DNA of 64,000 nt from Pirellulaceae bacterium. Its GTDB lineage: Bacteria > Planctomycetota > Planctomycetia > Pirellulales > Pirellulaceae. A program made the position numbers and the translations under genes. The notes below the pieces were generated by a model. That model searched no databases. It saw nothing but the letters and a program-made list of their open reading frames with translations, and had not been told where the DNA came from. The stretch lies in NCBI GenBank assembly GCA_026004775.1, contig BPJU01000002.1, positions 366,435 through 430,434 on the forward strand, in the 5' to 3' direction. Below, in pieces: positions 1-64,000 of the stretch. Numbering within the stretch: the stretch's first letter is position 1; every line of letters starts with the position of its first letter.

Positions 1-2
1 GC

Positions 3-2066
3 GGGACACAGATCTTGTTCGCCCGCAGCATTGCTTCCGGCCGAGCATTGGAACAAATCGCCGATCGCCCGGAGCTGGCCGAGACCGACCTTTTCTTTCG
101 GCGAATCGGTTTGCATTTGCGTTTGGAAGATGAGTTGGCGGCTCTTGGTCCGACCACACAACGGCTGCTGCAAATCTATAGCGACGGCGTCAATGCGGGA
201 CTGCGCGACTTGGGACGGACTTGGCCGATGTGGGCCGTCGGCTATCAGGTTTGCCCGTGGGATGTGGCCGGCGTACTACTCATCGGCCGGCTGCTCAGTT
301 TCGGAGGGCTGGTCGTCAGCCAGATGGAAAACGAGCGGATTTTGCTGGAGCTGATCCATGCCGGCGTGGACCAATTGACGCTGCGTGAGTTGTTTTATCC
401 TCGGTTGCAGGACGCACCATTGGATTGGCTGAAAGAGATACATCTGGCCAATCGCCTTTCCAACCATGCCATGGAGCTGCTGGCGGACCTGCCACGACTG
501 GCCGGAAGCAACGCCTGGGCCGTGTCACCGGGACGAAGTGCTACCGAGGCTCCGGTACTGGCGGCCGATCCGCATCTGGAAATCAATCGGCTGCCTGCTA
601 TCTGGTATGAGGCGGTTCTGCAATGGGGAAATGACCAGTATGTGATGGGAGCCTCTTTGCCCGGCTGCCCGCTGTTCGCGGTTGGGCGATCGCGGTATGT
701 GGCTTGGGGCGTCACGCACATGAAGGGAGATTTGGTTGATTTCTTTGTGGAACAATGCCGCAAGCACAATGGCAAGTGGCAGTACCGTCGCGGCCGGCGA
801 TGGCACGATTTCCACGTGCGGCGGGAGGAGATTCTGCGTCGCGGCGGACAGCCGATGGAACTGCTGGTGTGGGAAAGCGACCTCGGTCCATTGGAAAACA
901 ACCCGGAACTTGTAGGAGAAGGCTATCATCTGGCGACACGGTGGACGGGGGCCGTCCTTCCGGGAAGCGGAGCTTTGGCCACCTGGCTGGAGCTGCTCCA
1001 CGCCCGCACGGTGGCTGAGGCGGCGCGTATTGTTGCCCGATGTCCCTTGCCCTCGCTGTGTTGGGTGCTGGCCGACCGTTCGGGAAGAATCGGGTATCAG
1101 GCTTGCGGCAGGTTTCCCAAGCGCAGAGAGCCGTTTGGGGGCCTGTTGCCGCAACCCGCGTGGGAAACGACACGGCATTGGCGTGGATGGATCGCGCTGC
1201 GGCGGTTGCCTCACCTGACCGACCCGCCCGAAGGATACGTCGCTTCGGCCAACGAAGAAGTCACCACCACCGACGGCTGGCCGCTGGTCACGCAACCTGC
1301 CCCCGACTACCGCAAACGGCGGATTTGCCAACTGCTGTCGAACCTTACGGCGGCGACCGTGGACGACATGCAGAGAATGCAATACGACGTCTACAGCCTG
1401 CATGCCGAGGAAGTGCTGGAGGAATTTCTGCCGCATCTGCCGGAAGGGAAATTGAAGGAGACGTTGCAGGCATGGGATCGACGGTTCACCACCGACAGCG
1501 TTGCCGCCACCTGGTTTTTTCGGTTGTATGTGGCGGTGATCGTGGAAATGCTGGGACATGCCGGGGGGATCGGATGGCGGCGGACGTTGTATTTATGCTC
1601 GCGAGCCGGTTATTCGTTGATGTTGCTGACGGGCGTGGACCGGTTGCTGCGCCGGAGCGATTCCCCGTGGTGGGCGATTCGCCGAGTCGGGCTGGGTGAG
1701 ATTGTGCGCCGGGCGGCGGCACGAGTTGCCAGCGAGAATCCGAAGCCCTGGTCGGAGGTCAACAACTTTCATTTTACCGACCGGTTTTTCGGCGCTCACC
1801 GCGTCGGGCGATTGCTGGGCTTTCGATCCGAGCGGCATGCGATGCCGGGCTGCCATGCCACGCTGTTTTATGGACACGTGCTGCAAACTGCTGGGCGAGA
1901 ATTGACGTTCGCCCCGTCGTACCATTTCGTCACCGACCTGGGCACAGACGAGGCATGGACGAACCTGCCTGGCGGACCCAGCGAGAATCGGTTTTCTCCA
2001 TGGTACAAGACGGATGTAGCGCGCTGGCTGGAGGGTAAATACAAACGCCTCAGCCCGCACTTCTAA
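3..2066 (+). CDS. Penicillin acylase family hydrolase (5' truncated)
   Basis: This is an N-terminal nucleophile hydrolase of the penicillin/cephalosporin acylase family, which cleaves amide bonds of acylated substrates and is usually periplasmic and self-processed. The reading frame is open to the window edge. The first visible residues, with an ASGR motif, match the family's early alpha-subunit region, so the signal peptide and first residues lie outside. Counting from the TTG at 15, Ser165 in AGSNAWAV is the expected nucleophile that starts the beta subunit. It is followed by a PVLAADPHL segment typical of the family. The C-terminal region with FTDRFFGAHRVG and a PGGPSENRFSPWY-like end also fits. 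The natural substrate cannot be told; it could act on acyl-homoserine lactones or cyclic amides. Confidence 0.85.
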   Translation, partial: GTQILFARSIASGRALEQIADRPELAETDLFFRRIGLHLRLEDELAALGPTTQRLLQIYSDGVNAGLRDLGRTWPMWAVGYQVCPWDVAGVLLIGRLLSFGGLVVSQMENERILLELIHAGVDQLTLRELFYPRLQDAPLDWLKEIHLANRLSNHAMELLADLPRLAGSNAWAVSPGRSATEAPVLAADPHLEINRLPAIWYEAVLQWGNDQYVMGASLPGCPLFAVGRSRYVAWGVTHMKGDLVDFFVEQCRKHNGKWQYRRGRRWHDFHVRREEILRRGGQPMELLVWESDLGPLENNPELVGEGYHLATRWTGAVLPGSGALATWLELLHARTVAEAARIVARCPLPSLCWVLADRSGRIGYQACGRFPKRREPFGGLLPQPAWETTRHWRGWIALRRLPHLTDPPEGYVASANEEVTTTDGWPLVTQPAPDYRKRRICQLLSNLTAATVDDMQRMQYDVYSLHAEEVLEEFLPHLPEGKLKETLQAWDRRFTTDSVAATWFFRLYVAVIVEMLGHAGGIGWRRTLYLCSRAGYSLMLLTGVDRLLRRSDSPWWAIRRVGLGEIVRRAAARVASENPKPWSEVNNFHFTDRFFGAHRVGRLLGFRSERHAMPGCHATLFYGHVLQTAGRELTFAPSYHFVTDLGTDEAWTNLPGGPSENRFSPWYKTDVARWLEGKYKRLSPHF

Positions 2067-2215
2067 CGAATCGGGATTGCCCTGCGAGTCGCCGCTTCCA
2101 CGCACTGAAATCGGGACGATCTTGCCAAAGAACGCATGGCGCGTGAACTACGGCGGAAATGGTGCGAAACACCGTTTCCTGCTCGTAACACCACGTCCAA
2201 GTCTTCCCGACTCTA

Positions 2216-3136
2216 CTAGCCGGTGCGATTCTTCCAGTCGATTCCGGATAGGGACGCCAGCGCAAGCTGGAGTGCATGAGTTCCGTTACGGCCGTATCCT
2301 TGAGCACGGACGGCTTCATACAACTGTTTGGCCAACGCAAGGCCGGGCAGAGCCAACCCCATACGGTTGGCCTCAGCCAAGGCAATGCCCATGTCCTTGA
2401 TAAAATGCTCCACGAAGAAGCCCGGATCAAAATTGTTCTGGATGATCCGGGGCGCCAGGTTCGACAGCGACCAGCTTCCGGCCGCCCCGGAGGCTACCGA
2501 TTGCAGTACGGTATTCAGATCCAGGCCGGCTCGATACGCATACAGCAGCGCTTCACAGACGCCGATCATGTTGGTGGCAATCAGGATCTGGTTGACCATT
2601 TTGGTATGTTGTCCGGCACCGGCACTACCCTGATAGACGATCGTTTTTCCCATAGCTTCCCAGCACGGCCGCAAGGCTTCCGCCACTTCGCGGTCGCCGC
2701 CGATCATGATCGAAAGACGTGCTTCGCGTGCCCCTACGTCGCCACCGGAGACGGGCGCATCCAGAGCGTGGACGCCGCGTTGGCGAGCCGCCTGGTAGAT
2801 CTCGCGGGCCAGACTCGGCTCACTGGTCGTCATATCCACCACGACGCTTCCCGGGCGAGCACCCTGGAGGACGCCATTGGGACCAAGAATCACTTCGCGT
2901 ACGTCCGACGGAAAACCGACTATCGAAAAGACAATGTCCGATTGTTCGGCAACCGCCTTAGGGGTGTCGGCCCACTGTGCGCCGGCTTCCAGCAAAGGTT
3001 GGGCTTTCTGGGGCGTGCGGGTAAAGACGGTCATGGCAAAGCCGCGGTTCATCAGGTGCCGGCACATGCTGGAACCCATTACCCCCAGGCCGATCCAACC
3101 CAAACGCGTCTTGCCGGGAATTACTTCCAAAGCCAT
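2216..3136 (-). CDS. NAD(P)-dependent beta-hydroxyacid dehydrogenase (3-hydroxyisobutyrate dehydrogenase family)
   Basis: The 306-residue protein belongs to the family of 3-hydroxyisobutyrate and tartronate semialdehyde reductases. These oxidise or reduce short beta-hydroxyacids with NAD(P). The N-terminal Rossmann motif is [11 protein letters not shown] (residues 14-24). The substrate loop [11 protein letters not shown] lies at about 126-136, and the catalytic lysine is Lys179 in [11 protein letters not shown]. The length is normal for the family. The gene converges on the acylase gene and has no obvious operon partner, so the exact substrate (hydroxyisobutyrate, glycerate or another) is undetermined. 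Confidence 0.88.
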
Positions 3137-3221
3137 CAGCTTGGCTCCTTGTAAATCCTGTTTCTGACTGCACCGGTATGTGAAGGGTGTCTAACCTTGT
3201 TGGGGCGGAATTGCAAGAGGG

Positions 3222-3686
3222 GTGGCACGGCCGTCTCGGCCGTGTGGGTCACCCAAGACGTTGGTCAAAGCCGGTGCATAGCGCGTGCTGCGCAGCCCAG
3301 GCTTCCTTGTGATGGAAACTCAACTCCCCACGGGCGAGGACGCCCGTGCCAGACGTGGCACGGCCGTCTCGGCCGTGTGGGTCACCCAAGACGTTGGTCA
3401 AAAGCCGGTGCATAGCGCGTGCTGCGCAGCCCAAACTGCCCTCTGATGGAAGGTCAACTCCCCACGGGCGAGGACGCCCGTGCCACACGTGGCACGGCCG
3501 TCTCGGCCGTGTGGGTCACCCAAGACGTTGGTCAAAAGCCGGTGCATAGCGCGTGCTGCGCAGCCCAGGCTTCCTTGTGATGGAAACTCAACTCCCCACG
3601 GGCGAGGACGCCCGTGCCACGCTGCGCAGCCCAGACTGCCCTCTGATGGAAGCTCAACTCCCCACAGGCGAGACGCCCGTGCCACA
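3222..3686. repeat. Tandem array of 133-134 bp intergenic repeats (3.5 units)
   Basis: Three full units begin at 3222, 3355 and 3489 with the same word GTGGCACGGCCGTCTCGGCC. A truncated fourth unit, containing only the second half, ends near 3686. Each unit contains two short inverted repeats, CGGCCGTCTCGGCCG and GGGCGAGGACGCCCG, separated by about 80 bp. The second halves alternate: units 1 and 3 carry GCTTCCTTGTGATGG, whereas unit 2 and the partial unit 4 carry ACTGCCCTCTGATGG. This suggests duplication of a two-unit block. Open frames across the array only translate the repeat and have no ribosome site, so I treat it as non-coding. Confidence 0.9.
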
Positions 3687-3700
3687 TGAGGGGACCAAAA

Positions 3701-4192
3701 CTAAAAATACCGTGGCTCAAGAATTTCTTTGAGCAGAATCGCCCGCCGCAATTCGTCCATCGACTCGAACAACGTCCGGAACGAATCGGCGGATGGCGCT
3801 TGGTACGTGGCTTCACCTACAGGAGCGGCAATCGTACTGATCTGGTGGTCAAAGACCTGGTGTAAATGGGCTTCGAGCTTGTCATCGGCCAAGTCGACCT
3901 CGGCGCCCAGACGGGCAGCCCGCTGCTCGAATTCACCCGTGTTCATGTGCAACTGCACATGTTCTGCCACTGTTTCACCGGCGAACACACTTGGTTCGGG
4001 CGCAGGGGTGGGGGGCTTCGGTTCCACCGGCGGGCGTTGTGATGGACGAGCAGGTGGAGGCGGCGGGGGTGGTCGGTGTGCCGGTGGTGGTTTGGGGGCG
4101 GTAGCCGATTCGTCCAGCACCACGATCTTGGGCTTGCGCGCCTTGCGCTGCTGGGCAGCTCGTTGGAGAAAGGCATCCAGATCGTCGGGCAC
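3701..4192 (-). CDS. Proline-rich hypothetical protein linked to floA
   Basis: I recognise no family for this 163-residue protein. An N-terminal stretch with many basic residues (AAQQRKARKPK) leads into a proline-rich linker at about 34-68. A mostly helical, acidic C-terminal part of about 95 residues follows and ends in LKEILEPRYF. There is no signal peptide or membrane segment. The start is GTG at 4192, only 2 nt after the floA stop. Its AGGAGG ribosome site lies inside the 3' end of floA, so translation is probably coupled to the flotillin. An accessory cytoplasmic partner of the NfeD-flotillin module is an inference from position only. Confidence 0.75.
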   Translation of the reverse strand: MPDDLDAFLQRAAQQRKARKPKIVVLDESATAPKPPPAHRPPPPPPPARPSQRPPVEPKPPTPAPEPSVFAGETVAEHVQLHMNTGEFEQRAARLGAEVDLADDKLEAHLHQVFDHQISTIAAPVGEATYQAPSADSFRTLFESMDELRRAILLKEILEPRYF

Positions 4193-4194
4193 GA

Positions 4195-5250
4195 CTATTT
4201 ACCTCCTGCTTTGGCCGGTTGCATCGGACCGACCCCCGCGATGGCTCGCCGCATATCCGTATCGGCCTGCACGTTTCGCAGCCGGTAGTAATCCATGATG
4301 CCCAAGCGGCCGGAGCGGAAGGCGTCGGCCATGGCTCGCGGCACTTCCGCTTCGGCTTCGACCACCTTGGCTCGAGCCTCTTCAATAGAAGCGATCATTT
4401 CTTGTTCGGCGGCTGCTGCCATCGCTCGCCGGCCTTCGGCTCGAGCCCGAGCAACGCGCATGTCGGCCTCGGCCTGGTCCGCCTGTAGCCGGGCTCCGAT
4501 GTTTTCCCCCACATCGATGTCGGCAATGTCGATCGAAACGATTTCGAAGGCGGTTTGCGAATCCAGACGCCGCTCGAGCACGGTTTTCGATATGCGGTCC
4601 GGGTTCTCCAGAACCTCTTTGTAATTATTGGCCGAACCGATGGCGCTGACGATCCCTTCTCCGACTCGGGCGATAATCGTCTCTTCGGTGGCTCCGCCGA
4701 TGATCATTTTCAAATTGGCGCGCACGGTCACACGAGCTTTCACTTTCAGTTGGATGCCGTCTTTGGCAACGGCGTCCAACGAGTCGCGCCCGGAGGCCTT
4801 ACCCGGGCAATCGATCACCTTGGGATAGACGCTGGTTTGCACCGCTTCTAGCACGTTGCGTCCCGCCAGGTCGATGGCAGCCGCTTCGCGAAACGTCAAC
4901 GGGATCGTTTTCGCCTTGCGGGCGGCAATCAAGGCACGCACCACCAACGGCACGTTTCCGCCGGCCAGATAGTGCCTCTCCAAAGCCCGCGTCGTCAGAT
5001 CCTCGTCGTCGATCCCGGCTTGTACCGCCATGATCTTGGCTTTGACGATAATACGGGCATTCACCTTCCGGAACGTCATGCCCAACAGATCCCAGATCGT
5101 GATGCCGGCTCCCGTCAGGAAGCTTTGGATCCAGAGGTTAAAATAGGAGAGGAAAACGACCAGGATGGTGATCAGCACCAGCAGTAACACGACGGCCGCG
5201 ATGACTCCCAGGGTACCCGGATCGATCTGAGCCCAGAGCTGCGGCATCAT
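4195..5250 (-). CDS. floA: FloA-type flotillin-like protein
   Basis: This is a bacterial flotillin, a membrane scaffold that organises functional membrane microdomains. I choose the ATG at 5250, giving 351 residues, because AGGAG lies 6 nt upstream of it. A longer frame to 5295 lacks a ribosome site. There is a hydrophobic segment at residues 13-34, then a second membrane-associated hydrophobic hairpin around 39-60. A SPFH/band-7-like body and a long Ala/Glu/Arg-rich coiled coil ([18 protein letters not shown]) follow. Family members such as Bacillus FloA are about 330 residues. It follows two nfeD genes on the same strand, the classic flotillin-NfeD linkage. Confidence 0.92.
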
Positions 5251-5390
5251 AAAAGACTCCTGGTTCATCAGCGTCATACAAGCAGCCCATGCCACGGAAG
5301 CGCGATTTCCGCGCTACTGCCGACCTTGTTAGGTGTACGGATTTTCGCTCGGCTTGTCAAGAATCGCAGCCCCGGTGTTTTCAGCCGACG

Positions 5391-5978
5391 TCAGGTGCTG
5401 GAGCCGTCAAGCGAATCGAGTTCCAGGTTATCGAACGTTTGGCCCGGCGAAGTCGACGGCGGAGTTTCTGACGTCTCTGTACCGGCTCGCAACGGCGCTA
5501 CCACAATGCGGTTGGCACTTACGGAAACGACCCGTACTGCCTGCCCCGGTTCAATGGCACCGCCCCGGCTGACGGCATCGTAGGTATGGCCGTCGATACT
5601 GATGACGCCGCAGGGGAGCATTTTACTGCGGGCCACCCCCACTTTGCCCAGCAGTTGGTTACGGCGCCGCTCTTGTTCCTGGTCGACCCAACTGGCGGCG
5701 TCTTCTTGCGGTGAGGGTCGCAGCACGATGCGCCGACCGATCGGCGTATGCGGCCAGACGTTGATGGCCAACACAATGAATATCGGAATGGCGAACAAGG
5801 TCGTCAACAGAATCACCACACCAAACGTTATACTCGAGGCAAATGCAAGATAGACTGCCGCCACAAACGAACCCAAGGCCAACAACGATAAGATTCCCGT
5901 CGAAGGGATGAACAGCTCCAGCACCAGGAAGAAGATGCCCAGCACCAGCAGCAAAATAGGCCAAACATACGGTTCCAT
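5391..5978 (-). CDS. NfeD family protein, short form
   Basis: The 195-residue protein has three or four closely spaced N-terminal membrane segments (about residues 5-80) and a cytosolic C-terminal OB-fold at about 110-180. That is the NfeD1b architecture without the protease domain. Such proteins partner flotillins in membrane domains. The OB-fold carries LLGKVGVARSKMLPCG and the final AVRVVSVSANRIVVAPL strand pair. The start lies 13 nt after the stop of the long nfeD gene and the stop lies 140 nt before floA, so the three probably form one transcript. Confidence 0.88.
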   Translation of the reverse strand: MEPYVWPILLLVLGIFFLVLELFIPSTGILSLLALGSFVAAVYLAFASSITFGVVILLTTLFAIPIFIVLAINVWPHTPIGRRIVLRPSPQEDAASWVDQEQERRRNQLLGKVGVARSKMLPCGVISIDGHTYDAVSRGGAIEPGQAVRVVSVSANRIVVAPLRAGTETSETPPSTSPGQTFDNLELDSLDGSST

Positions 5979-5991
5979 AGCCCGAATCGCC

Positions 5992-8247
5992 TCATGACCC
6001 GTCCAGCGGTTCTACCTCGACGCGATTGCCCCGCACGTCAACCACACGCACGGGCGTCCCTGCACGAACCATCTGGCCAGACGTTATCACGTCCACCAAT
6101 TCTTCGCCGAATGCCGCTTTGCCCGATGGAGCAAGCAGCGTCGTCGCTACTCCTACTTTATTCAGCAGGTGAGAAAAATCGACAAGTGCTTCACGGCGGT
6201 CCAGATCTTCCACGATTTGTTGCGGTGGTGCCAGCACCAAGTTCCGCAACCAGGGCGCCTTCGGCAAGTAGTGTCGCATCACGTAAAGACCAATGCCCGT
6301 ACCCAGCGCAGCCATCACCACTCCGTAAATCGACTGGGGAAATTGCCGCATTTGGTAGCTGTTTTGCGGAATTACGAACGTTTGGCTGGCGAGTACCAGC
6401 GAGGCGATCATCATCAAGGCACCGCCGATGCCGAAAATGCCGAAACCCGGCAATACAAACAGCTCGATCAATAAACACATCAATCCGCCCAGGAACAACA
6501 GCACTTCCAGCCAGCCGGCCGTACCATTCAGAAACTGTGCCCAGAAGAAAAGCAAAAAGCACAGCGCCGAGACGAAGCCGGGAATTCCCACTCCGGGTGT
6601 GGAAGCTTCGATCATCAATCCAAAGAAAGCCAGGAACAACAACGTCCGGCTGAACCAAGCCTGAGCAGCCAGACGTTCCAGGCGGCTGATGAACCATCCC
6701 GGTTCGAGCACCTCCACTTGACCTTCGATTCCGTATAGCCGCGGGATCTGTTCCAAGTCGGCATCGGGAAATCGTACCAACCCCAATTGCGTCGCCTCGG
6801 CGGCTGTCAACCCGTCGGCCGTGTTCAGCGGGTCTCCCATCTTCCAAGCGTCGGGATCCGGCTGTTCTTGTCGTTCTTCTTTGCTGAAGAGTCGTTCTTC
6901 GGCGGTGCCTTCACGGCGGCACCGGAATACCTGTGCTTTCGGATCGACCATGGCATACCAGATCGACCAGTCGCGTTCGCGTGCTGAGCAGATGGCCCGG
7001 ATCGGCCCTTGCACTTCGACCAGTTCCCGATCGGTAAGGTTCCGCTCCCCCGGTCCGCCCAGCACGGCATGGGCGGACATCGCCAGATCATCGGCAGCCA
7101 TAGCAATCAATGCCGCGTCGGCTCGAGCTGCCCCGGAAATGTAGATACAGCTACGGATGCGCCGGTCGTCCAGCTTGGCCAGAAAATCGGCCAGCCGAAT
7201 GCTGTCGTCGGGTGAACCGCCGGGGCTGTCCAGGTGCACCAGCAACAAAAAGTTTTCTCCGCGCTGGAGGCGGTCCTGGATCAGCCGGATGGTGCGGGTG
7301 ACCAATTCCGAGTGGATCCGGCCACGGATCTCTACACGTGCCACAGACCATTGGGCTTCCACCTGAGCGGTGTCGGCCAGACGTTCCGGTGAGACCCCCA
7401 GTTGTCCGGCCAATTCGCGGCGGTTGTTGACCAGGTGTGCCGCGAAGCCGTACTTGAGTCGCATATCGCGAGCCGGCAACCGCAACAAATCACCCGCCGC
7501 CGACAAGGTCTCTTCTTTAGAGATGGTAGCTTGTCGCCTCAGTTGCGCCAGCTCTTCGGCCGAAACGTAGCGTGTCGATCCATCCAATAGCTCGACACGA
7601 TATACTTCAGCCGCCGGATCGACCAGTGCCAGCGCCACGGCTGCCGGCACGGTACGCCGCCGATCGGCAATGCTTCGATAGGCTTCCTTGACGGCAGCAT
7701 CGAGCAATTCGGTGTCGCTCCCCGCCGGCCCAAATTCGGCCTCCTGGCCCATGGCGAGCTCTTCACAGGCAAGCGCCACCAGCACGGCGTGCCCGCGCAG
7801 ACCTCGAGGCACGTACGCCACGGTCCGCACCCGACTCATGCGCTCGCTTAACAAGAACCGAGCAACCGCCAAAGCTCGTTCGAATTGACTGCCCTCGCCG
7901 AGGTTCTCACCCCCAGGGGCGAATTCCAGCACACATACGGCTCGAGCGGGACCTGCCGGCAGTCGCCCCAGCTCGCGTTCCAGACGCGAACGGATCTGTT
8001 GATCCGCATCACCGACGATCGGCAACGGGACCCGCACCACGAAAGCCGGCACCGGTTGTTGGTCCGGTACCGGTTGGCTTACCAGATAGTCAGCGGCCAA
8101 CCAGGCAATCAGGCCGATCCACCACGATCGACTGAGGCTCAGTAGCGCGCTGGGCGAACATCGCACCTGCCGCCACCGACCCTCTGTGCGGTTCCCACTC
8201 GTCTTGTTCACCGATCGCCCGGCACTCATCCCGACTCGCTTGCGCAT
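5992..8247 (-). CDS. NfeD family protein, long form with degenerate ClpP-like domains
   Basis: This is a long NfeD protein: an N-terminal membrane anchor, extracytoplasmic ClpP/crotonase-fold region, four or so membrane helices, then a C-terminal OB-fold ending VRVVDVRGNRVEVEPLDG. I take the ATG at 8247 (751 residues), with AGGA upstream; the frame is open to 8334. Two ClpP-like segments are visible, about residues 145-180 and 335-400. The second has HLDSPGGSPDDS, like the family's DxPGG strand. The segment that should carry the catalytic serine reads GAARADAALIA instead of an ASAG-type motif, and the first copy reads LRGHAVLVALA. It therefore looks like a pseudo-protease. It lies upstream of short nfeD and floA. 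Confidence 0.87.
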   Translation of the reverse strand: MRKRVGMSAGRSVNKTSGNRTEGRWRQVRCSPSALLSLSRSWWIGLIAWLAADYLVSQPVPDQQPVPAFVVRVPLPIVGDADQQIRSRLERELGRLPAGPARAVCVLEFAPGGENLGEGSQFERALAVARFLLSERMSRVRTVAYVPRGLRGHAVLVALACEELAMGQEAEFGPAGSDTELLDAAVKEAYRSIADRRRTVPAAVALALVDPAAEVYRVELLDGSTRYVSAEELAQLRRQATISKEETLSAAGDLLRLPARDMRLKYGFAAHLVNNRRELAGQLGVSPERLADTAQVEAQWSVARVEIRGRIHSELVTRTIRLIQDRLQRGENFLLLVHLDSPGGSPDDSIRLADFLAKLDDRRIRSCIYISGAARADAALIAMAADDLAMSAHAVLGGPGERNLTDRELVEVQGPIRAICSARERDWSIWYAMVDPKAQVFRCRREGTAEERLFSKEERQEQPDPDAWKMGDPLNTADGLTAAEATQLGLVRFPDADLEQIPRLYGIEGQVEVLEPGWFISRLERLAAQAWFSRTLLFLAFFGLMIEASTPGVGIPGFVSALCFLLFFWAQFLNGTAGWLEVLLFLGGLMCLLIELFVLPGFGIFGIGGALMMIASLVLASQTFVIPQNSYQMRQFPQSIYGVVMAALGTGIGLYVMRHYLPKAPWLRNLVLAPPQQIVEDLDRREALVDFSHLLNKVGVATTLLAPSGKAAFGEELVDVITSGQMVRAGTPVRVVDVRGNRVEVEPLDGS

Positions 8248-8451
8248 ATTCCCATCCTGACCGGCAGGCTCAAAGGCGCCGGCCACCACCGGCTGCCATT
8301 CGATTATAGGCGGAAGATAGGGCCTCGGAAACAAATGCCCATTCGGGAAGCGTGGGGGCGCCCAGAGCTACTCAGCAGAGCTGCCGAGCGGTTCCCGAAT
8401 CCTCGCCTTGAAGGCGCTTGGGGAAACTGGCCGTACACCGCAGCCGGTACG

Positions 8452-10185
8452 CTAGCCGGACTTGCCCCACACCAGCCGCGAAAACTCATGCCACGGGCGG
8501 GTGTTCAGCACATCCTGCGCGGAAAGTCCAGCGCGGCGAGCCTGAAGCACGCCGTAGCGCATCGCGTCCAGCCCCTCGGGGCTGTGCGCGTCGGTGCTGA
8601 TCACCAGCAGCACTCCGTGCTGGCGGGCGGCGGCTGCATGCACGTCATTCAGATCCAAACGATCGGGCGTTGCGTTGATCTCCAGAAACTTCCCGTGCTG
8701 TGCCGCCTCCCGAAAAACCGTCTCCAGATCCACTTGATACGGCTCCCGGCGGTTGATCAGCCGGCCGGTGGGATGGGCAATCACCCGCACCGATGGATGT
8801 TCGATCGCCTGCAACATGCGCTCGGTTATCTGCTGGCGTGACTGGCGCTGGCCGTAATGAATACTAGCGACTACCCAATCGGCTTCAGCCAGCACGTCGT
8901 CCGGCAGATCCATCCCCCCTTTTTCCAGGATGTCGCATTCGACGCCTTTCAGAATCTTCAATTTTCCTTCGTAGCGGTCGTTCAGTTCGTCGATCAAGCG
9001 CCACTGTTTGCGCAACCGGCGAGGATCCAGGCCGTGGGCCATGCTAACGCGCGGTGAGTGATCCGTGATGGCGATATAGCGCAGCCGCCGGCGCACGGCT
9101 GCTTCGGCCATTTCTTCCAGCGAAGCACTGCCGTCCGAGTCGCTGGTGTGCATGTGCAGATCGCCGCGGATCTCTTCCAGCCGCACCAATTCGGGCAGTT
9201 TGCCCTGGTCGGCCCATTGGAACTCCTGGCGGGCTTCCCGCAATTCGGGCGGGATCCAGGGCAATCCGAGTGCCGCGTACACTTCCTCTTCGGTGCGTCC
9301 GGCGATGCGTTCCTCTCCCCGGTAGACACCGTACTCATTGATCTTCAATCCGCGCTGGCGGGCCCTCGAACGCAACTCGATGTTGTGCGCCTTTGAGCCG
9401 GTGAAGTATTGCAGCGCCGCACCGAACGATTCGGCCGGTACCACGCGAAGGTCGATCTGGAGCCCCCGCTTGGTGCGGATGGACATCTTCGTATCACCGC
9501 GAGCCAGCACTTCGCCGACATCGGCAAATTTGGCGAATTGATCCATCACCTTCGACGGTTGGGTGGATACCACGAGCACATCCAGATCGCCAACCGTCTC
9601 GCGTCCGCGGCGGTAACTGCCCGCCACTTCTGCCTGCTCGACTCCCGGCGCCTGTTTGAGATGTTTGAGCAGTTGCTGGACGATCTGGTCGGCATCAGCC
9701 CAAAAAATACGCTGCTCGGCCTGTTGCGCCAGCGAGAGATTCTCCAGGATCGCTTTTTCCGTCTTTTCTCCGAACCCCTTCAATTGCCGCACCCGTCCTT
9801 CGCGGCAGGCCTTCTCTAGATCGGCAACCGATTGAATACCCAGCTCTTTGTGCAAGGCGGCGGCCTTCTTCGGGCCCAAGCCCGGGATGCGCAGCAGCGC
9901 CAGCAGTCCTTCCGGGACTTGCGCGCGCAGCTCCTCCAACTGCGGCAGTTTTCCCGTTTGCACGAGCGTCTGGCACTTGGCCGCCACGCTTTCGCCGATG
10001 CCGTCGATCTCCAGCAGGCGTTTCGGATCCTGGGCAACAATGTCGGCGACCGGTTCGGGCAGGTCGCGGATCACGCGGGCGCTGTTGCGATACGAGCGAA
10101 CACGGAATGGGTTGGCCCCCTGCAACTCCAGCAGATCGGCCATCAATTCAAACGTTTCGGCGATTTCGGCATTCGTGATCGTCAC
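8452..10185 (-). CDS. polX: DNA polymerase/3'-5' exonuclease PolX
   Basis: PolX is a family X repair polymerase that fills short gaps in base-excision repair, with a C-terminal PHP nuclease. I choose GTG at 10185 (577 residues), because AAGGAG sits 9 nt upstream and the start gives the usual family length. An N-terminal helix-hairpin-helix region (about 1-150) contains two DNA-binding motifs, IDGIGES and IPGLGPKKA. The nucleotidyltransferase motif is GSYRRGRETVGDLDV (189-203), with Asp200, Asp202 and Asp245 as metal ligands. The PHP domain starts HMHTSDSDG (344-352), followed by TDHS near 374. It lies 26 nt downstream of the TGS GTPase gene and probably shares its transcript. Confidence 0.95.
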   Translation of the reverse strand: MTITNAEIAETFELMADLLELQGANPFRVRSYRNSARVIRDLPEPVADIVAQDPKRLLEIDGIGESVAAKCQTLVQTGKLPQLEELRAQVPEGLLALLRIPGLGPKKAAALHKELGIQSVADLEKACREGRVRQLKGFGEKTEKAILENLSLAQQAEQRIFWADADQIVQQLLKHLKQAPGVEQAEVAGSYRRGRETVGDLDVLVVSTQPSKVMDQFAKFADVGEVLARGDTKMSIRTKRGLQIDLRVVPAESFGAALQYFTGSKAHNIELRSRARQRGLKINEYGVYRGEERIAGRTEEEVYAALGLPWIPPELREARQEFQWADQGKLPELVRLEEIRGDLHMHTSDSDGSASLEEMAEAAVRRRLRYIAITDHSPRVSMAHGLDPRRLRKQWRLIDELNDRYEGKLKILKGVECDILEKGGMDLPDDVLAEADWVVASIHYGQRQSRQQITERMLQAIEHPSVRVIAHPTGRLINRREPYQVDLETVFREAAQHGKFLEINATPDRLDLNDVHAAAARQHGVLLVISTDAHSPEGLDAMRYGVLQARRAGLSAQDVLNTRPWHEFSRLVWGKSG

Positions 10186-10211
10186 GGCCCCACTCCTTGT
10201 CCGCCCGCAGG

Positions 10212-11204
10212 CTACTCGTGGAACTCCACCACATCCCCGTCTTCCGGAACATAGTCGCCTTTGACGACCGTCGCATCGTGAACACGTTTTCCCCAAACAC
10301 GCGCGAATTTCAGATTGCGTGCCAAGTCCTTGTGGATCATCTCGGCCACTTCGATCAACGTCCCGCCCCGGCGAATCGTAAACGGCCGGTCCCGATCCGG
10401 TTCTTTTTGCCAGGGGGCCTTGGTATAGACGCGGACGACGTCCAACGAGCGATAGATCGCTTCGCGCAGCTCCTCCAGACCCTCTCCGGTCAACGCGGAA
10501 ATTTCGTACCGTGGAAGGTCCAGGGGGAAGAACTCATCGAGCAGTGCCACGCGCTCCGCAAAACCAGGCAAGTCCTTCTTGTTCAGTACCAGCAGCGATT
10601 GCGTGTAAGAAAGCCCCACATCTTCCTCGTCCAGATAGGAGCTGCGCGCCAAGCGTGATTTGGTTTGTTGCAGCCGTTCGACCACTTCCAGCAGGGCATC
10701 CAGACCTTCGTCGTTGCCCATGTCGGCCACCAACAACACCAAGTCGGCTCCCCGGATGAGGCCATGAAGATTCGGGTCCAGAAAATCCTTGGTGATTGGG
10801 GGTGTGTCGACAAGCTGCACCATCACGTCCTGCCAGGGCATCATGCCGGGTTGGGGTTCGCGTGTGGTGAACGGGTAGGGAGCTACTTCGGGCGTGGCTC
10901 TTGTGAGTGATGCCAGCAATTGGCTCTTGCCGGCATTCGGCCCGCCGATGATCACGGCCCGACCTGCTCCCTGACGGGTGATCTTCAGCGTGCTGCCGCG
11001 ACGGGTTCCGGGCCGCGTCTGCTGGAGTTCCTTCTTGACACGGCTGATCTTTTGGCGGAGTTCTGCCTGGAGTTTGTCCGTCCCCTTGTGCTTGGGTAAC
11101 TCGCGCAGCATCCACTCCAGACACCGAAGCTCTTCTTCCGGTGTCGATGCGCGCCGATACTCTTGTTCCGCCTTCAGATACTGCGGGGTCAAATTCGCGG
11201 GCAT
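10212..11204 (-). CDS. TGS-domain GTPase (Obg/DRG-like)
   Basis: This is a cytoplasmic P-loop GTPase of the Obg/DRG branch with a C-terminal TGS domain, a group generally linked to ribosomes or translation. The ATG at 11204 (330 residues) has AGGAAG just upstream; the longer open frame is not supported. Motifs are G1 GGPNAGKS (87-94), G3 DTPP (133-136), G4 NKKD (208-211) and G5 SAL (236-238). The TGS domain spans about 258-328. Residues 10-65 form a charged helical region typical of DRG-type N-termini. The specific cellular target is unknown. It forms a likely two-gene unit with polX. Confidence 0.9.
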   Translation of the reverse strand: MPANLTPQYLKAEQEYRRASTPEEELRCLEWMLRELPKHKGTDKLQAELRQKISRVKKELQQTRPGTRRGSTLKITRQGAGRAVIIGGPNAGKSQLLASLTRATPEVAPYPFTTREPQPGMMPWQDVMVQLVDTPPITKDFLDPNLHGLIRGADLVLLVADMGNDEGLDALLEVVERLQQTKSRLARSSYLDEEDVGLSYTQSLLVLNKKDLPGFAERVALLDEFFPLDLPRYEISALTGEGLEELREAIYRSLDVVRVYTKAPWQKEPDRDRPFTIRRGGTLIEVAEMIHKDLARNLKFARVWGKRVHDATVVKGDYVPEDGDVVEFHE

Positions 11205-11344
11205 CGCTTCCTGCCACTCGCACCACCGCCACTGGAATACCAGACGCTCTACTGGGCAAATCCTGATTTTATCACCAGCAACGGCGTTACCGTAGCAGGA
11301 TCTGCCACAGTTCGACTCCAGCACTGCCCGCCAAGAAAAGAGAG

Positions 11345-12829
11345 CTAGCGACTGCGACTCCGCCAACCGCCGTCGTCCAACGGCACCGAACCGCGCACGT
11401 TCGTAGCACGGTGCGCCGAAGCACCGTCTGCGGCGTGCCCCTGCTTCGCCTCCAGCAATCCGGCATTCGGCGTGCGCCATCCCACCTGCTCGATCGCTAC
11501 CGGCGACGCGGCAGGCACCTCCGTGCGATAAACGTTGTTAGGCATGGACTGAGCCGTGCGGTCTCGAGGCTGCACGAGCCGTGCCGGCGGAGCCTCTTTC
11601 AGCCGCAAAGCACGTGGGTCCGGAATCGGACGCAACTGGAATTGCACGTCTGGATCCGGCCCGAGAGGTCCATGAAGCTGTAATGAATCGGTTTCGCTCG
11701 AGGTGTCACCGGCAGCCGGTGGTCCAGCCGCCTGCGATGGATCGACCCGCGTCCGGTGTCCGGTACTCGATGCAGAAACCCCCGAACCGTTGCCCGATAC
11801 CCCACCGGCGCTCGACGAACCTGGCTGACTGGAGCTGCCCGATCCAGGAGCCGGAGCCGGTGGGTTCGAATAACGACTCGGATCCAAACTAGGTGGCATG
11901 TCAGCCGGCTCGCGTATCGTACTGCTGCCGGACGCCGCACCGCCTGGCGTTCCCCCTGGAGACAGCGGCACAGATGTGCCGGGTACGGCGGTTCCAGGGA
12001 ACGATGTACCGGGTGCCGTTGCGCTCGGCAGCGGCCCGCTGGGCGGTGTGGGGGGAATCAATGTACCCGGTGTGGCCGGAACCGTAGTGGGAGCCACACT
12101 GGTTGTCGGCGGCACACACACCGCCGGCGCCGGCGGTGCCGCAACCGTGTTGTTGCGGCGGTGCCCGAACAGCCGGCCCAGGAAGCCGTCCGAACTGCCC
12201 ACCGGCACGCGGCGGGCCTGCCACGTGTACGTCGTGCACGGAACCATCACTGTCGTTGGCATCCCGGTCGCCGGATCAATCGTGGTCGTAGGTCGGAAAC
12301 TGGTTACCGGTACCCGATACCAAATCGTCCGATAGGAAGTGCTCGATGGAACGGCCATCACCGGGGAGGCCGGTACCGCGCCGGCCACGGCACTGCCGGG
12401 TACCGTGCTCGGGACGGCCGCCGAGCTGTAAACGACCTGGCTGGTCAAAGGCGCGGTGGTCGCAGGAGGCGCTACCATACCCAGCCCGTTTACAGCGGTA
12501 GTGCCAGCCGGTACCACAGCGCCGGTGCTTCCCACGGCCTGCACCGCCGGTAATGACTGCGGCGCCGTGGGAATCGCCGTTACCGGATAACTGGTCGTGA
12601 CCGGGGAATAGGTGGTGACCGGCAGGTAGGTAGTTACCGGATAATACGTGGTGACGGGTACATATTGGGTGCCGACGGGCACGTATTGAGTTGAGCTCCT
12701 GCCGAAGAGTCGTTCCCACAAGGGCGAAGCGGCCCGAAGCTCACTGCTGGTGCTCAACACGCCCAAGACGGTTATGATAACCGCACTCCATGGACACTTT
12801 TTCCACGCAGGCCAGGAAAGCCGTTCCAT
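11345..12829 (-). CDS. Low-complexity secreted protein with VPVTTY-type repeats
   Basis: I do not recognise a family for this 494-residue protein. The N-terminus (positively charged, then a hydrophobic stretch at about 12-33 ending in ELRAAS) looks like a signal peptide. Residues about 49-90 are a tandem of six- to eight-residue units such as YVPVTTYYPVTTYLPVTTY. A later part has TSFRPTTTIDPATGMPTT and VPCTTYTWQARRVPV. The rest is Pro/Thr/Ser/Gly-rich and disordered-looking. Similar Thr-Pro-rich proteins are common in planctomycetes. Cell-envelope placement is inferred. The gene is divergent from the glycosyltransferase gene at 13212. Confidence 0.75.
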   Translation of the reverse strand: MERLSWPAWKKCPWSAVIITVLGVLSTSSELRAASPLWERLFGRSSTQYVPVGTQYVPVTTYYPVTTYLPVTTYSPVTTSYPVTAIPTAPQSLPAVQAVGSTGAVVPAGTTAVNGLGMVAPPATTAPLTSQVVYSSAAVPSTVPGSAVAGAVPASPVMAVPSSTSYRTIWYRVPVTSFRPTTTIDPATGMPTTVMVPCTTYTWQARRVPVGSSDGFLGRLFGHRRNNTVAAPPAPAVCVPPTTSVAPTTVPATPGTLIPPTPPSGPLPSATAPGTSFPGTAVPGTSVPLSPGGTPGGAASGSSTIREPADMPPSLDPSRYSNPPAPAPGSGSSSQPGSSSAGGVSGNGSGVSASSTGHRTRVDPSQAAGPPAAGDTSSETDSLQLHGPLGPDPDVQFQLRPIPDPRALRLKEAPPARLVQPRDRTAQSMPNNVYRTEVPAASPVAIEQVGWRTPNAGLLEAKQGHAADGASAHRATNVRGSVPLDDGGWRSRSR

Positions 12830-13211
12830 CCGTCACACTCCCGAATTGAAATTGCCGCTGGTCACCGGAAGCGGCAGGTTGAACGTCGTGTCGGGCGGGC
12901 AGCCCTTGCGCCGCCGAAGCGCGTACTCTGCCACCGCTTCTACCGAAACCTTACGCCACGTTAGCTGCAAAGGGAAGCAGCAACACTCAGTAACGGTGAA
13001 ATTTTTTTGCAAGAATTCCTGATGCGGCAATTAGGAAAATTTGTTCGATCCGGCAAAATCTGCCGGGAGTTGCCGGGCATCAAGAGGCGGCCGGTACCTG
13101 TCGCCCATCGCCCGTCGTGCTCGGAAAGTTGGCGTTGTCGGCCAGGCACTCTTCGGCTATAAGCGCCTTGAAACAACAAGCTCGGCGTTGTGAAAGAACC
13201 ACGGTGGGTGT
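12830..13211. other. Divergent intergenic region
   Basis: This 382 bp stretch separates the low-complexity secreted protein (minus) from the glycosyltransferase (plus) and must hold both promoters. It has an unusual AT-rich patch at about 12996-13045, including seven consecutive T. The repeated word GCCGGG occurs near 13060-13075. I see no RNA gene and no convincing open frame in it. Confidence 0.5.
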
Positions 13212-14999
13212 ATGAAGGCGATCCTATCGAAGGCAGGATGCTACGTGTTGGCCGGGTGCCTGGTGGCGGCAGTCGTTTTCGCCAATCTCGGGGCCACCCG
13301 GCTTTGGGATCGGGATGAACCGCGCAACGCCGGCTGCGCTTGGGAGATGCTGGAACGGGGTGACTGGATTGTTCCGACGTTTAACGGGGAGCTGCGCAGC
13401 CACAAGCCGGTCTTGTTGTATTGGCTGATGATGAGTGCCTACCGGGTGTTCGGGCGCACCGAGTGGGCGGCACGATTCTGGTCGGCCGTTTTATCGGTCG
13501 GTAGCTGCCTGTTGTTGGCCGACCTGGTGCGCCGATGGCTCGGCAGTTCAGTCGCCGTACTGGCGGCGGTCGTTCTGGGCACGTCGCTGATGTTTGTCGT
13601 GGCGGCTCGAGCCGCCACACCCGATGCGGCGCTGATATTCTTTGTGACGGCTGCTCTGTGGTGGTTTGCCCGCCACCATGTCGTCGGCTCACGTGGGGAT
13701 AGGGAGAACCGCGCGATCTGCGGGGTCTCGACGGGCACCAGGTTCCTGCAACCTTGGAACATACCGTTTGCCAGCGGCTACTATGCGCTGTTGGGGCTGG
13801 CGGTCTTGGCGAAGGGACCGGTGGGAGCAATTCTGCCGGCAGCCATCACAGGTGTTTTCCTGTGGTGGGACCATTTTTCGGTGGAATCAGCAACCGTTCG
13901 AGACGGCTGCCTGCGCCGGACGCTGCGTTCGCTGCTTTCTGCCGCTGCCACGATGCGGCTCGGACCAGGAATTGTCATTCTGCTGGCCGTGGCAGCACCG
14001 TGGTATGTATGGGTTTCGCTGCGCACGGAGGGGCAATTCTTATACGAGTTCCTTTTCGTTCACAATTGGCAGCGAGCCCGCACGGCTTTTGAAGGGCATG
14101 CGGGGCCTTTCTTTTACTATTTGCCTGCCTTCCTGGTGGGATTTTTCCCCTGGTCAATATTTTTTGTGCCGACTGTTTTGGAAGTTTGGTATCATAGGCG
14201 AGACAAGGAGCACAGGCGGATTATTAGTTTTTTCATCTGTTGGTTCGTAGTATGGGTCGGGGCTTTTTCGTGCGCTCAAACAAAACTGCCCAGTTATATA
14301 ACACCAGCATATCCGGCTGCAGCCGCTCTGACGGCTTTCTACCTGGATCAGTGGCAAAAATACTCGGCTCATACCCGCCCAGCCTGGGTTTTCTGGGCAC
14401 TGGTGGTGTTGGGCATAGCGGGAACAGGAATCCTGGCGGGTGCCTGGATTGTGGTGCCGAAGTACCTTCCCGACGAGAGGCTGCTGGCTCTGATCGGCCT
14501 GGTGCCGGTGGCGGGCGCTGCGGCCGGCATGGGGGCCTGGCTGGCGAACCGCCGGCAGCAGGTCGTAGCGATCGTGGCCGCTTCGGCAATGCTGCTGTGT
14601 TTGGGGCTTTTCGCCTGGGCGGCGGTTCGAGTTGACCGATATCGCAACCTCGAAAAGCTGGTAGCCCATTTGTCCCACTCGGGCACTGCCGCTGAATGTG
14701 CCGCTTTGGGCGTGCTGGAGCCCAGTTGGGTGTTTTACCTGGGGCGGCCGATCAAGTGTTACGGTGTGACAAGTGATGAAAGTGTTTCCGAGCAGGTTGC
14801 CTCATTTTTGGGAGAAAGCGGATCGCGACGCCTGGTGACAACCGCTACGCTTTATCAACGCCTGGACAAGGAACTATCCGGGCGAGTGCAGATTGTTGGC
14901 GAAGTGCCCTACTTCCTGGAAAACGAGACGCTGGTAATTTTAAGTGGGGTACCGAGCACTGCCCGTGCCGAGCAGCCGGCCCGCATTCACTCGCGTTGA
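13212..14999 (+). CDS. ArnT-like glycosyltransferase, GT39/GT83 family (GT-C fold)
   Basis: This 595-residue polytopic membrane protein resembles ArnT and protein mannosyltransferases, which move sugars from polyprenyl-phosphate donors on the outer face of the cytoplasmic membrane. The first extracytoplasmic loop has the diagnostic acidic pair in WDRDEPRNA (Asp35, Glu36), and SHKPVLLYWL (about 63-72) is the second family signature. About ten further hydrophobic segments follow, and a soluble C-terminal domain of about 120 residues begins near 470. Acceptor and sugar are unknown; lipid A-like or protein substrates are possible. The gene stands alone and converges on the pseudopilin gene at 15036. 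Confidence 0.88.
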   Translation: MKAILSKAGCYVLAGCLVAAVVFANLGATRLWDRDEPRNAGCAWEMLERGDWIVPTFNGELRSHKPVLLYWLMMSAYRVFGRTEWAARFWSAVLSVGSCLLLADLVRRWLGSSVAVLAAVVLGTSLMFVVAARAATPDAALIFFVTAALWWFARHHVVGSRGDRENRAICGVSTGTRFLQPWNIPFASGYYALLGLAVLAKGPVGAILPAAITGVFLWWDHFSVESATVRDGCLRRTLRSLLSAAATMRLGPGIVILLAVAAPWYVWVSLRTEGQFLYEFLFVHNWQRARTAFEGHAGPFFYYLPAFLVGFFPWSIFFVPTVLEVWYHRRDKEHRRIISFFICWFVVWVGAFSCAQTKLPSYITPAYPAAAALTAFYLDQWQKYSAHTRPAWVFWALVVLGIAGTGILAGAWIVVPKYLPDERLLALIGLVPVAGAAAGMGAWLANRRQQVVAIVAASAMLLCLGLFAWAAVRVDRYRNLEKLVAHLSHSGTAAECAALGVLEPSWVFYLGRPIKCYGVTSDESVSEQVASFLGESGSRRLVTTATLYQRLDKELSGRVQIVGEVPYFLENETLVILSGVPSTARAEQPARIHSR

Positions 15000-15035
15000 C
15001 GGCATTAGCAGCGCGGCAGGCAATTCGTCGTGCCG

Positions 15036-15446
15036 CTACGGAAGTGCGTGATCGTGTCCGGCAACTCGGCCTTGGGAGTCCAGCGTGTAGGGCTGGCCGC
15101 TGACGGGGCAGGCCGGCGCTTTGTCGGGAAGGTAGTCCGGGTTGTTCTCTAATTGATCGAGCGATTCGGGAACCTTTCCGTTGTCAAAGTAGTAGCGCTC
15201 GGCGGCACTATTTATTTCCGCTTTGTATTGTTGGCAGGCGTGGATCTTGGCTCTTAGAGTACTTCCGCCGATGCGTGGAATAATGACCATGGCAAGAATA
15301 CCTATTAGTGTGACCACGGCTAGTAATTCCAACAATGAAAAACCGTTTCTCAGCCGCACGCCACGTGAACTCTTTGCGGCGAAAATTACGCGCAGTTGGG
15401 CCGAAAGGCTGCCTTTGTCAATGTGATGTTTCTTCGAGCAAGTCAT
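15036..15446 (-). CDS. GspG-like pseudopilin (third copy, separate from the main run)
   Basis: This is a type II secretion / type IV pilin-like protein with a prepilin peptidase site in RNGFSLLELLAVVTLIG (cleavage G|F, Glu at +5). A hydrophobic helix and a short globular domain follow, with NNPDYLPDKAPACPVSGQPY, which is GspG-like. The end LDSQGRVAGHDH closely matches the end of the pseudopilin at 25070 (LDSNGRVVGHDH). The ATG at 15446 overlaps the upstream gene by 29 nt, but has no clear ribosome site. The leader would be long for a prepilin, so a later non-ATG start is possible. Confidence 0.82.
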   Translation of the reverse strand: MTCSKKHHIDKGSLSAQLRVIFAAKSSRGVRLRNGFSLLELLAVVTLIGILAMVIIPRIGGSTLRAKIHACQQYKAEINSAAERYYFDNGKVPESLDQLENNPDYLPDKAPACPVSGQPYTLDSQGRVAGHDHALP

Positions 15447-16176
15447 GAAGAAGTGGAATTACATAGGTGTAAAAGTCGTGTTTAGGACGAATGCCACAAC
15501 TTTCAGCCTTCACCACAAAATTCCTGTCGACCAGATAAAATCCGGGCGCCAACCTCCGAGCCGCTTCGGTCACTAATTCCGGCGGGGCTGCCAAGGTTAC
15601 AGCGTTCGGTTGTTCACCCAAGTTGAAATGTCTCTCCCATTGGCGAAGGTCGTGGGCCGACGGGGGCTGGGCGTGTCGATTTAATATCATGATGCGTACA
15701 TGGATCAGGTCCGGATGGCGTACGTCCACTTGTCCAAACGTTGCCAGGTATTGGGTGAGCGATTGGAGATTGGCCTGAGGTGCGACCCCTTCGAACGGAC
15801 CGTACGCGTGGCCGCCGGCCAAGGCGACGCTGGCGGGCGAACCGGCGGCCACCAGCTCGACCAGCAGCACCTTTCCGCGGAAGCGGCTGATGCGCGTCAA
15901 CCAGCCCCCCGAATCGCTCAACAACAGGTCGGGAAAGGGCCGGCCGACTTCAGGGGGCCATGGTCCTGGCGGAGAATCGTTCGGAACCAACCGGACAGCG
16001 GCCGTTTGCCACAAGTTGTACAACGGTTTCCGATAATAGCGCCAGATGACTGCGGCACAGACGGCCAATACACCGCAAAGAAACAGAGTCGCCCAGCGCT
16101 TGCGAAACCGCAACCGCACCAGTACCGCCAGAATCGAATACAACAGACACAAACTAAGCGGTGATGATAGTCCCAT
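15418..16176 (-). CDS. Membrane-anchored redoxin-like protein lacking the CXXC motif
   Basis: The 252-residue protein has two N-terminal hydrophobic segments (about 5-20 and 28-46). A domain resembling thioredoxin-like AhpC/TlpA proteins follows: VGRPFPDLLLSDSGG, then RISRFRGKVLLVELVAAG. The position where TlpA-type proteins carry WCPPC reads GSPAS here, so there is no redox cysteine pair and no disulfide chemistry is expected. The C-terminal half includes a region on which a FYLVDRNFVVK strand fits the thioredoxin fold. The assignment to the fold is tentative. It overlaps the third pseudopilin gene and follows pilT after about 180 bp. Confidence 0.6.
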   Translation of the reverse strand: MGLSSPLSLCLLYSILAVLVRLRFRKRWATLFLCGVLAVCAAVIWRYYRKPLYNLWQTAAVRLVPNDSPPGPWPPEVGRPFPDLLLSDSGGWLTRISRFRGKVLLVELVAAGSPASVALAGGHAYGPFEGVAPQANLQSLTQYLATFGQVDVRHPDLIHVRIMILNRHAQPPSAHDLRQWERHFNLGEQPNAVTLAAPPELVTEAARRLAPGFYLVDRNFVVKAESCGIRPKHDFYTYVIPLLHDLLEETSH

Positions 16177-16353
16177 GGCCCCACCGTCGGAAACTGTTCC
16201 ATGGGAATTTTAGCTCACGTAACGGACATACCGCAGGCAACCGGCAGGTTCGGCCCTCTACCGGTTGGGACACTACTAGGCGACCAGGCTGGTTCGGCTG
16301 GGTAAGCAGGGATTTACGCAAAGAAAGGCAGGTGCGGCTTGTAACGGTTGCAG

Positions 16354-17451
16354 TTACGAAAGTGCGGCCAACCGGCATTCCAGAATATTCGGGTCACGGG
16401 CCACTTGGTAGGCTTCGTGGCGGCCGATCCAGCCGGCGGCCACCAGTTCCGCCAGGGACTGTTCCAGAAGACGCATCCCGTCGTGTGCGGACGTTTGCAA
16501 CACCGAGTAAATCTGGTGCGGCTCGCCCGTGCGGATCAAATTGGCCACAGCCGTGTTGACTCGGAGAATTTCCACCACCGGAACTCGCCCCGACCCGCTG
16601 CGGCACCGGACCAGGCGTTGGGACATCACGGCGCGCAACACGCGGGACAGTTGGTCGCGGACGCTGGCTTGCTCTTGAGCGGGAAACACACTGATGATCC
16701 GATCGATGACTCCCACGACGTCACCGGTGTGGAGTGAAGTGAACACCAGGTGGCCGGTTTCGGCCGCCGTGATGGCGGCCCGCATCGTCTCCACATCGCG
16801 CATCTCCCCGACCAGCAATACGTCGGGATCCTCGCGCAACGCCGCCCGCACCGCCTCCGCAAACGTCGGCACGTCCGTATAAAGCTCCCGTTGCCGCACC
16901 AAACCCATGTGATGGCTGTGGAGATACTCGACCGGGTCTTCGATCGTAATAATGTGGCATGCTCGTGACAGGTTGATCTGATGGATGAGTGCTGCCAGCG
17001 TGGTAGTCTTGCCACTGCCGGTGGGCCCGGTGATGACGACCAGCCCGTCACGAAACTCGGCCAGTGCGGAGACGTCGTCCGGCAGATTCAGCTCGGACAC
17101 CGTATGGAAACGGTTGTCCAGGTAGCGAAGAGCCATCGCGGTACGACCTCGTTCCCGGAAAACATTCACTCGGAAGCGATGGCCGTTGGGAGTCGTGTAA
17201 GCAAGGTCGACTGTCATCCGCCGCCGGAATAGTTCGCGCTGCGGCTCGGTCATCAATTCGTGAGCCCACTGCTCCAGCCAATCGCCGGCAATCCGCGGCT
17301 CACTCCATGTGACCAATTCCGAGTCGATTCGATAATGAGGCAGGCTGCCGGCCGTCAGATGCAGGTCCGACGCCCGCAACTCCACGGTGCGTTCCGCCAA
17401 TTCGTGAAACAACTGCAAGTCACAGGTGGTGCACAGAGTTGGGTGATTCAT
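16354..17451 (-). CDS. pilT: PilT-type ATPase (type IV pilus retraction-like)
   Basis: PilT-type ATPases are cytoplasmic hexamers that power pilus retraction. This 365-residue protein has the normal PilT length. It shows the N-terminal ASDLHLTAGSLPHYRI segment, Walker A GPTGSGKT (142-149), the Asp box ITIEDPVEY (168-176), Walker B DVLLVGEMRD (210-219) and the His box TSLHTGD (238-244). The N-terminal CTTC at residues 7-10 is not typical of PilT. Its start lies 27 nt after the secretin stop, so it appears co-transcribed with the secretion genes, an unusual place for a retraction ATPase. Confidence 0.9.
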   Translation of the reverse strand: MNHPTLCTTCDLQLFHELAERTVELRASDLHLTAGSLPHYRIDSELVTWSEPRIAGDWLEQWAHELMTEPQRELFRRRMTVDLAYTTPNGHRFRVNVFRERGRTAMALRYLDNRFHTVSELNLPDDVSALAEFRDGLVVITGPTGSGKTTTLAALIHQINLSRACHIITIEDPVEYLHSHHMGLVRQRELYTDVPTFAEAVRAALREDPDVLLVGEMRDVETMRAAITAAETGHLVFTSLHTGDVVGVIDRIISVFPAQEQASVRDQLSRVLRAVMSQRLVRCRSGSGRVPVVEILRVNTAVANLIRTGEPHQIYSVLQTSAHDGMRLLEQSLAELVAAGWIGRHEAYQVARDPNILECRLAALS

Positions 17452-17478
17452 GAGCGTATATCCGGCGGCAGGTCACCT

Positions 17479-20181
17479 TCATTGCAACTGAAAAAAGTTG
17501 CTCAAGAACGGTCTGGTCTTCGACGAAGCGGCTTGTTGCTCTGCGGAAGAATCGCTCTTTACGGCTGCGTCGCGGGTGGTACGGCGCGGGTTGCGGACCA
17601 CAAGCCCGGTATTCGCCGCCGGCGGAGGCACAATCTTCACGTCTCCGGTTCGGGCTGGCTGGGGGCCGGCCAGCACCGGTCCCGAAACGGGCCAAGCGGC
17701 CTGTGCGGGCTGGGGCAAGTTCGAGGTGCCAGGCACCTGCGGAGCCTCGGCCGCTACCCGTGCGCCGGCCGGCACCTCGCCCCACTGTGCCCCGGAACCG
17801 GATGGCCCGCCCTGGGGCAAGTGAGGTTCGGGCACGGCAGCACCGGTCGGGGCCACCGGCGTGGCGGAAGCAGCGGGCCTGCGGCGCGAACTACCCTTGG
17901 GCAGGTTCGTCTGTTCTGCTGGGCGGTTTTCGGTCTGTGTCGATTGGTCGGTGGCTGGCGGCCGGTAGATCTCCACCGGAGCAGTGGCGCGCTCCTGGGT
18001 TAACGCCGTCTCCAAGCGTGGCATGCCCAAGTCGCTGTTGCGGTAAATGGTGGGATCTTCCGGGGGCTGACACCGCTCGCACGGCTCCTGCCGCACCTTC
18101 TCCAGTTCGCACTTGCCCGCATCGTAATTTGTCCATTCCCGCATCGTCCCAAAGGCGTCGCTTTCTAGAATGGTGGGTGTCAGGAATACCAACAATTCGC
18201 TTTCGCGGATCTCATCGGAGCGCTGGCGGAAGAGGTGGCCGATGAACTTGATGTCGGCCAAATAGGGAATGGCCGATCGCTCCCGTACTCGCCCTCGCTG
18301 CCGCAAACCGCCGATGACCAATGTCTGGTTGTTCGCCACGCGCACCACCGTCTGCGCTTCGCGCTTGGCAATGATCGGCTGGTTGTCTTGCTCGGTAAAG
18401 CCGGTAAGTACACTGAATTTGGGCGTGACGATCATATTAACCGTCCGGTCGCGGGCGATGTGAGGTGTCACTTCCAGAGTCACACCGGCTTCGCGGAATG
18501 CGGTGGTACCGATCACTCCCCCCAGGGCACTTTCGGTCAATTGCTGGTAGGGGATCTCGGTAACGATCGAAATCTTGGCCGATTCCTGGTCACTGACCAC
18601 CACCGTGGGATCGGCCAGTAAGCGCGAGTTGCGCGAGGTGCGGAGGGCATTAATAACGGCCGTCACGTCAAAATGCTGGCTGAGGCTCATGAAGGTAAGC
18701 GCCCCGTTGACGGTGTTGGCTGCCGGGTTGGGTAACGTCAGAGAGTTGATCGAAAACAGATCTTGAGCTGTTCCGTCGGCTGTCAGATTCCGTCCTTTGA
18801 CCGAATGGCTCCAGTTGATACCGATGTTTTCCAGGTCCGTGAGGCTGGCATCGAAGATCAGAGCGGAAATGCGAACCTGGCGTCGCGGAACGTCCAACTT
18901 TTCCACGGCAGCCGCCAAGCGGCGGATATAGGGCGGCTGATCCACCGCAACGATGCGGTTCTCTTCCGCGATAGCCGATATTTGGCCGTAGGGCCCGACC
19001 AGGGTCGAAAGAGCGTCTACCAAAGCGGTCGCCCGAACGTATTGCGGCGCAAAGAAGGCCACCTCGAATTCTTCGGGTGGTAAGGTCAAGCCGTCAGCCG
19101 CCGAGGAGTTGGCCTGGATCGAGCCGGCAGCCGGCGGCCAGCCGGTGGCCAGCTGGGTGCCTGAAGTAGGGGCCGGTAACGCCTCACTTGCCGGCGGAGT
19201 CAGATCCGGTGGTGTCGGATCACTTCCGGTGGCAGCAGGCTGGTTGTCGGGCGAAGTTTGCGTCGGACCGCCGTTGGAGGAGGGCATCGGTTGGCCGGAG
19301 TCTTGGCTTTCACCGCCGGCTTGCTTTTGCCGAGAAGCCGCCGTATCCAGGTCCGCCACACGCGCTCGGATCAATTCCAAGTAGTCCGGCCGGTCCACCA
19401 CCAACAGCGTACGCGATGAAGAGGCAGCCCGGACCTTGCCGTCTGGCGAAAGAAGTACCTCAACAACACGAGCGGTCTCTTCGGGGTCAGCATGCTCGAG
19501 CACGATCGTGGCTGCCTGCAATGCAGCCGGCTGGGTTGCCGTACGATTCTGGCTGGGCAGGTCGGAGGGGCGAGAGCGGAGGGCGTTCTTGGCCGCTTGA
19601 TCCAATTCGGAAATCCGGGCTTTGACCGTGGCGATGCGCTCCGGATAGTCCATCACCACGATGGCTTGGGACGACGGCACCGCATGGGCTTTTCCATGCG
19701 GTGAGAGCAGCAGCGAGATGACTCCCACGATCTCTTGGGGAGGAACATTCTCGACGCGGATCGTTTCGGTGACGAACAACGGTTTTAACGCCCCCAGGTG
19801 CTCCAGCTTCATCACCACCAGACTGTCCCCGATGGCCAGATAGCCGTAGCCTTGCGAGGCGAGGATCGAGTCCAGGATTTCGTGCAGGGGGGCGTTGTTA
19901 TACGCGCCGTTGACTGCCCCTTTGACGTCGTTGCCGACAACGATATTCACGCCCCAGTTTTCCTGGATGGCGAACAGAGCTTCTACTAGCGACGCATCGC
20001 GGAGAATGAGAGTTCCCCGCTGGCGGAGTTTCGCCAGTACTTGTTCGCTGGGCGTGGGGGTCTGAGAAACGGGCGTTTGGGCTTGGCAGAGCGAAACGGC
20101 CAGCGCCAGCACGATCCCGAGCAGCCGGAAGTCAACCGGCAGCCCACGCGAACGCTGCGACTCCGTTCTGCCTCGCGTCAT
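17479..20181 (-). CDS. gspD: Secretin (GspD/PilQ-like outer-membrane channel)
   Basis: The 900-residue protein is the outer-membrane channel of a type II secretion or type IV pilus system. It begins with a signal peptide (hydrophobic core about 20-34). Several ring-building repeats follow, for example EIVGVISLLLSPHGKAHAV and ETARVVEVLLSPDGKVRAAS. A long Pro/Gly/Ser linker (about 290-365) precedes a further N-type domain. The C-terminal secretin domain (about 440-700) has the typical GVTLEVTPHI and LVIGGLRQRG motifs, ending ESELLVFLTPTIL. About 200 disordered, proline-rich residues follow it, which is an unusual tail. A GGAGG-type ribosome site precedes the ATG. The gene lies between the GspM-like gene and pilT. 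Confidence 0.92.
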   Translation of the reverse strand: MTRGRTESQRSRGLPVDFRLLGIVLALAVSLCQAQTPVSQTPTPSEQVLAKLRQRGTLILRDASLVEALFAIQENWGVNIVVGNDVKGAVNGAYNNAPLHEILDSILASQGYGYLAIGDSLVVMKLEHLGALKPLFVTETIRVENVPPQEIVGVISLLLSPHGKAHAVPSSQAIVVMDYPERIATVKARISELDQAAKNALRSRPSDLPSQNRTATQPAALQAATIVLEHADPEETARVVEVLLSPDGKVRAASSSRTLLVVDRPDYLELIRARVADLDTAASRQKQAGGESQDSGQPMPSSNGGPTQTSPDNQPAATGSDPTPPDLTPPASEALPAPTSGTQLATGWPPAAGSIQANSSAADGLTLPPEEFEVAFFAPQYVRATALVDALSTLVGPYGQISAIAEENRIVAVDQPPYIRRLAAAVEKLDVPRRQVRISALIFDASLTDLENIGINWSHSVKGRNLTADGTAQDLFSINSLTLPNPAANTVNGALTFMSLSQHFDVTAVINALRTSRNSRLLADPTVVVSDQESAKISIVTEIPYQQLTESALGGVIGTTAFREAGVTLEVTPHIARDRTVNMIVTPKFSVLTGFTEQDNQPIIAKREAQTVVRVANNQTLVIGGLRQRGRVRERSAIPYLADIKFIGHLFRQRSDEIRESELLVFLTPTILESDAFGTMREWTNYDAGKCELEKVRQEPCERCQPPEDPTIYRNSDLGMPRLETALTQERATAPVEIYRPPATDQSTQTENRPAEQTNLPKGSSRRRPAASATPVAPTGAAVPEPHLPQGGPSGSGAQWGEVPAGARVAAEAPQVPGTSNLPQPAQAAWPVSGPVLAGPQPARTGDVKIVPPPAANTGLVVRNPRRTTRDAAVKSDSSAEQQAASSKTRPFLSNFFQLQ

Positions 20182-20280
20182 ATGTCCTCCAGTGACATGT
20201 GGTGAGCCGGGTGGCGCCGGCCTTTTTGCGGCGCTGAGCCGGCAGGGAGCGGGAAACGACAGCCTGAGTTGCTTCCCGCT

Positions 20281-20925
20281 CTACGCCGAACGCACCGGCT
20301 CGGAACGCGCCAACTCGAACAACTCCAATTCCAGCTCCAACACCACCAATTCCGTATCTTCCTCGGAGCGCTGCAACACCAGGCTGGAGCAGTGCACGAG
20401 GCGCTCCTGGCGGCCGAGCGCCTCCAGCAGCCGCGTAACATTGGCCAGCGATCCGGTGACCGAGAGGCTCAGCGTTCGCTGGCGAAGCACAAACGGCGTG
20501 CGCTCCAACTTGGGCCCGGCCGGACGGAGAGCCAATGGGTTGTCGGTTTGAAACCATTCCCGCTGCCTTGGCTCACCCAGCCGGATTCTGCGCAGCCCGC
20601 AACTACACTGGCGAGCCAATGCCACGAGTTCGTTGCGGAACTGGTGGATTCGGTCGTCGTTCATGGAGCGGCGTTCCCAGTCGGCGGCTGTCGCCGTCAA
20701 CCTGTCGACCTGTTGCCGGGTGGTCGACAACCGGGCCGCCGTCTGCTCTGCCTGCCGCAGTCGCTCGGCCAATTGCGCTTTGCGCTGTGTCGACGCATTG
20801 TAATTATCGACGGCTGGCAGCACCGCCACAACAGACACCAGACAAGTAACGATTATGACGAACCAGCGACGGCGGGGATGCTCCAGTATCTTCCGCATCC
20901 ACGCTTCGACCCTTGCAGTCGTCAC
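20281..20925 (-). CDS. GspM/PilO-like inner-membrane protein
   Basis: This 214-residue single-span protein has a hydrophobic segment near residues 15-35, then a coiled coil (AQLAERLRQAEQTAARLS). A small alpha-beta domain of the PilO/GspM type follows, ending with acidic Glu-rich strands. It is the expected partner of the GspL-like protein in the inner-membrane assembly platform. I choose GTG at 20925 because it overlaps the upstream stop as GTGA and has AGGAG 6 nt upstream. The identification rests on architecture and position more than on sequence motifs. Confidence 0.75.
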   Translation of the reverse strand: MTTARVEAWMRKILEHPRRRWFVIIVTCLVSVVAVLPAVDNYNASTQRKAQLAERLRQAEQTAARLSTTRQQVDRLTATAADWERRSMNDDRIHQFRNELVALARQCSCGLRRIRLGEPRQREWFQTDNPLALRPAGPKLERTPFVLRQRTLSLSVTGSLANVTRLLEALGRQERLVHCSSLVLQRSEEDTELVVLELELELFELARSEPVRSA

Positions 20926-22511
20926 GGTTGATCTCCTGTCGTAGCGGATGGATGGGTCGTATTCGTCTGTTTGATTTTCGCGTTTGTACCGGCTTTGTCG
21001 GAGGTGCTGGCGGTTCGAAACGGGTTCCACCGGGCGGTGATATCGAAACGCACAGCGGGGCCTTGAGGCAAACTGGCCGGCTGCGTACCTTCCAGAGCCA
21101 CTTCCTCCAGCGACGGAAGTTGGCGCAAGCGCCGGACGAACTCGAATACGCCGTCTTCGCTGTGACTGGCCCCCACCAGCCGCAGGTGGCCTTCACCGTC
21201 GACGGCCACTCGGTCGAGCCACAGGCCGGACGGCAGTGCCTGGCCCAGCATCTGGACCAACTCATCGAACCGCGGCCAAAACAGGTGCTGCCGGACTTGC
21301 TTGAGATTGTCAGTGGTAAGGCGTGCCAGAGTAAGTTGCCGCTGGAGTTGCTGCCATTGGTTCTGGGAGTCGGTGTATGCGGCCAAACGTTGTTCCAGCC
21401 GGACGCTTTCGACTCGCCGGTATACAGCCGCGGCGAAGACCGCCAGTGCCACGCCGGCGGCAGCGGCCACCGGCCAGAACGCCCGCAGCGCCTCGGACAA
21501 CAGCGGCCCGCGCGGTCTGCTGTTCCATTGGTTCATAAAGTCCGGAATGTGCCAGGACCAATGTGCGTCGATCGCCGCCAGCAGCCCTCCGGCACATGCG
21601 GCATGGGCGGCCGAAAGAGTGGCGTCGGTTTTCAGGCCCAACTGGTTCAACACGGACGCGGCGTCCAAAAGCTCCACTTGCCAATGACTCTGACGCTGGA
21701 ATTGGGCTCCGACAGCCCGCACATCGTCCGCCTCCCCACAGAGAAACACTTTCGTTAATCGTCCTTTAGCAAAGGGGAAACGCCGGTCTACATACCGTTG
21801 GAGACGCTTCACGTGCCGGGAAAGCGTCTCGGCGACATGCTCCTTGGCGGATGTTCCCCCGGGACGATAGTCCAACAGCAGTTGGCCTTGATAACTGATC
21901 CCGACTTCCGCACCGCGGTCGGTAATCTCCACCAGCAGCACAGGACCTTCCTGGTCAAGCTGCAGTTTGGCCAGGCATTGCGAAAGGCTCACCAGCGAAG
22001 GGCGGAGGCTGGCCACCTGCAATCCAGCCGTCTCCATGGCGCCGATGACCCCGCGGAGCACGCTCCGGTTGGCAATCGTCACCCACAGAAGCTGTTGCCG
22101 GGCATCCAAGGCTCGCGACGCTTTGGCTACCATGTTCTCGCCCCTTCCCAAAGAAAGGTACAAGCTGCATCGCTCCTCCAAAGCGCGCAACTCTTGCTGC
22201 ACCTCCTCTTTGGTTCCGAACAATACGCGTGTCACACACAGATCACTTCCGAGCACGACATGTACCGACGCCCCTTGCAGCTTCTGCTGCACGACCAGGC
22301 TCTGAACGGTCTTAGCCAGGTCGTTCCACGATGCGGAATGGCGGAGTGCTGTTGCTTCAGCTCTCCATCGGACGGTACAGGCTTGCACGTCTCCGCCTGC
22401 CGATGGCCAGCGACACACCAGCATCCGTACCAGTCGGCTCGTGACTTCCACGACCACTCGAGTATTCTGCAAACGCGATTTGTTGCCCCTTCGCCAAGCC
22501 GTCCAAGCCAT
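20922..22511 (-). CDS. GspL-like protein (PilM actin-like domain plus PilN-like domain)
   Basis: The start is placed at the ATG at 22511 (529 residues), which has GGAG 6 nt upstream; an in-frame ATG at 22523 is the alternative. The first 330 residues form a cytoplasmic actin-like PilM domain, with LLVEITDRGAEVGISYQGQ and the CGEADDVRAV region. A membrane helix follows at about 345-365, then a coiled coil and a PilN-like periplasmic ferredoxin-type domain (ALPSGLWLDRVAVDGEGHL). This matches GspL, or a natural fusion of PilM and PilN. It should link the GspE ATPase to the pseudopilus platform. The 3' end overlaps the GspM-like gene by 4 nt. Confidence 0.85.
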   Translation of the reverse strand: MAWTAWRRGNKSRLQNTRVVVEVTSRLVRMLVCRWPSAGGDVQACTVRWRAEATALRHSASWNDLAKTVQSLVVQQKLQGASVHVVLGSDLCVTRVLFGTKEEVQQELRALEERCSLYLSLGRGENMVAKASRALDARQQLLWVTIANRSVLRGVIGAMETAGLQVASLRPSLVSLSQCLAKLQLDQEGPVLLVEITDRGAEVGISYQGQLLLDYRPGGTSAKEHVAETLSRHVKRLQRYVDRRFPFAKGRLTKVFLCGEADDVRAVGAQFQRQSHWQVELLDAASVLNQLGLKTDATLSAAHAACAGGLLAAIDAHWSWHIPDFMNQWNSRPRGPLLSEALRAFWPVAAAAGVALAVFAAAVYRRVESVRLEQRLAAYTDSQNQWQQLQRQLTLARLTTDNLKQVRQHLFWPRFDELVQMLGQALPSGLWLDRVAVDGEGHLRLVGASHSEDGVFEFVRRLRQLPSLEEVALEGTQPASLPQGPAVRFDITARWNPFRTASTSDKAGTNAKIKQTNTTHPSATTGDQP

Positions 22512-22527
22512 GATCGGCTCCATCAGG

Positions 22528-22989
22528 TTATCCACCGAAATCCACCACCGCTTCCAAACGGCGCACTGTAGTGCCGGATTTACCGGTTGCGCGCACGATG
22601 ACCTTTCCGCTTGTTCCGTCGGTGGCTTCCGCTTCGTAAACAGAACCCGAGCCCAAGGGGTATTCGGTGGCGGGGATAGTGCCGCGCCAACTGGGATCAC
22701 TTTCCAGCATGGCCAAGGCGTGCGCAATCCCCGCTTCTGCCAAATAGCGGGCTCGTTCGTAGTCCAGCGTGTTATGGAGGGCGGCGTACTGGATCATGTC
22801 GGTGTCGACCATCGCAATGACTACCGCCGTGACGGCAGCCATGATAAAAAGGGCGGTCATCAGTGCGGCAGCACGTGACCTGCGTCGCATCCGATATGCC
22901 GAAACAGGTCGGCCAACCGGCTCTGCCCAACGGCCGCGCCTGATTGCCGGCGTCTGGTGTTTGCCACGCGTTCGGTAAAACAGTTTCAT
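22528..22989 (-). CDS. GspK/PilX-like minor pseudopilin
   Basis: The 153-residue protein starts 3 nt after the GspJ-like stop. The hydrophobic segment follows a basic RMRRRSRAAALMTALFIMAA stretch. It lacks the glutamate at +5 that other pseudopilins keep, which is a known feature of GspK. The domain after the helix begins YERARYLAEAGIAHALAML, typical of GspK/PilX. At this length it lacks the large insertion domain of standard GspK (about 300 residues). The N-terminus before the basic stretch (about 33 residues) is long, so an internal ATG at 22890 is an alternative start. Confidence 0.75.
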   Translation of the reverse strand: MKLFYRTRGKHQTPAIRRGRWAEPVGRPVSAYRMRRRSRAAALMTALFIMAAVTAVVIAMVDTDMIQYAALHNTLDYERARYLAEAGIAHALAMLESDPSWRGTIPATEYPLGSGSVYEAEATDGTSGKVIVRATGKSGTTVRRLEAVVDFGG

Positions 22990-22992
22990 CTC

Positions 22993-23511
22993 TTACCAGG
23001 CTCGCATCATCACCCAGGAACGCACCGTATGAGGCCGATTCTTTTCCCCCGGCAGTCGGACACGAATCGATATGCGCAGACATTGCACCTGGTCTGGATC
23101 GCTGGTTGGGGTGACTCCGTCGGCTCGGAATGTCTCTACCGTGAACCCTTCGATTTTCTCGGCCAGTAGCTGATCGGCAGTTCCTTTGCCGAAAAGCAAC
23201 TGGGCCGAGGACGGATCGTGCCGCCAGGCGAATCGTTCTTTGTTCGGGAGTTGGATGGTGAGGTAGCCGGAGTTGTTGGAGGCGTCGCTGGCAGCGACGA
23301 GCGACTCGGCTTGGCGCACCCACCGCACGACGTGGCGCAAGGCACCGTACGCTGACTCCATCCGTGCCGCGTCTTCTTGCTGCACTTGCCAGGCAAGGCG
23401 TGCGGTGCGCAAGAGAGTAGCCACTGAGGTCATCAACAGCGTCAGCAACGTGCTGGCGATGATCAGTTCCAGCAGGGTCAAAGCCGCTCGCCGGCCGTTA
23501 CTTCGCCGCAT
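22993..23511 (-). CDS. GspJ/PilW-like minor pseudopilin
   Basis: This 172-residue minor pseudopilin has a short leader MRRSNGRRAA. A prepilin-type segment LTLLELIIASTLLTLL follows, with Glu at +5. The residue at -1 appears to be Ala instead of the usual Gly. The rest is a GspJ-like beta-rich domain (GALRHVVRWVRQAESLV; LEKIEGF-type middle; final IRVRLPGEKNRPHTV). Its 5' end overlaps the GspI-like gene by 14 nt, so the pseudopilins are translated as a coupled set. Confidence 0.8.
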   Translation of the reverse strand: MRRSNGRRAALTLLELIIASTLLTLLMTSVATLLRTARLAWQVQQEDAARMESAYGALRHVVRWVRQAESLVAASDASNNSGYLTIQLPNKERFAWRHDPSSAQLLFGKGTADQLLAEKIEGFTVETFRADGVTPTSDPDQVQCLRISIRVRLPGEKNRPHTVRSWVMMRAW

Positions 23512-23983
23512 TTTGGTAACTCGCTGTTTTGGCCACCTTTGTCGCTAACTCGACCTTCGGTTCCGTCGCGTCGTGTGCCCCATTGCCGTTGCGATCGTGC
23601 CAGACGGTAGCCCGAATGGCCATCAACGCGCCGGGGATGCCGCCGTCGGTGGTGGCCTCCGACCGCCGCACGATGTAACGGACGTCACTGCGGCCGTCCG
23701 ACGCGAAGTCACCCGTGGCTGTGCCGGTGCTCCACGAAGCTGCCGTCTGGACGATCTGTTGTTCCAGCAGGCTGACACAGCCGTGGACCAGCAATTGGGC
23801 GGTTTGAAGGTCACGGCTGGTTTGCATCCCGTCGCGCATCAAGCGCAAGGCCGGCACAAGCGCGATGGCGATCACCGTGCCGGCGGCAATCACTTCCAGC
23901 AACGATTGACCGCCCCGAACGGTAAGGACCCAGCCGTTACGCCACCGGCACTCGATACCTGTTGGTCTGGGCCGCACACTCAT
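23498..23983 (-). CDS. GspI/PilV-like minor pseudopilin
   Basis: This 161-residue minor pseudopilin has a prepilin site in RGGQSLLEVIAAG (cleavage G|Q, Glu at +5), an N-terminal hydrophobic helix and a small beta domain. It is probably part of the I-J-K tip complex of the pseudopilus. The start codon overlaps the upstream GspH-like gene by 4 nt. The leader of about 25 residues is longer than usual. The GspI assignment relies on gene order as well as on the motif. Confidence 0.75.
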   Translation of the reverse strand: MSVRPRPTGIECRWRNGWVLTVRGGQSLLEVIAAGTVIAIALVPALRLMRDGMQTSRDLQTAQLLVHGCVSLLEQQIVQTAASWSTGTATGDFASDGRSDVRYIVRRSEATTDGGIPGALMAIRATVWHDRNGNGAHDATEPKVELATKVAKTASYQNAAK

Positions 23984-24441
23984 GGCTGCTCGATCCGTAC
24001 TGCTCCGCTCACCGGGGTGACCAGGATGCGGAATTGACGGTTGGCGCCGGATAGCTGCACGCGATAAGCGCCGAGCGCTTCGCCCTCGAAGGTGAACTCC
24101 AATTCTGTGTCGCTGCTGCGGACGGTAACCTCCTTGTCAAACCAATGCGGGTTGTCGACCGGTGCGGTACCCGAAGGGCTTCGCCGCATCAGCCGATAAC
24201 CGGCTCGGCCATCGGATTGCCGCAGTTCCACAAAATGGTTGTCGCCCGTCGTGATCGCCAGGCGCTGCGCGCGGGAAAGCTCCAGCGCCAAGCGTCGAGC
24301 GGCACCTTGCGCCCCAAAGTCGCCGAAAAAACTCCGCCCGTAGCGGGCAGCAGCTACCGCGGCAAAGATCCCGATCAAAGTGACAACGACGAGGAGTTCC
24401 AGCAGCGTCACCCCTCGTCGTCGTAGCGCTACTCGATCCAC
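23980..24441 (-). CDS. GspH-like minor pseudopilin
   Basis: This 153-residue protein starts at GTG 24441, preceded by a GGAGG-type ribosome site. A short basic leader and RRRGVTLLELLVVVTLIG form the class III signal, and a GspH-type domain follows with the typical AARRLALELSRAQRLAITT helix. The end LVTPVSGAVRIEQ matches the usual 'isvsplTGrVrv' ending of GspH. It is followed directly by the I, J and K genes. Confidence 0.82.
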   Translation of the reverse strand: MDRVALRRRGVTLLELLVVVTLIGIFAAVAAARYGRSFFGDFGAQGAARRLALELSRAQRLAITTGDNHFVELRQSDGRAGYRLMRRSPSGTAPVDNPHWFDKEVTVRSSDTELEFTFEGEALGAYRVQLSGANRQFRILVTPVSGAVRIEQP

Positions 24442-24494
24442 AGGCCCCCTCCCGCTCAGCAGGCCCTTCCTTCACTCCGTTGGTTCGTGCCACG

Positions 24495-24821
24495 TCACTG
24501 AGCACGGTAGTTCGCATCCAGGGTGTACTTGGCACCGGTCAATGGGTTGGTGGGAAGACCGTTGGGGAAGTAGTTCGGGTCTGAACCGATGTCGCTCAGA
24601 TCCTTGGCCGGGTAAGTGCCTTTCTCGAAATACCAGCGCTCGACGGCCGAATTGATCTCCGCCAGATTCTGCTTGTGAGCGTTTTCCTTGGCCGTCTTGG
24701 ACGAAACGCTGATACGCGGGATGACCACCACAGCAATGATCCCCAGGATGGTGACCACCGCCAGCAATTCCAGCAACGAAAACCCGCCACGCCGGCGCCG
24801 TTCCTGACGTACACGAATCAT
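24495..24821 (-). CDS. gspG: GspG-like major pseudopilin (copy 2)
   Basis: This 108-residue pseudopilin starts at the ATG at 24821, with GAGGA upstream. The class III signal is RRGGFSLLELLAVVTILG (G|F, Glu at +5). The globular part contains DLSDIGSDPNYFPNGLP and NPLTGAKYTLD, the GspG-type loop. It shares the DLSDIGSDP-YFP-GLP block with the next gene upstream (25070-25408), so the two look like a tandem duplication. It lacks the GHDH ending of the other two GspG-like proteins. Confidence 0.86.
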   Translation of the reverse strand: MIRVRQERRRRGGFSLLELLAVVTILGIIAVVVIPRISVSSKTAKENAHKQNLAEINSAVERWYFEKGTYPAKDLSDIGSDPNYFPNGLPTNPLTGAKYTLDANYRAQ

Positions 24822-25069
24822 CTGGAGGTTCCTCACAAAAAACGACCGTTCTTCCGCGCCGCGGCTTCCCAACCGCTCCTACGCCGGCCTCTTGGCCCGT
24901 GACGCGGTGCTTCTGCTGAACTATAGGTTACCGGTAAAGAACGAGTGGCTCGGGTGAAAGAAAAAAATAGAACGCGGCGGGAGACTACCGTAGTGTTTGT
25001 AACACCTGTAACGCCGGCCGCTGATCGCAACTGGTCGTGCGGTACCACACCCGGTTGCCCTGGGAAATA

Positions 25070-25408
25070 CTACTTGTGGTCGTGACCCACCACGCGTCCG
25101 TTACTGTCCAAACGGTATCGTGAACCGTCGACCGGGCAAACTGGTAGTCCGTCCGGAAAATAACCCGGGTCGCTACCGATATCCGACAGATCACCGGCCG
25201 GCCAGCGACCTGTCGCCTTGTACCACAGGATGGCCTGCACTTCGATTTCGCCTTTGTGGACCTGGCAGGCGTCTCGTTTGGCTTGCAATGACTGCTTGCC
25301 GAAACGGGGAACGATCAATCCCGCCAGGATGCCAAGGATAACCACGACAGCCAGTAGCTCCAGAAGTGACAGTCCCCCGCGGCGGCTATCGGGTCGATTG
25401 TGGACCAT
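25070..25408 (-). CDS. gspG: GspG-like major pseudopilin (copy 1)
   Basis: This 112-residue pseudopilin starts at the ATG at 25408, with AGGAG 8 nt upstream. The signal is RRGGLSLLELLAVVVILG. The body has DLSDIGSDPGYFPDGLP, CPVDGSRYRLD and a GRVVGHDHK end. Two cysteines (in DACQVHKG and PVCPVDG) are also conserved in the pseudopilin at 15036, and could form a disulfide. About 250 bp separate it from the next pseudopilin gene. That space contains a low-GC patch but no gene I can support. Confidence 0.86.
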   Translation of the reverse strand: MVHNRPDSRRGGLSLLELLAVVVILGILAGLIVPRFGKQSLQAKRDACQVHKGEIEVQAILWYKATGRWPAGDLSDIGSDPGYFPDGLPVCPVDGSRYRLDSNGRVVGHDHK

Positions 25409-25435
25409 GGTGGCACTCCTGATCAATGTATCCCA

Positions 25436-26608
25436 TCAATGGGGGCCCTGGTTCAACGCTCCGATCATGTCGAACATCGGCAAGTAGATGGCCAGCAGAA
25501 TGCCGCCGATACAGACGGCCAGGCCGATCGTCATGACGGGTTCAATCGTACCCAGCAGCAGGCCCGTGTACCGATTCAGCTCGCGTTCCAGATGTTTGCG
25601 GATGTCCTTGGTGGCTCGGGGCAGAGTTCCGGTTTTTTCGCCCACGACCACCAGTTGGTGAACGATGGGCGGAAAAAGGTCAGCTTGGCGTTCCAATTCG
25701 ACGCTGAACCTTTCGCCCCGCAGCACGGCGGCGTGGAGCCGTTCCACGCTGTGACGGACGGCCCGGTTGCCGATCGAGCTGGCCGAGACGCGCAGGGCTT
25801 CCACCAGCGTAAAACCGGCCTCCAGCAGGTTCCCCAGAACCTCCACGAACTGCAGGACCGCCAGGTTCTTGAGCCAGTCGCCGATCACCGGCAAGCGCAG
25901 TAACTGCGCATCCATCCAGAAACGGCCTCGCGGATCGCGCCGCACCGCAATGACTCCCGCCACCAGACCGAAAATCACCAGAAGCCCGATCCACCCGTAG
26001 CGCGTGCCATAGAATCCGACGGCGATCAGGAACCGTGTGATCCAGGGCAATTTTGCCCCCGACTCGGCATACGTTTTTTCGAACGTGGGCACCACGTACA
26101 ACAGCATGAACGTTACGGCGCCGGACCCGAGCGTCACCAGCATGGTTGGGTAGGCGAGCTTCTTGATGATTTGGCTCTTGAACGAGTCGGCGTTTTCCAG
26201 TTGCTGGGTGATACGCTGTAACGTCAGGGGGAGTGTGCCGCTTCGCTCGCCGACGCGAATCTGATTGAGCAACAGCTCCGGCAGGCCGGCACCACACTGG
26301 GCCAGAGCCGCCGAAAACGTCTCACCGCTTTCGACCTTCTGCCGGACGGCCACCAACAGAGGACGGTACGTTTTCAAGGTTTTTTCTAGAGCAATCGTTT
26401 CCAGCGCCTTGGGCAGACTCAATCCGTTTTCGATCAATGTACCCACACTGCGGATGATATAGATCAGATCGCGGCGGCGGATGGGGCGCACTTTCTTGCT
26501 GGTCAAGGAATGGCCTTTCCCCGGCTGGCCCGAATGCGTCGGGAGCGGTTGCCGGACGAGTCGCTGCCAGAGGCCGGAAAGAGCGGGGTGCGAGGGGTTT
26601 CCTGTCAC
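25436..26608 (-). CDS. gspF: GspF/PilC-type inner-membrane platform protein
   Basis: This 390-residue protein is the polytopic platform of the secretion system. It has two T2SSF domains separated by membrane helices, with hydrophobic segments near residues 155-185, 205-235 and 360-385. Each domain carries the family-type GERSGTLPLTLQ and GEKTGTLPRATK motif. The start is GTG with AAGGAG 8 nt upstream, 15 nt after the gspE stop. The N-terminal 40 residues are a basic, flexible extension before the first domain. Confidence 0.93.
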   Translation of the reverse strand: MTGNPSHPALSGLWQRLVRQPLPTHSGQPGKGHSLTSKKVRPIRRRDLIYIIRSVGTLIENGLSLPKALETIALEKTLKTYRPLLVAVRQKVESGETFSAALAQCGAGLPELLLNQIRVGERSGTLPLTLQRITQQLENADSFKSQIIKKLAYPTMLVTLGSGAVTFMLLYVVPTFEKTYAESGAKLPWITRFLIAVGFYGTRYGWIGLLVIFGLVAGVIAVRRDPRGRFWMDAQLLRLPVIGDWLKNLAVLQFVEVLGNLLEAGFTLVEALRVSASSIGNRAVRHSVERLHAAVLRGERFSVELERQADLFPPIVHQLVVVGEKTGTLPRATKDIRKHLERELNRYTGLLLGTIEPVMTIGLAVCIGGILLAIYLPMFDMIGALNQGPH

Positions 26609-26623
26609 AAGGCGGGCTCCTTA

Positions 26624-28312
26624 TCAGCTCGACAGCTTGAAGTAGACCTCTTCCAACGTGGTACGGCCAGCCATCGCTTGCTGGACCCCGTTCCATGCCA
26701 ACTCCTGCATCCCTTCGGAAACGGCGATCTCGCGCAGCTTGGAGGTGGGGAGCCCCGCTTCGATGGCTTTGATCAACTGGGGGGAAACTACCAGGATCTC
26801 GTAGATCGGAATTCTCCCGACGTAGCCGGTGCCGCCGCATTTCTTGCAGCCTTTGCCCGCAAAAAAGGTGGCGTTTTCCGGAACGGGGCGGTCCTGGAAA
26901 AGAAGCTCCAGCAGCCGCGGGTTCGGCTGAACCGGCTCTTTGCAATGCGGGCAAATACCCCGCAACAGCCGCTGCGCGTAGGCGGCCAACAGAGCGGCGG
27001 CAATCTTGAAGCGGTCCACTCCCAGATCGTTCAATCGCGGGATGGCACCGACGGCGTCGTTGGTATGTAACGTGCTGATCAACAGATGTCCGGTGAGGGC
27101 CGCCTGCACCGCCGTGGTGGCCGTTTCGTGATCGCGGATTTCACCCACCAGAATCACGTCCGGGTCTTGACGCATCAGGTATTTCAGCGCGTTGGCAAAA
27201 CCCATCCCGAACTCGTTGTTTGCTTGCACCTGATTGATTCCCGGCAACCGGAATTCGACCGGGTCTTCGACGGTGGAAATGTTGTACAGCGTCGAGTCGA
27301 TGTTGCTGAGCATCGTGTACATGGTGGTGGTCTTTCCGGAGCCTGTAGGACCGGTGACCACAATCATGCCATGCGGTTTGTCGATCAGCATGCGAGTGAT
27401 TTCGATTTCGCGTTCGGTCATCCCCAACGCTTCGAAGGTGAAGACGCGGTTGTTCTCGTTCAACACGCGCAAGCAGACCTTTTCGCCGATCACGGTGGGG
27501 ATGGTACTGACGCGAAAACTGGCTCGCAGGCCGCCGTCTTCGATCGTCAAGTTGCCGTCCTGCGGTTTGCGTTTCTCGGTGGTATCCATGTCGGCCATCA
27601 CTTTGATCCGCCCCACCACGGCCTCTTCGGTGTGCTTGGGGATCGTCATCACCTGCTGGAGGTTGCCATCGATGCGGTAGCGCACACGCATCTCGGGTGT
27701 GTGCGGTTCCAGGTGAATGTCGCTGGCCCCGGCATGGACGGCCCCCATCAGAATCGAGCGTACCAGACGCACCACGGGGGCCTCTTCACTCTCGGGTTCA
27801 GGCTCAGCCGCTTGTGCCGCTTCCTGCTCAACCCGAGACCGTAACTCATTTGCCTTGATGTCGACGATCGTTTGCCGGGCCGCAATGCGTTCGTCAAAAC
27901 ACGCATCCAGCGTCTCCAGCAGGTCGGTGTGCAACGTCACCACCGGCTCGACACAGTAGCCGGAGATCAGTTCCGCTTCCGAAATGGCTTCCATGTCGTC
28001 CGGGGCGACCATCGCCAACGTCATGCAGCCGTCGTGCACTTCGACCGGCACCATCTGCCGCTGCCGGGCCAGCGATTCGGGCAATAGCCGCACCACCTGA
28101 GTATGAACCTGGTCGGGGTGGACCCGGCGGAACGGCACCTCAAACTGCTCGGCCAGAGCTTCCCCCAACTGATCGACCGTGATCAGCCCGCGACTCAACA
28201 GCACCGCCCCAAGCATGCCCCGCCGTGCGGCTTGACTCTGCAAACACTCCTCGAGTTGCTCGGAAGTGAGCCAACCGCGGCGAACCAAGATGTCACCTAA
28301 GCGTCCCGCCAT
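26624..28312 (-). CDS. gspE: GspE/PilB-type secretion ATPase
   Basis: This is the cytoplasmic assembly ATPase of the type II secretion / type IV pilus family, 562 residues. An N-terminal MshEN-type domain (about 1-145) contains LGDILVRRGWLT. The ATPase core has Walker A GPTGSGKT (321-328), the Asp box STVEDPVEF (346-354), Walker B DVILVGEIRD (385-394) and STLHTND (413-419). A zinc-binding tetracysteine C454-C457 and C489-C492 is complete, as in GspE. GGAG lies upstream of the ATG. It is the first structural gene of the cluster, followed by gspF. Confidence 0.95.
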   Translation of the reverse strand: MAGRLGDILVRRGWLTSEQLEECLQSQAARRGMLGAVLLSRGLITVDQLGEALAEQFEVPFRRVHPDQVHTQVVRLLPESLARQRQMVPVEVHDGCMTLAMVAPDDMEAISEAELISGYCVEPVVTLHTDLLETLDACFDERIAARQTIVDIKANELRSRVEQEAAQAAEPEPESEEAPVVRLVRSILMGAVHAGASDIHLEPHTPEMRVRYRIDGNLQQVMTIPKHTEEAVVGRIKVMADMDTTEKRKPQDGNLTIEDGGLRASFRVSTIPTVIGEKVCLRVLNENNRVFTFEALGMTEREIEITRMLIDKPHGMIVVTGPTGSGKTTTMYTMLSNIDSTLYNISTVEDPVEFRLPGINQVQANNEFGMGFANALKYLMRQDPDVILVGEIRDHETATTAVQAALTGHLLISTLHTNDAVGAIPRLNDLGVDRFKIAAALLAAYAQRLLRGICPHCKEPVQPNPRLLELLFQDRPVPENATFFAGKGCKKCGGTGYVGRIPIYEILVVSPQLIKAIEAGLPTSKLREIAVSEGMQELAWNGVQQAMAGRTTLEEVYFKLSS

Positions 28313-28436
28313 CAGGATGAACTCCTCTATAGGCCACCGCGACGTCTTCTGTCCGTGGCAGGAGGGCGTGCCCTCCCGTTTCCCTAAACAAGCAGACGCG
28401 TTGCCGCACCTGCCCGCTTGTGGTTACGGCTGTCCG

Positions 28437-28835
28437 TCAAGTACCGACCGCTTCCCATTCTGCCACCAACTGCTCGACCTTGCGGTCCAGCGCCAGTGGA
28501 TCGTAGGGCAGAACGAGAAAATCCCGGGCCCCGGCCCGAAATGCTTTCTGGACTGTGTCCAATTCGGCATCCGTGGAAAGAACCAGTACCGGTAGCGCCG
28601 CCGTCGTCTCGTTGCGACTGACCGCATCCAACAGTCGCCATGCCTGGCCGTCCTCCAGCCGCAAGTCCACCATCAACAACCCTGCCGAGTCGTGCTCCAG
28701 ACCAGCCAGCGCCGCGTCCGCATCGTCATAGACAATCGGTTGAAAGCCCAACAGGTTCAGCCGGAAAGCGGTGACGTCGGCCAGCACGCGGTCGGGTGTG
28801 ACCAGTACCACGCGTCCGTTTGATTGCGTCGCCAT
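28437..28835 (-). CDS. Stand-alone receiver-like protein with a degenerate active site
   Basis: I start this at the ATG at 28835 (132 residues), with GGAGG about 10 nt upstream. It has the response-regulator receiver fold: VVLVTPDRVLAD, then LLMVDLRLEDG, then VLVLSTDAE and FLVLPYDPLAL. The phospho-acceptor aspartate (in MVDLRL) is present. However, the usual second N-terminal acidic residue is replaced (TPD), and the conserved lysine before Pro is Leu (VLPYDP). Phosphorylation-dependent switching is therefore doubtful. There is no output domain. It lies 124 bp upstream of gspE and may regulate the machine. Confidence 0.8.
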   Translation of the reverse strand: MATQSNGRVVLVTPDRVLADVTAFRLNLLGFQPIVYDDADAALAGLEHDSAGLLMVDLRLEDGQAWRLLDAVSRNETTAALPVLVLSTDAELDTVQKAFRAGARDFLVLPYDPLALDRKVEQLVAEWEAVGT

Positions 28836-29319
28836 GCGATCGTTTTCCTCCAATTGCTGGAATGCCCCTCAAGATAAGGTAGGTTGCGCGTTGTGTGAGT
28901 CAAAAGCCAAACGAAAACCAGGAGACCAAAATGATAGTACCTCCCAGACCTCCGAGTATTATGAAATACAGCAAGCTTTTGTCTTCCGTGGCCCCCCACT
29001 GAAAAATTCAAACGAATAAAACCACGGGTATGTTGGTGATTGCCACAAGCGGCACAAATTCCCTACAACCGGCACGGGCGTTACCAGCCGCAGCACATAA
29101 CATTCCTTCCGTGACCGCGTGCATCTAAAGCTATTTCGTATTGGTCGAACTCACATAACAGTTAGAATCGCCACGGAACGTAGAATGCGAATAGACTGTA
29201 TGAATGCCTATCACCTTGAAAAATTATCAACGAAAAGGTTCTGCTGCCAATTTTATGATGATTGGGAACCATGATATATGAGGTAAGAAGGGTGACCTAT
29301 ACCGGGAGAGGAATATCAT
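28836..29319. other. AT-rich divergent intergenic region
   Basis: About 480 bp lie between the receiver gene (minus) and the GspC-like gene (plus). The base composition is clearly lower in GC than its surroundings, especially 28870-29030 and 29100-29300. No open frame here has a ribosome site or recognisable sequence. It should contain the promoters of both transcripts of the secretion locus. I cannot place them with confidence. Confidence 0.5.
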
Positions 29320-30108
29320 ATGGTCGGGCGCAAGCGGGCTGTCGCGTACGGGCTCATCGCGGTGGGGCTGGTCTTGGCAGGCTACTATGTGGTTCGGCCG
29401 AAAGGCGAGACGCCGGTTGTCGAGCCGAAACCAGCCGGGTTGGCACAGCGTGAGCTTCTTCCGCCGGCCGGCCCGGCAAGCCCCGCGACAGGAGGAACGA
29501 GCGGCAGCGACCCGATGGACGACGATCTTTCGAGTAAAGAGACTGTTGCATCGGCGGCCGAGCAGACTTCGGGCCAGCAGCAATTCAATCTGTTTGCCCC
29601 ACCCAAAATAGAGATGCCGGTGGTGCGCGAGCGGCAGTCGGGCGAAGAGAAAGAGTCGGTGCGGCTGGTGGGTTTCGTCAATGTGGATAAGTTGAAAGTG
29701 CTGCTGGCATTCGAGAGCGGATTGAGGGCGATGGAGGTCGGTGACGTTTATCGCAAGGTCGAAGTGGTACAAATCGACCCGCCGCGCGTAACCCTCCAAA
29801 AGGGGCAGGAACGATGGATTACGACGCTTTTTGATCAACCCGTGATTCACACAACACACCAGGAAGCAGGCCCCCGTGCTTCGCCGCAAGTAACGATTGG
29901 TAGCAGCGCCGGGCGCTCCCCGTTCGCGCCGATGGCATCGGGCGGCGTTGCCAGCCCACCCGGCGGCAATACGTCTTCGCCGGCGAACCATTCCGAACCG
30001 GAGATCTTCGGTGGGCTTGCGGCGCCACCCGGCATTGACGACTTGCCGATGCCCGAACTTCCGGAACTGCCACCGCTGCCCGGCCAGGAACCGAAAAAGA
30101 CCAAATAG
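29320..30108 (+). CDS. GspC/PilP-like periplasmic protein
   Basis: The 262-residue protein has one N-terminal membrane helix (residues 8-24), a Pro/Ser linker and a QFNLFAPPK segment. A compact domain at about 114-171 (VRLVGFVNVDKLKVLLAFES, then AMEVGDVYRKVEVVQIDPP) has the strand pattern of the GspC HR domain or PilP. A disordered, proline-rich tail follows. GGAGAGG lies 8 nt before the ATG. GspC/PilP proteins bridge the inner platform to the secretin, and this is the only such component seen here. The gene diverges from the minus-strand cluster. The family call is from pattern and context, so it is moderate. Confidence 0.65.
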   Translation: MVGRKRAVAYGLIAVGLVLAGYYVVRPKGETPVVEPKPAGLAQRELLPPAGPASPATGGTSGSDPMDDDLSSKETVASAAEQTSGQQQFNLFAPPKIEMPVVRERQSGEEKESVRLVGFVNVDKLKVLLAFESGLRAMEVGDVYRKVEVVQIDPPRVTLQKGQERWITTLFDQPVIHTTHQEAGPRASPQVTIGSSAGRSPFAPMASGGVASPPGGNTSSPANHSEPEIFGGLAAPPGIDDLPMPELPELPPLPGQEPKKTK

Positions 30109-30170
30109 GGTCATTCCGCGATGCAACCCGGTAGAGCGACCACGAGCTGCGGAAAATCCGGCCAGGCGTG

Positions 30171-31013
30171 CTAGTGTGGCTGAGGGTCGACCGGGCCGAC
30201 CTGCGGTTCGGCCGGTCGCTCCCGCCATTCGTGCCACAGGCAAGTAACAGGAGAGGAGCTTGGCGAGTGCAGGCACAGGGCGCCGAGAAACTCGGCACCC
30301 AGCCGCAGGCGGACCAGATGCCAGGATTCGGGCGGCCCGCAGTCGTGCCGGCATCGAATCAGACGCGCCTGCGCCGAGTCCAGATCACAGGCAAAGCTCT
30401 CCAAGGGCATGGCCAGCCCCGTTCCGACCGCTTTGATGAAGGCCTCCTTCATCGTCCATAGTTCCAGGAACCGCCTGGCTTGCATGCGGGGTTCCAGCCG
30501 CCGGAGGGCGGCTACTTCCTCGGGAGCAAAATAACGTGCGGCAATATCCAGGTTCACGCGCCGGTCGCATCGCTCCAGGTCAATTCCCAGGGAACTGTGA
30601 CGAGTAAAGGCACAAACCGCGGCACCGCGGGTGTGAGCCAAATTGAAAAACACGTCGGGCTCGGGGCCGCCCCAAACCGGCTTTCCATAAGACGTCCAGC
30701 CCAGCGGTACGGCGCACGGCTCGACCTGCATCTGGCGGCTCAACAACGAGCGCATCAACGCACGCCCCACAAGGAATTCGGCACGCGCTGGGCACGACCG
30801 ATAGTTCTCGGCTTCGGCTAGCTCTTCGTCGCGCAGCCACCGCCGCCATCCGGGCCATGCGGCGTCCGGTACCCGTTCCGTCCAGGCATACCAGATATGG
30901 ACCGTGATCAACTGCGTCCTCGTCAACCGCTCGGCGTATTGATATTGTGTTGGATCCACTGTCGCGAAGAGCAGATCACGGACATCGCCCCGCGACAGCG
31001 TGCTCTGTCTCAT
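30171..31013 (-). CDS. Sfp-type 4'-phosphopantetheinyl transferase
   Basis: This 280-residue enzyme transfers 4'-phosphopantetheine from CoA to a serine of a carrier protein, activating fatty-acid, polyketide or peptide synthases. The family signatures are FNLAHT (123-128), GIDLE (143-147, with metal-binding Asp and Glu) and WTMKEAFIKA (186-195). The length is normal for the Sfp/Gsp type. It converges on the GspC-like gene and has no nearby synthase gene, so its carrier protein is not identifiable from this window. Confidence 0.92.
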   Translation of the reverse strand: MRQSTLSRGDVRDLLFATVDPTQYQYAERLTRTQLITVHIWYAWTERVPDAAWPGWRRWLRDEELAEAENYRSCPARAEFLVGRALMRSLLSRQMQVEPCAVPLGWTSYGKPVWGGPEPDVFFNLAHTRGAAVCAFTRHSSLGIDLERCDRRVNLDIAARYFAPEEVAALRRLEPRMQARRFLELWTMKEAFIKAVGTGLAMPLESFACDLDSAQARLIRCRHDCGPPESWHLVRLRLGAEFLGALCLHSPSSSPVTCLWHEWRERPAEPQVGPVDPQPH

Positions 31014-31118
31014 CGGACCCCGACAGCTGTCCGCCTGAAATTTTCGCGGCTAAAGCCGATTATACGGCACTAACGGCCGGCTGTTGTTGAACCGTGGGGG
31101 AAGAACTGACCGGACACT

Positions 31119-34100
31119 CTAACGGGTTTCAACCCAATTGACGACACGCACTCCGGCAGCGAACGGGTATTCATAAGCACCGATTTCCCATTTGCCGTAT
31201 TTGGGGCGCGTCAAGCCGAGAATGTCGACATCCACCTTGCCCGGCATGTCGCGTCCCTGGTTGATGGCGGCCGACGCAGCCGAAAGCGAAAAGTCACCGG
31301 CCGACGGATCGGTGAAAGCCGGATCGCCCGCAATCAGCGCTTCGGACGAGACTGGCCCGCGTGCCGGCACGCGGTAGCCGTATATCAGGTTGTTGCCGCT
31401 GTACATGCTGCCGTTGCCGGTAACCACGATGCCGTAGCTCCCACCCGGCGCCGCTACGATCGTATTGATCACCTGGGTCTGCCCGCCGTACTGGTAGATG
31501 CCATAACCGGGACAATAGCCCACGGTCGAATTCCAGAGTCGCACCGAAGTGTTTCGGTCCGGAAAATGGTATAGATAGGCACCGCGACTACTATTTGCCA
31601 ACACGGTGTTGCGCAATAATAGCTCACTTCCGTAGCTCAGAAGAGCCCAATCGGTGTGGCCTTGGATGATCGAGCGATCCACCACGGCGTTGTTGGAATA
31701 GTATGTGTAAATTCCTCGCCGTGATTTACTCCTGTCTCCCAGGAATACACATTGCTCGACTATCAGATTGCCGTAGTAATTCACCAGACCATAACTTCCA
31801 TATTGCTCGACCCGGCAGGAAGCCAGTTCCAGTTGGGCCGGATTGTTACGGTCTGAAGAGTGGTAAATGCCGTAGCCCGAACAGTTGCGAACCACCAGTT
31901 GTTGCACGACCGGCGGCACCTGGTCCGCACGGCTCCAGATGTACACGCCGTGGCCGACACGCTCGATCGGCGAGTCCTTGGCGACGAGTGACGCGGACTG
32001 CAATCGGATGGCCCACGAACCAATATCTGCAATCGTGCAACCGTCCAGCACCACGTGGCAGGCTTCAGCGTAGAGGCCATACGCTCCGTTTTTCGATAGG
32101 TCGATTCCTGCCAGCAGCCTTTTGCCGTCGGGCTCATCCCCAGACACATATAACCCATATCCATTGCCGGAAAGAGCTCGGTTGTCACCGGCAAATGTCA
32201 GTCGCGAATACCGCACGACGGCGGCCCAGTAGCGGTTTTCCGAAATGCTTGTGTTGTCCAATGTCAGGTGTGCGTAGTTCACATATGGGCCGCCGTAGTT
32301 GCGCAACACGTTGCAATTGGCCAGTCGCACCACGGCCCGCTCCTCCCACGGAACACTCGCCGAATCATGGGCATAAACGGCGTATCCACCCGAGTTGTCG
32401 CTGATCGTACAACGAATCAGTTCCGCATTTCCTTCATAGCAATACACTCCGTACGACTGGCAGGCCGTGATGGGAGTATCAACTATCCTGTAGCTGCCAA
32501 GGCCGCCGTCTTGCCGCCGGCAGTACAGGTAGATGCCGGCCCGATTGGCGGATATGCTACAGCCGTTTATTTCTACATTGCCATGATAGGAGACAATCGA
32601 CCAGCTTCCGTTGTTCGCCGATTTGCAGTTTTCCAGACGCAGCGTATCGCGTGCCTGCGAAGCTCCTGAATGGTAGATTCCATATCCGCTGTTATCCGTC
32701 ACTTCGACACCAGCGACCACGGGCCGATATCGGTTGGCTGTGCTGCTTGTGATATAAAGCCCGTGTCCGTTGTTCTTGATGGGGGAACGAACCGCAGTAA
32801 CAGAGCCGCCGATCACCGCCATCCCCCAGCTTCCCATTTTCTCAATACGGCAGTCTTCCAGTTCCAACCGGCAATCAACGGCGTAAAGTCCATACGCACC
32901 GTTTTCGGATACATTCAGTCCGCGTAAACGCCTGGGCCCTTCCGGGCCGTCTCCTGCCAGGTACAACCCGTAACCATTGCGCTGGATCGCGTAGGGCTGG
33001 TTGATAATCTGGAAATCTCCCCGGTTGCATACGATGCCCCAATAGGTGTTTTGCTCGATGCGCGTGTTGTCGATGACCAATCGCGCGTAATAGACGTAGG
33101 GTCCGCCGTAGTTGCCGGTGATCTCGCAGTTGCGCACGGCCACCTGGACTCGTTGGTCCCAATCCACATTGGGGTCTTCGTAGCAATAAACTGCGTAGCT
33201 TCGGCTGTTGCCGCTCCATTGGCAACGGGTGGCTTCGACGGACGAGTGCGTCGTATGCAAACCATACGACTGGTTGTTGGTGATCTGGCAGCGATCGAGC
33301 CGGTGGTTGCCGGGACCTCCGTTCTGGCGATGGCGGTACAGATACAAGCCGCCCCCATTGGCGTCGAAGACCGAGTTTTCTATCACGGCATTGGCATAGT
33401 ATGAAACCAACGCCCAGCTCTTGTTTCCCCGCACGCCGGCATTCTGGACAGTCAGCACGTCGGGGTCTTGCCAGTTGCCCGAATGATAAAGCCCGTAACC
33501 TGAGTTGTTGACGACTTCGATCCCCTGTAACACCGGACGGTAACGATTCGATGCGCGGCTATAAACCACGATACCGTGTCCGTTATCGCGGATGGGCGAG
33601 TTGTCAGCCTTGAGCGAGGCTCCGTTAAGCGCCAAGCCCCAGCTTTGCATTTTTTCGATACGGCAATCGGTCAGTTCCAACTGGCAATCCAGGGCGTATA
33701 TCCCATAGGCCCCGTTGTTGGATACATCCAAAGCGTGAAAGCGTCGAGGTCCTTCGGGGCCATCCCCCGCAAGGTACAGCCCGTAGCCATTGCCTGTAAT
33801 CGCGTACGGTTGATTGACGATCTGAAAATCACCGCGATTGCAAACCAATCCCCAGTACGTGTTGTTTTCGATGCGGCAGTTGTCAACACGAAGCAGCGCG
33901 TAGTTGACATAAGGACCTCCATAATTTCCCGTGATGGTGCAGCGCGTTAAAGTGGCCTGGACCCGTTGCTCCCACGGCACATCCGCCTGCTCATTGCAAT
34001 AGACCGCATAACTTCGGGTGTTGTTGGTAATCGCGCAGTCGGAAGCCATCACGCCAGCGTGATGGGCGTAGATGCCGTAGGAGTTGCAGTCGGCGATCGA

Positions 34101-36266
34101 AGTGGATTGAATCCTGTGGGATCCGGGGCCGCCGCTCTGGCGGTTGTTGTACAAGTAAACACCACCGCCGCACCGGGAAACCGAGCAGCCGGCCAAAGCG
34201 GCGTTGCCGTAGTAGGAAACGAAGGCCCAACTGCCGTTGCTGCGAATGGCGCAGTTCTGGAGCGTCACTTCGTCCGGCTGCCGCCAATCGGACGAGTGAT
34301 AGACACCGTATCCGGAATTCTGTTCCACGACGGCCCCCTCGATCGAAATCCGCACGCGATTGGCGGCGTTGCTTACCAGCCGCAGGCCGTGGCCGCTGTT
34401 TTTGATGGGGGAGTTGTGGAACGTAAGCGAGGCTCCGTGGGCCAGCACCGCCCACCCTTGCATTTTTTCAATGCGGCAGTTGCGAAGCTCCACCTGGCAG
34501 TCGCGCAGGTATAGGCCATACGAGCCGTTTTCGGAGACATCGAGACTGTCGAACCGCCGGTTTCCCTCCGGGCCGTCCCCGGCCACATAGACGCCGTAGC
34601 CGTTTCGTTTGATGGCGGCCGCCTGCCGCTCAAAACGAAAATCGCCGTAGTCACACACCAGCCCCCAGTACCGGTTTTCTTCGATGACGCATCGGTCGAT
34701 CGTCAGGCGACTGTAGCGGGCGTAGGGGCCACCGTAATTCTTGGTAAGGTCGCACTGCCGAAGCAGCACCTGGGCACGCCGGTTCCAGCTCTGCTGCCCA
34801 TCAGCGACCGCATACACGGCATAACCGCCGTTGCCGGTAACCTGGCAGTCCTGTACCGTCACGTCCGCATAGTAGCTTACGATCCCATATGCTCGATTGC
34901 CGCTGATGGTTGACTTGTGCAACGACAGATCGCGGCTGTTAGCGACCGCAACGTAGTTGTGTAAGCCATGACCGCCGTTTTGGGATGACACACAATCGCG
35001 AACAGAGAGTTCGCCGTAATAGGACAAAATCCCGTGACTGCCGTTTTCCGCAATCACGCAATTTTGTAATTGTGTCTTGGCAGGTGCGGAGGGATTCGAA
35101 TAGTGGTAAAAACCGACTCCACGATTACCCCGGATTTCCAGATTACTGACAGAAAGATCGCCGTACGAATCATGGCTGTAGGCGAGAACCCCGTGGTAAT
35201 TGTTGCTGACCAGGCTGCCGCGCCCGTCCACCGACGAGTACATCAACACCATCGCCCAGCCGTCGTTGTCCTGTATGCGGCAGTTGCGCAACCGCAGGTC
35301 ACACAGCACCGCGTACAAGGCGTAGCTGCCGTTGTTGGCGAAGACATAGCCGTCCAGTTGAACTTTCTTTTGGTTGGCGGGGGCGACCAGGTATAATCCA
35401 TTGCCGTTGTTGGAAACGCCCGGCGTTTGTCGCTTGAATTCCAGTTCACTGTAAGCTGCGACGATCCCCCAATAACGGTTTTGCTCGATGCGCGTGTTTT
35501 CCACGATCAGGCGGCCGTAACTCACATACGGACCACCGAAATTTTCGCGAATGCTGCTGTCGCGAAGATGCACGGTACGCGGGCGGTTCTGGTCCGACAC
35601 GTGGTAAATCGCGTAAGCTCCGGCCTGGCGTATGTCGGTTTGTAACAAAGTCAGGTCTTGCCGATAACTGATAATGGCATAAGAACGCAACTGCTCGAAC
35701 AGGCACTCAGCGACCACCGCTTCGCTGTCCGATGCCACCAAGCCATAGACGACGCCCGGCTCAAACCGGCACCGCCGCAACTCCAGACCGGAAGACGCGG
35801 TGGCATAAATCCCGTAGTTGTTCGCGGAGCTGGAGGGGCGCAGGGTGAAGCCTTCCAAGACGTAGTGCTCCGCGCGATCCAGCACGAAGCTGTAGGTGTT
35901 GTTGGGTGAGATCACGACGGGACCGCTATCGCCGGTGTAGACCCCGGTAACGTCGGCGACGAACCGGATCGGCCGGTTGGGTTGCCCGGAACGCCCACAA
36001 CGCACCGATTCGTTGTACGTGCCGCCGCCTACATACACCACATCCCCCGGAGCCACCACTTGGGCAGCCCGGCTGATCGTCCTCCACGCCTGCTGGGGCG
36101 AGCCCCCGGAAGCACTGTCGCTGCCCGACGTACGCACGTAGTACGTTCTCCCCGAGCCCTGGGCGCAAGCGACGTCGCCGGGTAAGGGTGCGCCGATCAT
36201 CGCGAGCCAGCAAGACACCAGACACGCAATTCCACCCAGGCGCGGTACAAAGCTTCTTTTTTTCAT
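31119..36266 (-). CDS. Giant secreted right-handed beta-helix protein with 271-residue super-repeats
   Basis: The start is taken at the ATG at 36266 (1715 residues); the frame is open further to 36413. Residues 1-35 form a signal peptide ending ACA|Q. The N-terminal domain (YYVRTSGSDSASGG, then PGDVVYVGGGTYNE) is the entry to a parallel beta-helix of the pectate-lyase/DUF1565 type. The body repeats short rungs such as NSGYGLYHS and SWALVSYYAN. A larger period of exactly 271 residues is marked by NYGGPY at 510, 781, 1052 and 1323. A more diverged first copy (NFGGPY at 242) lies 268 residues earlier. The C-terminus has DPAFTDPSAGDFSL and WEIGAYEY, typical of beta-helix proteins. No catalytic motif is evident; carbohydrate or surface binding is a guess. 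Confidence 0.9.
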   Translation of the reverse strand: MKKRSFVPRLGGIACLVSCWLAMIGAPLPGDVACAQGSGRTYYVRTSGSDSASGGSPQQAWRTISRAAQVVAPGDVVYVGGGTYNESVRCGRSGQPNRPIRFVADVTGVYTGDSGPVVISPNNTYSFVLDRAEHYVLEGFTLRPSSSANNYGIYATASSGLELRRCRFEPGVVYGLVASDSEAVVAECLFEQLRSYAIISYRQDLTLLQTDIRQAGAYAIYHVSDQNRPRTVHLRDSSIRENFGGPYVSYGRLIVENTRIEQNRYWGIVAAYSELEFKRQTPGVSNNGNGLYLVAPANQKKVQLDGYVFANNGSYALYAVLCDLRLRNCRIQDNDGWAMVLMYSSVDGRGSLVSNNYHGVLAYSHDSYGDLSVSNLEIRGNRGVGFYHYSNPSAPAKTQLQNCVIAENGSHGILSYYGELSVRDCVSSQNGGHGLHNYVAVANSRDLSLHKSTISGNRAYGIVSYYADVTVQDCQVTGNGGYAVYAVADGQQSWNRRAQVLLRQCDLTKNYGGPYARYSRLTIDRCVIEENRYWGLVCDYGDFRFERQAAAIKRNGYGVYVAGDGPEGNRRFDSLDVSENGSYGLYLRDCQVELRNCRIEKMQGWAVLAHGASLTFHNSPIKNSGHGLRLVSNAANRVRISIEGAVVEQNSGYGVYHSSDWRQPDEVTLQNCAIRSNGSWAFVSYYGNAALAGCSVSRCGGGVYLYNNRQSGGPGSHRIQSTSIADCNSYGIYAHHAGVMASDCAITNNTRSYAVYCNEQADVPWEQRVQATLTRCTITGNYGGPYVNYALLRVDNCRIENNTYWGLVCNRGDFQIVNQPYAITGNGYGLYLAGDGPEGPRRFHALDVSNNGAYGIYALDCQLELTDCRIEKMQSWGLALNGASLKADNSPIRDNGHGIVVYSRASNRYRPVLQGIEVVNNSGYGLYHSGNWQDPDVLTVQNAGVRGNKSWALVSYYANAVIENSVFDANGGGLYLYRHRQNGGPGNHRLDRCQITNNQSYGLHTTHSSVEATRCQWSGNSRSYAVYCYEDPNVDWDQRVQVAVRNCEITGNYGGPYVYYARLVIDNTRIEQNTYWGIVCNRGDFQIINQPYAIQRNGYGLYLAGDGPEGPRRLRGLNVSENGAYGLYAVDCRLELEDCRIEKMGSWGMAVIGGSVTAVRSPIKNNGHGLYITSSTANRYRPVVAGVEVTDNSGYGIYHSGASQARDTLRLENCKSANNGSWSIVSYHGNVEINGCSISANRAGIYLYCRRQDGGLGSYRIVDTPITACQSYGVYCYEGNAELIRCTISDNSGGYAVYAHDSASVPWEERAVVRLANCNVLRNYGGPYVNYAHLTLDNTSISENRYWAAVVRYSRLTFAGDNRALSGNGYGLYVSGDEPDGKRLLAGIDLSKNGAYGLYAEACHVVLDGCTIADIGSWAIRLQSASLVAKDSPIERVGHGVYIWSRADQVPPVVQQLVVRNCSGYGIYHSSDRNNPAQLELASCRVEQYGSYGLVNYYGNLIVEQCVFLGDRSKSRRGIYTYYSNNAVVDRSIIQGHTDWALLSYGSELLLRNTVLANSSRGAYLYHFPDRNTSVRLWNSTVGYCPGYGIYQYGGQTQVINTIVAAPGGSYGIVVTGNGSMYSGNNLIYGYRVPARGPVSSEALIAGDPAFTDPSAGDFSLSAASAAINQGRDMPGKVDVDILGLTRPKYGKWEIGAYEYPFAAGVRVVNWVETR
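31736..35543 (-). repeat. 813-bp (271-residue) tandem super-repeats inside the beta-helix gene
   Basis: Copies begin, using the NYGGPY codons as anchors, at 34739, 33926, 33113 and 32300, each exactly 813 bp apart. A diverged copy at 35543 is 804 bp from the next. Other anchors, such as NGYGLYLAGDGPEG, give the same 271-residue spacing. The second and third full copies are very similar, the outer ones less so. This suggests internal duplication or unequal crossing-over, with the newest copies in the centre. Confidence 0.9.
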
Positions 36267-36333
36267 GCCACACTCACTCGGCAACCTACTAGCCAATCGG
36301 AAAAAGTTCGGTATAGCGCAACGACGTGCCTGA

Positions 36334-36384
36334 CGACCCTTTTCGGGAAGCGACCCTTTTCGGGAAGCGACCCTTTTCGGGAAG
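36334..36384. repeat. 17-bp tandem repeat, three copies
   Basis: The unit CGACCCTTTTCGGGAAG occurs three times head to tail, followed by a partial CGACCG. Each unit contains the short dyad CCCTTTTCGGG. It lies about 70 bp upstream of the beta-helix start codon. It is inside the extended open frame but outside the coding region I accept. Confidence 0.9.
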
Positions 36385-36418
36385 CGACCGCGACGGCGGC
36401 CGGCCCGACACAACGCGA

Positions 36419-36841
36419 CTACCCGTTCGGTTCGTCGCCGGAAAACGCGTCGGGCAGTTTCGGCTCCACCGGCGGCAGCTCCAGCTCTTTGGGCACCGGT
36501 GGCGGCTGGGACGGATCGGCTTCGCCCAGCGGTTTTGCTTCCGGCTCGGGCGGCTTCGGCAACTCCGGTAGCGGTGGTAATTCAGGTACCGCCGGCGGTT
36601 TCAGTACCGGCGGCAAGACGTCGTCCGGAAGACGGATCTCTTCGGGATAATCTCCCCGTTCCGATGGTGGCACTGTATCCGGCGCGGGACCGCCATGGCT
36701 GGGCGCGGCAGCCGCGCCGGCTGACACGCCAGGCTCTGGGCGGCCCTCTCGGCCAGTCCGATGGCAGCCGGTCGCTGAACTTGCCACTGACATGAGCACC
36801 ATCACCCACAGCAGCCGGTTTCCAATCGGCATACGGTACAT
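36419..36841 (-). CDS. Small proline-rich putative lipoprotein
   Basis: The 140-residue protein has a lipoprotein-type N-terminus: basic start, hydrophobic core, then SSATGC with Cys26 as the likely lipidation site. The mature part is almost entirely Pro/Glu/Leu-rich, with ELPPLPELPKPPEPEAKP near residues 90-107, and has no fold I recognise. It probably spans or extends from the membrane as a rod or linker. An ATG at residue 4 is an alternative start. It is upstream of the beta-helix gene on the same strand; no functional link is proven. Confidence 0.68.
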   Translation of the reverse strand: MYRMPIGNRLLWVMVLMSVASSATGCHRTGREGRPEPGVSAGAAAAPSHGGPAPDTVPPSERGDYPEEIRLPDDVLPPVLKPPAVPELPPLPELPKPPEPEAKPLGEADPSQPPPVPKELELPPVEPKLPDAFSGDEPNG

Positions 36842-37150
36842 GGCAGAGAACCTTTCGTTGGCTCGGCCAGTCCCGGCGCACCTCCGCGCTCAGAAAGCGG
36901 TGACGCCGGGGATCGCCGTCAGGGGTGATACGCTGGATAGTCGCTTGGATCTTCGGGTGAAGCTTTGGCCCTGTCCCACCGGCCACTACAAGCCTAGCTT
37001 ACAGATCGCCGGGGCTGACACTTCTTTGTGGATGGGTGCAGGAAATAGAGACTGAGTAATTCTGCGCGGCTGCCGGGCTTGTGATACGTTTTTCGAATAG
37101 AAAGCAGCTACGGGCAAAAGTACACCGCAACAGTTTGACAAGCAGATCAC
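36842..37150. other. Intergenic region without a recognisable feature
   Basis: About 310 bp between the anti-sigma gene stop and the lipoprotein start, both on the minus strand. It presumably contains the lipoprotein promoter. I see no terminator hairpin with a T-run, no RNA gene and no supported open frame. Confidence 0.4.
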
Positions 37151-38458
37151 TTAGCGAGCATTTCGTACCGTCGCTTCCGAACGCACGACCAGCAGTACCT
37201 TAAAGAGAATCTGTTCCATTTCAGCCAGATTTTCCGGTTGTAGCGAGGGAGTGTCGGTGTTGGTCGGCGGGAGGTTTTCCGGGCTGGCTTGCGATTCGCC
37301 ATTTTGTTTGCGCTGCGCTCGCAGCAAAGCGTCGGACAACCGGGCGCGAACTTGTTCGTCCAGTACCAGCGGATGCACGCCCACCAAGCCGGCAGCATTC
37401 TGAGTGCGAGCACTTTCCGATTGCCGTTCCAACAGAGAAAAGAGAGCCGAATCACTCGTTCCCAGCGCCAAATCCAGACGCAGCAGCGAAACATCGCCGG
37501 TAGTCCGCAGATCATACAGACGCTGGAGAAACGCATCGATCTGCCGGCCGGTGGCCACCAGAAAATAGATGCGAAAGTAAGAAATTGTTGCGGGACTGCC
37601 CACCTCCTCGGCCGGCAACTCCTGTGGCCCCAAGGCTCCGAAGAAACGCTGTCCCAGCAAAGCTTTCTCAAGCGCCGGATCGACCCCAATGGCTTGGCTG
37701 GTCGGAATACCGACTTCGTTCCACGTCTGTTCCACTACCCGTTCGGTCACACCTTTGTCGGTGAGGACCAAGTCGATCACCATAGCAGTCAAAGGGAGCA
37801 TCTGGCCGGGTCCGGAAGAGTCGATACGCGGCGTAGGGGGTAAGGTGTGGGAAGGCTGAGGCGAACTAGCGATTCGATCCGGCGGCACCGCGTCGCTGCG
37901 AGGCTCAGACTGCGGAGCCGGAACGTTTCTTTCACCCGGCTGGCGGCTCGCGGCGCCTGCCACGGCGGAAGCCGGTTCCGGCAAAGGAGCCGCATCGGTT
38001 TGTTTCGGCCCGTCGTTACGCGGTGCTGTTTGCTGCCCGGGGTTCGTGACACTCTTTGGGCCGCCGACGAACGAGTCGACCGGGCCCGTTATACGCGGCG
38101 GACGATTCCAAGCCAGATAAAGGGCGCTACCGAGAACAAGGATGGCGGTCGCAGCAACGGCCAGCCACGACCAACGCCATAACAGCAAGCCTCGGGCGTT
38201 TAGGGTCGAAACGGAAGACCTCCGGTTGACACCTCGTTCCCGTCGAGCTTTTTCAAGGATGCTCCCCGCCACGTCGTACGATGGACTGTAAGTAGGCAAA
38301 TCACGGACGGCTTGCCGAATCGCCAGCAACTCCTCGTAATATTGCCGCCACTCGTCCGACGATCTGATGTACGCCTCCGCTCGAGCCTGCTCGTCGGCGG
38401 TTACTTCCCCGTCGACATACGCGCTCAATAGCTCACGGATCCGCTCGTCCTGGGTCAT
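37151..38458 (-). CDS. Probable anti-sigma factor, membrane bound
   Basis: The ATG at 38458 gives 435 residues. The N-terminal domain (ERIRELLSAYVDGEVTADEQ, then a helical stretch to about 55) is the usual start of anti-sigma factors. It lacks the HxxxCxxC zinc motif. One membrane helix lies at about 92-117. A long Pro/Ala/Ser linker and an extracytoplasmic alpha-beta domain of about 170 residues follow. The gene follows an ECF sigma factor on the same strand, about 260 bp downstream. Its role as that factor's inhibitor is inferred from the pairing. Confidence 0.8.
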   Translation of the reverse strand: MTQDERIRELLSAYVDGEVTADEQARAEAYIRSSDEWRQYYEELLAIRQAVRDLPTYSPSYDVAGSILEKARRERGVNRRSSVSTLNARGLLLWRWSWLAVAATAILVLGSALYLAWNRPPRITGPVDSFVGGPKSVTNPGQQTAPRNDGPKQTDAAPLPEPASAVAGAASRQPGERNVPAPQSEPRSDAVPPDRIASSPQPSHTLPPTPRIDSSGPGQMLPLTAMVIDLVLTDKGVTERVVEQTWNEVGIPTSQAIGVDPALEKALLGQRFFGALGPQELPAEEVGSPATISYFRIYFLVATGRQIDAFLQRLYDLRTTGDVSLLRLDLALGTSDSALFSLLERQSESARTQNAAGLVGVHPLVLDEQVRARLSDALLRAQRKQNGESQASPENLPPTNTDTPSLQPENLAEMEQILFKVLLVVRSEATVRNAR

Positions 38459-38718
38459 ATCATGTCGTACCCACCAACCGGTTCGTGATCCCGCTTGGGC
38501 CACCCAGCTCACCGAAGCTGGGTAACCACGACAACGTACCCGCTTGGCAATGGCCACTGCAAAAACTTGATAACCTGCCTCGTTTCTCTGGCCCCTCTTT
38601 CAATACTTCCACTAGTCCATCGACGCATAAAGTCCGCAGCGACTGCTCGTCTGGCTCCCTGTAATAATGGTTGGGCCCGGCACCGGGCGGATCGAAATTG
38701 CCGGTGTCTTGCAGTTTT

Positions 38719-39282
38719 TTATTCAGGTCGCTCCTTCATTTCCTGGAGCAAGATTTCGCGTAGCTGAGCGCGAGCCCGGTGGATGCGACTGCGTACGGTT
38801 CCGATCGGCACGCCGGTGATCTCGGCAATCGTTTCGTAACAGCAACCCTCCAAATCCCGCAAGATCAAAGCTGTCCGAAACTCGGTACTCAACCGTTCCA
38901 GTGCCGCCCGTACCCGAGCCACTTCTTCGGCCCGCTCCAGCGGAGCCGTGACGTCCGCATCGGGCTCCGCCGGTTCGACCGCACCTATCCGCCGCAACTC
39001 CTCCACCGACAACTCGCCTCGCTGCCGCCGCTGGAAAGTCACCGCCAGGTTGAACGCAATCCGATACAACCACGTATAAAACGAACTATTCCGTTGGAAT
39101 CCATCCAGGTTGCGGTATGCGTTCCAAAACGCCTCCTGCAATACATCCTCAGCGTCGCTGCGCGAGCCGAGTATGTGAACCAGCGCCGTCAGAAGCCGCG
39201 ACTGGTAGCGTCCCACCAGTTCCGCGAACGCCTGTTCGTCACCGGCAACCGACCGATCAATCAAATCAAAATCGCTGTCCAC
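38719..39282 (-). CDS. ECF RNA polymerase sigma factor
   Basis: This 187-residue sigma-70 family protein of the extracytoplasmic-function type starts at GTG. Region 2 contains DAEDVLQEAFWNAYRNLDGF and FYTWLYRIAFNLA, and region 4 has the helix-turn-helix YETIAEITGVPIGTVRSRIH. The linker between them is short and acidic, and there is no extra C-terminal domain. It most resembles RpoE-like stress sigma factors. The anti-sigma candidate lies downstream. A possible self-recognised promoter is described separately. Confidence 0.93.
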   Translation of the reverse strand: MDSDFDLIDRSVAGDEQAFAELVGRYQSRLLTALVHILGSRSDAEDVLQEAFWNAYRNLDGFQRNSSFYTWLYRIAFNLAVTFQRRQRGELSVEELRRIGAVEPAEPDADVTAPLERAEEVARVRAALERLSTEFRTALILRDLEGCCYETIAEITGVPIGTVRSRIHRARAQLREILLQEMKERPE

Positions 39283-39645
39283 TTCCCAACACCTTACAGA
39301 CGCATTATTGCGCCAAAAGGTTCCCTAGAATTGACGAGTACGTGGCGATTTATACGCAATTTTTGTTTATTGCCTCCAACCCGTTTGTGTTGTGTTGTTG
39401 TGTACACTATATGGGCGGCTCGGCCGGGGCTTTTGCGTGCTCCCGAGGAACCTGGCGGGTTTTTACGACCGTTCGATCACCGCCGTGCCGCCACCCAGAC
39501 CTTCGGGCTGGGATCGCGCCACGGCGATCGGCTCCCGCCGCGCTTACCCGCCGACGGCAGTTTGACAACTTGTTCCATTGTGAATCGTTTCCTGCCAAGA
39601 GTCCAGCAACGGAGCCGGAGCAACCGGGAGCAGAAGTGGTGGCCT
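39283..39645. other. Intergenic region upstream of the ECF sigma gene
   Basis: This stretch of about 360 bp separates the nadE stop from the sigma gene start, both on the minus strand. Short open frames cover parts of it but none shows a ribosome site or a recognisable protein. A TG-rich segment near 39385-39415 and an AT-rich patch at 39345-39375 are the only notable features besides the possible ECF promoter. Confidence 0.4.
39297..39324 (-). promoter_or_regulatory. Candidate ECF-type promoter upstream of the sigma gene
   Basis: On the minus strand GGAAC (39324-39320) is followed after 18 bp by GTCTG (39301-39297). This resembles the GGAACTT / TCTGA-like elements used by RpoE-type sigma factors. 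If used, transcription would start only about 8 nt before the GTG start codon, leaving almost no leader. The match may be coincidental. Confidence 0.25.
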
Positions 39646-41625
39646 TTACAGCTCCCCTTGATCCCGGTCCGCCAAATCTTCTAGTTCGGCTTCGAAACCA
39701 CCGGACAGAATGGGAAAGCGGCACCAGGTTTTCGGATCCAGGTTTTCATCGTCCAGGTGGAATGAGGGTGCATAGCGTTCGCGTTTCCATTGATTTCGCG
39801 ACCAGAGACGGAAGAAGCGATTTACCCACGTGCGTAGCGATTCGAGCGAAAGATCGGGATAGAGTTCCTGCAAGCGGATGAGTACTTCTTTGGGTGAGAG
39901 TTTATCCCGGATGGCAGAACGCTCGATGGCGTCCAATATCGGGTAAGGCATCAGATCGGCTTCGTCGGTCTGCTGGTATTCGGCGGGCCGCAATTCGGCG
40001 GTGGGCTGCTGGGATGTGACGGCGCTCAGGGCCGGTAGTGGGCCGATCTGCTCGGGACCCTGCTTCTCGACCCAGCGCAGCCATTCCAGCAGGAAGGCTT
40101 TGTCGATACCGGCGATGGGGGCCAAGCCGCCGCTGGTGTCACCGTCCATGGTGGCGTAGCCGACGGCGGCTTCCGAGCGGTTGCTGGTAGAAAGTAAGAG
40201 GCCACCTTGCACGTTGGCCAGCAGCCAGACGCTGGGAGAACGGGCACGGGCCTGGATGTTTTGCAGGGCGACATCATCGGTTTGCCAATCCAGGCGGCGG
40301 CCGAGGGCAGCTTCCACCAACTGTTGGTAACCCTGGACGATCGGATCGACATCAAAATAGTAGAATCGAGCACCGAGCGATTCGGCGACCGCTTGGGCTG
40401 CCTGCCGAGTGATCGGCCCGCTGTGGCGTGTGGCCTGATAGACGCAGGTGAGCCAGGAGGGCATGGCCTGTTCGGGAGAGGCAGCGTGTGGCAGATACGG
40501 GAACTGCTGCCAGATCTGTTCCGGACCGCACTCGTTCCATGCCAGTTTCAAGGCACAGCCGGCCAGGAAGGCCACGGCCGACGAATCGGCTCCACCGCTG
40601 AGCGACACGACAAAACCGCGGCTGCGGCTCTTGCGCAGATAATCATAAAGCCCAAGACTCACAGCCCGCGTGAATTCCTCATGCTTGACGAACGGCCCGT
40701 TTTCCCAGGCATCGGCCGGCACCACATGCGGTTCCCCCAACCGCGATGGGAAAGCAAACGGATCCAGGACGGCGTGGACCGGCGAGCCGATCGCGGGGCG
40801 GTAGCTGGATAGCCGGGCTCGCTGGACACGCCCGACGTCCAGGTCCACCAGGTCCGAGACGAGCAACCATTCCCGGAAACTGAAACGCCTTCCGACCGCC
40901 AGCCGCTGGCCGCAGGCAATAAGAGCGTCTCCGTCATAGATAGCACGTCCCGCTTCATTGCCGAGAAGATTGGCGTAGACGTACGCGGCATGGAATGCCC
41001 TCGCTCCTTCCTGAACGAATCGCTTGCGGATGGCTTGTTTTCCGAAAGCGAAATGGCTGGCGCTGGGATTGAGAATCACATCCACGCCGGCCCGTGCCAG
41101 CCGGCAACCGGGGCGTTCGGCCACCCAGGCATCTTCACAGATTTCGAAGCCGATCCGCACCCCCGACAAGTCGAATACCAGTTCACCCAGCGGCAGGCAG
41201 TGGTCCTCGATCCGCAGCGATACGTGCTCGCCGGCCGGCCACGGTTTGAACCAGCGGGGCTCGTAATGGATCCCATCGCCGGCCAGGTTCTGTTTGGCCA
41301 CCAGTCCCAGGATGCGGCGGTCGGCGACCAGCGCGGCGCAATTGTAGACGGCTCCGTGATAGGCGACGGGTAAGCCAAACGAGACCACCAGCCCACCGGT
41401 TTCCTGACTCAATTCCAAAAGACAGTTCCACGCTTGGCGCACCACGTACGGCGCATGGAAAGCATCTTCACACCCGTACCCGGTGATGCATAATTCCGGC
41501 AGGCACAAGATGGCCACACCGCGCCGGCGTGCCTCCTGGATCACCTCCCGAATACGCCGCGTGTTGCCTTTCCAGTCGAGCGGCGTTTGGTTGAGCACTG
41601 CCGCACCGACGTGCAACCGCTGCAT
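39646..41625 (-). CDS. nadE: Glutamine-dependent NAD+ synthetase
   Basis: This is the last step of NAD synthesis: deamido-NAD is amidated with ammonia released from glutamine. The 659-residue protein joins a nitrilase-type glutaminase domain (1 to about 280) to the synthetase. The nitrilase triad is Glu45 (LPEL), Lys111 (VAKQNL) and Cys163 (EICEDAW). The ATP pyrophosphatase loop SGGADSS is at 343-349. The full length and both active sites argue for a functional two-domain enzyme. It is followed downstream by the ECF sigma gene and has no pathway neighbour here. Confidence 0.95.
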   Translation of the reverse strand: MQRLHVGAAVLNQTPLDWKGNTRRIREVIQEARRRGVAILCLPELCITGYGCEDAFHAPYVVRQAWNCLLELSQETGGLVVSFGLPVAYHGAVYNCAALVADRRILGLVAKQNLAGDGIHYEPRWFKPWPAGEHVSLRIEDHCLPLGELVFDLSGVRIGFEICEDAWVAERPGCRLARAGVDVILNPSASHFAFGKQAIRKRFVQEGARAFHAAYVYANLLGNEAGRAIYDGDALIACGQRLAVGRRFSFREWLLVSDLVDLDVGRVQRARLSSYRPAIGSPVHAVLDPFAFPSRLGEPHVVPADAWENGPFVKHEEFTRAVSLGLYDYLRKSRSRGFVVSLSGGADSSAVAFLAGCALKLAWNECGPEQIWQQFPYLPHAASPEQAMPSWLTCVYQATRHSGPITRQAAQAVAESLGARFYYFDVDPIVQGYQQLVEAALGRRLDWQTDDVALQNIQARARSPSVWLLANVQGGLLLSTSNRSEAAVGYATMDGDTSGGLAPIAGIDKAFLLEWLRWVEKQGPEQIGPLPALSAVTSQQPTAELRPAEYQQTDEADLMPYPILDAIERSAIRDKLSPKEVLIRLQELYPDLSLESLRTWVNRFFRLWSRNQWKRERYAPSFHLDDENLDPKTWCRFPILSGGFEAELEDLADRDQGEL

Positions 41626-41692
41626 GGTCCACTCCCGCGTGACGATGTCGGTGGCTTATGACCTTCAGCCCCTGGCGGATCATGCGGCCCGT

Positions 41693-42649
41693 TCACCGGC
41701 GTCCGGACCTTCCCCGCCGGCTGTCGGAGCCAGGTCGCGACCGTTGGGCTAGATTCTGATCGATGATATACCCGACAGCTTGTTCCCACGTGGGGATTTT
41801 GACGTGTTTGAAGCGACCGGCGGTTCGGTCCGATTCGCCTTCGTCGTCCGAGTCGTGATCGTCCAATGCCGTTGGGCGGGTGCTGCCGCCGCCACCGGGA
41901 CCGGGCACAGCGTCTGCACGGCTGTCGACCAGCAACGGATCCGATTCGCGGGCTGTCGCATCGCCGGCTGAAGTCCGCGGGCGCCGGCGTCGCCGCCGTC
42001 GGCGTCGCCTCCCGACGTGCGGCTCACTGGCAATTGAAGGCTCCTCTTCGCTGGTCTCCACGTCCTGCACCTCAGCCAACACACCCGGACTCTCCGGTTC
42101 ATCGAACTCGCCGCGGTGCTCCTGCCACAGTGCTTGCTCGGACGATGTGACGTCCGCCACCTCGACAGGCGGTACTTCATAGGCCAGCGGATCCCGACTT
42201 TCGTCGCCCGATGTTGTATCAGCCGACACGGCGGCGGGTGCACTGGTGGTCTCGACGAACGGCAAATCGATGTCCAATTGCAGGCCCAGGCTTTGAGCCA
42301 GGCGTCCCCAGTGGGAATGCAATTCGTTGGAGGCTTTTTTGGCTTGCGGCGACGACGGCTTGGCTACGGCCCGCTGTGGCGCTTTCGTAAATGATTCGTC
42401 CGGCACGGGTGGGGTGACGGCGGCGTCCGATATGCCTGCCACCGGCAGCTCGACTTGGCCAGACGGCGTTTCGGGAGGTGCGGCCTTATCCCGCTGTTCC
42501 GGCTCCAAGGGTTGCTCCAGCACCTGGCTTTCCGGCGGCGATGACTCGCGGCCAGCCAGCCCGTGTGACGGGTCGTCCGAACTGGGTGCTACCAAACCCA
42601 ATTGTTCCCTCAGCTTCTGCCAATGGTTCTTCTGCTCCGAACCACTCAT
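41693..42649 (-). CDS. Hypothetical acidic protein with a polyarginine tract
   Basis: I take the ATG at 42649 (318 residues), with GAGG upstream. No family is recognised. The N-terminus SEQKNHWQKLREQLGL is amphipathic, and a related-looking segment (NELHSHWGRLAQSLGL) recurs near residue 110. Most of the rest is Pro/Glu/Ser-rich. At about 215-226 there is a run of ten arginines (VGRRRRRRRRRRPRT), which may bind nucleic acid. A short ordered segment (HVKIPTWEQAVGYIIDQNL) closes the protein. The gene is divergent from the TIGR00300 gene. A regulatory or RNA-binding role would be speculation. Confidence 0.72.
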   Translation of the reverse strand: MSGSEQKNHWQKLREQLGLVAPSSDDPSHGLAGRESSPPESQVLEQPLEPEQRDKAAPPETPSGQVELPVAGISDAAVTPPVPDESFTKAPQRAVAKPSSPQAKKASNELHSHWGRLAQSLGLQLDIDLPFVETTSAPAAVSADTTSGDESRDPLAYEVPPVEVADVTSSEQALWQEHRGEFDEPESPGVLAEVQDVETSEEEPSIASEPHVGRRRRRRRRRRPRTSAGDATARESDPLLVDSRADAVPGPGGGGSTRPTALDDHDSDDEGESDRTAGRFKHVKIPTWEQAVGYIIDQNLAQRSRPGSDSRRGRSGRR

Positions 42650-42848
42650 AGCCACCTCAATTGGTTGCCGTTATCGACCTGGGCCGGTTCCTCGACACGT
42701 ATTGACCGCCTTTGGGTACTATAATATGCGGCACGTGACGGGGCGAGAGGAGGCGCGTTGCGCGGTACCAGGATGGAATGGGGAAAACAGGAGTCGGTTT
42801 TGGCTGGCTGAGGGCCAGCTCTTTTGCATGGGGCGTCAAGGAGGGAGC

Positions 42849-44096
42849 ATGAGCGGCGAACAACCGGCGCGAGTCAGTGTGGATGTGGAGGTCAGCGGCC
42901 ACATCATTGATAGTCTGATTCTGCCCAAAATCCTCGACCAGATCCTCACTCGGGGCGGGCGTTTCGAGATCAAGTCGTTTCAGATCGGCCAGCAGCGCGA
43001 CGATCCCAGTTATGCGCTGATTGAAGTGCAGGCCGACCAGTGGTCCAAGTTGGACGAAATCCTGGCCAGTATTGCCGACCATGGGGCAGTGCCGGTCAAT
43101 AATTTGGATTGCCGCCTGGAAGCGGCTGACCTGGACGGCGCTTTCCCGGAAGGGTTCTACGCTACCACCAACCAGCGCACGGAAGTAAGGATCGATGGGC
43201 AATGGATACCGGTGGAAGATCAAGAGATGGATTGCGGGATCGTGGTCGATCGCCAGGAACGGAAAGCTCGTTGCGTGGCGATGGCTGACGTGAAAAAAGG
43301 CCAGTGGGTGGTGGTCGGCTATAACGGAGTTCGGGTGTATCCGCAGGAGCGCACGGCTGAGCGGCACAGCGAATTCGAGTTCATGACCAGCGCCGTGTCG
43401 ACCGAAAAGCCCAAGGGGGTGGCGATTCGGCGGATAGCGACCGAGATGCGTCAGGCACGGAGCGAAGGCGGCCGGATTCTGGTCGTGGCCGGTCCGGCCG
43501 TCGTCCATACCGGCAGCGGCCCGCATCTTTGCCGCCTGATCCGCGCCGGTTATGTCGACGTTCTTTTTGCGGGAAATGCGCTGGCCGCCCACGACATCGA
43601 AGAAGCGTTGTTCGGGACCAGCCTGGGGGTGCGGCTGGATCGCGGGGAGATCGCCGAAGCGGGCCACGAGCACCACCTGCGGACCATCAACCGCATCCGC
43701 CGCGTGGGAGGGATTCGCCGAGCGGTGGAGCAAGGGCTGCTGGCACGCGGCATTATGTTCGAATGCGTCCGCCACGGAGTCGATTTTCTGCTGGCCGGCA
43801 GCATCCGGGACGACGGCCCCCTGCCGGAAGTGATCACCGATGTGCTCGAAGCCCAGCGGCTCATGCGGCGAAAGCTCCGTGGCGTTACCTTTTGCCTGAT
43901 GCTGGCCACCACCCTCCATTCCATCGCCGTGGGAAACCTGTTGCCCGCGTGGGTGCGTGTCGTCTGTGTCGATATCAATCCCTCGACCGCCATCAAATTG
44001 AGCGATCGGGGCTCGATCCAGACATTGGGGCTGGTGACGGACGTGGAGCCGTTTTTGAGAGCGCTGGTGGATGAATTAGAAATTTCTGACTGTTAG
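42849..44096 (+). CDS. TIGR00300 family protein (LOR/SDH region; ornithine cyclodeaminase-like half of AgrE)
   Basis: This 415-residue protein starts at the ATG at 42849, with a near-perfect AAGGAGGGAGC ribosome site; the longer open frame overlaps the opposite gene. It is the TIGR00300 'LOR/SDH bifunctional enzyme' family, found alone in some archaea and bacteria and as the C-terminal half of cyanobacterial AgrE/ArgZ. Archaeal and cyanobacterial members are linked to conversion of ornithine to proline and ammonia. Seen here are an N-terminal LOR-like domain (SGHIIDSLILPKILDQIL, then FEIKSFQIG) and a Rossmann-like C-terminal half (RILVVAGPAVVHTGSG). The gene immediately precedes the arginine dihydrolase-like gene, which makes the assignment much stronger. 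Confidence 0.88.
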   Translation: MSGEQPARVSVDVEVSGHIIDSLILPKILDQILTRGGRFEIKSFQIGQQRDDPSYALIEVQADQWSKLDEILASIADHGAVPVNNLDCRLEAADLDGAFPEGFYATTNQRTEVRIDGQWIPVEDQEMDCGIVVDRQERKARCVAMADVKKGQWVVVGYNGVRVYPQERTAERHSEFEFMTSAVSTEKPKGVAIRRIATEMRQARSEGGRILVVAGPAVVHTGSGPHLCRLIRAGYVDVLFAGNALAAHDIEEALFGTSLGVRLDRGEIAEAGHEHHLRTINRIRRVGGIRRAVEQGLLARGIMFECVRHGVDFLLAGSIRDDGPLPEVITDVLEAQRLMRRKLRGVTFCLMLATTLHSIAVGNLLPAWVRVVCVDINPSTAIKLSDRGSIQTLGLVTDVEPFLRALVDELEISDC

Positions 44097-44225
44097 TTAC
44101 GGATTAGATCATGTGTTAGATAGTGTATTAGAACGCGTCCTATATTCTGTGTCATTCGTGTACTGGATCACGTATCATTTCGTGTATTAAGTGACGGATA
44201 TAGCAGCAGAAAGCTGGTGCCCTGC
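44097..44225. other. AT-rich spacer with reiterated GTGTATTA words
   Basis: The 129 bp between the two arginine-related genes are far richer in A+T than both neighbours. They contain GTGTATTA at 44123 and 44182, plus related words GTGTTAGA (44113), GTGTCATT (44149) and GTGTACTG (44158). The motif repeats could be operator half-sites or a simple low-complexity patch. Confidence 0.4.
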
Positions 44226-45143
44226 ATGAACGACACACCTCGTATCCTGATGTGCCCGCCGGATTACTATGGGATCCAATATGAGATAAATCCGTGGATG
44301 AATCGGAGCCGTCCGGCTGCCCATGCCGAGGCGTGCCGCCAGTGGGAGCAGTTGCGGCGGATTCTGGCCGACACCGGCGCCACGATTGAACTTTTGGAAC
44401 CGGTGCCCGGCCTGCCCGACCTGGTGTTTACCGCCAATGCCGCCATGATTTACCAGCAAACGGCCTACCTCTCCCGGTTCCGGCATCCGGAACGCCAGGG
44501 AGAGGAACCGATTAATGCTCGTTGGTTCTCCGAGCACGGGTACCGGGTGGAGCGGTTGCCGGAAGGCTATTACTTCGAAGGCGCTGGAGACGCTCTTTTC
44601 TGCGGGGACACACTGTATGCCGGCTACCGCATTCGCACGGACATCCGCAGCCACCAGTATATCAGTAGAAAAACGGGGAGGCGGGTGATTTCCCTGGAAT
44701 TAGTCGATCCCTATTACTACCACTTGGACACCTGTTTTTGTCCGTTGAACCACGAGGCGGCCGTTTATTACCCGGCGGCCTTTGACAGTTACGGGCAGCG
44801 TGCTCTGCGCGAAAATATCCCGCTGCTGGTCGAAGTCCAGCCAGAAGAAGCGCGGCACTTTGCCTGTAATGCAGTCGTCGTGGGGCGCCGGGTCGTCACT
44901 AATACGGGCTGCGCACGGTTGCATCAGGAACTTCGCCGCCTGGGGTTTGAACCGGTGGAAACGCCGTTGAGCGAGTTTGTCAAGGCCGGCGGCAGCGCCA
45001 AATGCCTGACGTTGCGGCTGGATGGCGAAGATGCAGCCGGCTGGCGCCGGGAAGCGAAGGCGGCTGACTCGGTGCCCGCGGGGCTTGACTCTCCGTCCGA
45101 TACGCCTCACTTCGACGTTCCCGCAGCCGACGGCAACCTTTAG
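44226..45143 (+). CDS. Arginine dihydrolase-like amidinohydrolase (ArgZ/AgrE N-terminal-type)
   Basis: This protein of the arginine deiminase / DDAH fold is about 305 residues from the ATG at 44226; a GTG at 44217 is an alternative start. In cyanobacteria the equivalent domain hydrolyses arginine to ornithine, CO2 and two ammonia. The key family signatures are present (numbers from the ATG): FTANA (68-72), whose Asn replaces the Asp of arginine deiminases, EGAGD (118-122), YHLDTC with His166, and GGSAKC with catalytic Cys260. These favour dihydrolase over DDAH or deiminase, though this is not certain. It lies downstream of the TIGR00300 gene, and its stop overlaps the stop of the opposite gene. 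Confidence 0.82.
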   Translation: MNDTPRILMCPPDYYGIQYEINPWMNRSRPAAHAEACRQWEQLRRILADTGATIELLEPVPGLPDLVFTANAAMIYQQTAYLSRFRHPERQGEEPINARWFSEHGYRVERLPEGYYFEGAGDALFCGDTLYAGYRIRTDIRSHQYISRKTGRRVISLELVDPYYYHLDTCFCPLNHEAAVYYPAAFDSYGQRALRENIPLLVEVQPEEARHFACNAVVVGRRVVTNTGCARLHQELRRLGFEPVETPLSEFVKAGGSAKCLTLRLDGEDAAGWRREAKAADSVPAGLDSPSDTPHFDVPAADGNL

Positions 45144-46348
45144 CGGCGATCCACCAGGAACGAACCGTTGTCGGCTACGTTGAAAAGAGGCCGGTAATAT
45201 TGGCTGCCCGGGAAGCCGGCCCGAGGCCGCCATACCAGGGACAACCCGAAATTCCACGCCTCTTCGATATGTCCGGAGGCGGAATTGCTTTCTTCCGGCA
45301 CCAGGTAGGTGAACGCCGTTTGCAGCCACCACGCATCATTGATGGGGATCTGCACATCGGCGCCCAGCAGCCCGTCGCTGGCACCGGTAAACCCGGCAAA
45401 AACACGTCCCGTCGCACCGGCACAGTTGTCGCTGCGGTAGCGATAGAAAAACGCGAACAAGTCAGTCGCCTGGAGCGTTTCGTTGACGGAGGTCAATTGG
45501 TTGTCGAGTAACACTCGTGACAGCACCGCGTCCTTTTGCGTATTGGCCGTAAACCAGACGCCCACCTCGTGATGGCACGGATACAGCCAGCTCGCCTCGC
45601 CCCGCAACTGCACCAGGTCCGCTTCCAAATACCAATCCTCATGCAAATAGTCGACCACCAGCCCTCCCTGAAAGCCCCAGTCCACACGCCGGAACAGTCC
45701 TCCGGTAACGAAAATCTGCTGTCGCTCCTCGCCGGTAAATGCGGCACCGGATAGGTTACTGTGCGCAAGACGTGTGCCGAACTGCATGCCGAGCTGGCCG
45801 CCGAACAGCAACGGAAACGGCGCGCCCCAGTTGACGCCTTCATGAAAGCCGAAGCTGCCGGTTTGGCCGCGGTTGACCGGTCCGGTAAAGCCGTGCGTGC
45901 CGCCGAAAAACTCCCATTGTCCGCCACAACCCGCCACCGCCGGCCAGAAACAGGGATCGCCATAGCGCGGTGCGTACTCGGAAAACCGCTGCGGCTCGTC
46001 TGCCTCATACTCCCCGTCCATCGGCTCGTCAAGCACGATCTCCGGCGGAGCCGATGCCGGCTTGGTCAGCGTGCTCTTGGAAGCCGCGGGCCGAGAGTTT
46101 TCCGTTGCCTGGTAGGTGGCCGGGCGGACGCGCCGCTCGTGAGCCGGCACGTAACCGGGCAGGCGTTCTCCGGTTCCCGACATCGAACCGTCTTTGCCCA
46201 GCAACGCCCCACCCAAAGGCAAAGCACTGGGCGATCGCAGCGGATTCGTTTGGGCCAGGCCTGGTACCGTTGACAACCAGGCAAGTGTGGCCGTCCAGAT
46301 TACCAGCCATCGCCGTGGTCCAAACAGCGGTGCGTGTCGGCAGGACAT
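45140..46348 (-). CDS. Putative outer-membrane beta-barrel-type protein
   Basis: The start at 46348 (402 residues) has AGGAG 7 nt upstream. An N-terminal signal (RRWLVIWTATLAWLSTVPGLAQ) leads into a disordered linker of about 90 residues. A Gly/aromatic-rich body follows, with alternating strands such as EFFGGTHGFTGPVNRG, SFGFHEGVNWG and LQTAFTYLVPEES, typical of planctomycete beta-barrel proteins. It ends in LVDRR, without the aromatic C-terminal residue of classic porins. I believe it resembles a planctomycete-specific uncharacterised family, but cannot confirm it. It converges on the arginine dihydrolase gene. Confidence 0.72.
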   Translation of the reverse strand: MSCRHAPLFGPRRWLVIWTATLAWLSTVPGLAQTNPLRSPSALPLGGALLGKDGSMSGTGERLPGYVPAHERRVRPATYQATENSRPAASKSTLTKPASAPPEIVLDEPMDGEYEADEPQRFSEYAPRYGDPCFWPAVAGCGGQWEFFGGTHGFTGPVNRGQTGSFGFHEGVNWGAPFPLLFGGQLGMQFGTRLAHSNLSGAAFTGEERQQIFVTGGLFRRVDWGFQGGLVVDYLHEDWYLEADLVQLRGEASWLYPCHHEVGVWFTANTQKDAVLSRVLLDNQLTSVNETLQATDLFAFFYRYRSDNCAGATGRVFAGFTGASDGLLGADVQIPINDAWWLQTAFTYLVPEESNSASGHIEEAWNFGLSLVWRPRAGFPGSQYYRPLFNVADNGSFLVDRR

Positions 46349-46541
46349 ACTGGCGCGCTCCTGAAACCCCATCGTTCCGGTTTTCCCGGCCATGCCGGAA
46401 GCGACCGTACGAACTGTTCAAGCAGCAAAGTTATCGGAATCTGTCCGACCGGAACTTTCGATAAACTCGCTTCAAAAAGCGCCAGCACCCTTGGTCCCTG
46501 CTACTCTGAACAATTTGTCTTGTTTGCCTGGATTCACCGGC

Positions 46542-47261
46542 CTATCGAGTCTGGGGGATATAGCGCACCCCTTTCAGTTCGACGTCATCCCAGGCACTGG
46601 TGTCGTCGAACGAACCGATGCCGATGCGCCCGAAAAGAAAACGGCGGTCGGTGGCCGTCATCACCGGATTTTGTAGATCATCGAAGTAGACGGCGATCCA
46701 GCCATCGGAGCTGCGCCGCACGATCCGCACCGTATGCCATTGGTCATCCCACGGCGTGCCGGCAGTGGTTTTGGTGGAGATTTTGGTGCGCGGTGCGTCG
46801 TCGACGACAAAGATCTGGTTGGCGTGATCGTCCATCTGTTTTCCCAGGTGCACGTAATAGAAATGGGCGGGGTCCTGGTAGCCGAACACGACGCAGCAGT
46901 CGCGATGGCCATAATCCGGATGGGTACTCTTGACACGCAACGTCAATTGAAAGTCGCTGACGAGCGGCTCTTTCAATAACGAAATCAGCAACGGGCTGCG
47001 ATGGGGCGGCTTGTAAGAAGTCTGTTTTTGAAACTGGCTGTAGAAGTGATTGCCGTCTTGGCTTTCGACGCGCCACACCGCCACATCGAACGGTTGCCAC
47101 CGATCGGCACCGTTTTCGAAGTCTTCATGCACCAGCAGCGGCCAGTCCTGGGCTAGAGCCAAGGACGGAAAAACGGTTAGCTCGTGCCAACTGCTCGTCA
47201 GGCACAAACTCGCCAACAACCAGCTACAAGCCCGCAACGCTGTCCAAGCTCGTCTGCTCAT
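46542..47261 (-). CDS. Secreted concanavalin A-like (LamG/DUF1080-type) protein
   Basis: This 239-residue protein begins with a signal peptide (AWTALRACSWLLASLCLTSS, cleavage probably after LALAQ). The rest is a jelly-roll-like domain: DFENGADRWQPFDVAVWRVE, VVFGYQDPAHFYYVHLGKQM, and a final IGIGSFDDTSAWDDVELKGV. These match the DUF1080 / LamG-like families common in planctomycetes, which are often attached to carbohydrate breakdown. No catalytic residues are evident. A GAGGAG site precedes the ATG. Confidence 0.78.
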   Translation of the reverse strand: MSRRAWTALRACSWLLASLCLTSSWHELTVFPSLALAQDWPLLVHEDFENGADRWQPFDVAVWRVESQDGNHFYSQFQKQTSYKPPHRSPLLISLLKEPLVSDFQLTLRVKSTHPDYGHRDCCVVFGYQDPAHFYYVHLGKQMDDHANQIFVVDDAPRTKISTKTTAGTPWDDQWHTVRIVRRSSDGWIAVYFDDLQNPVMTATDRRFLFGRIGIGSFDDTSAWDDVELKGVRYIPQTR

Positions 47262-47376
47262 CGCGCATGCTCCTCGTGCCGCTCATGGAACGGTGCCTGC
47301 TGGAAATGCACCACGCATTACGAGGCCCAGCGCTACGTTGTACGAGGAGTCTTGCCGCCGAGCAAGTTGACAAACG

Positions 47377-47409
47377 AAAAAACGCTCCGACCTTCATCGG
47401 GTCGGAGCG
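47377..47409 (-). terminator. Intrinsic terminator after the cysteine-rich protein gene
   Basis: On the minus strand a perfect 10-bp stem CGCTCCGACC / GGTCGGAGCG with a 7-nt loop is followed at once by six T (47382-47377). It lies about 57 bp downstream of the stop at 47466. Confidence 0.9.
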
Positions 47410-47465
47410 TTCCGGGGTGGGGTGGCAGTCAGGTGGAAAATGGAACCAGACTGCGCTTCGGGAGG

Positions 47466-48165
47466 TTAATCACGCAACGGGTTGTGAGGTATGGAGGGCG
47501 GGGTCGTGCGGCTTTCCCGTGGAGGGAGATTTTCAAACGAAACGCGGCGAAGGGGCGTTTCGACCGGCAGCAATTCCAGCGCCTGTTCGGCCCGTTTCAG
47601 TTGGCCGGAGGCAGGCTCGTCAACCGAGGTGGCTCGCACCGAGCGACTGGGCGCCGTTGAGCCGGGCCGAGGGGCCGGGCGAGGTCGCGCCGTGCCGCGA
47701 TAGGCCGACTCGCGGTATACCGAGCCACCTCCCAACCAGAATTCCTCGTGCACCGGCGATCGGGCGGGGCTGCGCGGAATGTACATGCGTCCCATTTGCG
47801 GTTCCGGGGGCATCGGTTCCGGCATCGGAATGCCCTCGGGCAATTCCACGCCCCCATGGCAGTCCCAGCAACCCGGCACCCCACAGCTTGCACCACACGG
47901 ATGGCCGCACCGAAAACCGGCAAACAGGCTGTAGAGGATGCGATCTACGCCCCGCACCACGGCGGGTACTAGTCCCAGACAGCAGTGTGGGCTGGCACGG
48001 ATCCCAACAGGGATCACACGCCGCTTCGCATCCGCAGCCGTCGCCATACCAGACGCGGCCTGCATAGCCGACCGGATGGATGTCTCGGGGCGGCGCGCCG
48101 AGCAGCGTCGCCGACCAAACACAGATGGCCACCAGTCCACATCCCCAACAAGCCGTCCGCTTCAT
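47466..48165 (-). CDS. Cysteine-rich secreted protein, apparently frameshifted
   Basis: The signal peptide and N-terminal part (MKRTACWGCGLVAICVWSA, then YGDGCGCEAACDPCWDPC) start at the ATG at 48165, with AAGGGA upstream. The rest is in a second frame that ends at 47466: CGHPCGASCGVPGCWDCHGG, then a Pro/Glu/Met-rich stretch and PEPQMGRMYIPRSPARSP. Joining the two frames needs a +1 shift near 48000, between CWDPC and SPHCC. The combined length would be about 233 residues. After the shift, the first frame becomes Arg/Gly-rich and unlike a protein. It could be a pseudogene, a sequencing error or a programmed frameshift. Similar small Cys-Pro-rich secreted proteins are common in planctomycetes. 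Confidence 0.6.
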
Positions 48166-48356
48166 TGTTCGTATTCCCTTCTTGTTGCGCGCCACGACCC
48201 ACCGATTCCTCGTCGCGTGGAGCCCTTGCGGCCCGGACACAATCCAGCCCTGGAGGTTGGCCGGTTGCGGGGCCTGATGCTCGTATCCTGCAACGCTTAT
48301 CGAACCGGTGCCGCTGGTACGATCATAGCTTTCACGAGGCCCGCCAAATCTTGTGG

Positions 48357-48464
48357 GATTTGCCCCGTTTCCCAAACCGGAAGCGCTTGTCAGGGCACGG
48401 AAGTCTCAAAATGTTTAAGCTGATTGAGCTTTGCCCTGTTTCGCAAACCGCAAGCTCTTATCAG
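48357..48464. repeat. Imperfect direct repeat, 37 bp, 71 bp apart
   Basis: The word beginning GATTTGCCCCGTTTCCCAAA (48357-48393) recurs as GCTTTGCCCTGTTTCGCAAA (48428-48464), with about six mismatches in 37 positions. It spans the stop codon of the transsulfuration gene at 48461 and the space just downstream. Confidence 0.75.
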
Positions 48465-49615
48465 ACCGGTCCGCCCTCGGCCAAAGCCTGCTCCAAGTCC
48501 TCGATCAGATCGTCCGGGTCTTCCAGGCCGACCGAAAGCCGCAGCAGGTTGTCGGAAATTCCGTGAGCTTGACGGTCCTGCGCGTCGTAGCTGGCGTGAG
48601 ACATGGTAGCCGGGTGTTCGATAAGCGACTCGACCGCCCCAAGACTTACTGCCAATTGGAAAAGCCGCGTGCGCGTGGCGACTCGCTGGGCTTCCGCTGA
48701 ACCACCGGTGACTTCGAAGCTGAGCATGGCGCCGAACAGCCCGCTCATCTGGCGGCTGGCCAGTTCATGGCCCGGATGACTATCCAGCCCCGGGTAATAA
48801 ACACGCTCGACGCTCGGGTGGTTGGCCAAGAACTGGGCGATGCGATGGGCGGACCGGCACTGCTCGCGGACCCGCAGGTCAAGCGTTTTGAGGCCTCGGC
48901 TGATAAGAAACGTCTCGAGAGTTCCCATCACCGCGCCGGTGGCGTTCTGGAGGAAGTAGAGTCGTTCCCACAGTTGCCGGTCGCTTACCACCACGACTCC
49001 TCCCAGTGCATCGCTGTGACCGCCCAGGTATTTGGTGGCCGAATGCACGACGATATCGGCGCCCAGTTCCAGAGGACGTGTCAGCACCGGGGTGGCAAAG
49101 GTGTTGTCGACCACCACCCAGGCCCCGTGGCGGTGGGCCAGCTCAGCACAGGCCTTGATATCGGTGATCGACAACAAAGGATTACCCGGCGATTCGAGCC
49201 ACACCAGGCGTGTTTCCGGGCGCAGCGCTTCGGCGAACCGATCGATATCCGTGGATGGTGCCAGCGACACGCGAATACCGGATGCCGGCAACACCTTGTG
49301 GAACAGCCGGTAAGTGCCGCCATAAATGTCGCATCCGGCCAGGATATGATCGCCGGACGACAGCAACATGGTCACGCCGTGGATAGCGGCCATACCGGTC
49401 GAGTAGGCCAAGGCTCCGCAGCCGCCTTCCAGGGAACAGAGTGTTTCTTCCAAGGCGGTACGGTTGGGGGTGCCGCTACGCGCGTAGTCGAACCGGGCCG
49501 CCTGACCCGGAGCCGGCAGCACGTAGGTGGTCGCCACGTGGATCGGCGGCACCACGGCACCGGTGGCCGGGTCGCGTTTCTGTCCCACATGTATGGCACG
49601 CGTACGGAATCGCAT
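48461..49615 (-). CDS. Transsulfuration enzyme, cystathionine gamma-synthase/lyase family (downstream copy)
   Basis: This is a PLP-dependent enzyme of the Cys/Met metabolism family, 384 residues. It carries the N-terminal HVGQKRDPATGAVVPPI segment, SSGDHILAGCDIYGGTYRLF (near 86-105), the VDNTFATP motif (169-176) and the PLP lysine Lys195 in HSATKYLGGHSD. It could be a cystathionine gamma-synthase, gamma-lyase, beta-lyase or O-acetylhomoserine sulfhydrylase; the sequence alone does not decide. Its start lies 30 nt after the stop of its paralogue, so the pair is likely co-transcribed and divides consecutive steps of cysteine-methionine exchange. Confidence 0.9.
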   Translation of the reverse strand: MRFRTRAIHVGQKRDPATGAVVPPIHVATTYVLPAPGQAARFDYARSGTPNRTALEETLCSLEGGCGALAYSTGMAAIHGVTMLLSSGDHILAGCDIYGGTYRLFHKVLPASGIRVSLAPSTDIDRFAEALRPETRLVWLESPGNPLLSITDIKACAELAHRHGAWVVVDNTFATPVLTRPLELGADIVVHSATKYLGGHSDALGGVVVVSDRQLWERLYFLQNATGAVMGTLETFLISRGLKTLDLRVREQCRSAHRIAQFLANHPSVERVYYPGLDSHPGHELASRQMSGLFGAMLSFEVTGGSAEAQRVATRTRLFQLAVSLGAVESLIEHPATMSHASYDAQDRQAHGISDNLLRLSVGLEDPDDLIEDLEQALAEGGPV

Positions 49616-49645
49616 CGCAGGGCACTCGCAGCTCCCAAGGGCCTT

Positions 49646-50845
49646 TCAGGCAAGAGCCTGTTGCAGGTCGGCGATCAAGTCTTCGGCATTTTCCACACCA
49701 CAGGAGAGCCGAATCATGTTATCGGGGATGCCGAATCGCTTGCGATCTTCCGGCGAACACTCGTAGTAGCTCATCACCAGCGGCTGTTCAATGAGCGATT
49801 CGACCCCACCCAAACTGGGAGCGATACGCGGTATCGTGACTCGATCGACGATGCGCGCCGTTTCGCGCCAGTCGGCGTCCTTTACCAGAAACGTCACCAG
49901 GCCGCCGAAGCCGCGCATCGTCCGCCGAGCCACCTCGTGATACGGATGCGAAGGCAAGCCCGGATAGTAGACCCGCTCGATCCGCGGGTGGCTGGCCAGG
50001 AATTCAGCCACCGCCTGGCCATTGGCGTTATGCCGTTCCATGCGTAGGGCGAACGTCTTCAGACCGCGCTCCAGCAGGTAGACCGTGTGGGCGGAGCTGA
50101 TCGAACCGAGCAGGCCCCGCAATTTGCGCACCGGCGCCAGCTTCTCACTGCTACCGACAATCACACCCGCTAACAGGTCGTTATGCCCGCCCAGGTACTT
50201 GGTGGCCGAGTGGAGCACGTAATCGACACCGTATTCCAGCGGCCGCACGTTGTAGGGGGTGGCCAGCGTCGCGTCGATGAGTGTCTCGATCCCGTGCTTG
50301 CGGCCGATGGCGGCAAACCGCTCCAGATCCACCACACTCAGGTGCGGGTTGGTGGGCGACTCGCTGATCAGCAGGCGGGTGCGTGGATTGATGGCGCGTT
50401 CCATGGCGTCGTAGTCGCAGGCGGGTACCTGGTGCGTCACGACACCGAATCGCGACAGGTGCCTTACGCAGAATTCCCGGCTGCGGTGATAACACTCATC
50501 GAAGAAAACGACCTCATCGCCCGAATTGAGTTTGGCCAGCAGCAGGCCGACGATCGCCGCCATGCCGCTCGAATAGAGCACCGCCTCCTGGCCCCCTTCC
50601 AGGGCGGCCAGCTTCTTTTCCACGGTCGCTTCGGCCGGCGTGCCGTATCGCGCATATTCACCACGGGGAATTTTCTTTTCCAGAAACTCGATCACGGCGT
50701 CGGTGTTTTCAAAGGTGAACGTCGCCGCACACAAAATCGGATCGGTAATGGCGTAGGCCGGTTTTTGCCGCGCCTCTCCCGCGTGGACAGACAAGGTCGA
50801 AAAGCCCCACACCGGCTGGTCGTCGTTGCGCGTCGGCTTGGTCAT
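49646..50845 (-). CDS. Transsulfuration enzyme, cystathionine gamma-synthase family (upstream copy)
   Basis: This 399-residue paralogue has the PLP lysine Lys216 in HSATKYLGGHND, and the end LSCGVENAEDLIADLQQ. It differs from the downstream copy in the motif IDATLATPYN, where the usual Asn after Asp is Ala, and in DECYHRSREF instead of DIYGGTYRLF. The latter resembles plant-type cystathionine gamma-synthases. I infer that it is the gamma-synthase of the pair. It is preceded by a long leader with an intrinsic terminator about 54 nt before the start. Confidence 0.9.
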   Translation of the reverse strand: MTKPTRNDDQPVWGFSTLSVHAGEARQKPAYAITDPILCAATFTFENTDAVIEFLEKKIPRGEYARYGTPAEATVEKKLAALEGGQEAVLYSSGMAAIVGLLLAKLNSGDEVVFFDECYHRSREFCVRHLSRFGVVTHQVPACDYDAMERAINPRTRLLISESPTNPHLSVVDLERFAAIGRKHGIETLIDATLATPYNVRPLEYGVDYVLHSATKYLGGHNDLLAGVIVGSSEKLAPVRKLRGLLGSISSAHTVYLLERGLKTFALRMERHNANGQAVAEFLASHPRIERVYYPGLPSHPYHEVARRTMRGFGGLVTFLVKDADWRETARIVDRVTIPRIAPSLGGVESLIEQPLVMSYYECSPEDRKRFGIPDNMIRLSCGVENAEDLIADLQQALA

Positions 50846-50898
50846 GGCCTTCAGGCACTCCGCAAAAAGGCGCTATGGTGACGGCCGCACGGCGCAAC

Positions 50899-50933
50899 AA
50901 AAAACGCCGCTTGAGGTCGCCACCTTCGCGGCG
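50899..50933 (-). terminator. Intrinsic terminator in the leader of the transsulfuration operon (candidate attenuator)
   Basis: On the minus strand the arms CGCCGC (50933-50928) and GCGGCG (50910-50905) enclose a second stem AGGT-GGCG-ACCT, and six T follow directly (50904-50899). The structure lies about 54 nt before the start codon of the first transsulfuration gene. The nearest upstream gene points the other way, so it does not end an upstream transcript. An attenuator controlling this operon is the best explanation. Confidence 0.8.
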
Positions 50934-51043
50934 CTCGACGCTTTTTCCTGCATGAGGAACGACCCGCACGGCGGTTCCCGGCGGGCCGTGGCACTTTAGC
51001 AGATGAAGGCTGCAAGCGGCCGCAAATCCCTGTCAAACTCATC

Positions 51044-51169
51044 ATTATAGAGACAACCGAGCTGCCGAAAAGCCCCAGTTCCGTAGCCGCCTCCAGCCAG
51101 CGCCCACACTCCCCATCGGCACCGCCCCGGAGACATTGTGTGTCGCCCGATGCTCGGGGCAGTTATAAT
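51044..51169. promoter_or_regulatory. Candidate divergent promoters with consensus -10 boxes
   Basis: A perfect TATAAT lies on the minus strand at 51049-51044 and another on the plus strand at 51164-51169. They face the transsulfuration operon and the HEAT-like gene. The -35 regions are weak in both cases. The minus-strand start would give a leader of about 190 nt that includes the terminator at 50899-50933. Confidence 0.4.
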
Positions 51170-51240
51170 ACCTTTCAGCCTTTGCGAACAGGACGGTCTG
51201 CCGACTTGTGTTGCGCAACTCAATCCATCGGGGCTTGGTG

Positions 51241-52419
51241 ATGCGGGAAAGGCATACTACAAACACAGCGGGCCGCGGATGTGCAGCCTGGTGGGCTGCG
51301 GCGGTCGCTCTTCTGGCATTTCTGCCGCCGGCTGTGGCTGACGAGCCGGCCGACCCGGCGGCTCTGGTCCGGATGTTGGCCGATCCGGAGTTCACCGTTC
51401 GCGAGCAGGCCAGTCAGGCACTGGTGGGGCTGGGGCGCGAGGCGCTGGAGGCGGTGGTGGCCGGCACGCGCCACCCGGACCGGGAGATCCGTTATCGCTG
51501 CCGGCGGATTCTGTCCCTTATTCAACGGAACGATTTCGAACGACGGCTGGCTCTGTTCGTGGCCGATCCGACCGGACAACACGATTATGGTTTGCCGGGA
51601 TGGCAGGTGTTCCGGGCCGAGTTCGGATCGAGCAGCGCTGCGAGGCAGTTTTATGTGGAAATGTTGCGGGCCGAGCCGGCGCTGTTCGAGGCACTCCAGC
51701 AGGGAGCGGCCGCGGCGGCCGAACAGTTGGAGAACCGCACCTGGCAACTCCAGCAACAGCCGCTGGAACTGACTGGCCAGACGCCACCCGTTGCGTCGCT
51801 GGCGGCGTTCCTGTTCTTGCTGATGCAACCGGACCTGGAAGTTTCCGACGCAGCCGCCAACTACGTTTTGAACCACTGCTTCCAGGGGTACTTCGAAAAG
51901 GCACTGTACGAAGGGCCTGCTCGGGCGCTTGTCCGGCAATTGCTGGGAAAAGTCGTGGAGCGAGCCGACGAGTGGCCCGCGTATACGGCTATTCGATTGG
52001 CCCTGCGTTATGACCTGCCGGAAGGGCTCCAACCGGCACTGCGTATTCTTCAGGAAGATGCCCAAGCGACGGTTGTCTACCTGCGCCAATACGCGGTACT
52101 GGCCGTGGGGCGATTCGGCGACGCCCGCCACACCGAAGTGCTCGAAAAACTGCTGGACGATGCCACGCCCTGCATCCCCGCTCAAGCCGTTAACCAGCAG
52201 ACGTTCGAAACGCAATTGCGCGACGTGGCTCTGGCCGTCCTGTGGAAGCTCCACGGCGAGGATCCCCGCCAACATGGCTTCAGCAACCGCGTGCAAGAGG
52301 ATCCGCAGTTGGGGTTCCATCCGTCGACCCTGGGCTTCAATAGCGCCGAGGAGCGCAAGGCAGCGTTGGAACAGTGGCGCGCCTTCCGAGCCCAGTCCAG
52401 GCGGGAAACCAAGCCGTAA
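51241..52419 (+). CDS. Secreted HEAT-like repeat protein
   Basis: The ATG at 51241 (392 residues) is preceded by a short G-rich ribosome site. A signal peptide (AAWWAAAVALLAFLPPAVAD) is followed by HEAT-type helical repeats: LADPEFTVREQASQALVGLG, HPDREIRYRCRRILSLI, and later RQYAVLAVGRFGDARHTEVL. Such secreted HEAT proteins are abundant in planctomycetes and usually mediate protein contacts. No enzyme motif is seen. An open frame on the opposite strand of similar length (51220-52425) is a shadow. Confidence 0.78.
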   Translation: MRERHTTNTAGRGCAAWWAAAVALLAFLPPAVADEPADPAALVRMLADPEFTVREQASQALVGLGREALEAVVAGTRHPDREIRYRCRRILSLIQRNDFERRLALFVADPTGQHDYGLPGWQVFRAEFGSSSAARQFYVEMLRAEPALFEALQQGAAAAAEQLENRTWQLQQQPLELTGQTPPVASLAAFLFLLMQPDLEVSDAAANYVLNHCFQGYFEKALYEGPARALVRQLLGKVVERADEWPAYTAIRLALRYDLPEGLQPALRILQEDAQATVVYLRQYAVLAVGRFGDARHTEVLEKLLDDATPCIPAQAVNQQTFETQLRDVALAVLWKLHGEDPRQHGFSNRVQEDPQLGFHPSTLGFNSAEERKAALEQWRAFRAQSRRETKP

Positions 52420-52545
52420 CCTCACCGCATTTTTTCACGGCCGCGGTAAACCAGGCGGCGTATCCGTTGGTTGTCGGGGCCGCACCAGGCCCGCATCGGG
52501 ATTTTGGGTCTTTCGGCCGCCGCGTTGCCCGTCCGCGGGCCAAAA

Positions 52546-53037
52546 TCACTCCACTTCCCGCAGGTCCGCCTCAGACAACAGCGTAAAGCCGCGGTTGGCC
52601 AGGGTCTCCAGAGCCAAGTCGGTGTTATCGACCATCAGCGCCACAGCGGGCCGCCCATGAGGGCGGATCAATAACGGGTATGCCTGCACAATGTTGATTT
52701 CCGCTTGGAGAAGAGCCGTGCAGATAATCGAAAGGGGCTGGTCGACCGGTGGCAGTTCAACACCGATCAGGTCCGATTCAATCAAGGCCAGGCCGGCCCG
52801 CTCCAGGATCTCCCGTCCCTGCTCGGGATGGCTCAACAAGAAACGCACGAAGGCACACTCCGTAGCCTCGTTGATCGACAAAGCCACGATACGCACCTTG
52901 GTCCCGTCAAAGCGCCGGATGACCTCCAGAAGCTGCCCGACGCGGTTTTCCAGGAACACCGTGAACTGGCGCATGGTGGGGTAGTTGCGCCCTCGCATCG
53001 TAGCATAATCGGTGCGCGATCCTTCGCCGATACTCAT
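52546..53037 (-). CDS. ACT-domain protein (double ACT)
   Basis: The 163-residue protein has two ACT-like domains: FTVFLENRVGQLLEVIRRFD, and later ALLQAEINIVQAYPLLIR followed by PAVALMVDNTDLALETLANR. ACT domains bind amino acids as regulators. There is no catalytic domain, so it is probably a stand-alone sensor. A GAGG site 8 nt before the ATG supports the start. Its position near two transsulfuration genes makes a methionine or branched-chain signal possible, but this is only a guess. Confidence 0.86.
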   Translation of the reverse strand: MSIGEGSRTDYATMRGRNYPTMRQFTVFLENRVGQLLEVIRRFDGTKVRIVALSINEATECAFVRFLLSHPEQGREILERAGLALIESDLIGVELPPVDQPLSIICTALLQAEINIVQAYPLLIRPHGRPAVALMVDNTDLALETLANRGFTLLSEADLREVE

Positions 53038-53374
53038 CGAATTGCCTCAAAGTAGCACGGTTTGCTCGGCCTGCCGCCCTGGTGCCTGCCTATCCCCTAT
53101 AAACGGTAGACGTTTGTGCGGCTACGGTCAAGCTGGCACGTAGGCACCGCCCCATCGCCCCACCGCCGGTTGCGGTTTGGCCGGAACGGGAAAACCCGGA
53201 ACCTTTTTGAAAACAGAGGGTTTCATCATTAGCGGAAACGTACAGCGCATCTCAATTCGGCGGACTCTTTCCAGTAGTGTAAGCCAAGGTGAGCCGTCCG
53301 ATTGGGAGCGAGGGTATTTCCGAACAGGTTGTGGCAGTGTCCGGGGTCAAGTCTTGGTTAAGGAGGTGTTTCGG
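53038..53374. other. Divergent intergenic region
   Basis: About 340 bp lie between the ACT-domain gene (minus) and the Gly-rich protein gene (plus). It ends in a strong AAGGAGG ribosome site at 53359-53365. A TGAAAA-rich stretch lies near 53205-53220. I found no terminator, RNA gene or supported open frame. Confidence 0.45.
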
Positions 53375-54160
53375 ATGCGAGTGAATCGTGTTTTGGTGGC
53401 GGTCGGAGTGTGTCTGGCGGTGGCGGTGCTGCTGGCACCGGTCCATGCCCAGCAGCGGGGTCGGGGCGGTTTTGGCCGCGGCGGCTTCGGTGGATTTGGT
53501 GGCTTTGGCGGGGGTGGTGGGCTGCTAGGTTTGCTACGGATCGAGGAGGTGCAGAAGGAGATCGAGCTGTTAGACGAGCAGCGGACGAAGATTGAGCAGT
53601 TGGCCGAGTCGTTGCGAGGCCAGCGCGGCCAGCAGGGTGAACGGCCAGACTTTCAGAACATGACGGACGAACAACGGCGTGAATTCTTCCGCCGCATGCA
53701 GGAAGAAGCGGCCAAGCGGGAGGCCGAAGTCCGGCAGAAACTGGCTGAGATTCTTTTGCCGCACCAAATGGAACGCCTGGAAGAACTCAACGTGCAGCGC
53801 CAAGGCGTGCAGGCTTTGTTCGATCCGACCGTGCAGGCAAAACTGAAACTGACCGACGCCCAGAAAGAAAAACTTCAAGCTGTCCAACAGGATATCCAGG
53901 CCCGCATGCGGGAAGCTTTTCAGGGAGCCCGAGGTGGCGACCCGGCCCAACTGCGAGAGCGGTTCGAACAGATGCGACGCCAAAACGAGGAGCAATTGCT
54001 GTCGGTGCTGACCGCCGAGCAGAAAGAGCAATTCGAAAAGCTCAAAGGCAAGCCCTTTGAGTTCCCGCAACCGCAGTTCGGCCCCGGCGGTCGTGGTGGT
54101 CCCGGCGGTCGTGGTGGGCAGCCCGGGCAAGGTAACCGACCCCCCCGTCCCGGAACGTAA
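53375..54160 (+). CDS. Secreted Gly-rich, Spy/CpxP-like helical protein
   Basis: The ATG at 53375 (261 residues) is set by a perfect AAGGAGG site 8 nt upstream. The signal peptide (AVGVCLAVAVLLAPVHAQ) precedes a Gly/Arg/Phe-rich stretch (RGGFGRGGFGGFGGFGGG). A long charged helical region follows, with LRIEEVQKEIELLDEQRTKI, KLTDAQKEKLQAVQQDIQ and LTAEQKEQFEKLKG. The spaced LT-x-Q-like motifs recall Spy/CpxP periplasmic chaperone-like proteins. The end is Gly/Pro-rich. It is monocistronic, with a terminator downstream. A periplasmic stress or metal-related role is inferred only. Confidence 0.8.
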   Translation: MRVNRVLVAVGVCLAVAVLLAPVHAQQRGRGGFGRGGFGGFGGFGGGGGLLGLLRIEEVQKEIELLDEQRTKIEQLAESLRGQRGQQGERPDFQNMTDEQRREFFRRMQEEAAKREAEVRQKLAEILLPHQMERLEELNVQRQGVQALFDPTVQAKLKLTDAQKEKLQAVQQDIQARMREAFQGARGGDPAQLRERFEQMRRQNEEQLLSVLTAEQKEQFEKLKGKPFEFPQPQFGPGGRGGPGGRGGQPGQGNRPPRPGT

Positions 54161-54194
54161 ACGGGTAAGCGGCTGTAGTTGGCGACCAAGACCC

Positions 54195-54229
54195 AAAACC
54201 GGTCCGTCTATCCGACGGGCCGGTTTTTT
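54195..54229 (+). terminator. Intrinsic terminator after the Gly-rich protein gene
   Basis: The arms AACCGGTCCGTC and GACGGGCCGGTT form a hairpin with a TATCC loop and one mismatch. It is followed by TTTT and more T after a G. It lies 35 bp after the stop codon at 54160. Confidence 0.92.
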
Positions 54230-54461
54230 GTTTTTGGGCATCGCCTCTCAGCCGCTGCCATCTTGTTTGACAGTACTGCTCTGTTACTGTAAGGTGGAAA
54301 ACACGTTCCAAGGGATCCGTTCGCTGGCTTGTGTTAACAACGTCCAGTCGACCGGGGCAATGTGCCACTGGAACCTTCCCATCGGTTTTCATGGTGAAAG
54401 CGGGTTCCACGCTACCCATGCCAGCCGACCCGCCGAGACATGACAGAGTTATGGTGCGGTC

Positions 54462-55121
54462 ATGAACAAAGAGTGGTATTATGCGTCGGGCGGCCGGCAG
54501 ATGGGTCCGGTGTCGTTGGCAGAACTGCAAGCACTGGCCCAGGCAGGTCGGTTACACCCGACCGACCTGGTTTGGACGCAGGGCATGACCGATTGGGCAC
54601 CGGCCGGTTCGGTGATGCAGATCTTCTCCGGAGCCGTCAATCCGTATCAGGCGCCCACGGCACCCGTAGCTGGGGTTGTCGACCATGTTCGCTACGCGGG
54701 ATTCTGGCTTCGTTTTGTGGCGGCTATTTTGGATGGGTTGATACTCTATGCCGCGTCGCTTCCCCTTATAATGCTCAGGTGGTTGGTCATAGGAGAGGAT
54801 GGGGAGGCGGACCTGTATGTGGATCCAAGTAAGGCTTGGATTGACCTGTCCTTTAATTGTGTGAGTATTGTGATCTACTGGCTGTATTTTGCACTGCTGG
54901 AATCGTCAGCCTGGCAGGCCACGCTGGGGAAACGGGCCTTGGGTTTGGTCGTAACCGACCTTGACGGTAACCGCATAAGTTTCGCGCGGGCTACCGGAAG
55001 GCATTTTGCCAAGATTCTCTCCGGCTGCCTATTGATCGGTTATCTCATGGCGGCGTTCACGGAAAGAAAGCAGGCGTTGCACGACATCGTTGCAGGGTGC
55101 CTCGTCATCAAGAAACGGTAG
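54462..55121 (+). CDS. GYF-domain and RDD-family membrane protein
   Basis: The 219-residue protein starts with a GYF_2-type domain (WYYASGGRQMGPVSLAEL, GRLHPTDLVWTQGM; about residues 4-56). The RDD domain follows (YAGFWLRFVAAILDGLILY, then GKRALGLVVTDLDGNRISF), with hydrophobic spans around 85-105, 130-150 and 185-205. Such proteins are small membrane factors of unknown precise role, sometimes carriers or sensor platforms. The gene is probably monocistronic. Confidence 0.87.
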   Translation: MNKEWYYASGGRQMGPVSLAELQALAQAGRLHPTDLVWTQGMTDWAPAGSVMQIFSGAVNPYQAPTAPVAGVVDHVRYAGFWLRFVAAILDGLILYAASLPLIMLRWLVIGEDGEADLYVDPSKAWIDLSFNCVSIVIYWLYFALLESSAWQATLGKRALGLVVTDLDGNRISFARATGRHFAKILSGCLLIGYLMAAFTERKQALHDIVAGCLVIKKR

Positions 55122-55162
55122 GCGTCGTGGTAACTCTTTGAGCTAGAACGCGGCACGAGTGG

Positions 55163-56215
55163 TCACGGTTCAGCGGGTTGGCGGGATACCGCGGCATGGG
55201 GGGGCCGGCGACAGGGGGCACGGTAATGAGCCTCCTCGATGCGCCGGTTCGGTGTCTGCTCTGCCAGTAAATGCCAAAGCGCGGGAATCGTTCTGCGATG
55301 GTCGCCGCAGACATAGTGGCTTTTCCCACCGTCGGCCACGGTACGCACAAGAATCGTCTTCCACGGTCGATAGTAGTATAGCGGTTCACTGCTGGGCGGC
55401 GCGCCGTCGCGGTAGTTCTCGGGTAGCCGCACCAAGTCGAAAACGGCGGTCGTGAAACGGCGGATGGAGCGTCCCTGCTGGTGGGCTGTATTGCGGGCCA
55501 TGGAAAGGGCCTTCAAGTAAATTTCCGGTCCGGTAACGGCGGTTCCCACGTTCAGGAACACTCCTCCTTCCAATTGGCTGACCGTGTGGGCAAAGATCAA
55601 GAAGTCGGTATACGTGGCCGCTCCCCAGGCTGCGCCATCGCATGAAGCATGGGCGTGGACAATGTCGCAACCGATCGCAACGTGTATGGTTACCGGCACC
55701 CCGAGTTGCCAACCTGCCGCTAGAATACTCAATTCCCTGTGCGGAAACTGCTCGTGCACGAGTATTCGCCCGGCGGCTTCGCCCAGGCCTTCGTGGTTTC
55801 TGGCCGCTTCGGCGGCAATGTGATTCAAGCGTCCGGTTTCTTCCCACAGCCCGAACTGCCCCTGCCGCACCCAATGAGCGACATCTTCGCTGGTACCCGG
55901 TCCAAGAGCCAATTCGAAATCGTGAACAAGCCCTGCTCCGTTCATGGCGACGTGGGTAAGCCACCCTCGAGCCATCAGGTCGATGATAAATCGTGAAAGC
56001 CCCAGCTTGATCGGGTGGGCCCCCATCATGAAAACCACGGGACGGCCGTCGAGTCGCGCTTGGCGGATGGCTTGGGCTACCGGATGCAGTTCTGGGATGG
56101 GCGACGGTTCGTTCCACTCCAGCGGCAAGCATTGTTCGGGCGTTAACTGGTGGCCGCGCAGTGCGAGCGGTCGCAATCGTATGAGGGAACGGTCAAATAG
56201 CGGATAACGACTCAT
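55163..56215 (-). CDS. Deoxyhypusine synthase-like protein of unknown substrate
   Basis: The ATG at 56215 (350 residues) has AGGGA upstream. The pattern FMMGAHPIKLGLSRFIIDL, followed by HVAMNGAGLVHDFELAL (88-104), recalls the strand-loop and TAGG-x-E-D segment of deoxyhypusine synthase. GVFLNVGTAVTGPEIYLKAL (218-237) corresponds to a later conserved region. The conserved LAAGWQLGVPVTIHV (165-179) and CDIVHAHASCDG (183-194) are like an NAD-dependent enzyme of that fold. Bacteria rarely have eIF5A, so the substrate should be different. It follows hldE after 44 nt on the same strand. The fold assignment is tentative. Confidence 0.62.
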   Translation of the reverse strand: MSRYPLFDRSLIRLRPLALRGHQLTPEQCLPLEWNEPSPIPELHPVAQAIRQARLDGRPVVFMMGAHPIKLGLSRFIIDLMARGWLTHVAMNGAGLVHDFELALGPGTSEDVAHWVRQGQFGLWEETGRLNHIAAEAARNHEGLGEAAGRILVHEQFPHRELSILAAGWQLGVPVTIHVAIGCDIVHAHASCDGAAWGAATYTDFLIFAHTVSQLEGGVFLNVGTAVTGPEIYLKALSMARNTAHQQGRSIRRFTTAVFDLVRLPENYRDGAPPSSEPLYYYRPWKTILVRTVADGGKSHYVCGDHRRTIPALWHLLAEQTPNRRIEEAHYRAPCRRPPHAAVSRQPAEP

Positions 56216-56259
56216 GGCACATCCCTGTCTTGAACATGCCACCTGCCCAGCGCGGTAGC

Positions 56260-57783
56260 TCAGGCGGCCGAACGTTGCAGCACTTTTTGGACGATTGCCG
56301 TCGTAGACAGGCCTTCGACGACCGGGGTAACTCGAACCTGGCCTCCGTAGGATTCGACGACTTCTCTTCCCACCACTTCTTCAGGTTTATAGGTGCCGCC
56401 CTTGACCAAAACATCGGGGCGGATGGCTTCCAGTAGCCGGTGAGGGGTATCCTCATCGAATAGGAGAACATGGTCGACGCATTGCAGCGCAGCTAATACA
56501 GCCAGACGTTCGTCTTGTGCGACGATGGGGCGGCCGGGTCCTTTTAACCTGCGAACGGATGCGTCGCTATTGATGGCTACGAACAGCACATCGCCTTCGG
56601 CGGCCGCCGCCCGCAGACTCATCACGTGGCCGGCGTGCAGAAGATCGAAGCATCCATTGGTAAAGGCGATCCGCTTTCCTTGGCGTCGATAGTATTCCGC
56701 CAATCGCGCGGCCGTGGGCAAATCGACGATTTTTTGTTGCCCTAGCAGCTTTCCGGCCACAGTTTGTCGCAACTCTTGGCGACTAACCGGTACGACCCCA
56801 AACTGCTCGACGACACGCCCGGCCGCCAAAGTCGCCAGCCACAATGCGGCCTCCAGTGGGACCGTGTCGCCGTAAAACGAGCCGACGGCCGCCAAGACCA
56901 TGTCTCCGGCTCCCGTGATGTCACAGACTTCCCGCACTTCGGCCGGCACATGGCCGGATTTGCCCTGCCTGCGGTCAAACCAAACCAGTCCGTCGCGATC
57001 CAAAGTGACGACGGCCACTTGCAGCTCGAGCCGGTCAGCAAGTTCGGCGGCGGCGCGGATGCCCTCTTGGATCGTCCGGATCGGGCGGCCCACCGCCGCA
57101 GCCGCCTGACGGCGATTCGGCTTGAGTAGCGTCGCTCCCCGATACATCGAATAATCGCCTTCGGCCACTGGATCAACCAACACGCGCAGTTGCCGCTGGC
57201 GAGCCACCGCGATCAGCCACGCTAACAGGGACGGCGAGCAGACACCTTTACCATAGTCGGAAACCAGAATGGCCGGCCGCTGCTCCAACACCGACTCAAT
57301 ACGCTGCCGCAGTTGCGCCTCTTCCTGGCCGGAAGCAGGTTGCCGAGTTTCACGGTCGACCCGCAACAACTGTTGCCAGCCGCTTCCCGTCTGGCCGACG
57401 AACCGGTGTTTGGTGGTGGTCGAACGGCCGGCTGAAACCACGACGCCGGTGTCGTCCAGACCGTGCTGCCGAACGAGGTCGATCAGCAACCGGCCCGGCG
57501 AATCCTGGCCCAACAGCCCGACCAGGTGGACGCCGGCCCCAAGGCACCGGGCCATGTGCCCCACATTGGCGGCACCGCCCAGCCTTGCTTCCTCGCGCTG
57601 GCTGTTCAATACCGGTATCGGCGCTTCAGGGCTTAATCGCTCTGCCAGCCCGTAGGTATAGACGTCCAGCATCAAGTCGCCGACGACCAAAAGAGAGTTG
57701 GGTGGATGCTCATCCAGCAGTTCCAACAAGCCCGGCGGTATCGACGTCGAGCCGGGACGTTGACCGGTTTCCTCCGTGAACAT
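56260..57783 (-). CDS. hldE: Bifunctional heptose-7-phosphate kinase / heptose-1-phosphate nucleotidyltransferase HldE
   Basis: HldE makes ADP-heptose precursors for the lipopolysaccharide core. It phosphorylates heptose 7-phosphate, then couples the 1-phosphate to a nucleotide. The ATG at 57783 gives 507 residues, near the usual length. The N-terminal PfkB kinase domain has ARLGGAANVG (67-76), and DITGAGD (288-294) with the catalytic Asp294. The C-terminal nucleotidyltransferase has TNGCFDLLHAGH (375-386). Both halves look intact. It is followed by the deoxyhypusine synthase-like gene. Confidence 0.94.
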   Translation of the reverse strand: MFTEETGQRPGSTSIPPGLLELLDEHPPNSLLVVGDLMLDVYTYGLAERLSPEAPIPVLNSQREEARLGGAANVGHMARCLGAGVHLVGLLGQDSPGRLLIDLVRQHGLDDTGVVVSAGRSTTTKHRFVGQTGSGWQQLLRVDRETRQPASGQEEAQLRQRIESVLEQRPAILVSDYGKGVCSPSLLAWLIAVARQRQLRVLVDPVAEGDYSMYRGATLLKPNRRQAAAAVGRPIRTIQEGIRAAAELADRLELQVAVVTLDRDGLVWFDRRQGKSGHVPAEVREVCDITGAGDMVLAAVGSFYGDTVPLEAALWLATLAAGRVVEQFGVVPVSRQELRQTVAGKLLGQQKIVDLPTAARLAEYYRRQGKRIAFTNGCFDLLHAGHVMSLRAAAAEGDVLFVAINSDASVRRLKGPGRPIVAQDERLAVLAALQCVDHVLLFDEDTPHRLLEAIRPDVLVKGGTYKPEEVVGREVVESYGGQVRVTPVVEGLSTTAIVQKVLQRSAA

Positions 57784-58132
57784 CGCTTGACGGCTCCGTA
57801 CCGAAAGCGGATCATCCCGTGGTGGCCATGGTTCGTCGGTTGCCCACAAAGAGCCACCGGCGGGCAAACGGCAGCCGTTATAACACGCGCGTCGGAATCG
57901 GAAAAGTCGAACTTGTCGGCTCAGCGACGCGCCGAATGGCAATACCTGCTTAAGCAGGTCACACGGCGCTGTCCGGTATAGGCAGCTTCAACGAAGGACA
58001 CTAAAGTGGAGTTTATTCCGGCTTTGGCCAACAGGCGCAGCGTATAAGACACGGCGGCGGAGCGGCTCCGATTGGACGGGCACCGCAACGGTTGCGGCAA
58101 GGAAGGCTCTGCCCCCCGAGCAAGGTGTAGCT
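57784..58132. other. Divergent intergenic region between hldE and the KASIII-like gene
   Basis: About 350 bp between two divergent genes. The hldE reading frame is open into it to 57942 but without a ribosome site. The KASIII-like start is preceded by GAGCAAGG. I see no terminator, repeat or RNA gene here. Confidence 0.45.
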
Positions 58133-59149
58133 ATGGGATCGCGAATTTTGGGCATTGCCACCTATTTGCCGGAGCACCGTGAAACGATTGAAGATATTCG
58201 CAAGGAACATCCCGAGTGGCCGATCGACAAGATCGCGAACAAGACGGGCATCGTGGCGCGTCGACTGGCGGCCCCGGATGAGACGGCCGGCGACATGGGC
58301 TACCAGGCGGCCAGCCGGTTGCTGGAGCGGTTCCCCGAAGCGCGCCAGCAAGTCGATTACCTGATCTATTGCAGCCAAAGTCCGGATCATCTGATCCCAT
58401 CCACGGCCTGCGTCCTGCAACATCGGCTGGGACTAGCCAAGTCATGCGGGGCATTTGATTTTCAACTTGGGTGTTCCGGTTATGTCTACGGCTTGCAACT
58501 GGCCCACGCCCTGTTGAGTTCCGGCCAGGCAAGAATGATTCTGTTGGTCACATCCGATACCTATTCCAAGTACATCCATCCGGGTGATCGAACGGTGCGG
58601 ATGTTGTTCGGTGACGGAGCGGCGGCGACGCTCGTGGCCGAAGATCCCAACGAACAACCGGCGCTGGGGCCGTTCGTGGTGGGTACGGATGGGGAAGGAG
58701 CGCCGAACTTGATTGTTCCGGCGGGCGGTTTCCGGCTGCCCCGCTCCGACCAAACGGCTGCCGAATATGTGGACTCGGCTGGCTGCGTGCGTACCCAGGA
58801 CAATCTCTACATGGACGGCCAGGCCGTGTTCTCGTTTGCCATCAGTCAGGTGCCACCGCTGGTCTCAGCGACGCTCGACCGTGCCGGGCTAACCGTCGAC
58901 GATATCGACTGGTTTGTCTACCACCAGGCCAACCGGTTTATGCTCGAGAACCTGGCGATGTGCAGCCGCATCCCCGCCGAAAAAATGGTCTACTACATGG
59001 ATGAAGTGGGCAACACCGTCTCCTCTTCCATACCGATGGCGATCGCTCACTACGTGGAACAAGGGAAGATTCTGCCCGGCCATCGCCTGCTGCTTGTGGG
59101 ATTCGGCGTTGGCTATTCGTGGGGGGCCTGTCTGGTCCAGTGGCGCTAG
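58133..59149 (+). CDS. 3-oxoacyl-ACP synthase III (KASIII/FabH-like)
   Basis: This 338-residue thiolase-fold enzyme condenses an acyl-CoA with malonyl-ACP, or a related pair, in a starter reaction of fatty-acid or polyketide synthesis. The Cys-His-Asn triad is complete: Cys114 (LGCSGY), His264 (YHQAN) and Asn294 (GNTVSS). The length and the closing GFGVGYSWGACLV segment fit the family. No acyl carrier protein, malonyltransferase or other fab gene is adjacent. It may be a specialised KASIII and not the housekeeping FabH. Confidence 0.9.
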   Translation: MGSRILGIATYLPEHRETIEDIRKEHPEWPIDKIANKTGIVARRLAAPDETAGDMGYQAASRLLERFPEARQQVDYLIYCSQSPDHLIPSTACVLQHRLGLAKSCGAFDFQLGCSGYVYGLQLAHALLSSGQARMILLVTSDTYSKYIHPGDRTVRMLFGDGAAATLVAEDPNEQPALGPFVVGTDGEGAPNLIVPAGGFRLPRSDQTAAEYVDSAGCVRTQDNLYMDGQAVFSFAISQVPPLVSATLDRAGLTVDDIDWFVYHQANRFMLENLAMCSRIPAEKMVYYMDEVGNTVSSSIPMAIAHYVEQGKILPGHRLLLVGFGVGYSWGACLVQWR

Positions 59150-59184
59150 CCCGCCCAGTTTGCCGGTGGGCAGGCGGTCAGGCT

Positions 59185-60654
59185 TTACGCCAACAGCGAG
59201 CGGAGGACCTGGGCCCCTTCCACCCCGGTCAGCCGCTGGTCCAAGCCTTGGAACTTGAACGTGAACCGTTCGTGGTCAATCCCCATGCAATGGAGAATCG
59301 TAGCGTTCAAATCGTGAACGCTTACCGGGTTTTCCACGATGTTGTAGCTGAAATCGTCTGTTTCGCCGTAAACGACGCCACCTCGGATACCGCCGCCGGC
59401 CAGCCACATGCAGAAGTTGCGGGGATGATGGTCGCGGCCGTAATCGTCCCGAGTGAGCTTTCCTTGACAATAGACGGTTCGCCCGAACTCGCCGCCCCAC
59501 ACCACCAGCGTGCGCTCCAGCAGCCCTCGCTGTTTGAGATCCTTGATCAGTGCCGCGGTGGCCTGATCGGTATCATCGCATTGGTTCTTGAGTGCCGTGG
59601 GCAAAGTGAAGTGTTGGTCCCAACCTCGGTGCAAGATCTGCACAATCCGCACGCCCCGCTCGACCAGCCGCCGGGCCAGTAACGCGCTGTGGGCGAACGT
59701 GCCCGGCGTCTGTACCTGAGGCCCATACATATCCAGCACATGCTGCGGCTCGTCCGAAAGATCCACCAGTTCCGGTACCGAGCTTTGCATGCGGAAAGCC
59801 ATTTCGTACTGGGAGATCCGTGTCAGCGTATCCGGATCAGCCAATCGCTCGAAATGCCGCTGGTTTAATTGCGCCAAGGTGTCCAACATGCGCCGCCGGT
59901 CGGCAGCATCGACACCCGGTGGATTCTGCACGTATAGCACCGGATCCCCCGACCCCCGCAGCGCCACGCCATTGAACCGTGACGGCAAGAAACCGCTTCC
60001 CCACATCCGACTGAACAGGGCCTGGCCGTTACCAGTCTTGGGGAACGATGGTGTGAAAACGACGAATGCCGGCAAGTCGTTGCTTTCACTACCCAGCCCG
60101 TAAGCCAGCCACGAACCGATACTGGCTTTTCCGGGTACTTCACTGCCGGTCATCACGAAAGTGCAAGCCGGATCGTGATTGATGGCGTTGGTGTGGACGG
60201 TTTTAATGAGAGCGATCTGGTCGACGACTTCCGCCGTGTGCGGTAACAGCTCACTTACCCACATGCCGCACTGACCGTGCTGGCGGAACGTAAATTTCGA
60301 CGGGGCCACCGGCAGCCTCTTCTGCCCGCTGGTCATCGTCGTGATCCGCTGGCCCATGCGGATACTGTCCGGTAGATCGGTGTCGAACAGTTCCTGGAGT
60401 TTCGGTTTATAGTCCCACAAATCGATCTGCGATGGACCGCCGTTCATGTGCAAGTAGATAAGAGCAGTCGCGCGTGGTTCAAAATGGGGCAATCCCGGCA
60501 GAGGGGGAAAGACGCGGGTGTCATTGCGCGTTGCGGACGCCGACCGCTGGTCAGCAGCCAACAAGGCCAGTGCCAAACTACCCAGCCGCAAGCCGGTCGA
60601 CCCGAAGAAGTGGCGTCGGGTCTGCAGCAGGTTGTGTTCAAAAATCGGGTCCAT
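59185..60654 (-). CDS. DUF1501 domain protein (sulfatase-like fold)
   Basis: The ATG at 60654 (489 residues) follows an AAGGAG site 8 nt upstream. It begins with a twin-arginine-type signal ([20 protein letters not shown]), so export is expected. The DUF1501 family resembles alkaline phosphatase and sulfatase folds. Visible segments include [40 protein letters not shown], and [13 protein letters not shown] followed by [14 protein letters not shown]. The gene starts 28 nt after the DUF1549/DUF1553 gene and is its usual partner in planctomycetes. Substrate and reaction are unknown. Confidence 0.93.
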
Positions 60655-60681
60655 CGTCGGGCTCCTTATTCGGCTTCGCAA

Positions 60682-63600
60682 CTAATTGCGCATAATGGTC
60701 TCGTCCAGGTTGAGCAGCAAGTTGCAAACCAGTGTGTAGGCAGCCAGCTCGGGTGCCGGAATCGCCGTGTCGGGCGGGCTTTCGCCAAAGCTGATCAATT
60801 GCCCGGCTTTTTCCGGACGCTCCTGGTAGGCCTGCCACTGTTCGTGGAAGAACCGCACCAGTTGCTCGAGTTCCACTGGCTCGGGGGGACGAGCCAAAAC
60901 GAGGCGGAAAGCGTAGCCGATCCGTTCGACCGGCGACTGCCCGCCTTCGCGACAGATCCGCTGGGCCAGCACGCGAGCGGCTTCCACGTGTTGGACGTCG
61001 TTGAGCAATTGGAGGGCTTGCAGCGGCGTGTTGGTTCGTTCACGCCGCGGGCAAAAAGCCTCGCGGCTCGGTGCATCAAAGTTGCTCATGAACGGCGGCG
61101 GAGCCGTACGCTTCAAAAACACGTAAATACTCCGCCGATACAATGCCGCCCCGTGGTCTTGCACATAGTTGGCCGTGTTCGAACCAACGAAACCGATCGG
61201 TTCCCAAATATTCGGTGGCTGGTACGGGCGATCGCCGCGGCCACCCATCGTGCGAACTAACAGCCCACTTACCGCCAGCGAATTGTCCCGAATCTGTTCA
61301 GCGTCCAGCCGAATGCGCGGGCCCCGGCCGTATAGGCGGTTTTCCGGGTCACGCCGCAACAGTTCCGCCGTCACGGCAGAACTTTGCCGAAACGCACGCG
61401 TCGTGACCAGTAACCGCATCAACCGCTTCACGTCCCAACCCGACTCCTGGAACCAGATCGCCAGCCAGTCCAACAATTCCGGATGGGACGGCGGCTCTCC
61501 TTGCACGCCAAAATCCCAACTGGTTTTCACCAGTCCGGTGCCGAACACCTGCTGCCAGAAACGGTTGACGGCAACACGCGCCGTCAACGGGTGACCGGGT
61601 TGTACCAGCCAGTGAGCCAGGTCCAACCGGTTGGGCCGCCGGCCCGGCGGCTCGACCCGCAGTGGCGGCAATACGCCCGGTACGTCCGGCTCGACCGGCT
61701 CGCCAGGCCGATCGTACTGCCCGCGTACCATACGGTATGCCTGGCGAGGCTGTTCCAGGTCACGGAAAATGAACGTCCCGGGGATGTTCGCCTCGTAGTC
61801 GTTGCGCTGCTTTCGCAACTGATCCCGCTTCTCCAACAGGGGCCGTAATTGCTCGCGCGTTTCGATGCACACCTGCTGCACGTAGTAGTTTCGAAGTCGG
61901 CCGCGCAATTGCTCGTCCACCGCAGCCTCGGGCCCGTTCTTGATCACAGCGCGCAACTCTTGAGGCGCTTCTTTCAGCTCTTTGCCCTGGTTCTCACGCC
62001 ACCATGCCAGGAACGAGTAACGAGGATCGTTGGCCGGATCGACCACGCCGATCACACCCACGCGGTCCCAATACACTGTGCCGCCAAACTGCGTCAGAGC
62101 AAATCCGGTGATGACGTCACCGGCTTTCAGCCCCAATCGTTCGGCCGGTACCTCCAGCTTTACCCACTGGCCGGCCGGCACCATGGCACCCACCAGCACG
62201 CGCTCCGTGGTGTTCTTGCGCCCCCAATCAATCGCCTCGTAATCTCCCCACACCGCGCGATGCAACCAGCCGTTCTTGTAATATTGGAGCATCAGCGTGC
62301 GCGGCACATCCTGCGGGTCGATCCAGACATAGGCAAATAATGTGGCTTGAGGGGGGATTTCCAAGGGGCCGGTGTTCTCGAACACATCCTGAGCCAATCC
62401 GGTGTCCGATCTTTTGAGAGCTTGCGAGCCACTGAACACTTGACCGCGATCGCTGCCGACCAGTTCCGTCGGATGGCCGGGACTGGCCTTGACCGAAGCC
62501 CCGGCGGGAAAGGTGTCGTCGAACCATACCCATTCCACTTGCCGAGGCTCGGGACGAGGATCGACCGTAGCCGGATCAACGTACAAGATCGAGGCGGTCT
62601 TCGCCTCCAGCTCCCGTTCCACATCGGCCAACTGCCGGTCCCACTCTGCCAGCCGCCGGCGATCTTCGTCAGTCATCAGTTTGATCGTCGGCGCAGTCAG
62701 CAATGCATTGCCATCCAGCGCCGGGTCAGCCGATGAGTAAAAGAAAGCGTACAGCGAATAAAACTCCCGTGACGTGATCGGGTCGTATTTGTGGTCGTGG
62801 CACACACAACAGCCGATCGTCAACCCCAACCAGGTCTGGCCCATCGTCACCGTGCGATCGACCGCATTGCGAAACAGCCACTCCTCCACAATCGAACCGC
62901 CCTCGCCCGTCGTGACGTTGCAGCGGTTGAAGCCGGTGGCCACCAACTGGTCGGTAGTCGCGTTGGGCAGCAAGTCCCCCGCCAACTGCTCAATCGTAAA
63001 CTGGTCGAAAGGTAAATTGCGGTTAAAGGCTTGAATCACCCAGTCGCGATATGCCCACATCTGCCGCTCATTGTCGAGATGCAGCCCATGCGTGTCGCCG
63101 TACCGGGCCGCATCCAGCCAGTGCCGCGCCATTTCTTCACCGAACGCCGGCGATGCCAGATAGTAATCGACCATCCTCTCATAAGCATCGGGACGCGTGT
63201 CCCGCACAAAACGCTCCACCTCGTCCAGCGTCGGCGGCAAACCGGTGAGCGTGAAAGCCAGCCGCCGAATGAGCGTATATCGATCGGCCTCCGGGGAAAA
63301 GTCCAATCCCTGCTTGTGCAGTTTTTCCAGCAAGAATGCGTCCACCGGGTTGACTCCCTGGCCGGCTACGGCCGGAACCGTCACACGAACCGGCGCGATG
63401 AACGCCCAGTGAGGCTGGTACTGAGCGCCTTCAGCGATCCAACGGCGGATGAGTTGTTTTTGCGCATCGGTGAGTGTCTTATGGCTGGACGGGGGCGGCA
63501 TTTGGACATCCGGGTCGTCGGAAAAAATGCGCCGAATCACCTCGCTCTTTTCCGGATCTCCCGGAACAATCGGGACTACTCCCGAATCGGTCGGTTTCAG

Positions 63601-63855
63601 CGCGTGCTCGGGCGAGTCCAGCCGCAGACCTGCCTCCTGAGTCGCCGGACCATGACACTTAAAACAGGTGTCGGACATGATCGGCCGGATATCGCGATTG
63701 AAACTGACCGGCTCCTCGGCCCGAGCTATCCTGACTGGAGCAACCAAGAGCAGTGCAACCGGCAACCACAACCCGAGGCAAGGCCCGAACGGAGAAGCTG
63801 GGACTTTGCCGTTCAATGCGATACCCAACCGCGTGATGCGCCCGTTGCCTTTCAT
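60682..63855 (-). CDS. Planctomycete cytochrome C / DUF1549 / DUF1553 protein
   Basis: The ATG at 63855 (1057 residues) has GGAG 7 nt upstream. A signal peptide ends near RIARAEEP. Residues about 48-110 are a planctomycete-type cytochrome domain with heme-binding CFKCH (64-68) and the [20 protein letters not shown] segment. The DUF1549 domain begins near residue 150 ([20 protein letters not shown]), and a concanavalin-like middle part covers about 460-600. The DUF1553 domain lies near 740-1000, with [20 protein letters not shown] and [14 protein letters not shown]. Such proteins are planctomycete hallmarks, possibly tied to secreted redox enzymes. It is co-transcribed with the DUF1501 gene. 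Confidence 0.95.
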
Positions 63856-64000
63856 GACTCGACTCCAAAACTCTCTGGAACAAGCTGTCCGTGGTTGGTT
63901 TGTTTCGTGTGGCGGGACCATAGCGTCTGCTGCAGCAGAAGCCATGGCGACGATGAAGGCACAGGGGCACACATTGCAACCCCTATATCAATTTTACGCG

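Follow-up and report, generated by a model that had tools for sequence, protein, structure and literature searches.

A conserved gene pair encoding a predicted ornithine cyclodeaminase and an arginine dihydrolase-like protein in a planctomycete and other bacterial phyla

Results and discussion

The gene pair and its surroundings

In the genome of a planctomycete of the family Pirellulaceae (G000 in our survey), we analysed a stretch of 64,000 nucleotides, hereafter the window, in which two separate genes lie next to each other on the forward strand. The closest named relatives are in keeping with a planctomycete source. The first (42849..44096; ATG at 42849, stop at 44096) encodes 415 amino acids and scores 547.3 bits against the ornithine cyclodeaminase (OCD) profile TIGR00300, above the curated threshold of 410.8. 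Its Pfam domains are, in order, the LOR/SDH N region (PF04455, residues 12–108), the first region of the ArgZ-like C part (PF21571, 110–193), and the Rossmann region (PF21570, 195–406). Among PDB entries it matches the C-terminal half of the fused cyanobacterial enzymes AgrE and ArgZ as well as 3c2q of Methanococcus maripaludis, and a Foldseek search with its AlphaFold model (pLDDT 85.9) again ranks AgrE, ArgZ, and 3c2q on top, followed mainly by deoxyhypusine synthases. Alone it reaches 456.1 bits against the bifunctional ArgZ family NF052231, below a cut-off (1025) that is set for both domains in one polypeptide. By these matches it is a full-length TIGR00300 ornithine cyclodeaminase, with the activity itself predicted. 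Archaeal members of the family (3c2q and MJ1480) are likewise full members and stand-alone polypeptides, but no dihydrolase gene was found around the archaeal loci within the flanks retrieved.

The second gene (44226..45143, forward strand) encodes an arginine dihydrolase-like protein (ADH) of 305 amino acids if translated from the ATG at 44226, with a GTG at 44217 as an alternative start. Its best families are NF052231 (299.9 bits) and the arginine dihydrolase family NF052232 (295.6 bits, cut-off 450), both below threshold, and its top PDB matches are Sll1336, the ArgZ of Synechocystis (E 1.6e-77), and Alr4995, the AgrE of Anabaena (E 2.8e-73). The window proteins are 48% (ADH) and 44–46% (OCD) identical to AgrE/ArgZ, with which they share both domains, the active-site residues, the folds, and the predicted sequence from arginine through ornithine to proline; AgrE and ArgZ differ in being single fused polypeptides with the dihydrolase first and in having an OCD of another subfamily. 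The original prediction of a TIGR00300 gene followed by a separate dihydrolase-like gene, that is, of the ArgZ/AgrE domain types split and in reversed order, therefore agrees with the family and PDB matches, and the motifs FTANA, EGAGD, YHLD, and GGSAKC that it quoted for the second protein are all present.

The two genes are separated by a spacer of 129 nt (44097..44225, forward strand; 39% GC over 44097–44216), which carries imperfect repeats as well as two promoter-like matches, both weak. It shows no unusual fold (z −0.35), which rules it out as a structured RNA. Across the pairs, the gap between the stop of OCD and the closest start usable for ADH ranges from −4 to about 140 nt, with one exception of about 475 nt (L087). 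We infer that the two genes are co-transcribed. Upstream and outside the pair lies a NAD synthase gene of the NadE type on the reverse strand (39646..41625; Pfam, NCBIfam, and tblastn); four other loci likewise have a divergent NadE gene in the vicinity of OCD.

Distribution of the pair

A scan of named genomes with the OCD alignment yielded 588 relatives, and for the best 80, ranked by likeness to the window OCD, the open reading frames of each locus were searched with profiles of both OCD and ADH, including flanks of up to 6 kb. This set represents near relatives rather than a census, and fused proteins are unlikely to be among them. Eight loci with less than 900 nt downstream were excluded (L081, L084, L101, L103, L108, L115, L133, and L139). 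Among the remaining 72 of the best 80 loci, ADH lies directly downstream of OCD on the same strand in 24, and no ADH adjoins OCD in 48; at other places in the flanks retrieved for the best 80 no ADH was found, and none was fused. Since ADH is directly downstream in 24/72 of these near relatives and elsewhere in 0/80, the pairing is non-random and the neighbourhood exceeds chance. Two of the excluded loci also bear on the pair: in L108, with 735 nt downstream, the contig end truncates an ADH, and in L103 protein BLAST gives an ADH match.

Among the best 80 relatives, six or more phyla carry the pair: Planctomycetota, Myxococcota (L104, L109), Omnitrophota (L108, L125), Armatimonadota (L111), Nitrospirota (L112), and Verrucomicrobiota (L118, L145). 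Further pairs come from records labelled just “bacterium” (L095, L122, L146), and the planctomycete pairs include that of a cultured strain, Paludisphaera soli JC670 (L100). The split layout is therefore peculiar neither to the source genome nor to planctomycetes, and a lack of co-occurrence elsewhere, which the original prediction had named as grounds for its refutation, does not hold. Over 28 paired loci the identities of OCD and ADH correlate (Mantel r 0.73, a value reached in 0 of 2000 permutations), so the two have moved together.

Within the planctomycetes we surveyed 199 genomes, taking as OCD-bearing those with at least 190 bits against TIGR00300 (leaving aside weaker matches as well as fragments in G003) and as pair-type ADH those with at least 249 bits against NF052232; the family cut-off of 450 was reached by none of the 199. 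OCD was found in 40 genomes, nine of which also encode an ADH of at least 249 bits. The genes are adjacent in the source genome, G105, and G145, whereas they are apart in five of the nine, either distant on one contig (G048, G069, G181, G152) or on different contigs (G087). In G077 the two are fused with the ADH first (349.4 bits against NF052232), so the fused layout is not limited to cyanobacteria. Nine further OCD genomes carry on another contig a more distant ADH relative of 114–149 bits, which was not included in the trees (G015, G043, G045, G066, G083, G101, G128, G163, and G190), and G080 has an ADH-type match of 26.8 bits.

Origin of the split and fused forms

The phylogenies were built from chosen rows, namely 93 of 120 OCD domains in a first tree and 66 rows in a second, and 68 of 145 ADH domains in the main tree and 53 in that used for the AU test; an ADH split over two frames (L096) was omitted from the ADH trees and L125 from one alignment, and Alr4995 and Sll1336 were the only two cyanobacterial sequences. 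The fused OCD domains of Alr4995, Sll1336, and G077 form one clade (support 99 in the 93-row tree and 100/98 in the 66-row tree), which in the 66-row tree joins the OCDs of nine planctomycete genomes, a second subfamily, in one group with 100/100 support, separate from the archaeal, the actinobacterial, and the pair-lineage OCDs. Eight of these nine genomes have no ADH match of any kind, and the ninth, G045, has the distant one on another contig. Forcing the fused and pair-lineage OCDs into one clade, a group picked for the AU test after the 93-row tree had been seen, costs 92.7 log units and is rejected (p-AU 8.3e-5). Because the OCDs of the pair and of the fusion differ in subfamily, ADH and OCD probably came together separately in each of the two lineages, as judged from the OCD trees, while the ADH tree leaves room for a shared origin.

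In the ADH tree, most paired ADHs and five unlinked ones form a clade of 31 rows (96/90), with the pairs L146 and L155 outside, and the fused ADHs fall in another clade (97/91) together with ADHs from contigs labelled as viral. A single clade of fused and paired ADHs is not rejected by the AU test (p 0.193). A search for fused relatives on plasmids returned no record covering 80% of the fused query.

The original prediction suggested that the pair is an independent version of the route and could show how the fusion arose. The first part is supported by the OCD tree, which places the pair in a lineage apart from the cyanobacterial fusion, and is left undecided by the ADH tree. The second part found no support: the fused OCDs belong to another subfamily, in which no ADH adjoins any of the other members sampled, so that the pair is not an evident precursor; moreover, read-through of the pair would yield OCD–ADH, opposite to the ADH–OCD order of AgrE. 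As a fusion precursor the pair is thus disfavoured by the OCD trees and their AU test, with the ADH tree undecided.

A different history would have an ancestral OCD–ADH association give rise both to the split pair and, after rearrangement, to the fused AgrE, with ADH lost in many lineages. It would account for the wide spread of the pair over phyla and is compatible with the unrejected common ADH clade, but a common OCD clade is rejected, and this history would need a change of gene order and many losses of ADH, given the 48 of 72 OCD loci without an adjoining one, and we regard it as unlikely. We favour separate assembly and read the trees as suggesting that the pair is old and stable and that the fused enzyme acquired its OCD from elsewhere.

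Active site and fold of the dihydrolase-like protein

When 28 pair-type ADHs were aligned to Sll1336, residues N71, E118, D122, R137, H166, and D168 in window numbering were kept in all 28, and C260 in 27, the remaining sequence being cut short and having a gap there. They correspond to the Asn of FTANA, the Glu and Asp of EGxGD, the Arg of a GYxxR stretch, the His and Asp of YHLD, and the catalytic Cys; according to chain sequences and entry titles, the ArgZ/AgrE structures in the PDB include mutants of this Asn (N71S) and this Cys (C264S and C264A). The N-succinylarginine dihydrolase AstB of Escherichia coli also has the Asn of an ANA motif and the Glu, Arg, His, Asp, and Cys, but in AstB a Met replaces the Asp of EGxGD, and its annotated substrate is succinylarginine. 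The whole set, however, is shared by three relatives from actinobacteria, of which two carry a dimethylargininase annotation, so these residues do not decide between dihydrolase and deiminase or dimethylargininase (DDAH), and we discarded them as proof of dihydrolase activity. With the ArgZ/AgrE active-site residues and the ArgZ fold predicted by its AlphaFold model (pLDDT 89.9), the protein is arginine dihydrolase-like.

This bears on whether the ADH might instead be a dimethylargininase, or an arginine deiminase making citrulline, with the OCD drawing its ornithine from another source. The score against the dimethylargininase family NF045659 (DdahMtb type; 280.9 bits, cut-off 300) is close to that against NF052232, both below cut-off, the actinobacterial proteins share the catalytic residues, and in the Foldseek ranking bacterial DDAH structures come next (TM by target 0.87–0.88). 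The N-terminal domain of ArgZ is nevertheless the best match (0.94), the identity to ArgZ/AgrE is 44–48% against 23–25% to bacterial DDAH, and the three actinobacterial proteins branch as a separate clade in the 68-row ADH tree. Furthermore, pairing with an ornithine-consuming OCD would make a pathway only if the ADH yields ornithine. A citrulline-forming enzyme is hence improbable, and we continue with the dihydrolase assignment.

Metabolic context and proposed pathway

A planctomycete PutA query against 84 loci gave matches in five, all of them pair loci and all divergent from the pair. The matches in L108, L112, and L125 are nearly full-length, that in L026 (G145) is cut by the contig end, and that in L109 comprises the P5C-dehydrogenase half only; the product in L112 is a proline dehydrogenase/P5C dehydrogenase by NCBIfam. 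While the window pair has no adjoining putA, the divergent putA beside four pair loci points to catabolism from arginine through ornithine and proline to glutamate. Proline dehydrogenase is encoded in all nine planctomycete genomes that have OCD together with pair-type or fused ADH.

ProA exceeds its cut-off in eight of these nine genomes, the source genome included, versus 8 of the 31 other OCD planctomycetes (Fisher p 0.001, uncorrected for kinship), so the OCD is not the sole source of proline in the ADH-bearing planctomycetes. Across the whole sample ProA is equally frequent with OCD (16/40) and without it (64/159), which rules out a phylum-wide replacement of ProA by OCD. The pattern is consistent with a catabolic role in genomes that have ADH and a biosynthetic one in those with OCD alone, a comparison confounded by shared ancestry. 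That the OCD of the pair serves proline biosynthesis, with the ADH as a mere supplier of ornithine, is improbable, since the archaeal OCD loci without adjoining ADH and the 23 of 31 OCD planctomycetes with neither pair-type or fused ADH nor ProA over cut-off are countered by the ProA and the proline dehydrogenase of the genomes that have both genes.

We therefore return to arginine catabolism by a two-gene module, a reading to which we assign a probability of about three in four. The predicted ADH would remove the guanidine group of arginine to form ornithine, two NH3, and CO2; the OCD would cyclise ornithine to proline with release of NH3, a step that may depend on the nickel-pincer nucleotide (NPN), the product of LarB, LarC, and LarE; and a proline dehydrogenase encoded elsewhere in the source genome would take proline towards glutamate. 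The conserved pair would thereby carry out the reaction sequence of AgrE and PutA on two separate polypeptides. In Anabaena, AgrE and PutA are described as performing this same route, in which each arginine yields three ammonium and one CO2 (PMC8262935). The nitrogen salvage originally proposed for the pair remains plausible, but a link to cyanophycin is ruled out for the source genome: cyanophycin synthetase exceeded its cut-off in 1 of 18 genomes, G105 alone.

The pair consists of known kinds of enzymes in a conserved split arrangement, of which we found no description in the literature searched by title and abstract opening; for arginine dihydrolase in planctomycetes, no title or abstract opening among the papers listed treats the OCD–ADH pair. 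Through the pair, a pathway known from the fused enzymes of cyanobacteria would extend, in two-gene form, to several further bacterial phyla; its single-function proteins allow the two activities to be studied apart, and it illustrates that a split version of a pathway does not have to be the precursor of a fused one.

Cofactor of the cyclodeaminase

The NCBIfam title of TIGR00300 reads “ornithine cyclodeaminase, nickel-pincer nucleotide-dependent”, and our literature search found no paper tying the nickel-pincer nucleotide to ornithine cyclodeaminase or TIGR00300 to ornithine. The title of 6lrg indicates that NAD+ was present when AgrE was crystallised, and the structures similar in fold to the OCD model include NAD-containing deoxyhypusine synthases. 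Since the OCD of the pair can be produced on its own, either together with larBCE or in their absence, the choice between NPN and NAD+ becomes testable. One may tentatively suppose, with somewhat less than even confidence, that in several phyla a dihydrolase became joined to a different, NPN-dependent OCD subfamily as a two-gene operon, sometimes beside putA and independently of the cyanobacterial fusion; if so, a widespread nickel-dependent route of arginine catabolism would exist outside cyanobacteria. In an older survey of some 1,000 genomes, about 9% had the nickel-pincer pathway (PMC11796402).

The source genome encodes LarB, two identical copies of LarC, and LarE, together with a LarA-like protein (422.8 bits, cut-off 460) that could use NPN, so that LarBCE need not serve the OCD. 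None of larB, larC, or larE lies beside OCD, as no tblastn match at E 1e-5 was found in the 84 loci. LarB is present in all 40 OCD-bearing planctomycetes, as read from best E-values that were all 1.7e-68 or lower, versus 116 of 159 others (Fisher p 2e-5, uncorrected for kinship). It exceeds its cut-off in 31 of 38 OCD genomes of further loci, picked outside the named planctomycetes. In 12 of these 38, LarC was searched as well: six of the seven genomes without LarB over cut-off also have no LarC match (G205, G206, G207, G211, G212 with a LarB fragment, and G234), four of them with the pair (G205, G206, G211, G234), and the seventh, G236, has LarC; in G202 and G217, LarC was not found though LarB is present. 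The genomes with neither protein count against a strict requirement for NPN, with the qualification that most are metagenome-assembled and their absences accordingly weak. Conversely, 22 of 40 genomes with OCD and LarB have no LarA match (among the nine planctomycetes just G077), which suggests another user of NPN, for which the OCD is a candidate.

Gene neighborhood and intergenic spacer

The TIGR00300 ornithine cyclodeaminase gene (OCD, 42849–44096, forward strand) is preceded in the window by a divergently oriented NadE-type NAD synthase gene (39646–41625), with one small gene in between. A divergent NadE-type NAD synthase also occurs upstream of OCD in the planctomycete locus L070 (61% identity), and the same arrangement is found in three Chloroflexi loci (L116, L126, and L140); at L125 the synthase gene lies on the far side of putA, the proline dehydrogenase/P5C dehydrogenase gene. 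This proximity to OCD may not be mere chance, since LarB, a nickel-pincer nucleotide synthesis protein and candidate cofactor supplier for OCD, uses an NAD precursor.

The spacer between OCD and the downstream arginine-dihydrolase-like gene (ADH, 44226–45143) spans 44097–44225 and contains imperfect 21–24 nt repeats resembling GTGTATTA, together with two weak promoter-like matches versus 0.7 expected. BLAST of the spacer against the rest of the window gave no match longer than 12 nt.

Relatives on viral-labeled contigs

Relatives of a fused ADH-OCD query are encoded on 80 IMG/VR contigs (L155–L234), many of them >50 kb, and nearly all match the dihydrolase half; L155 carries the OCD-ADH pair in the gene order of the window. 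These are either phage genes or wrongly labeled cellular contigs.

Possibly duplicated or broken genes

Two direct copies of ~7 kb, each with LarC and sharing 99.93% identity, are present in the window's own genome (L247, G000 contig C16:20000–39000) at about 23055–30047 and 32009–39000, the second extending as far as the fetched stretch reaches (39000). They reflect a recent duplication or an assembly artifact. Another planctomycete genome (G003, C68:8604–9159) has a TIGR00300 gene in three adjoining fragments, possibly a decayed copy or an assembly error, and the OCD-adjoining ADH at L096:7222–8046 is broken across two open frames, through either sequencing error or decay.
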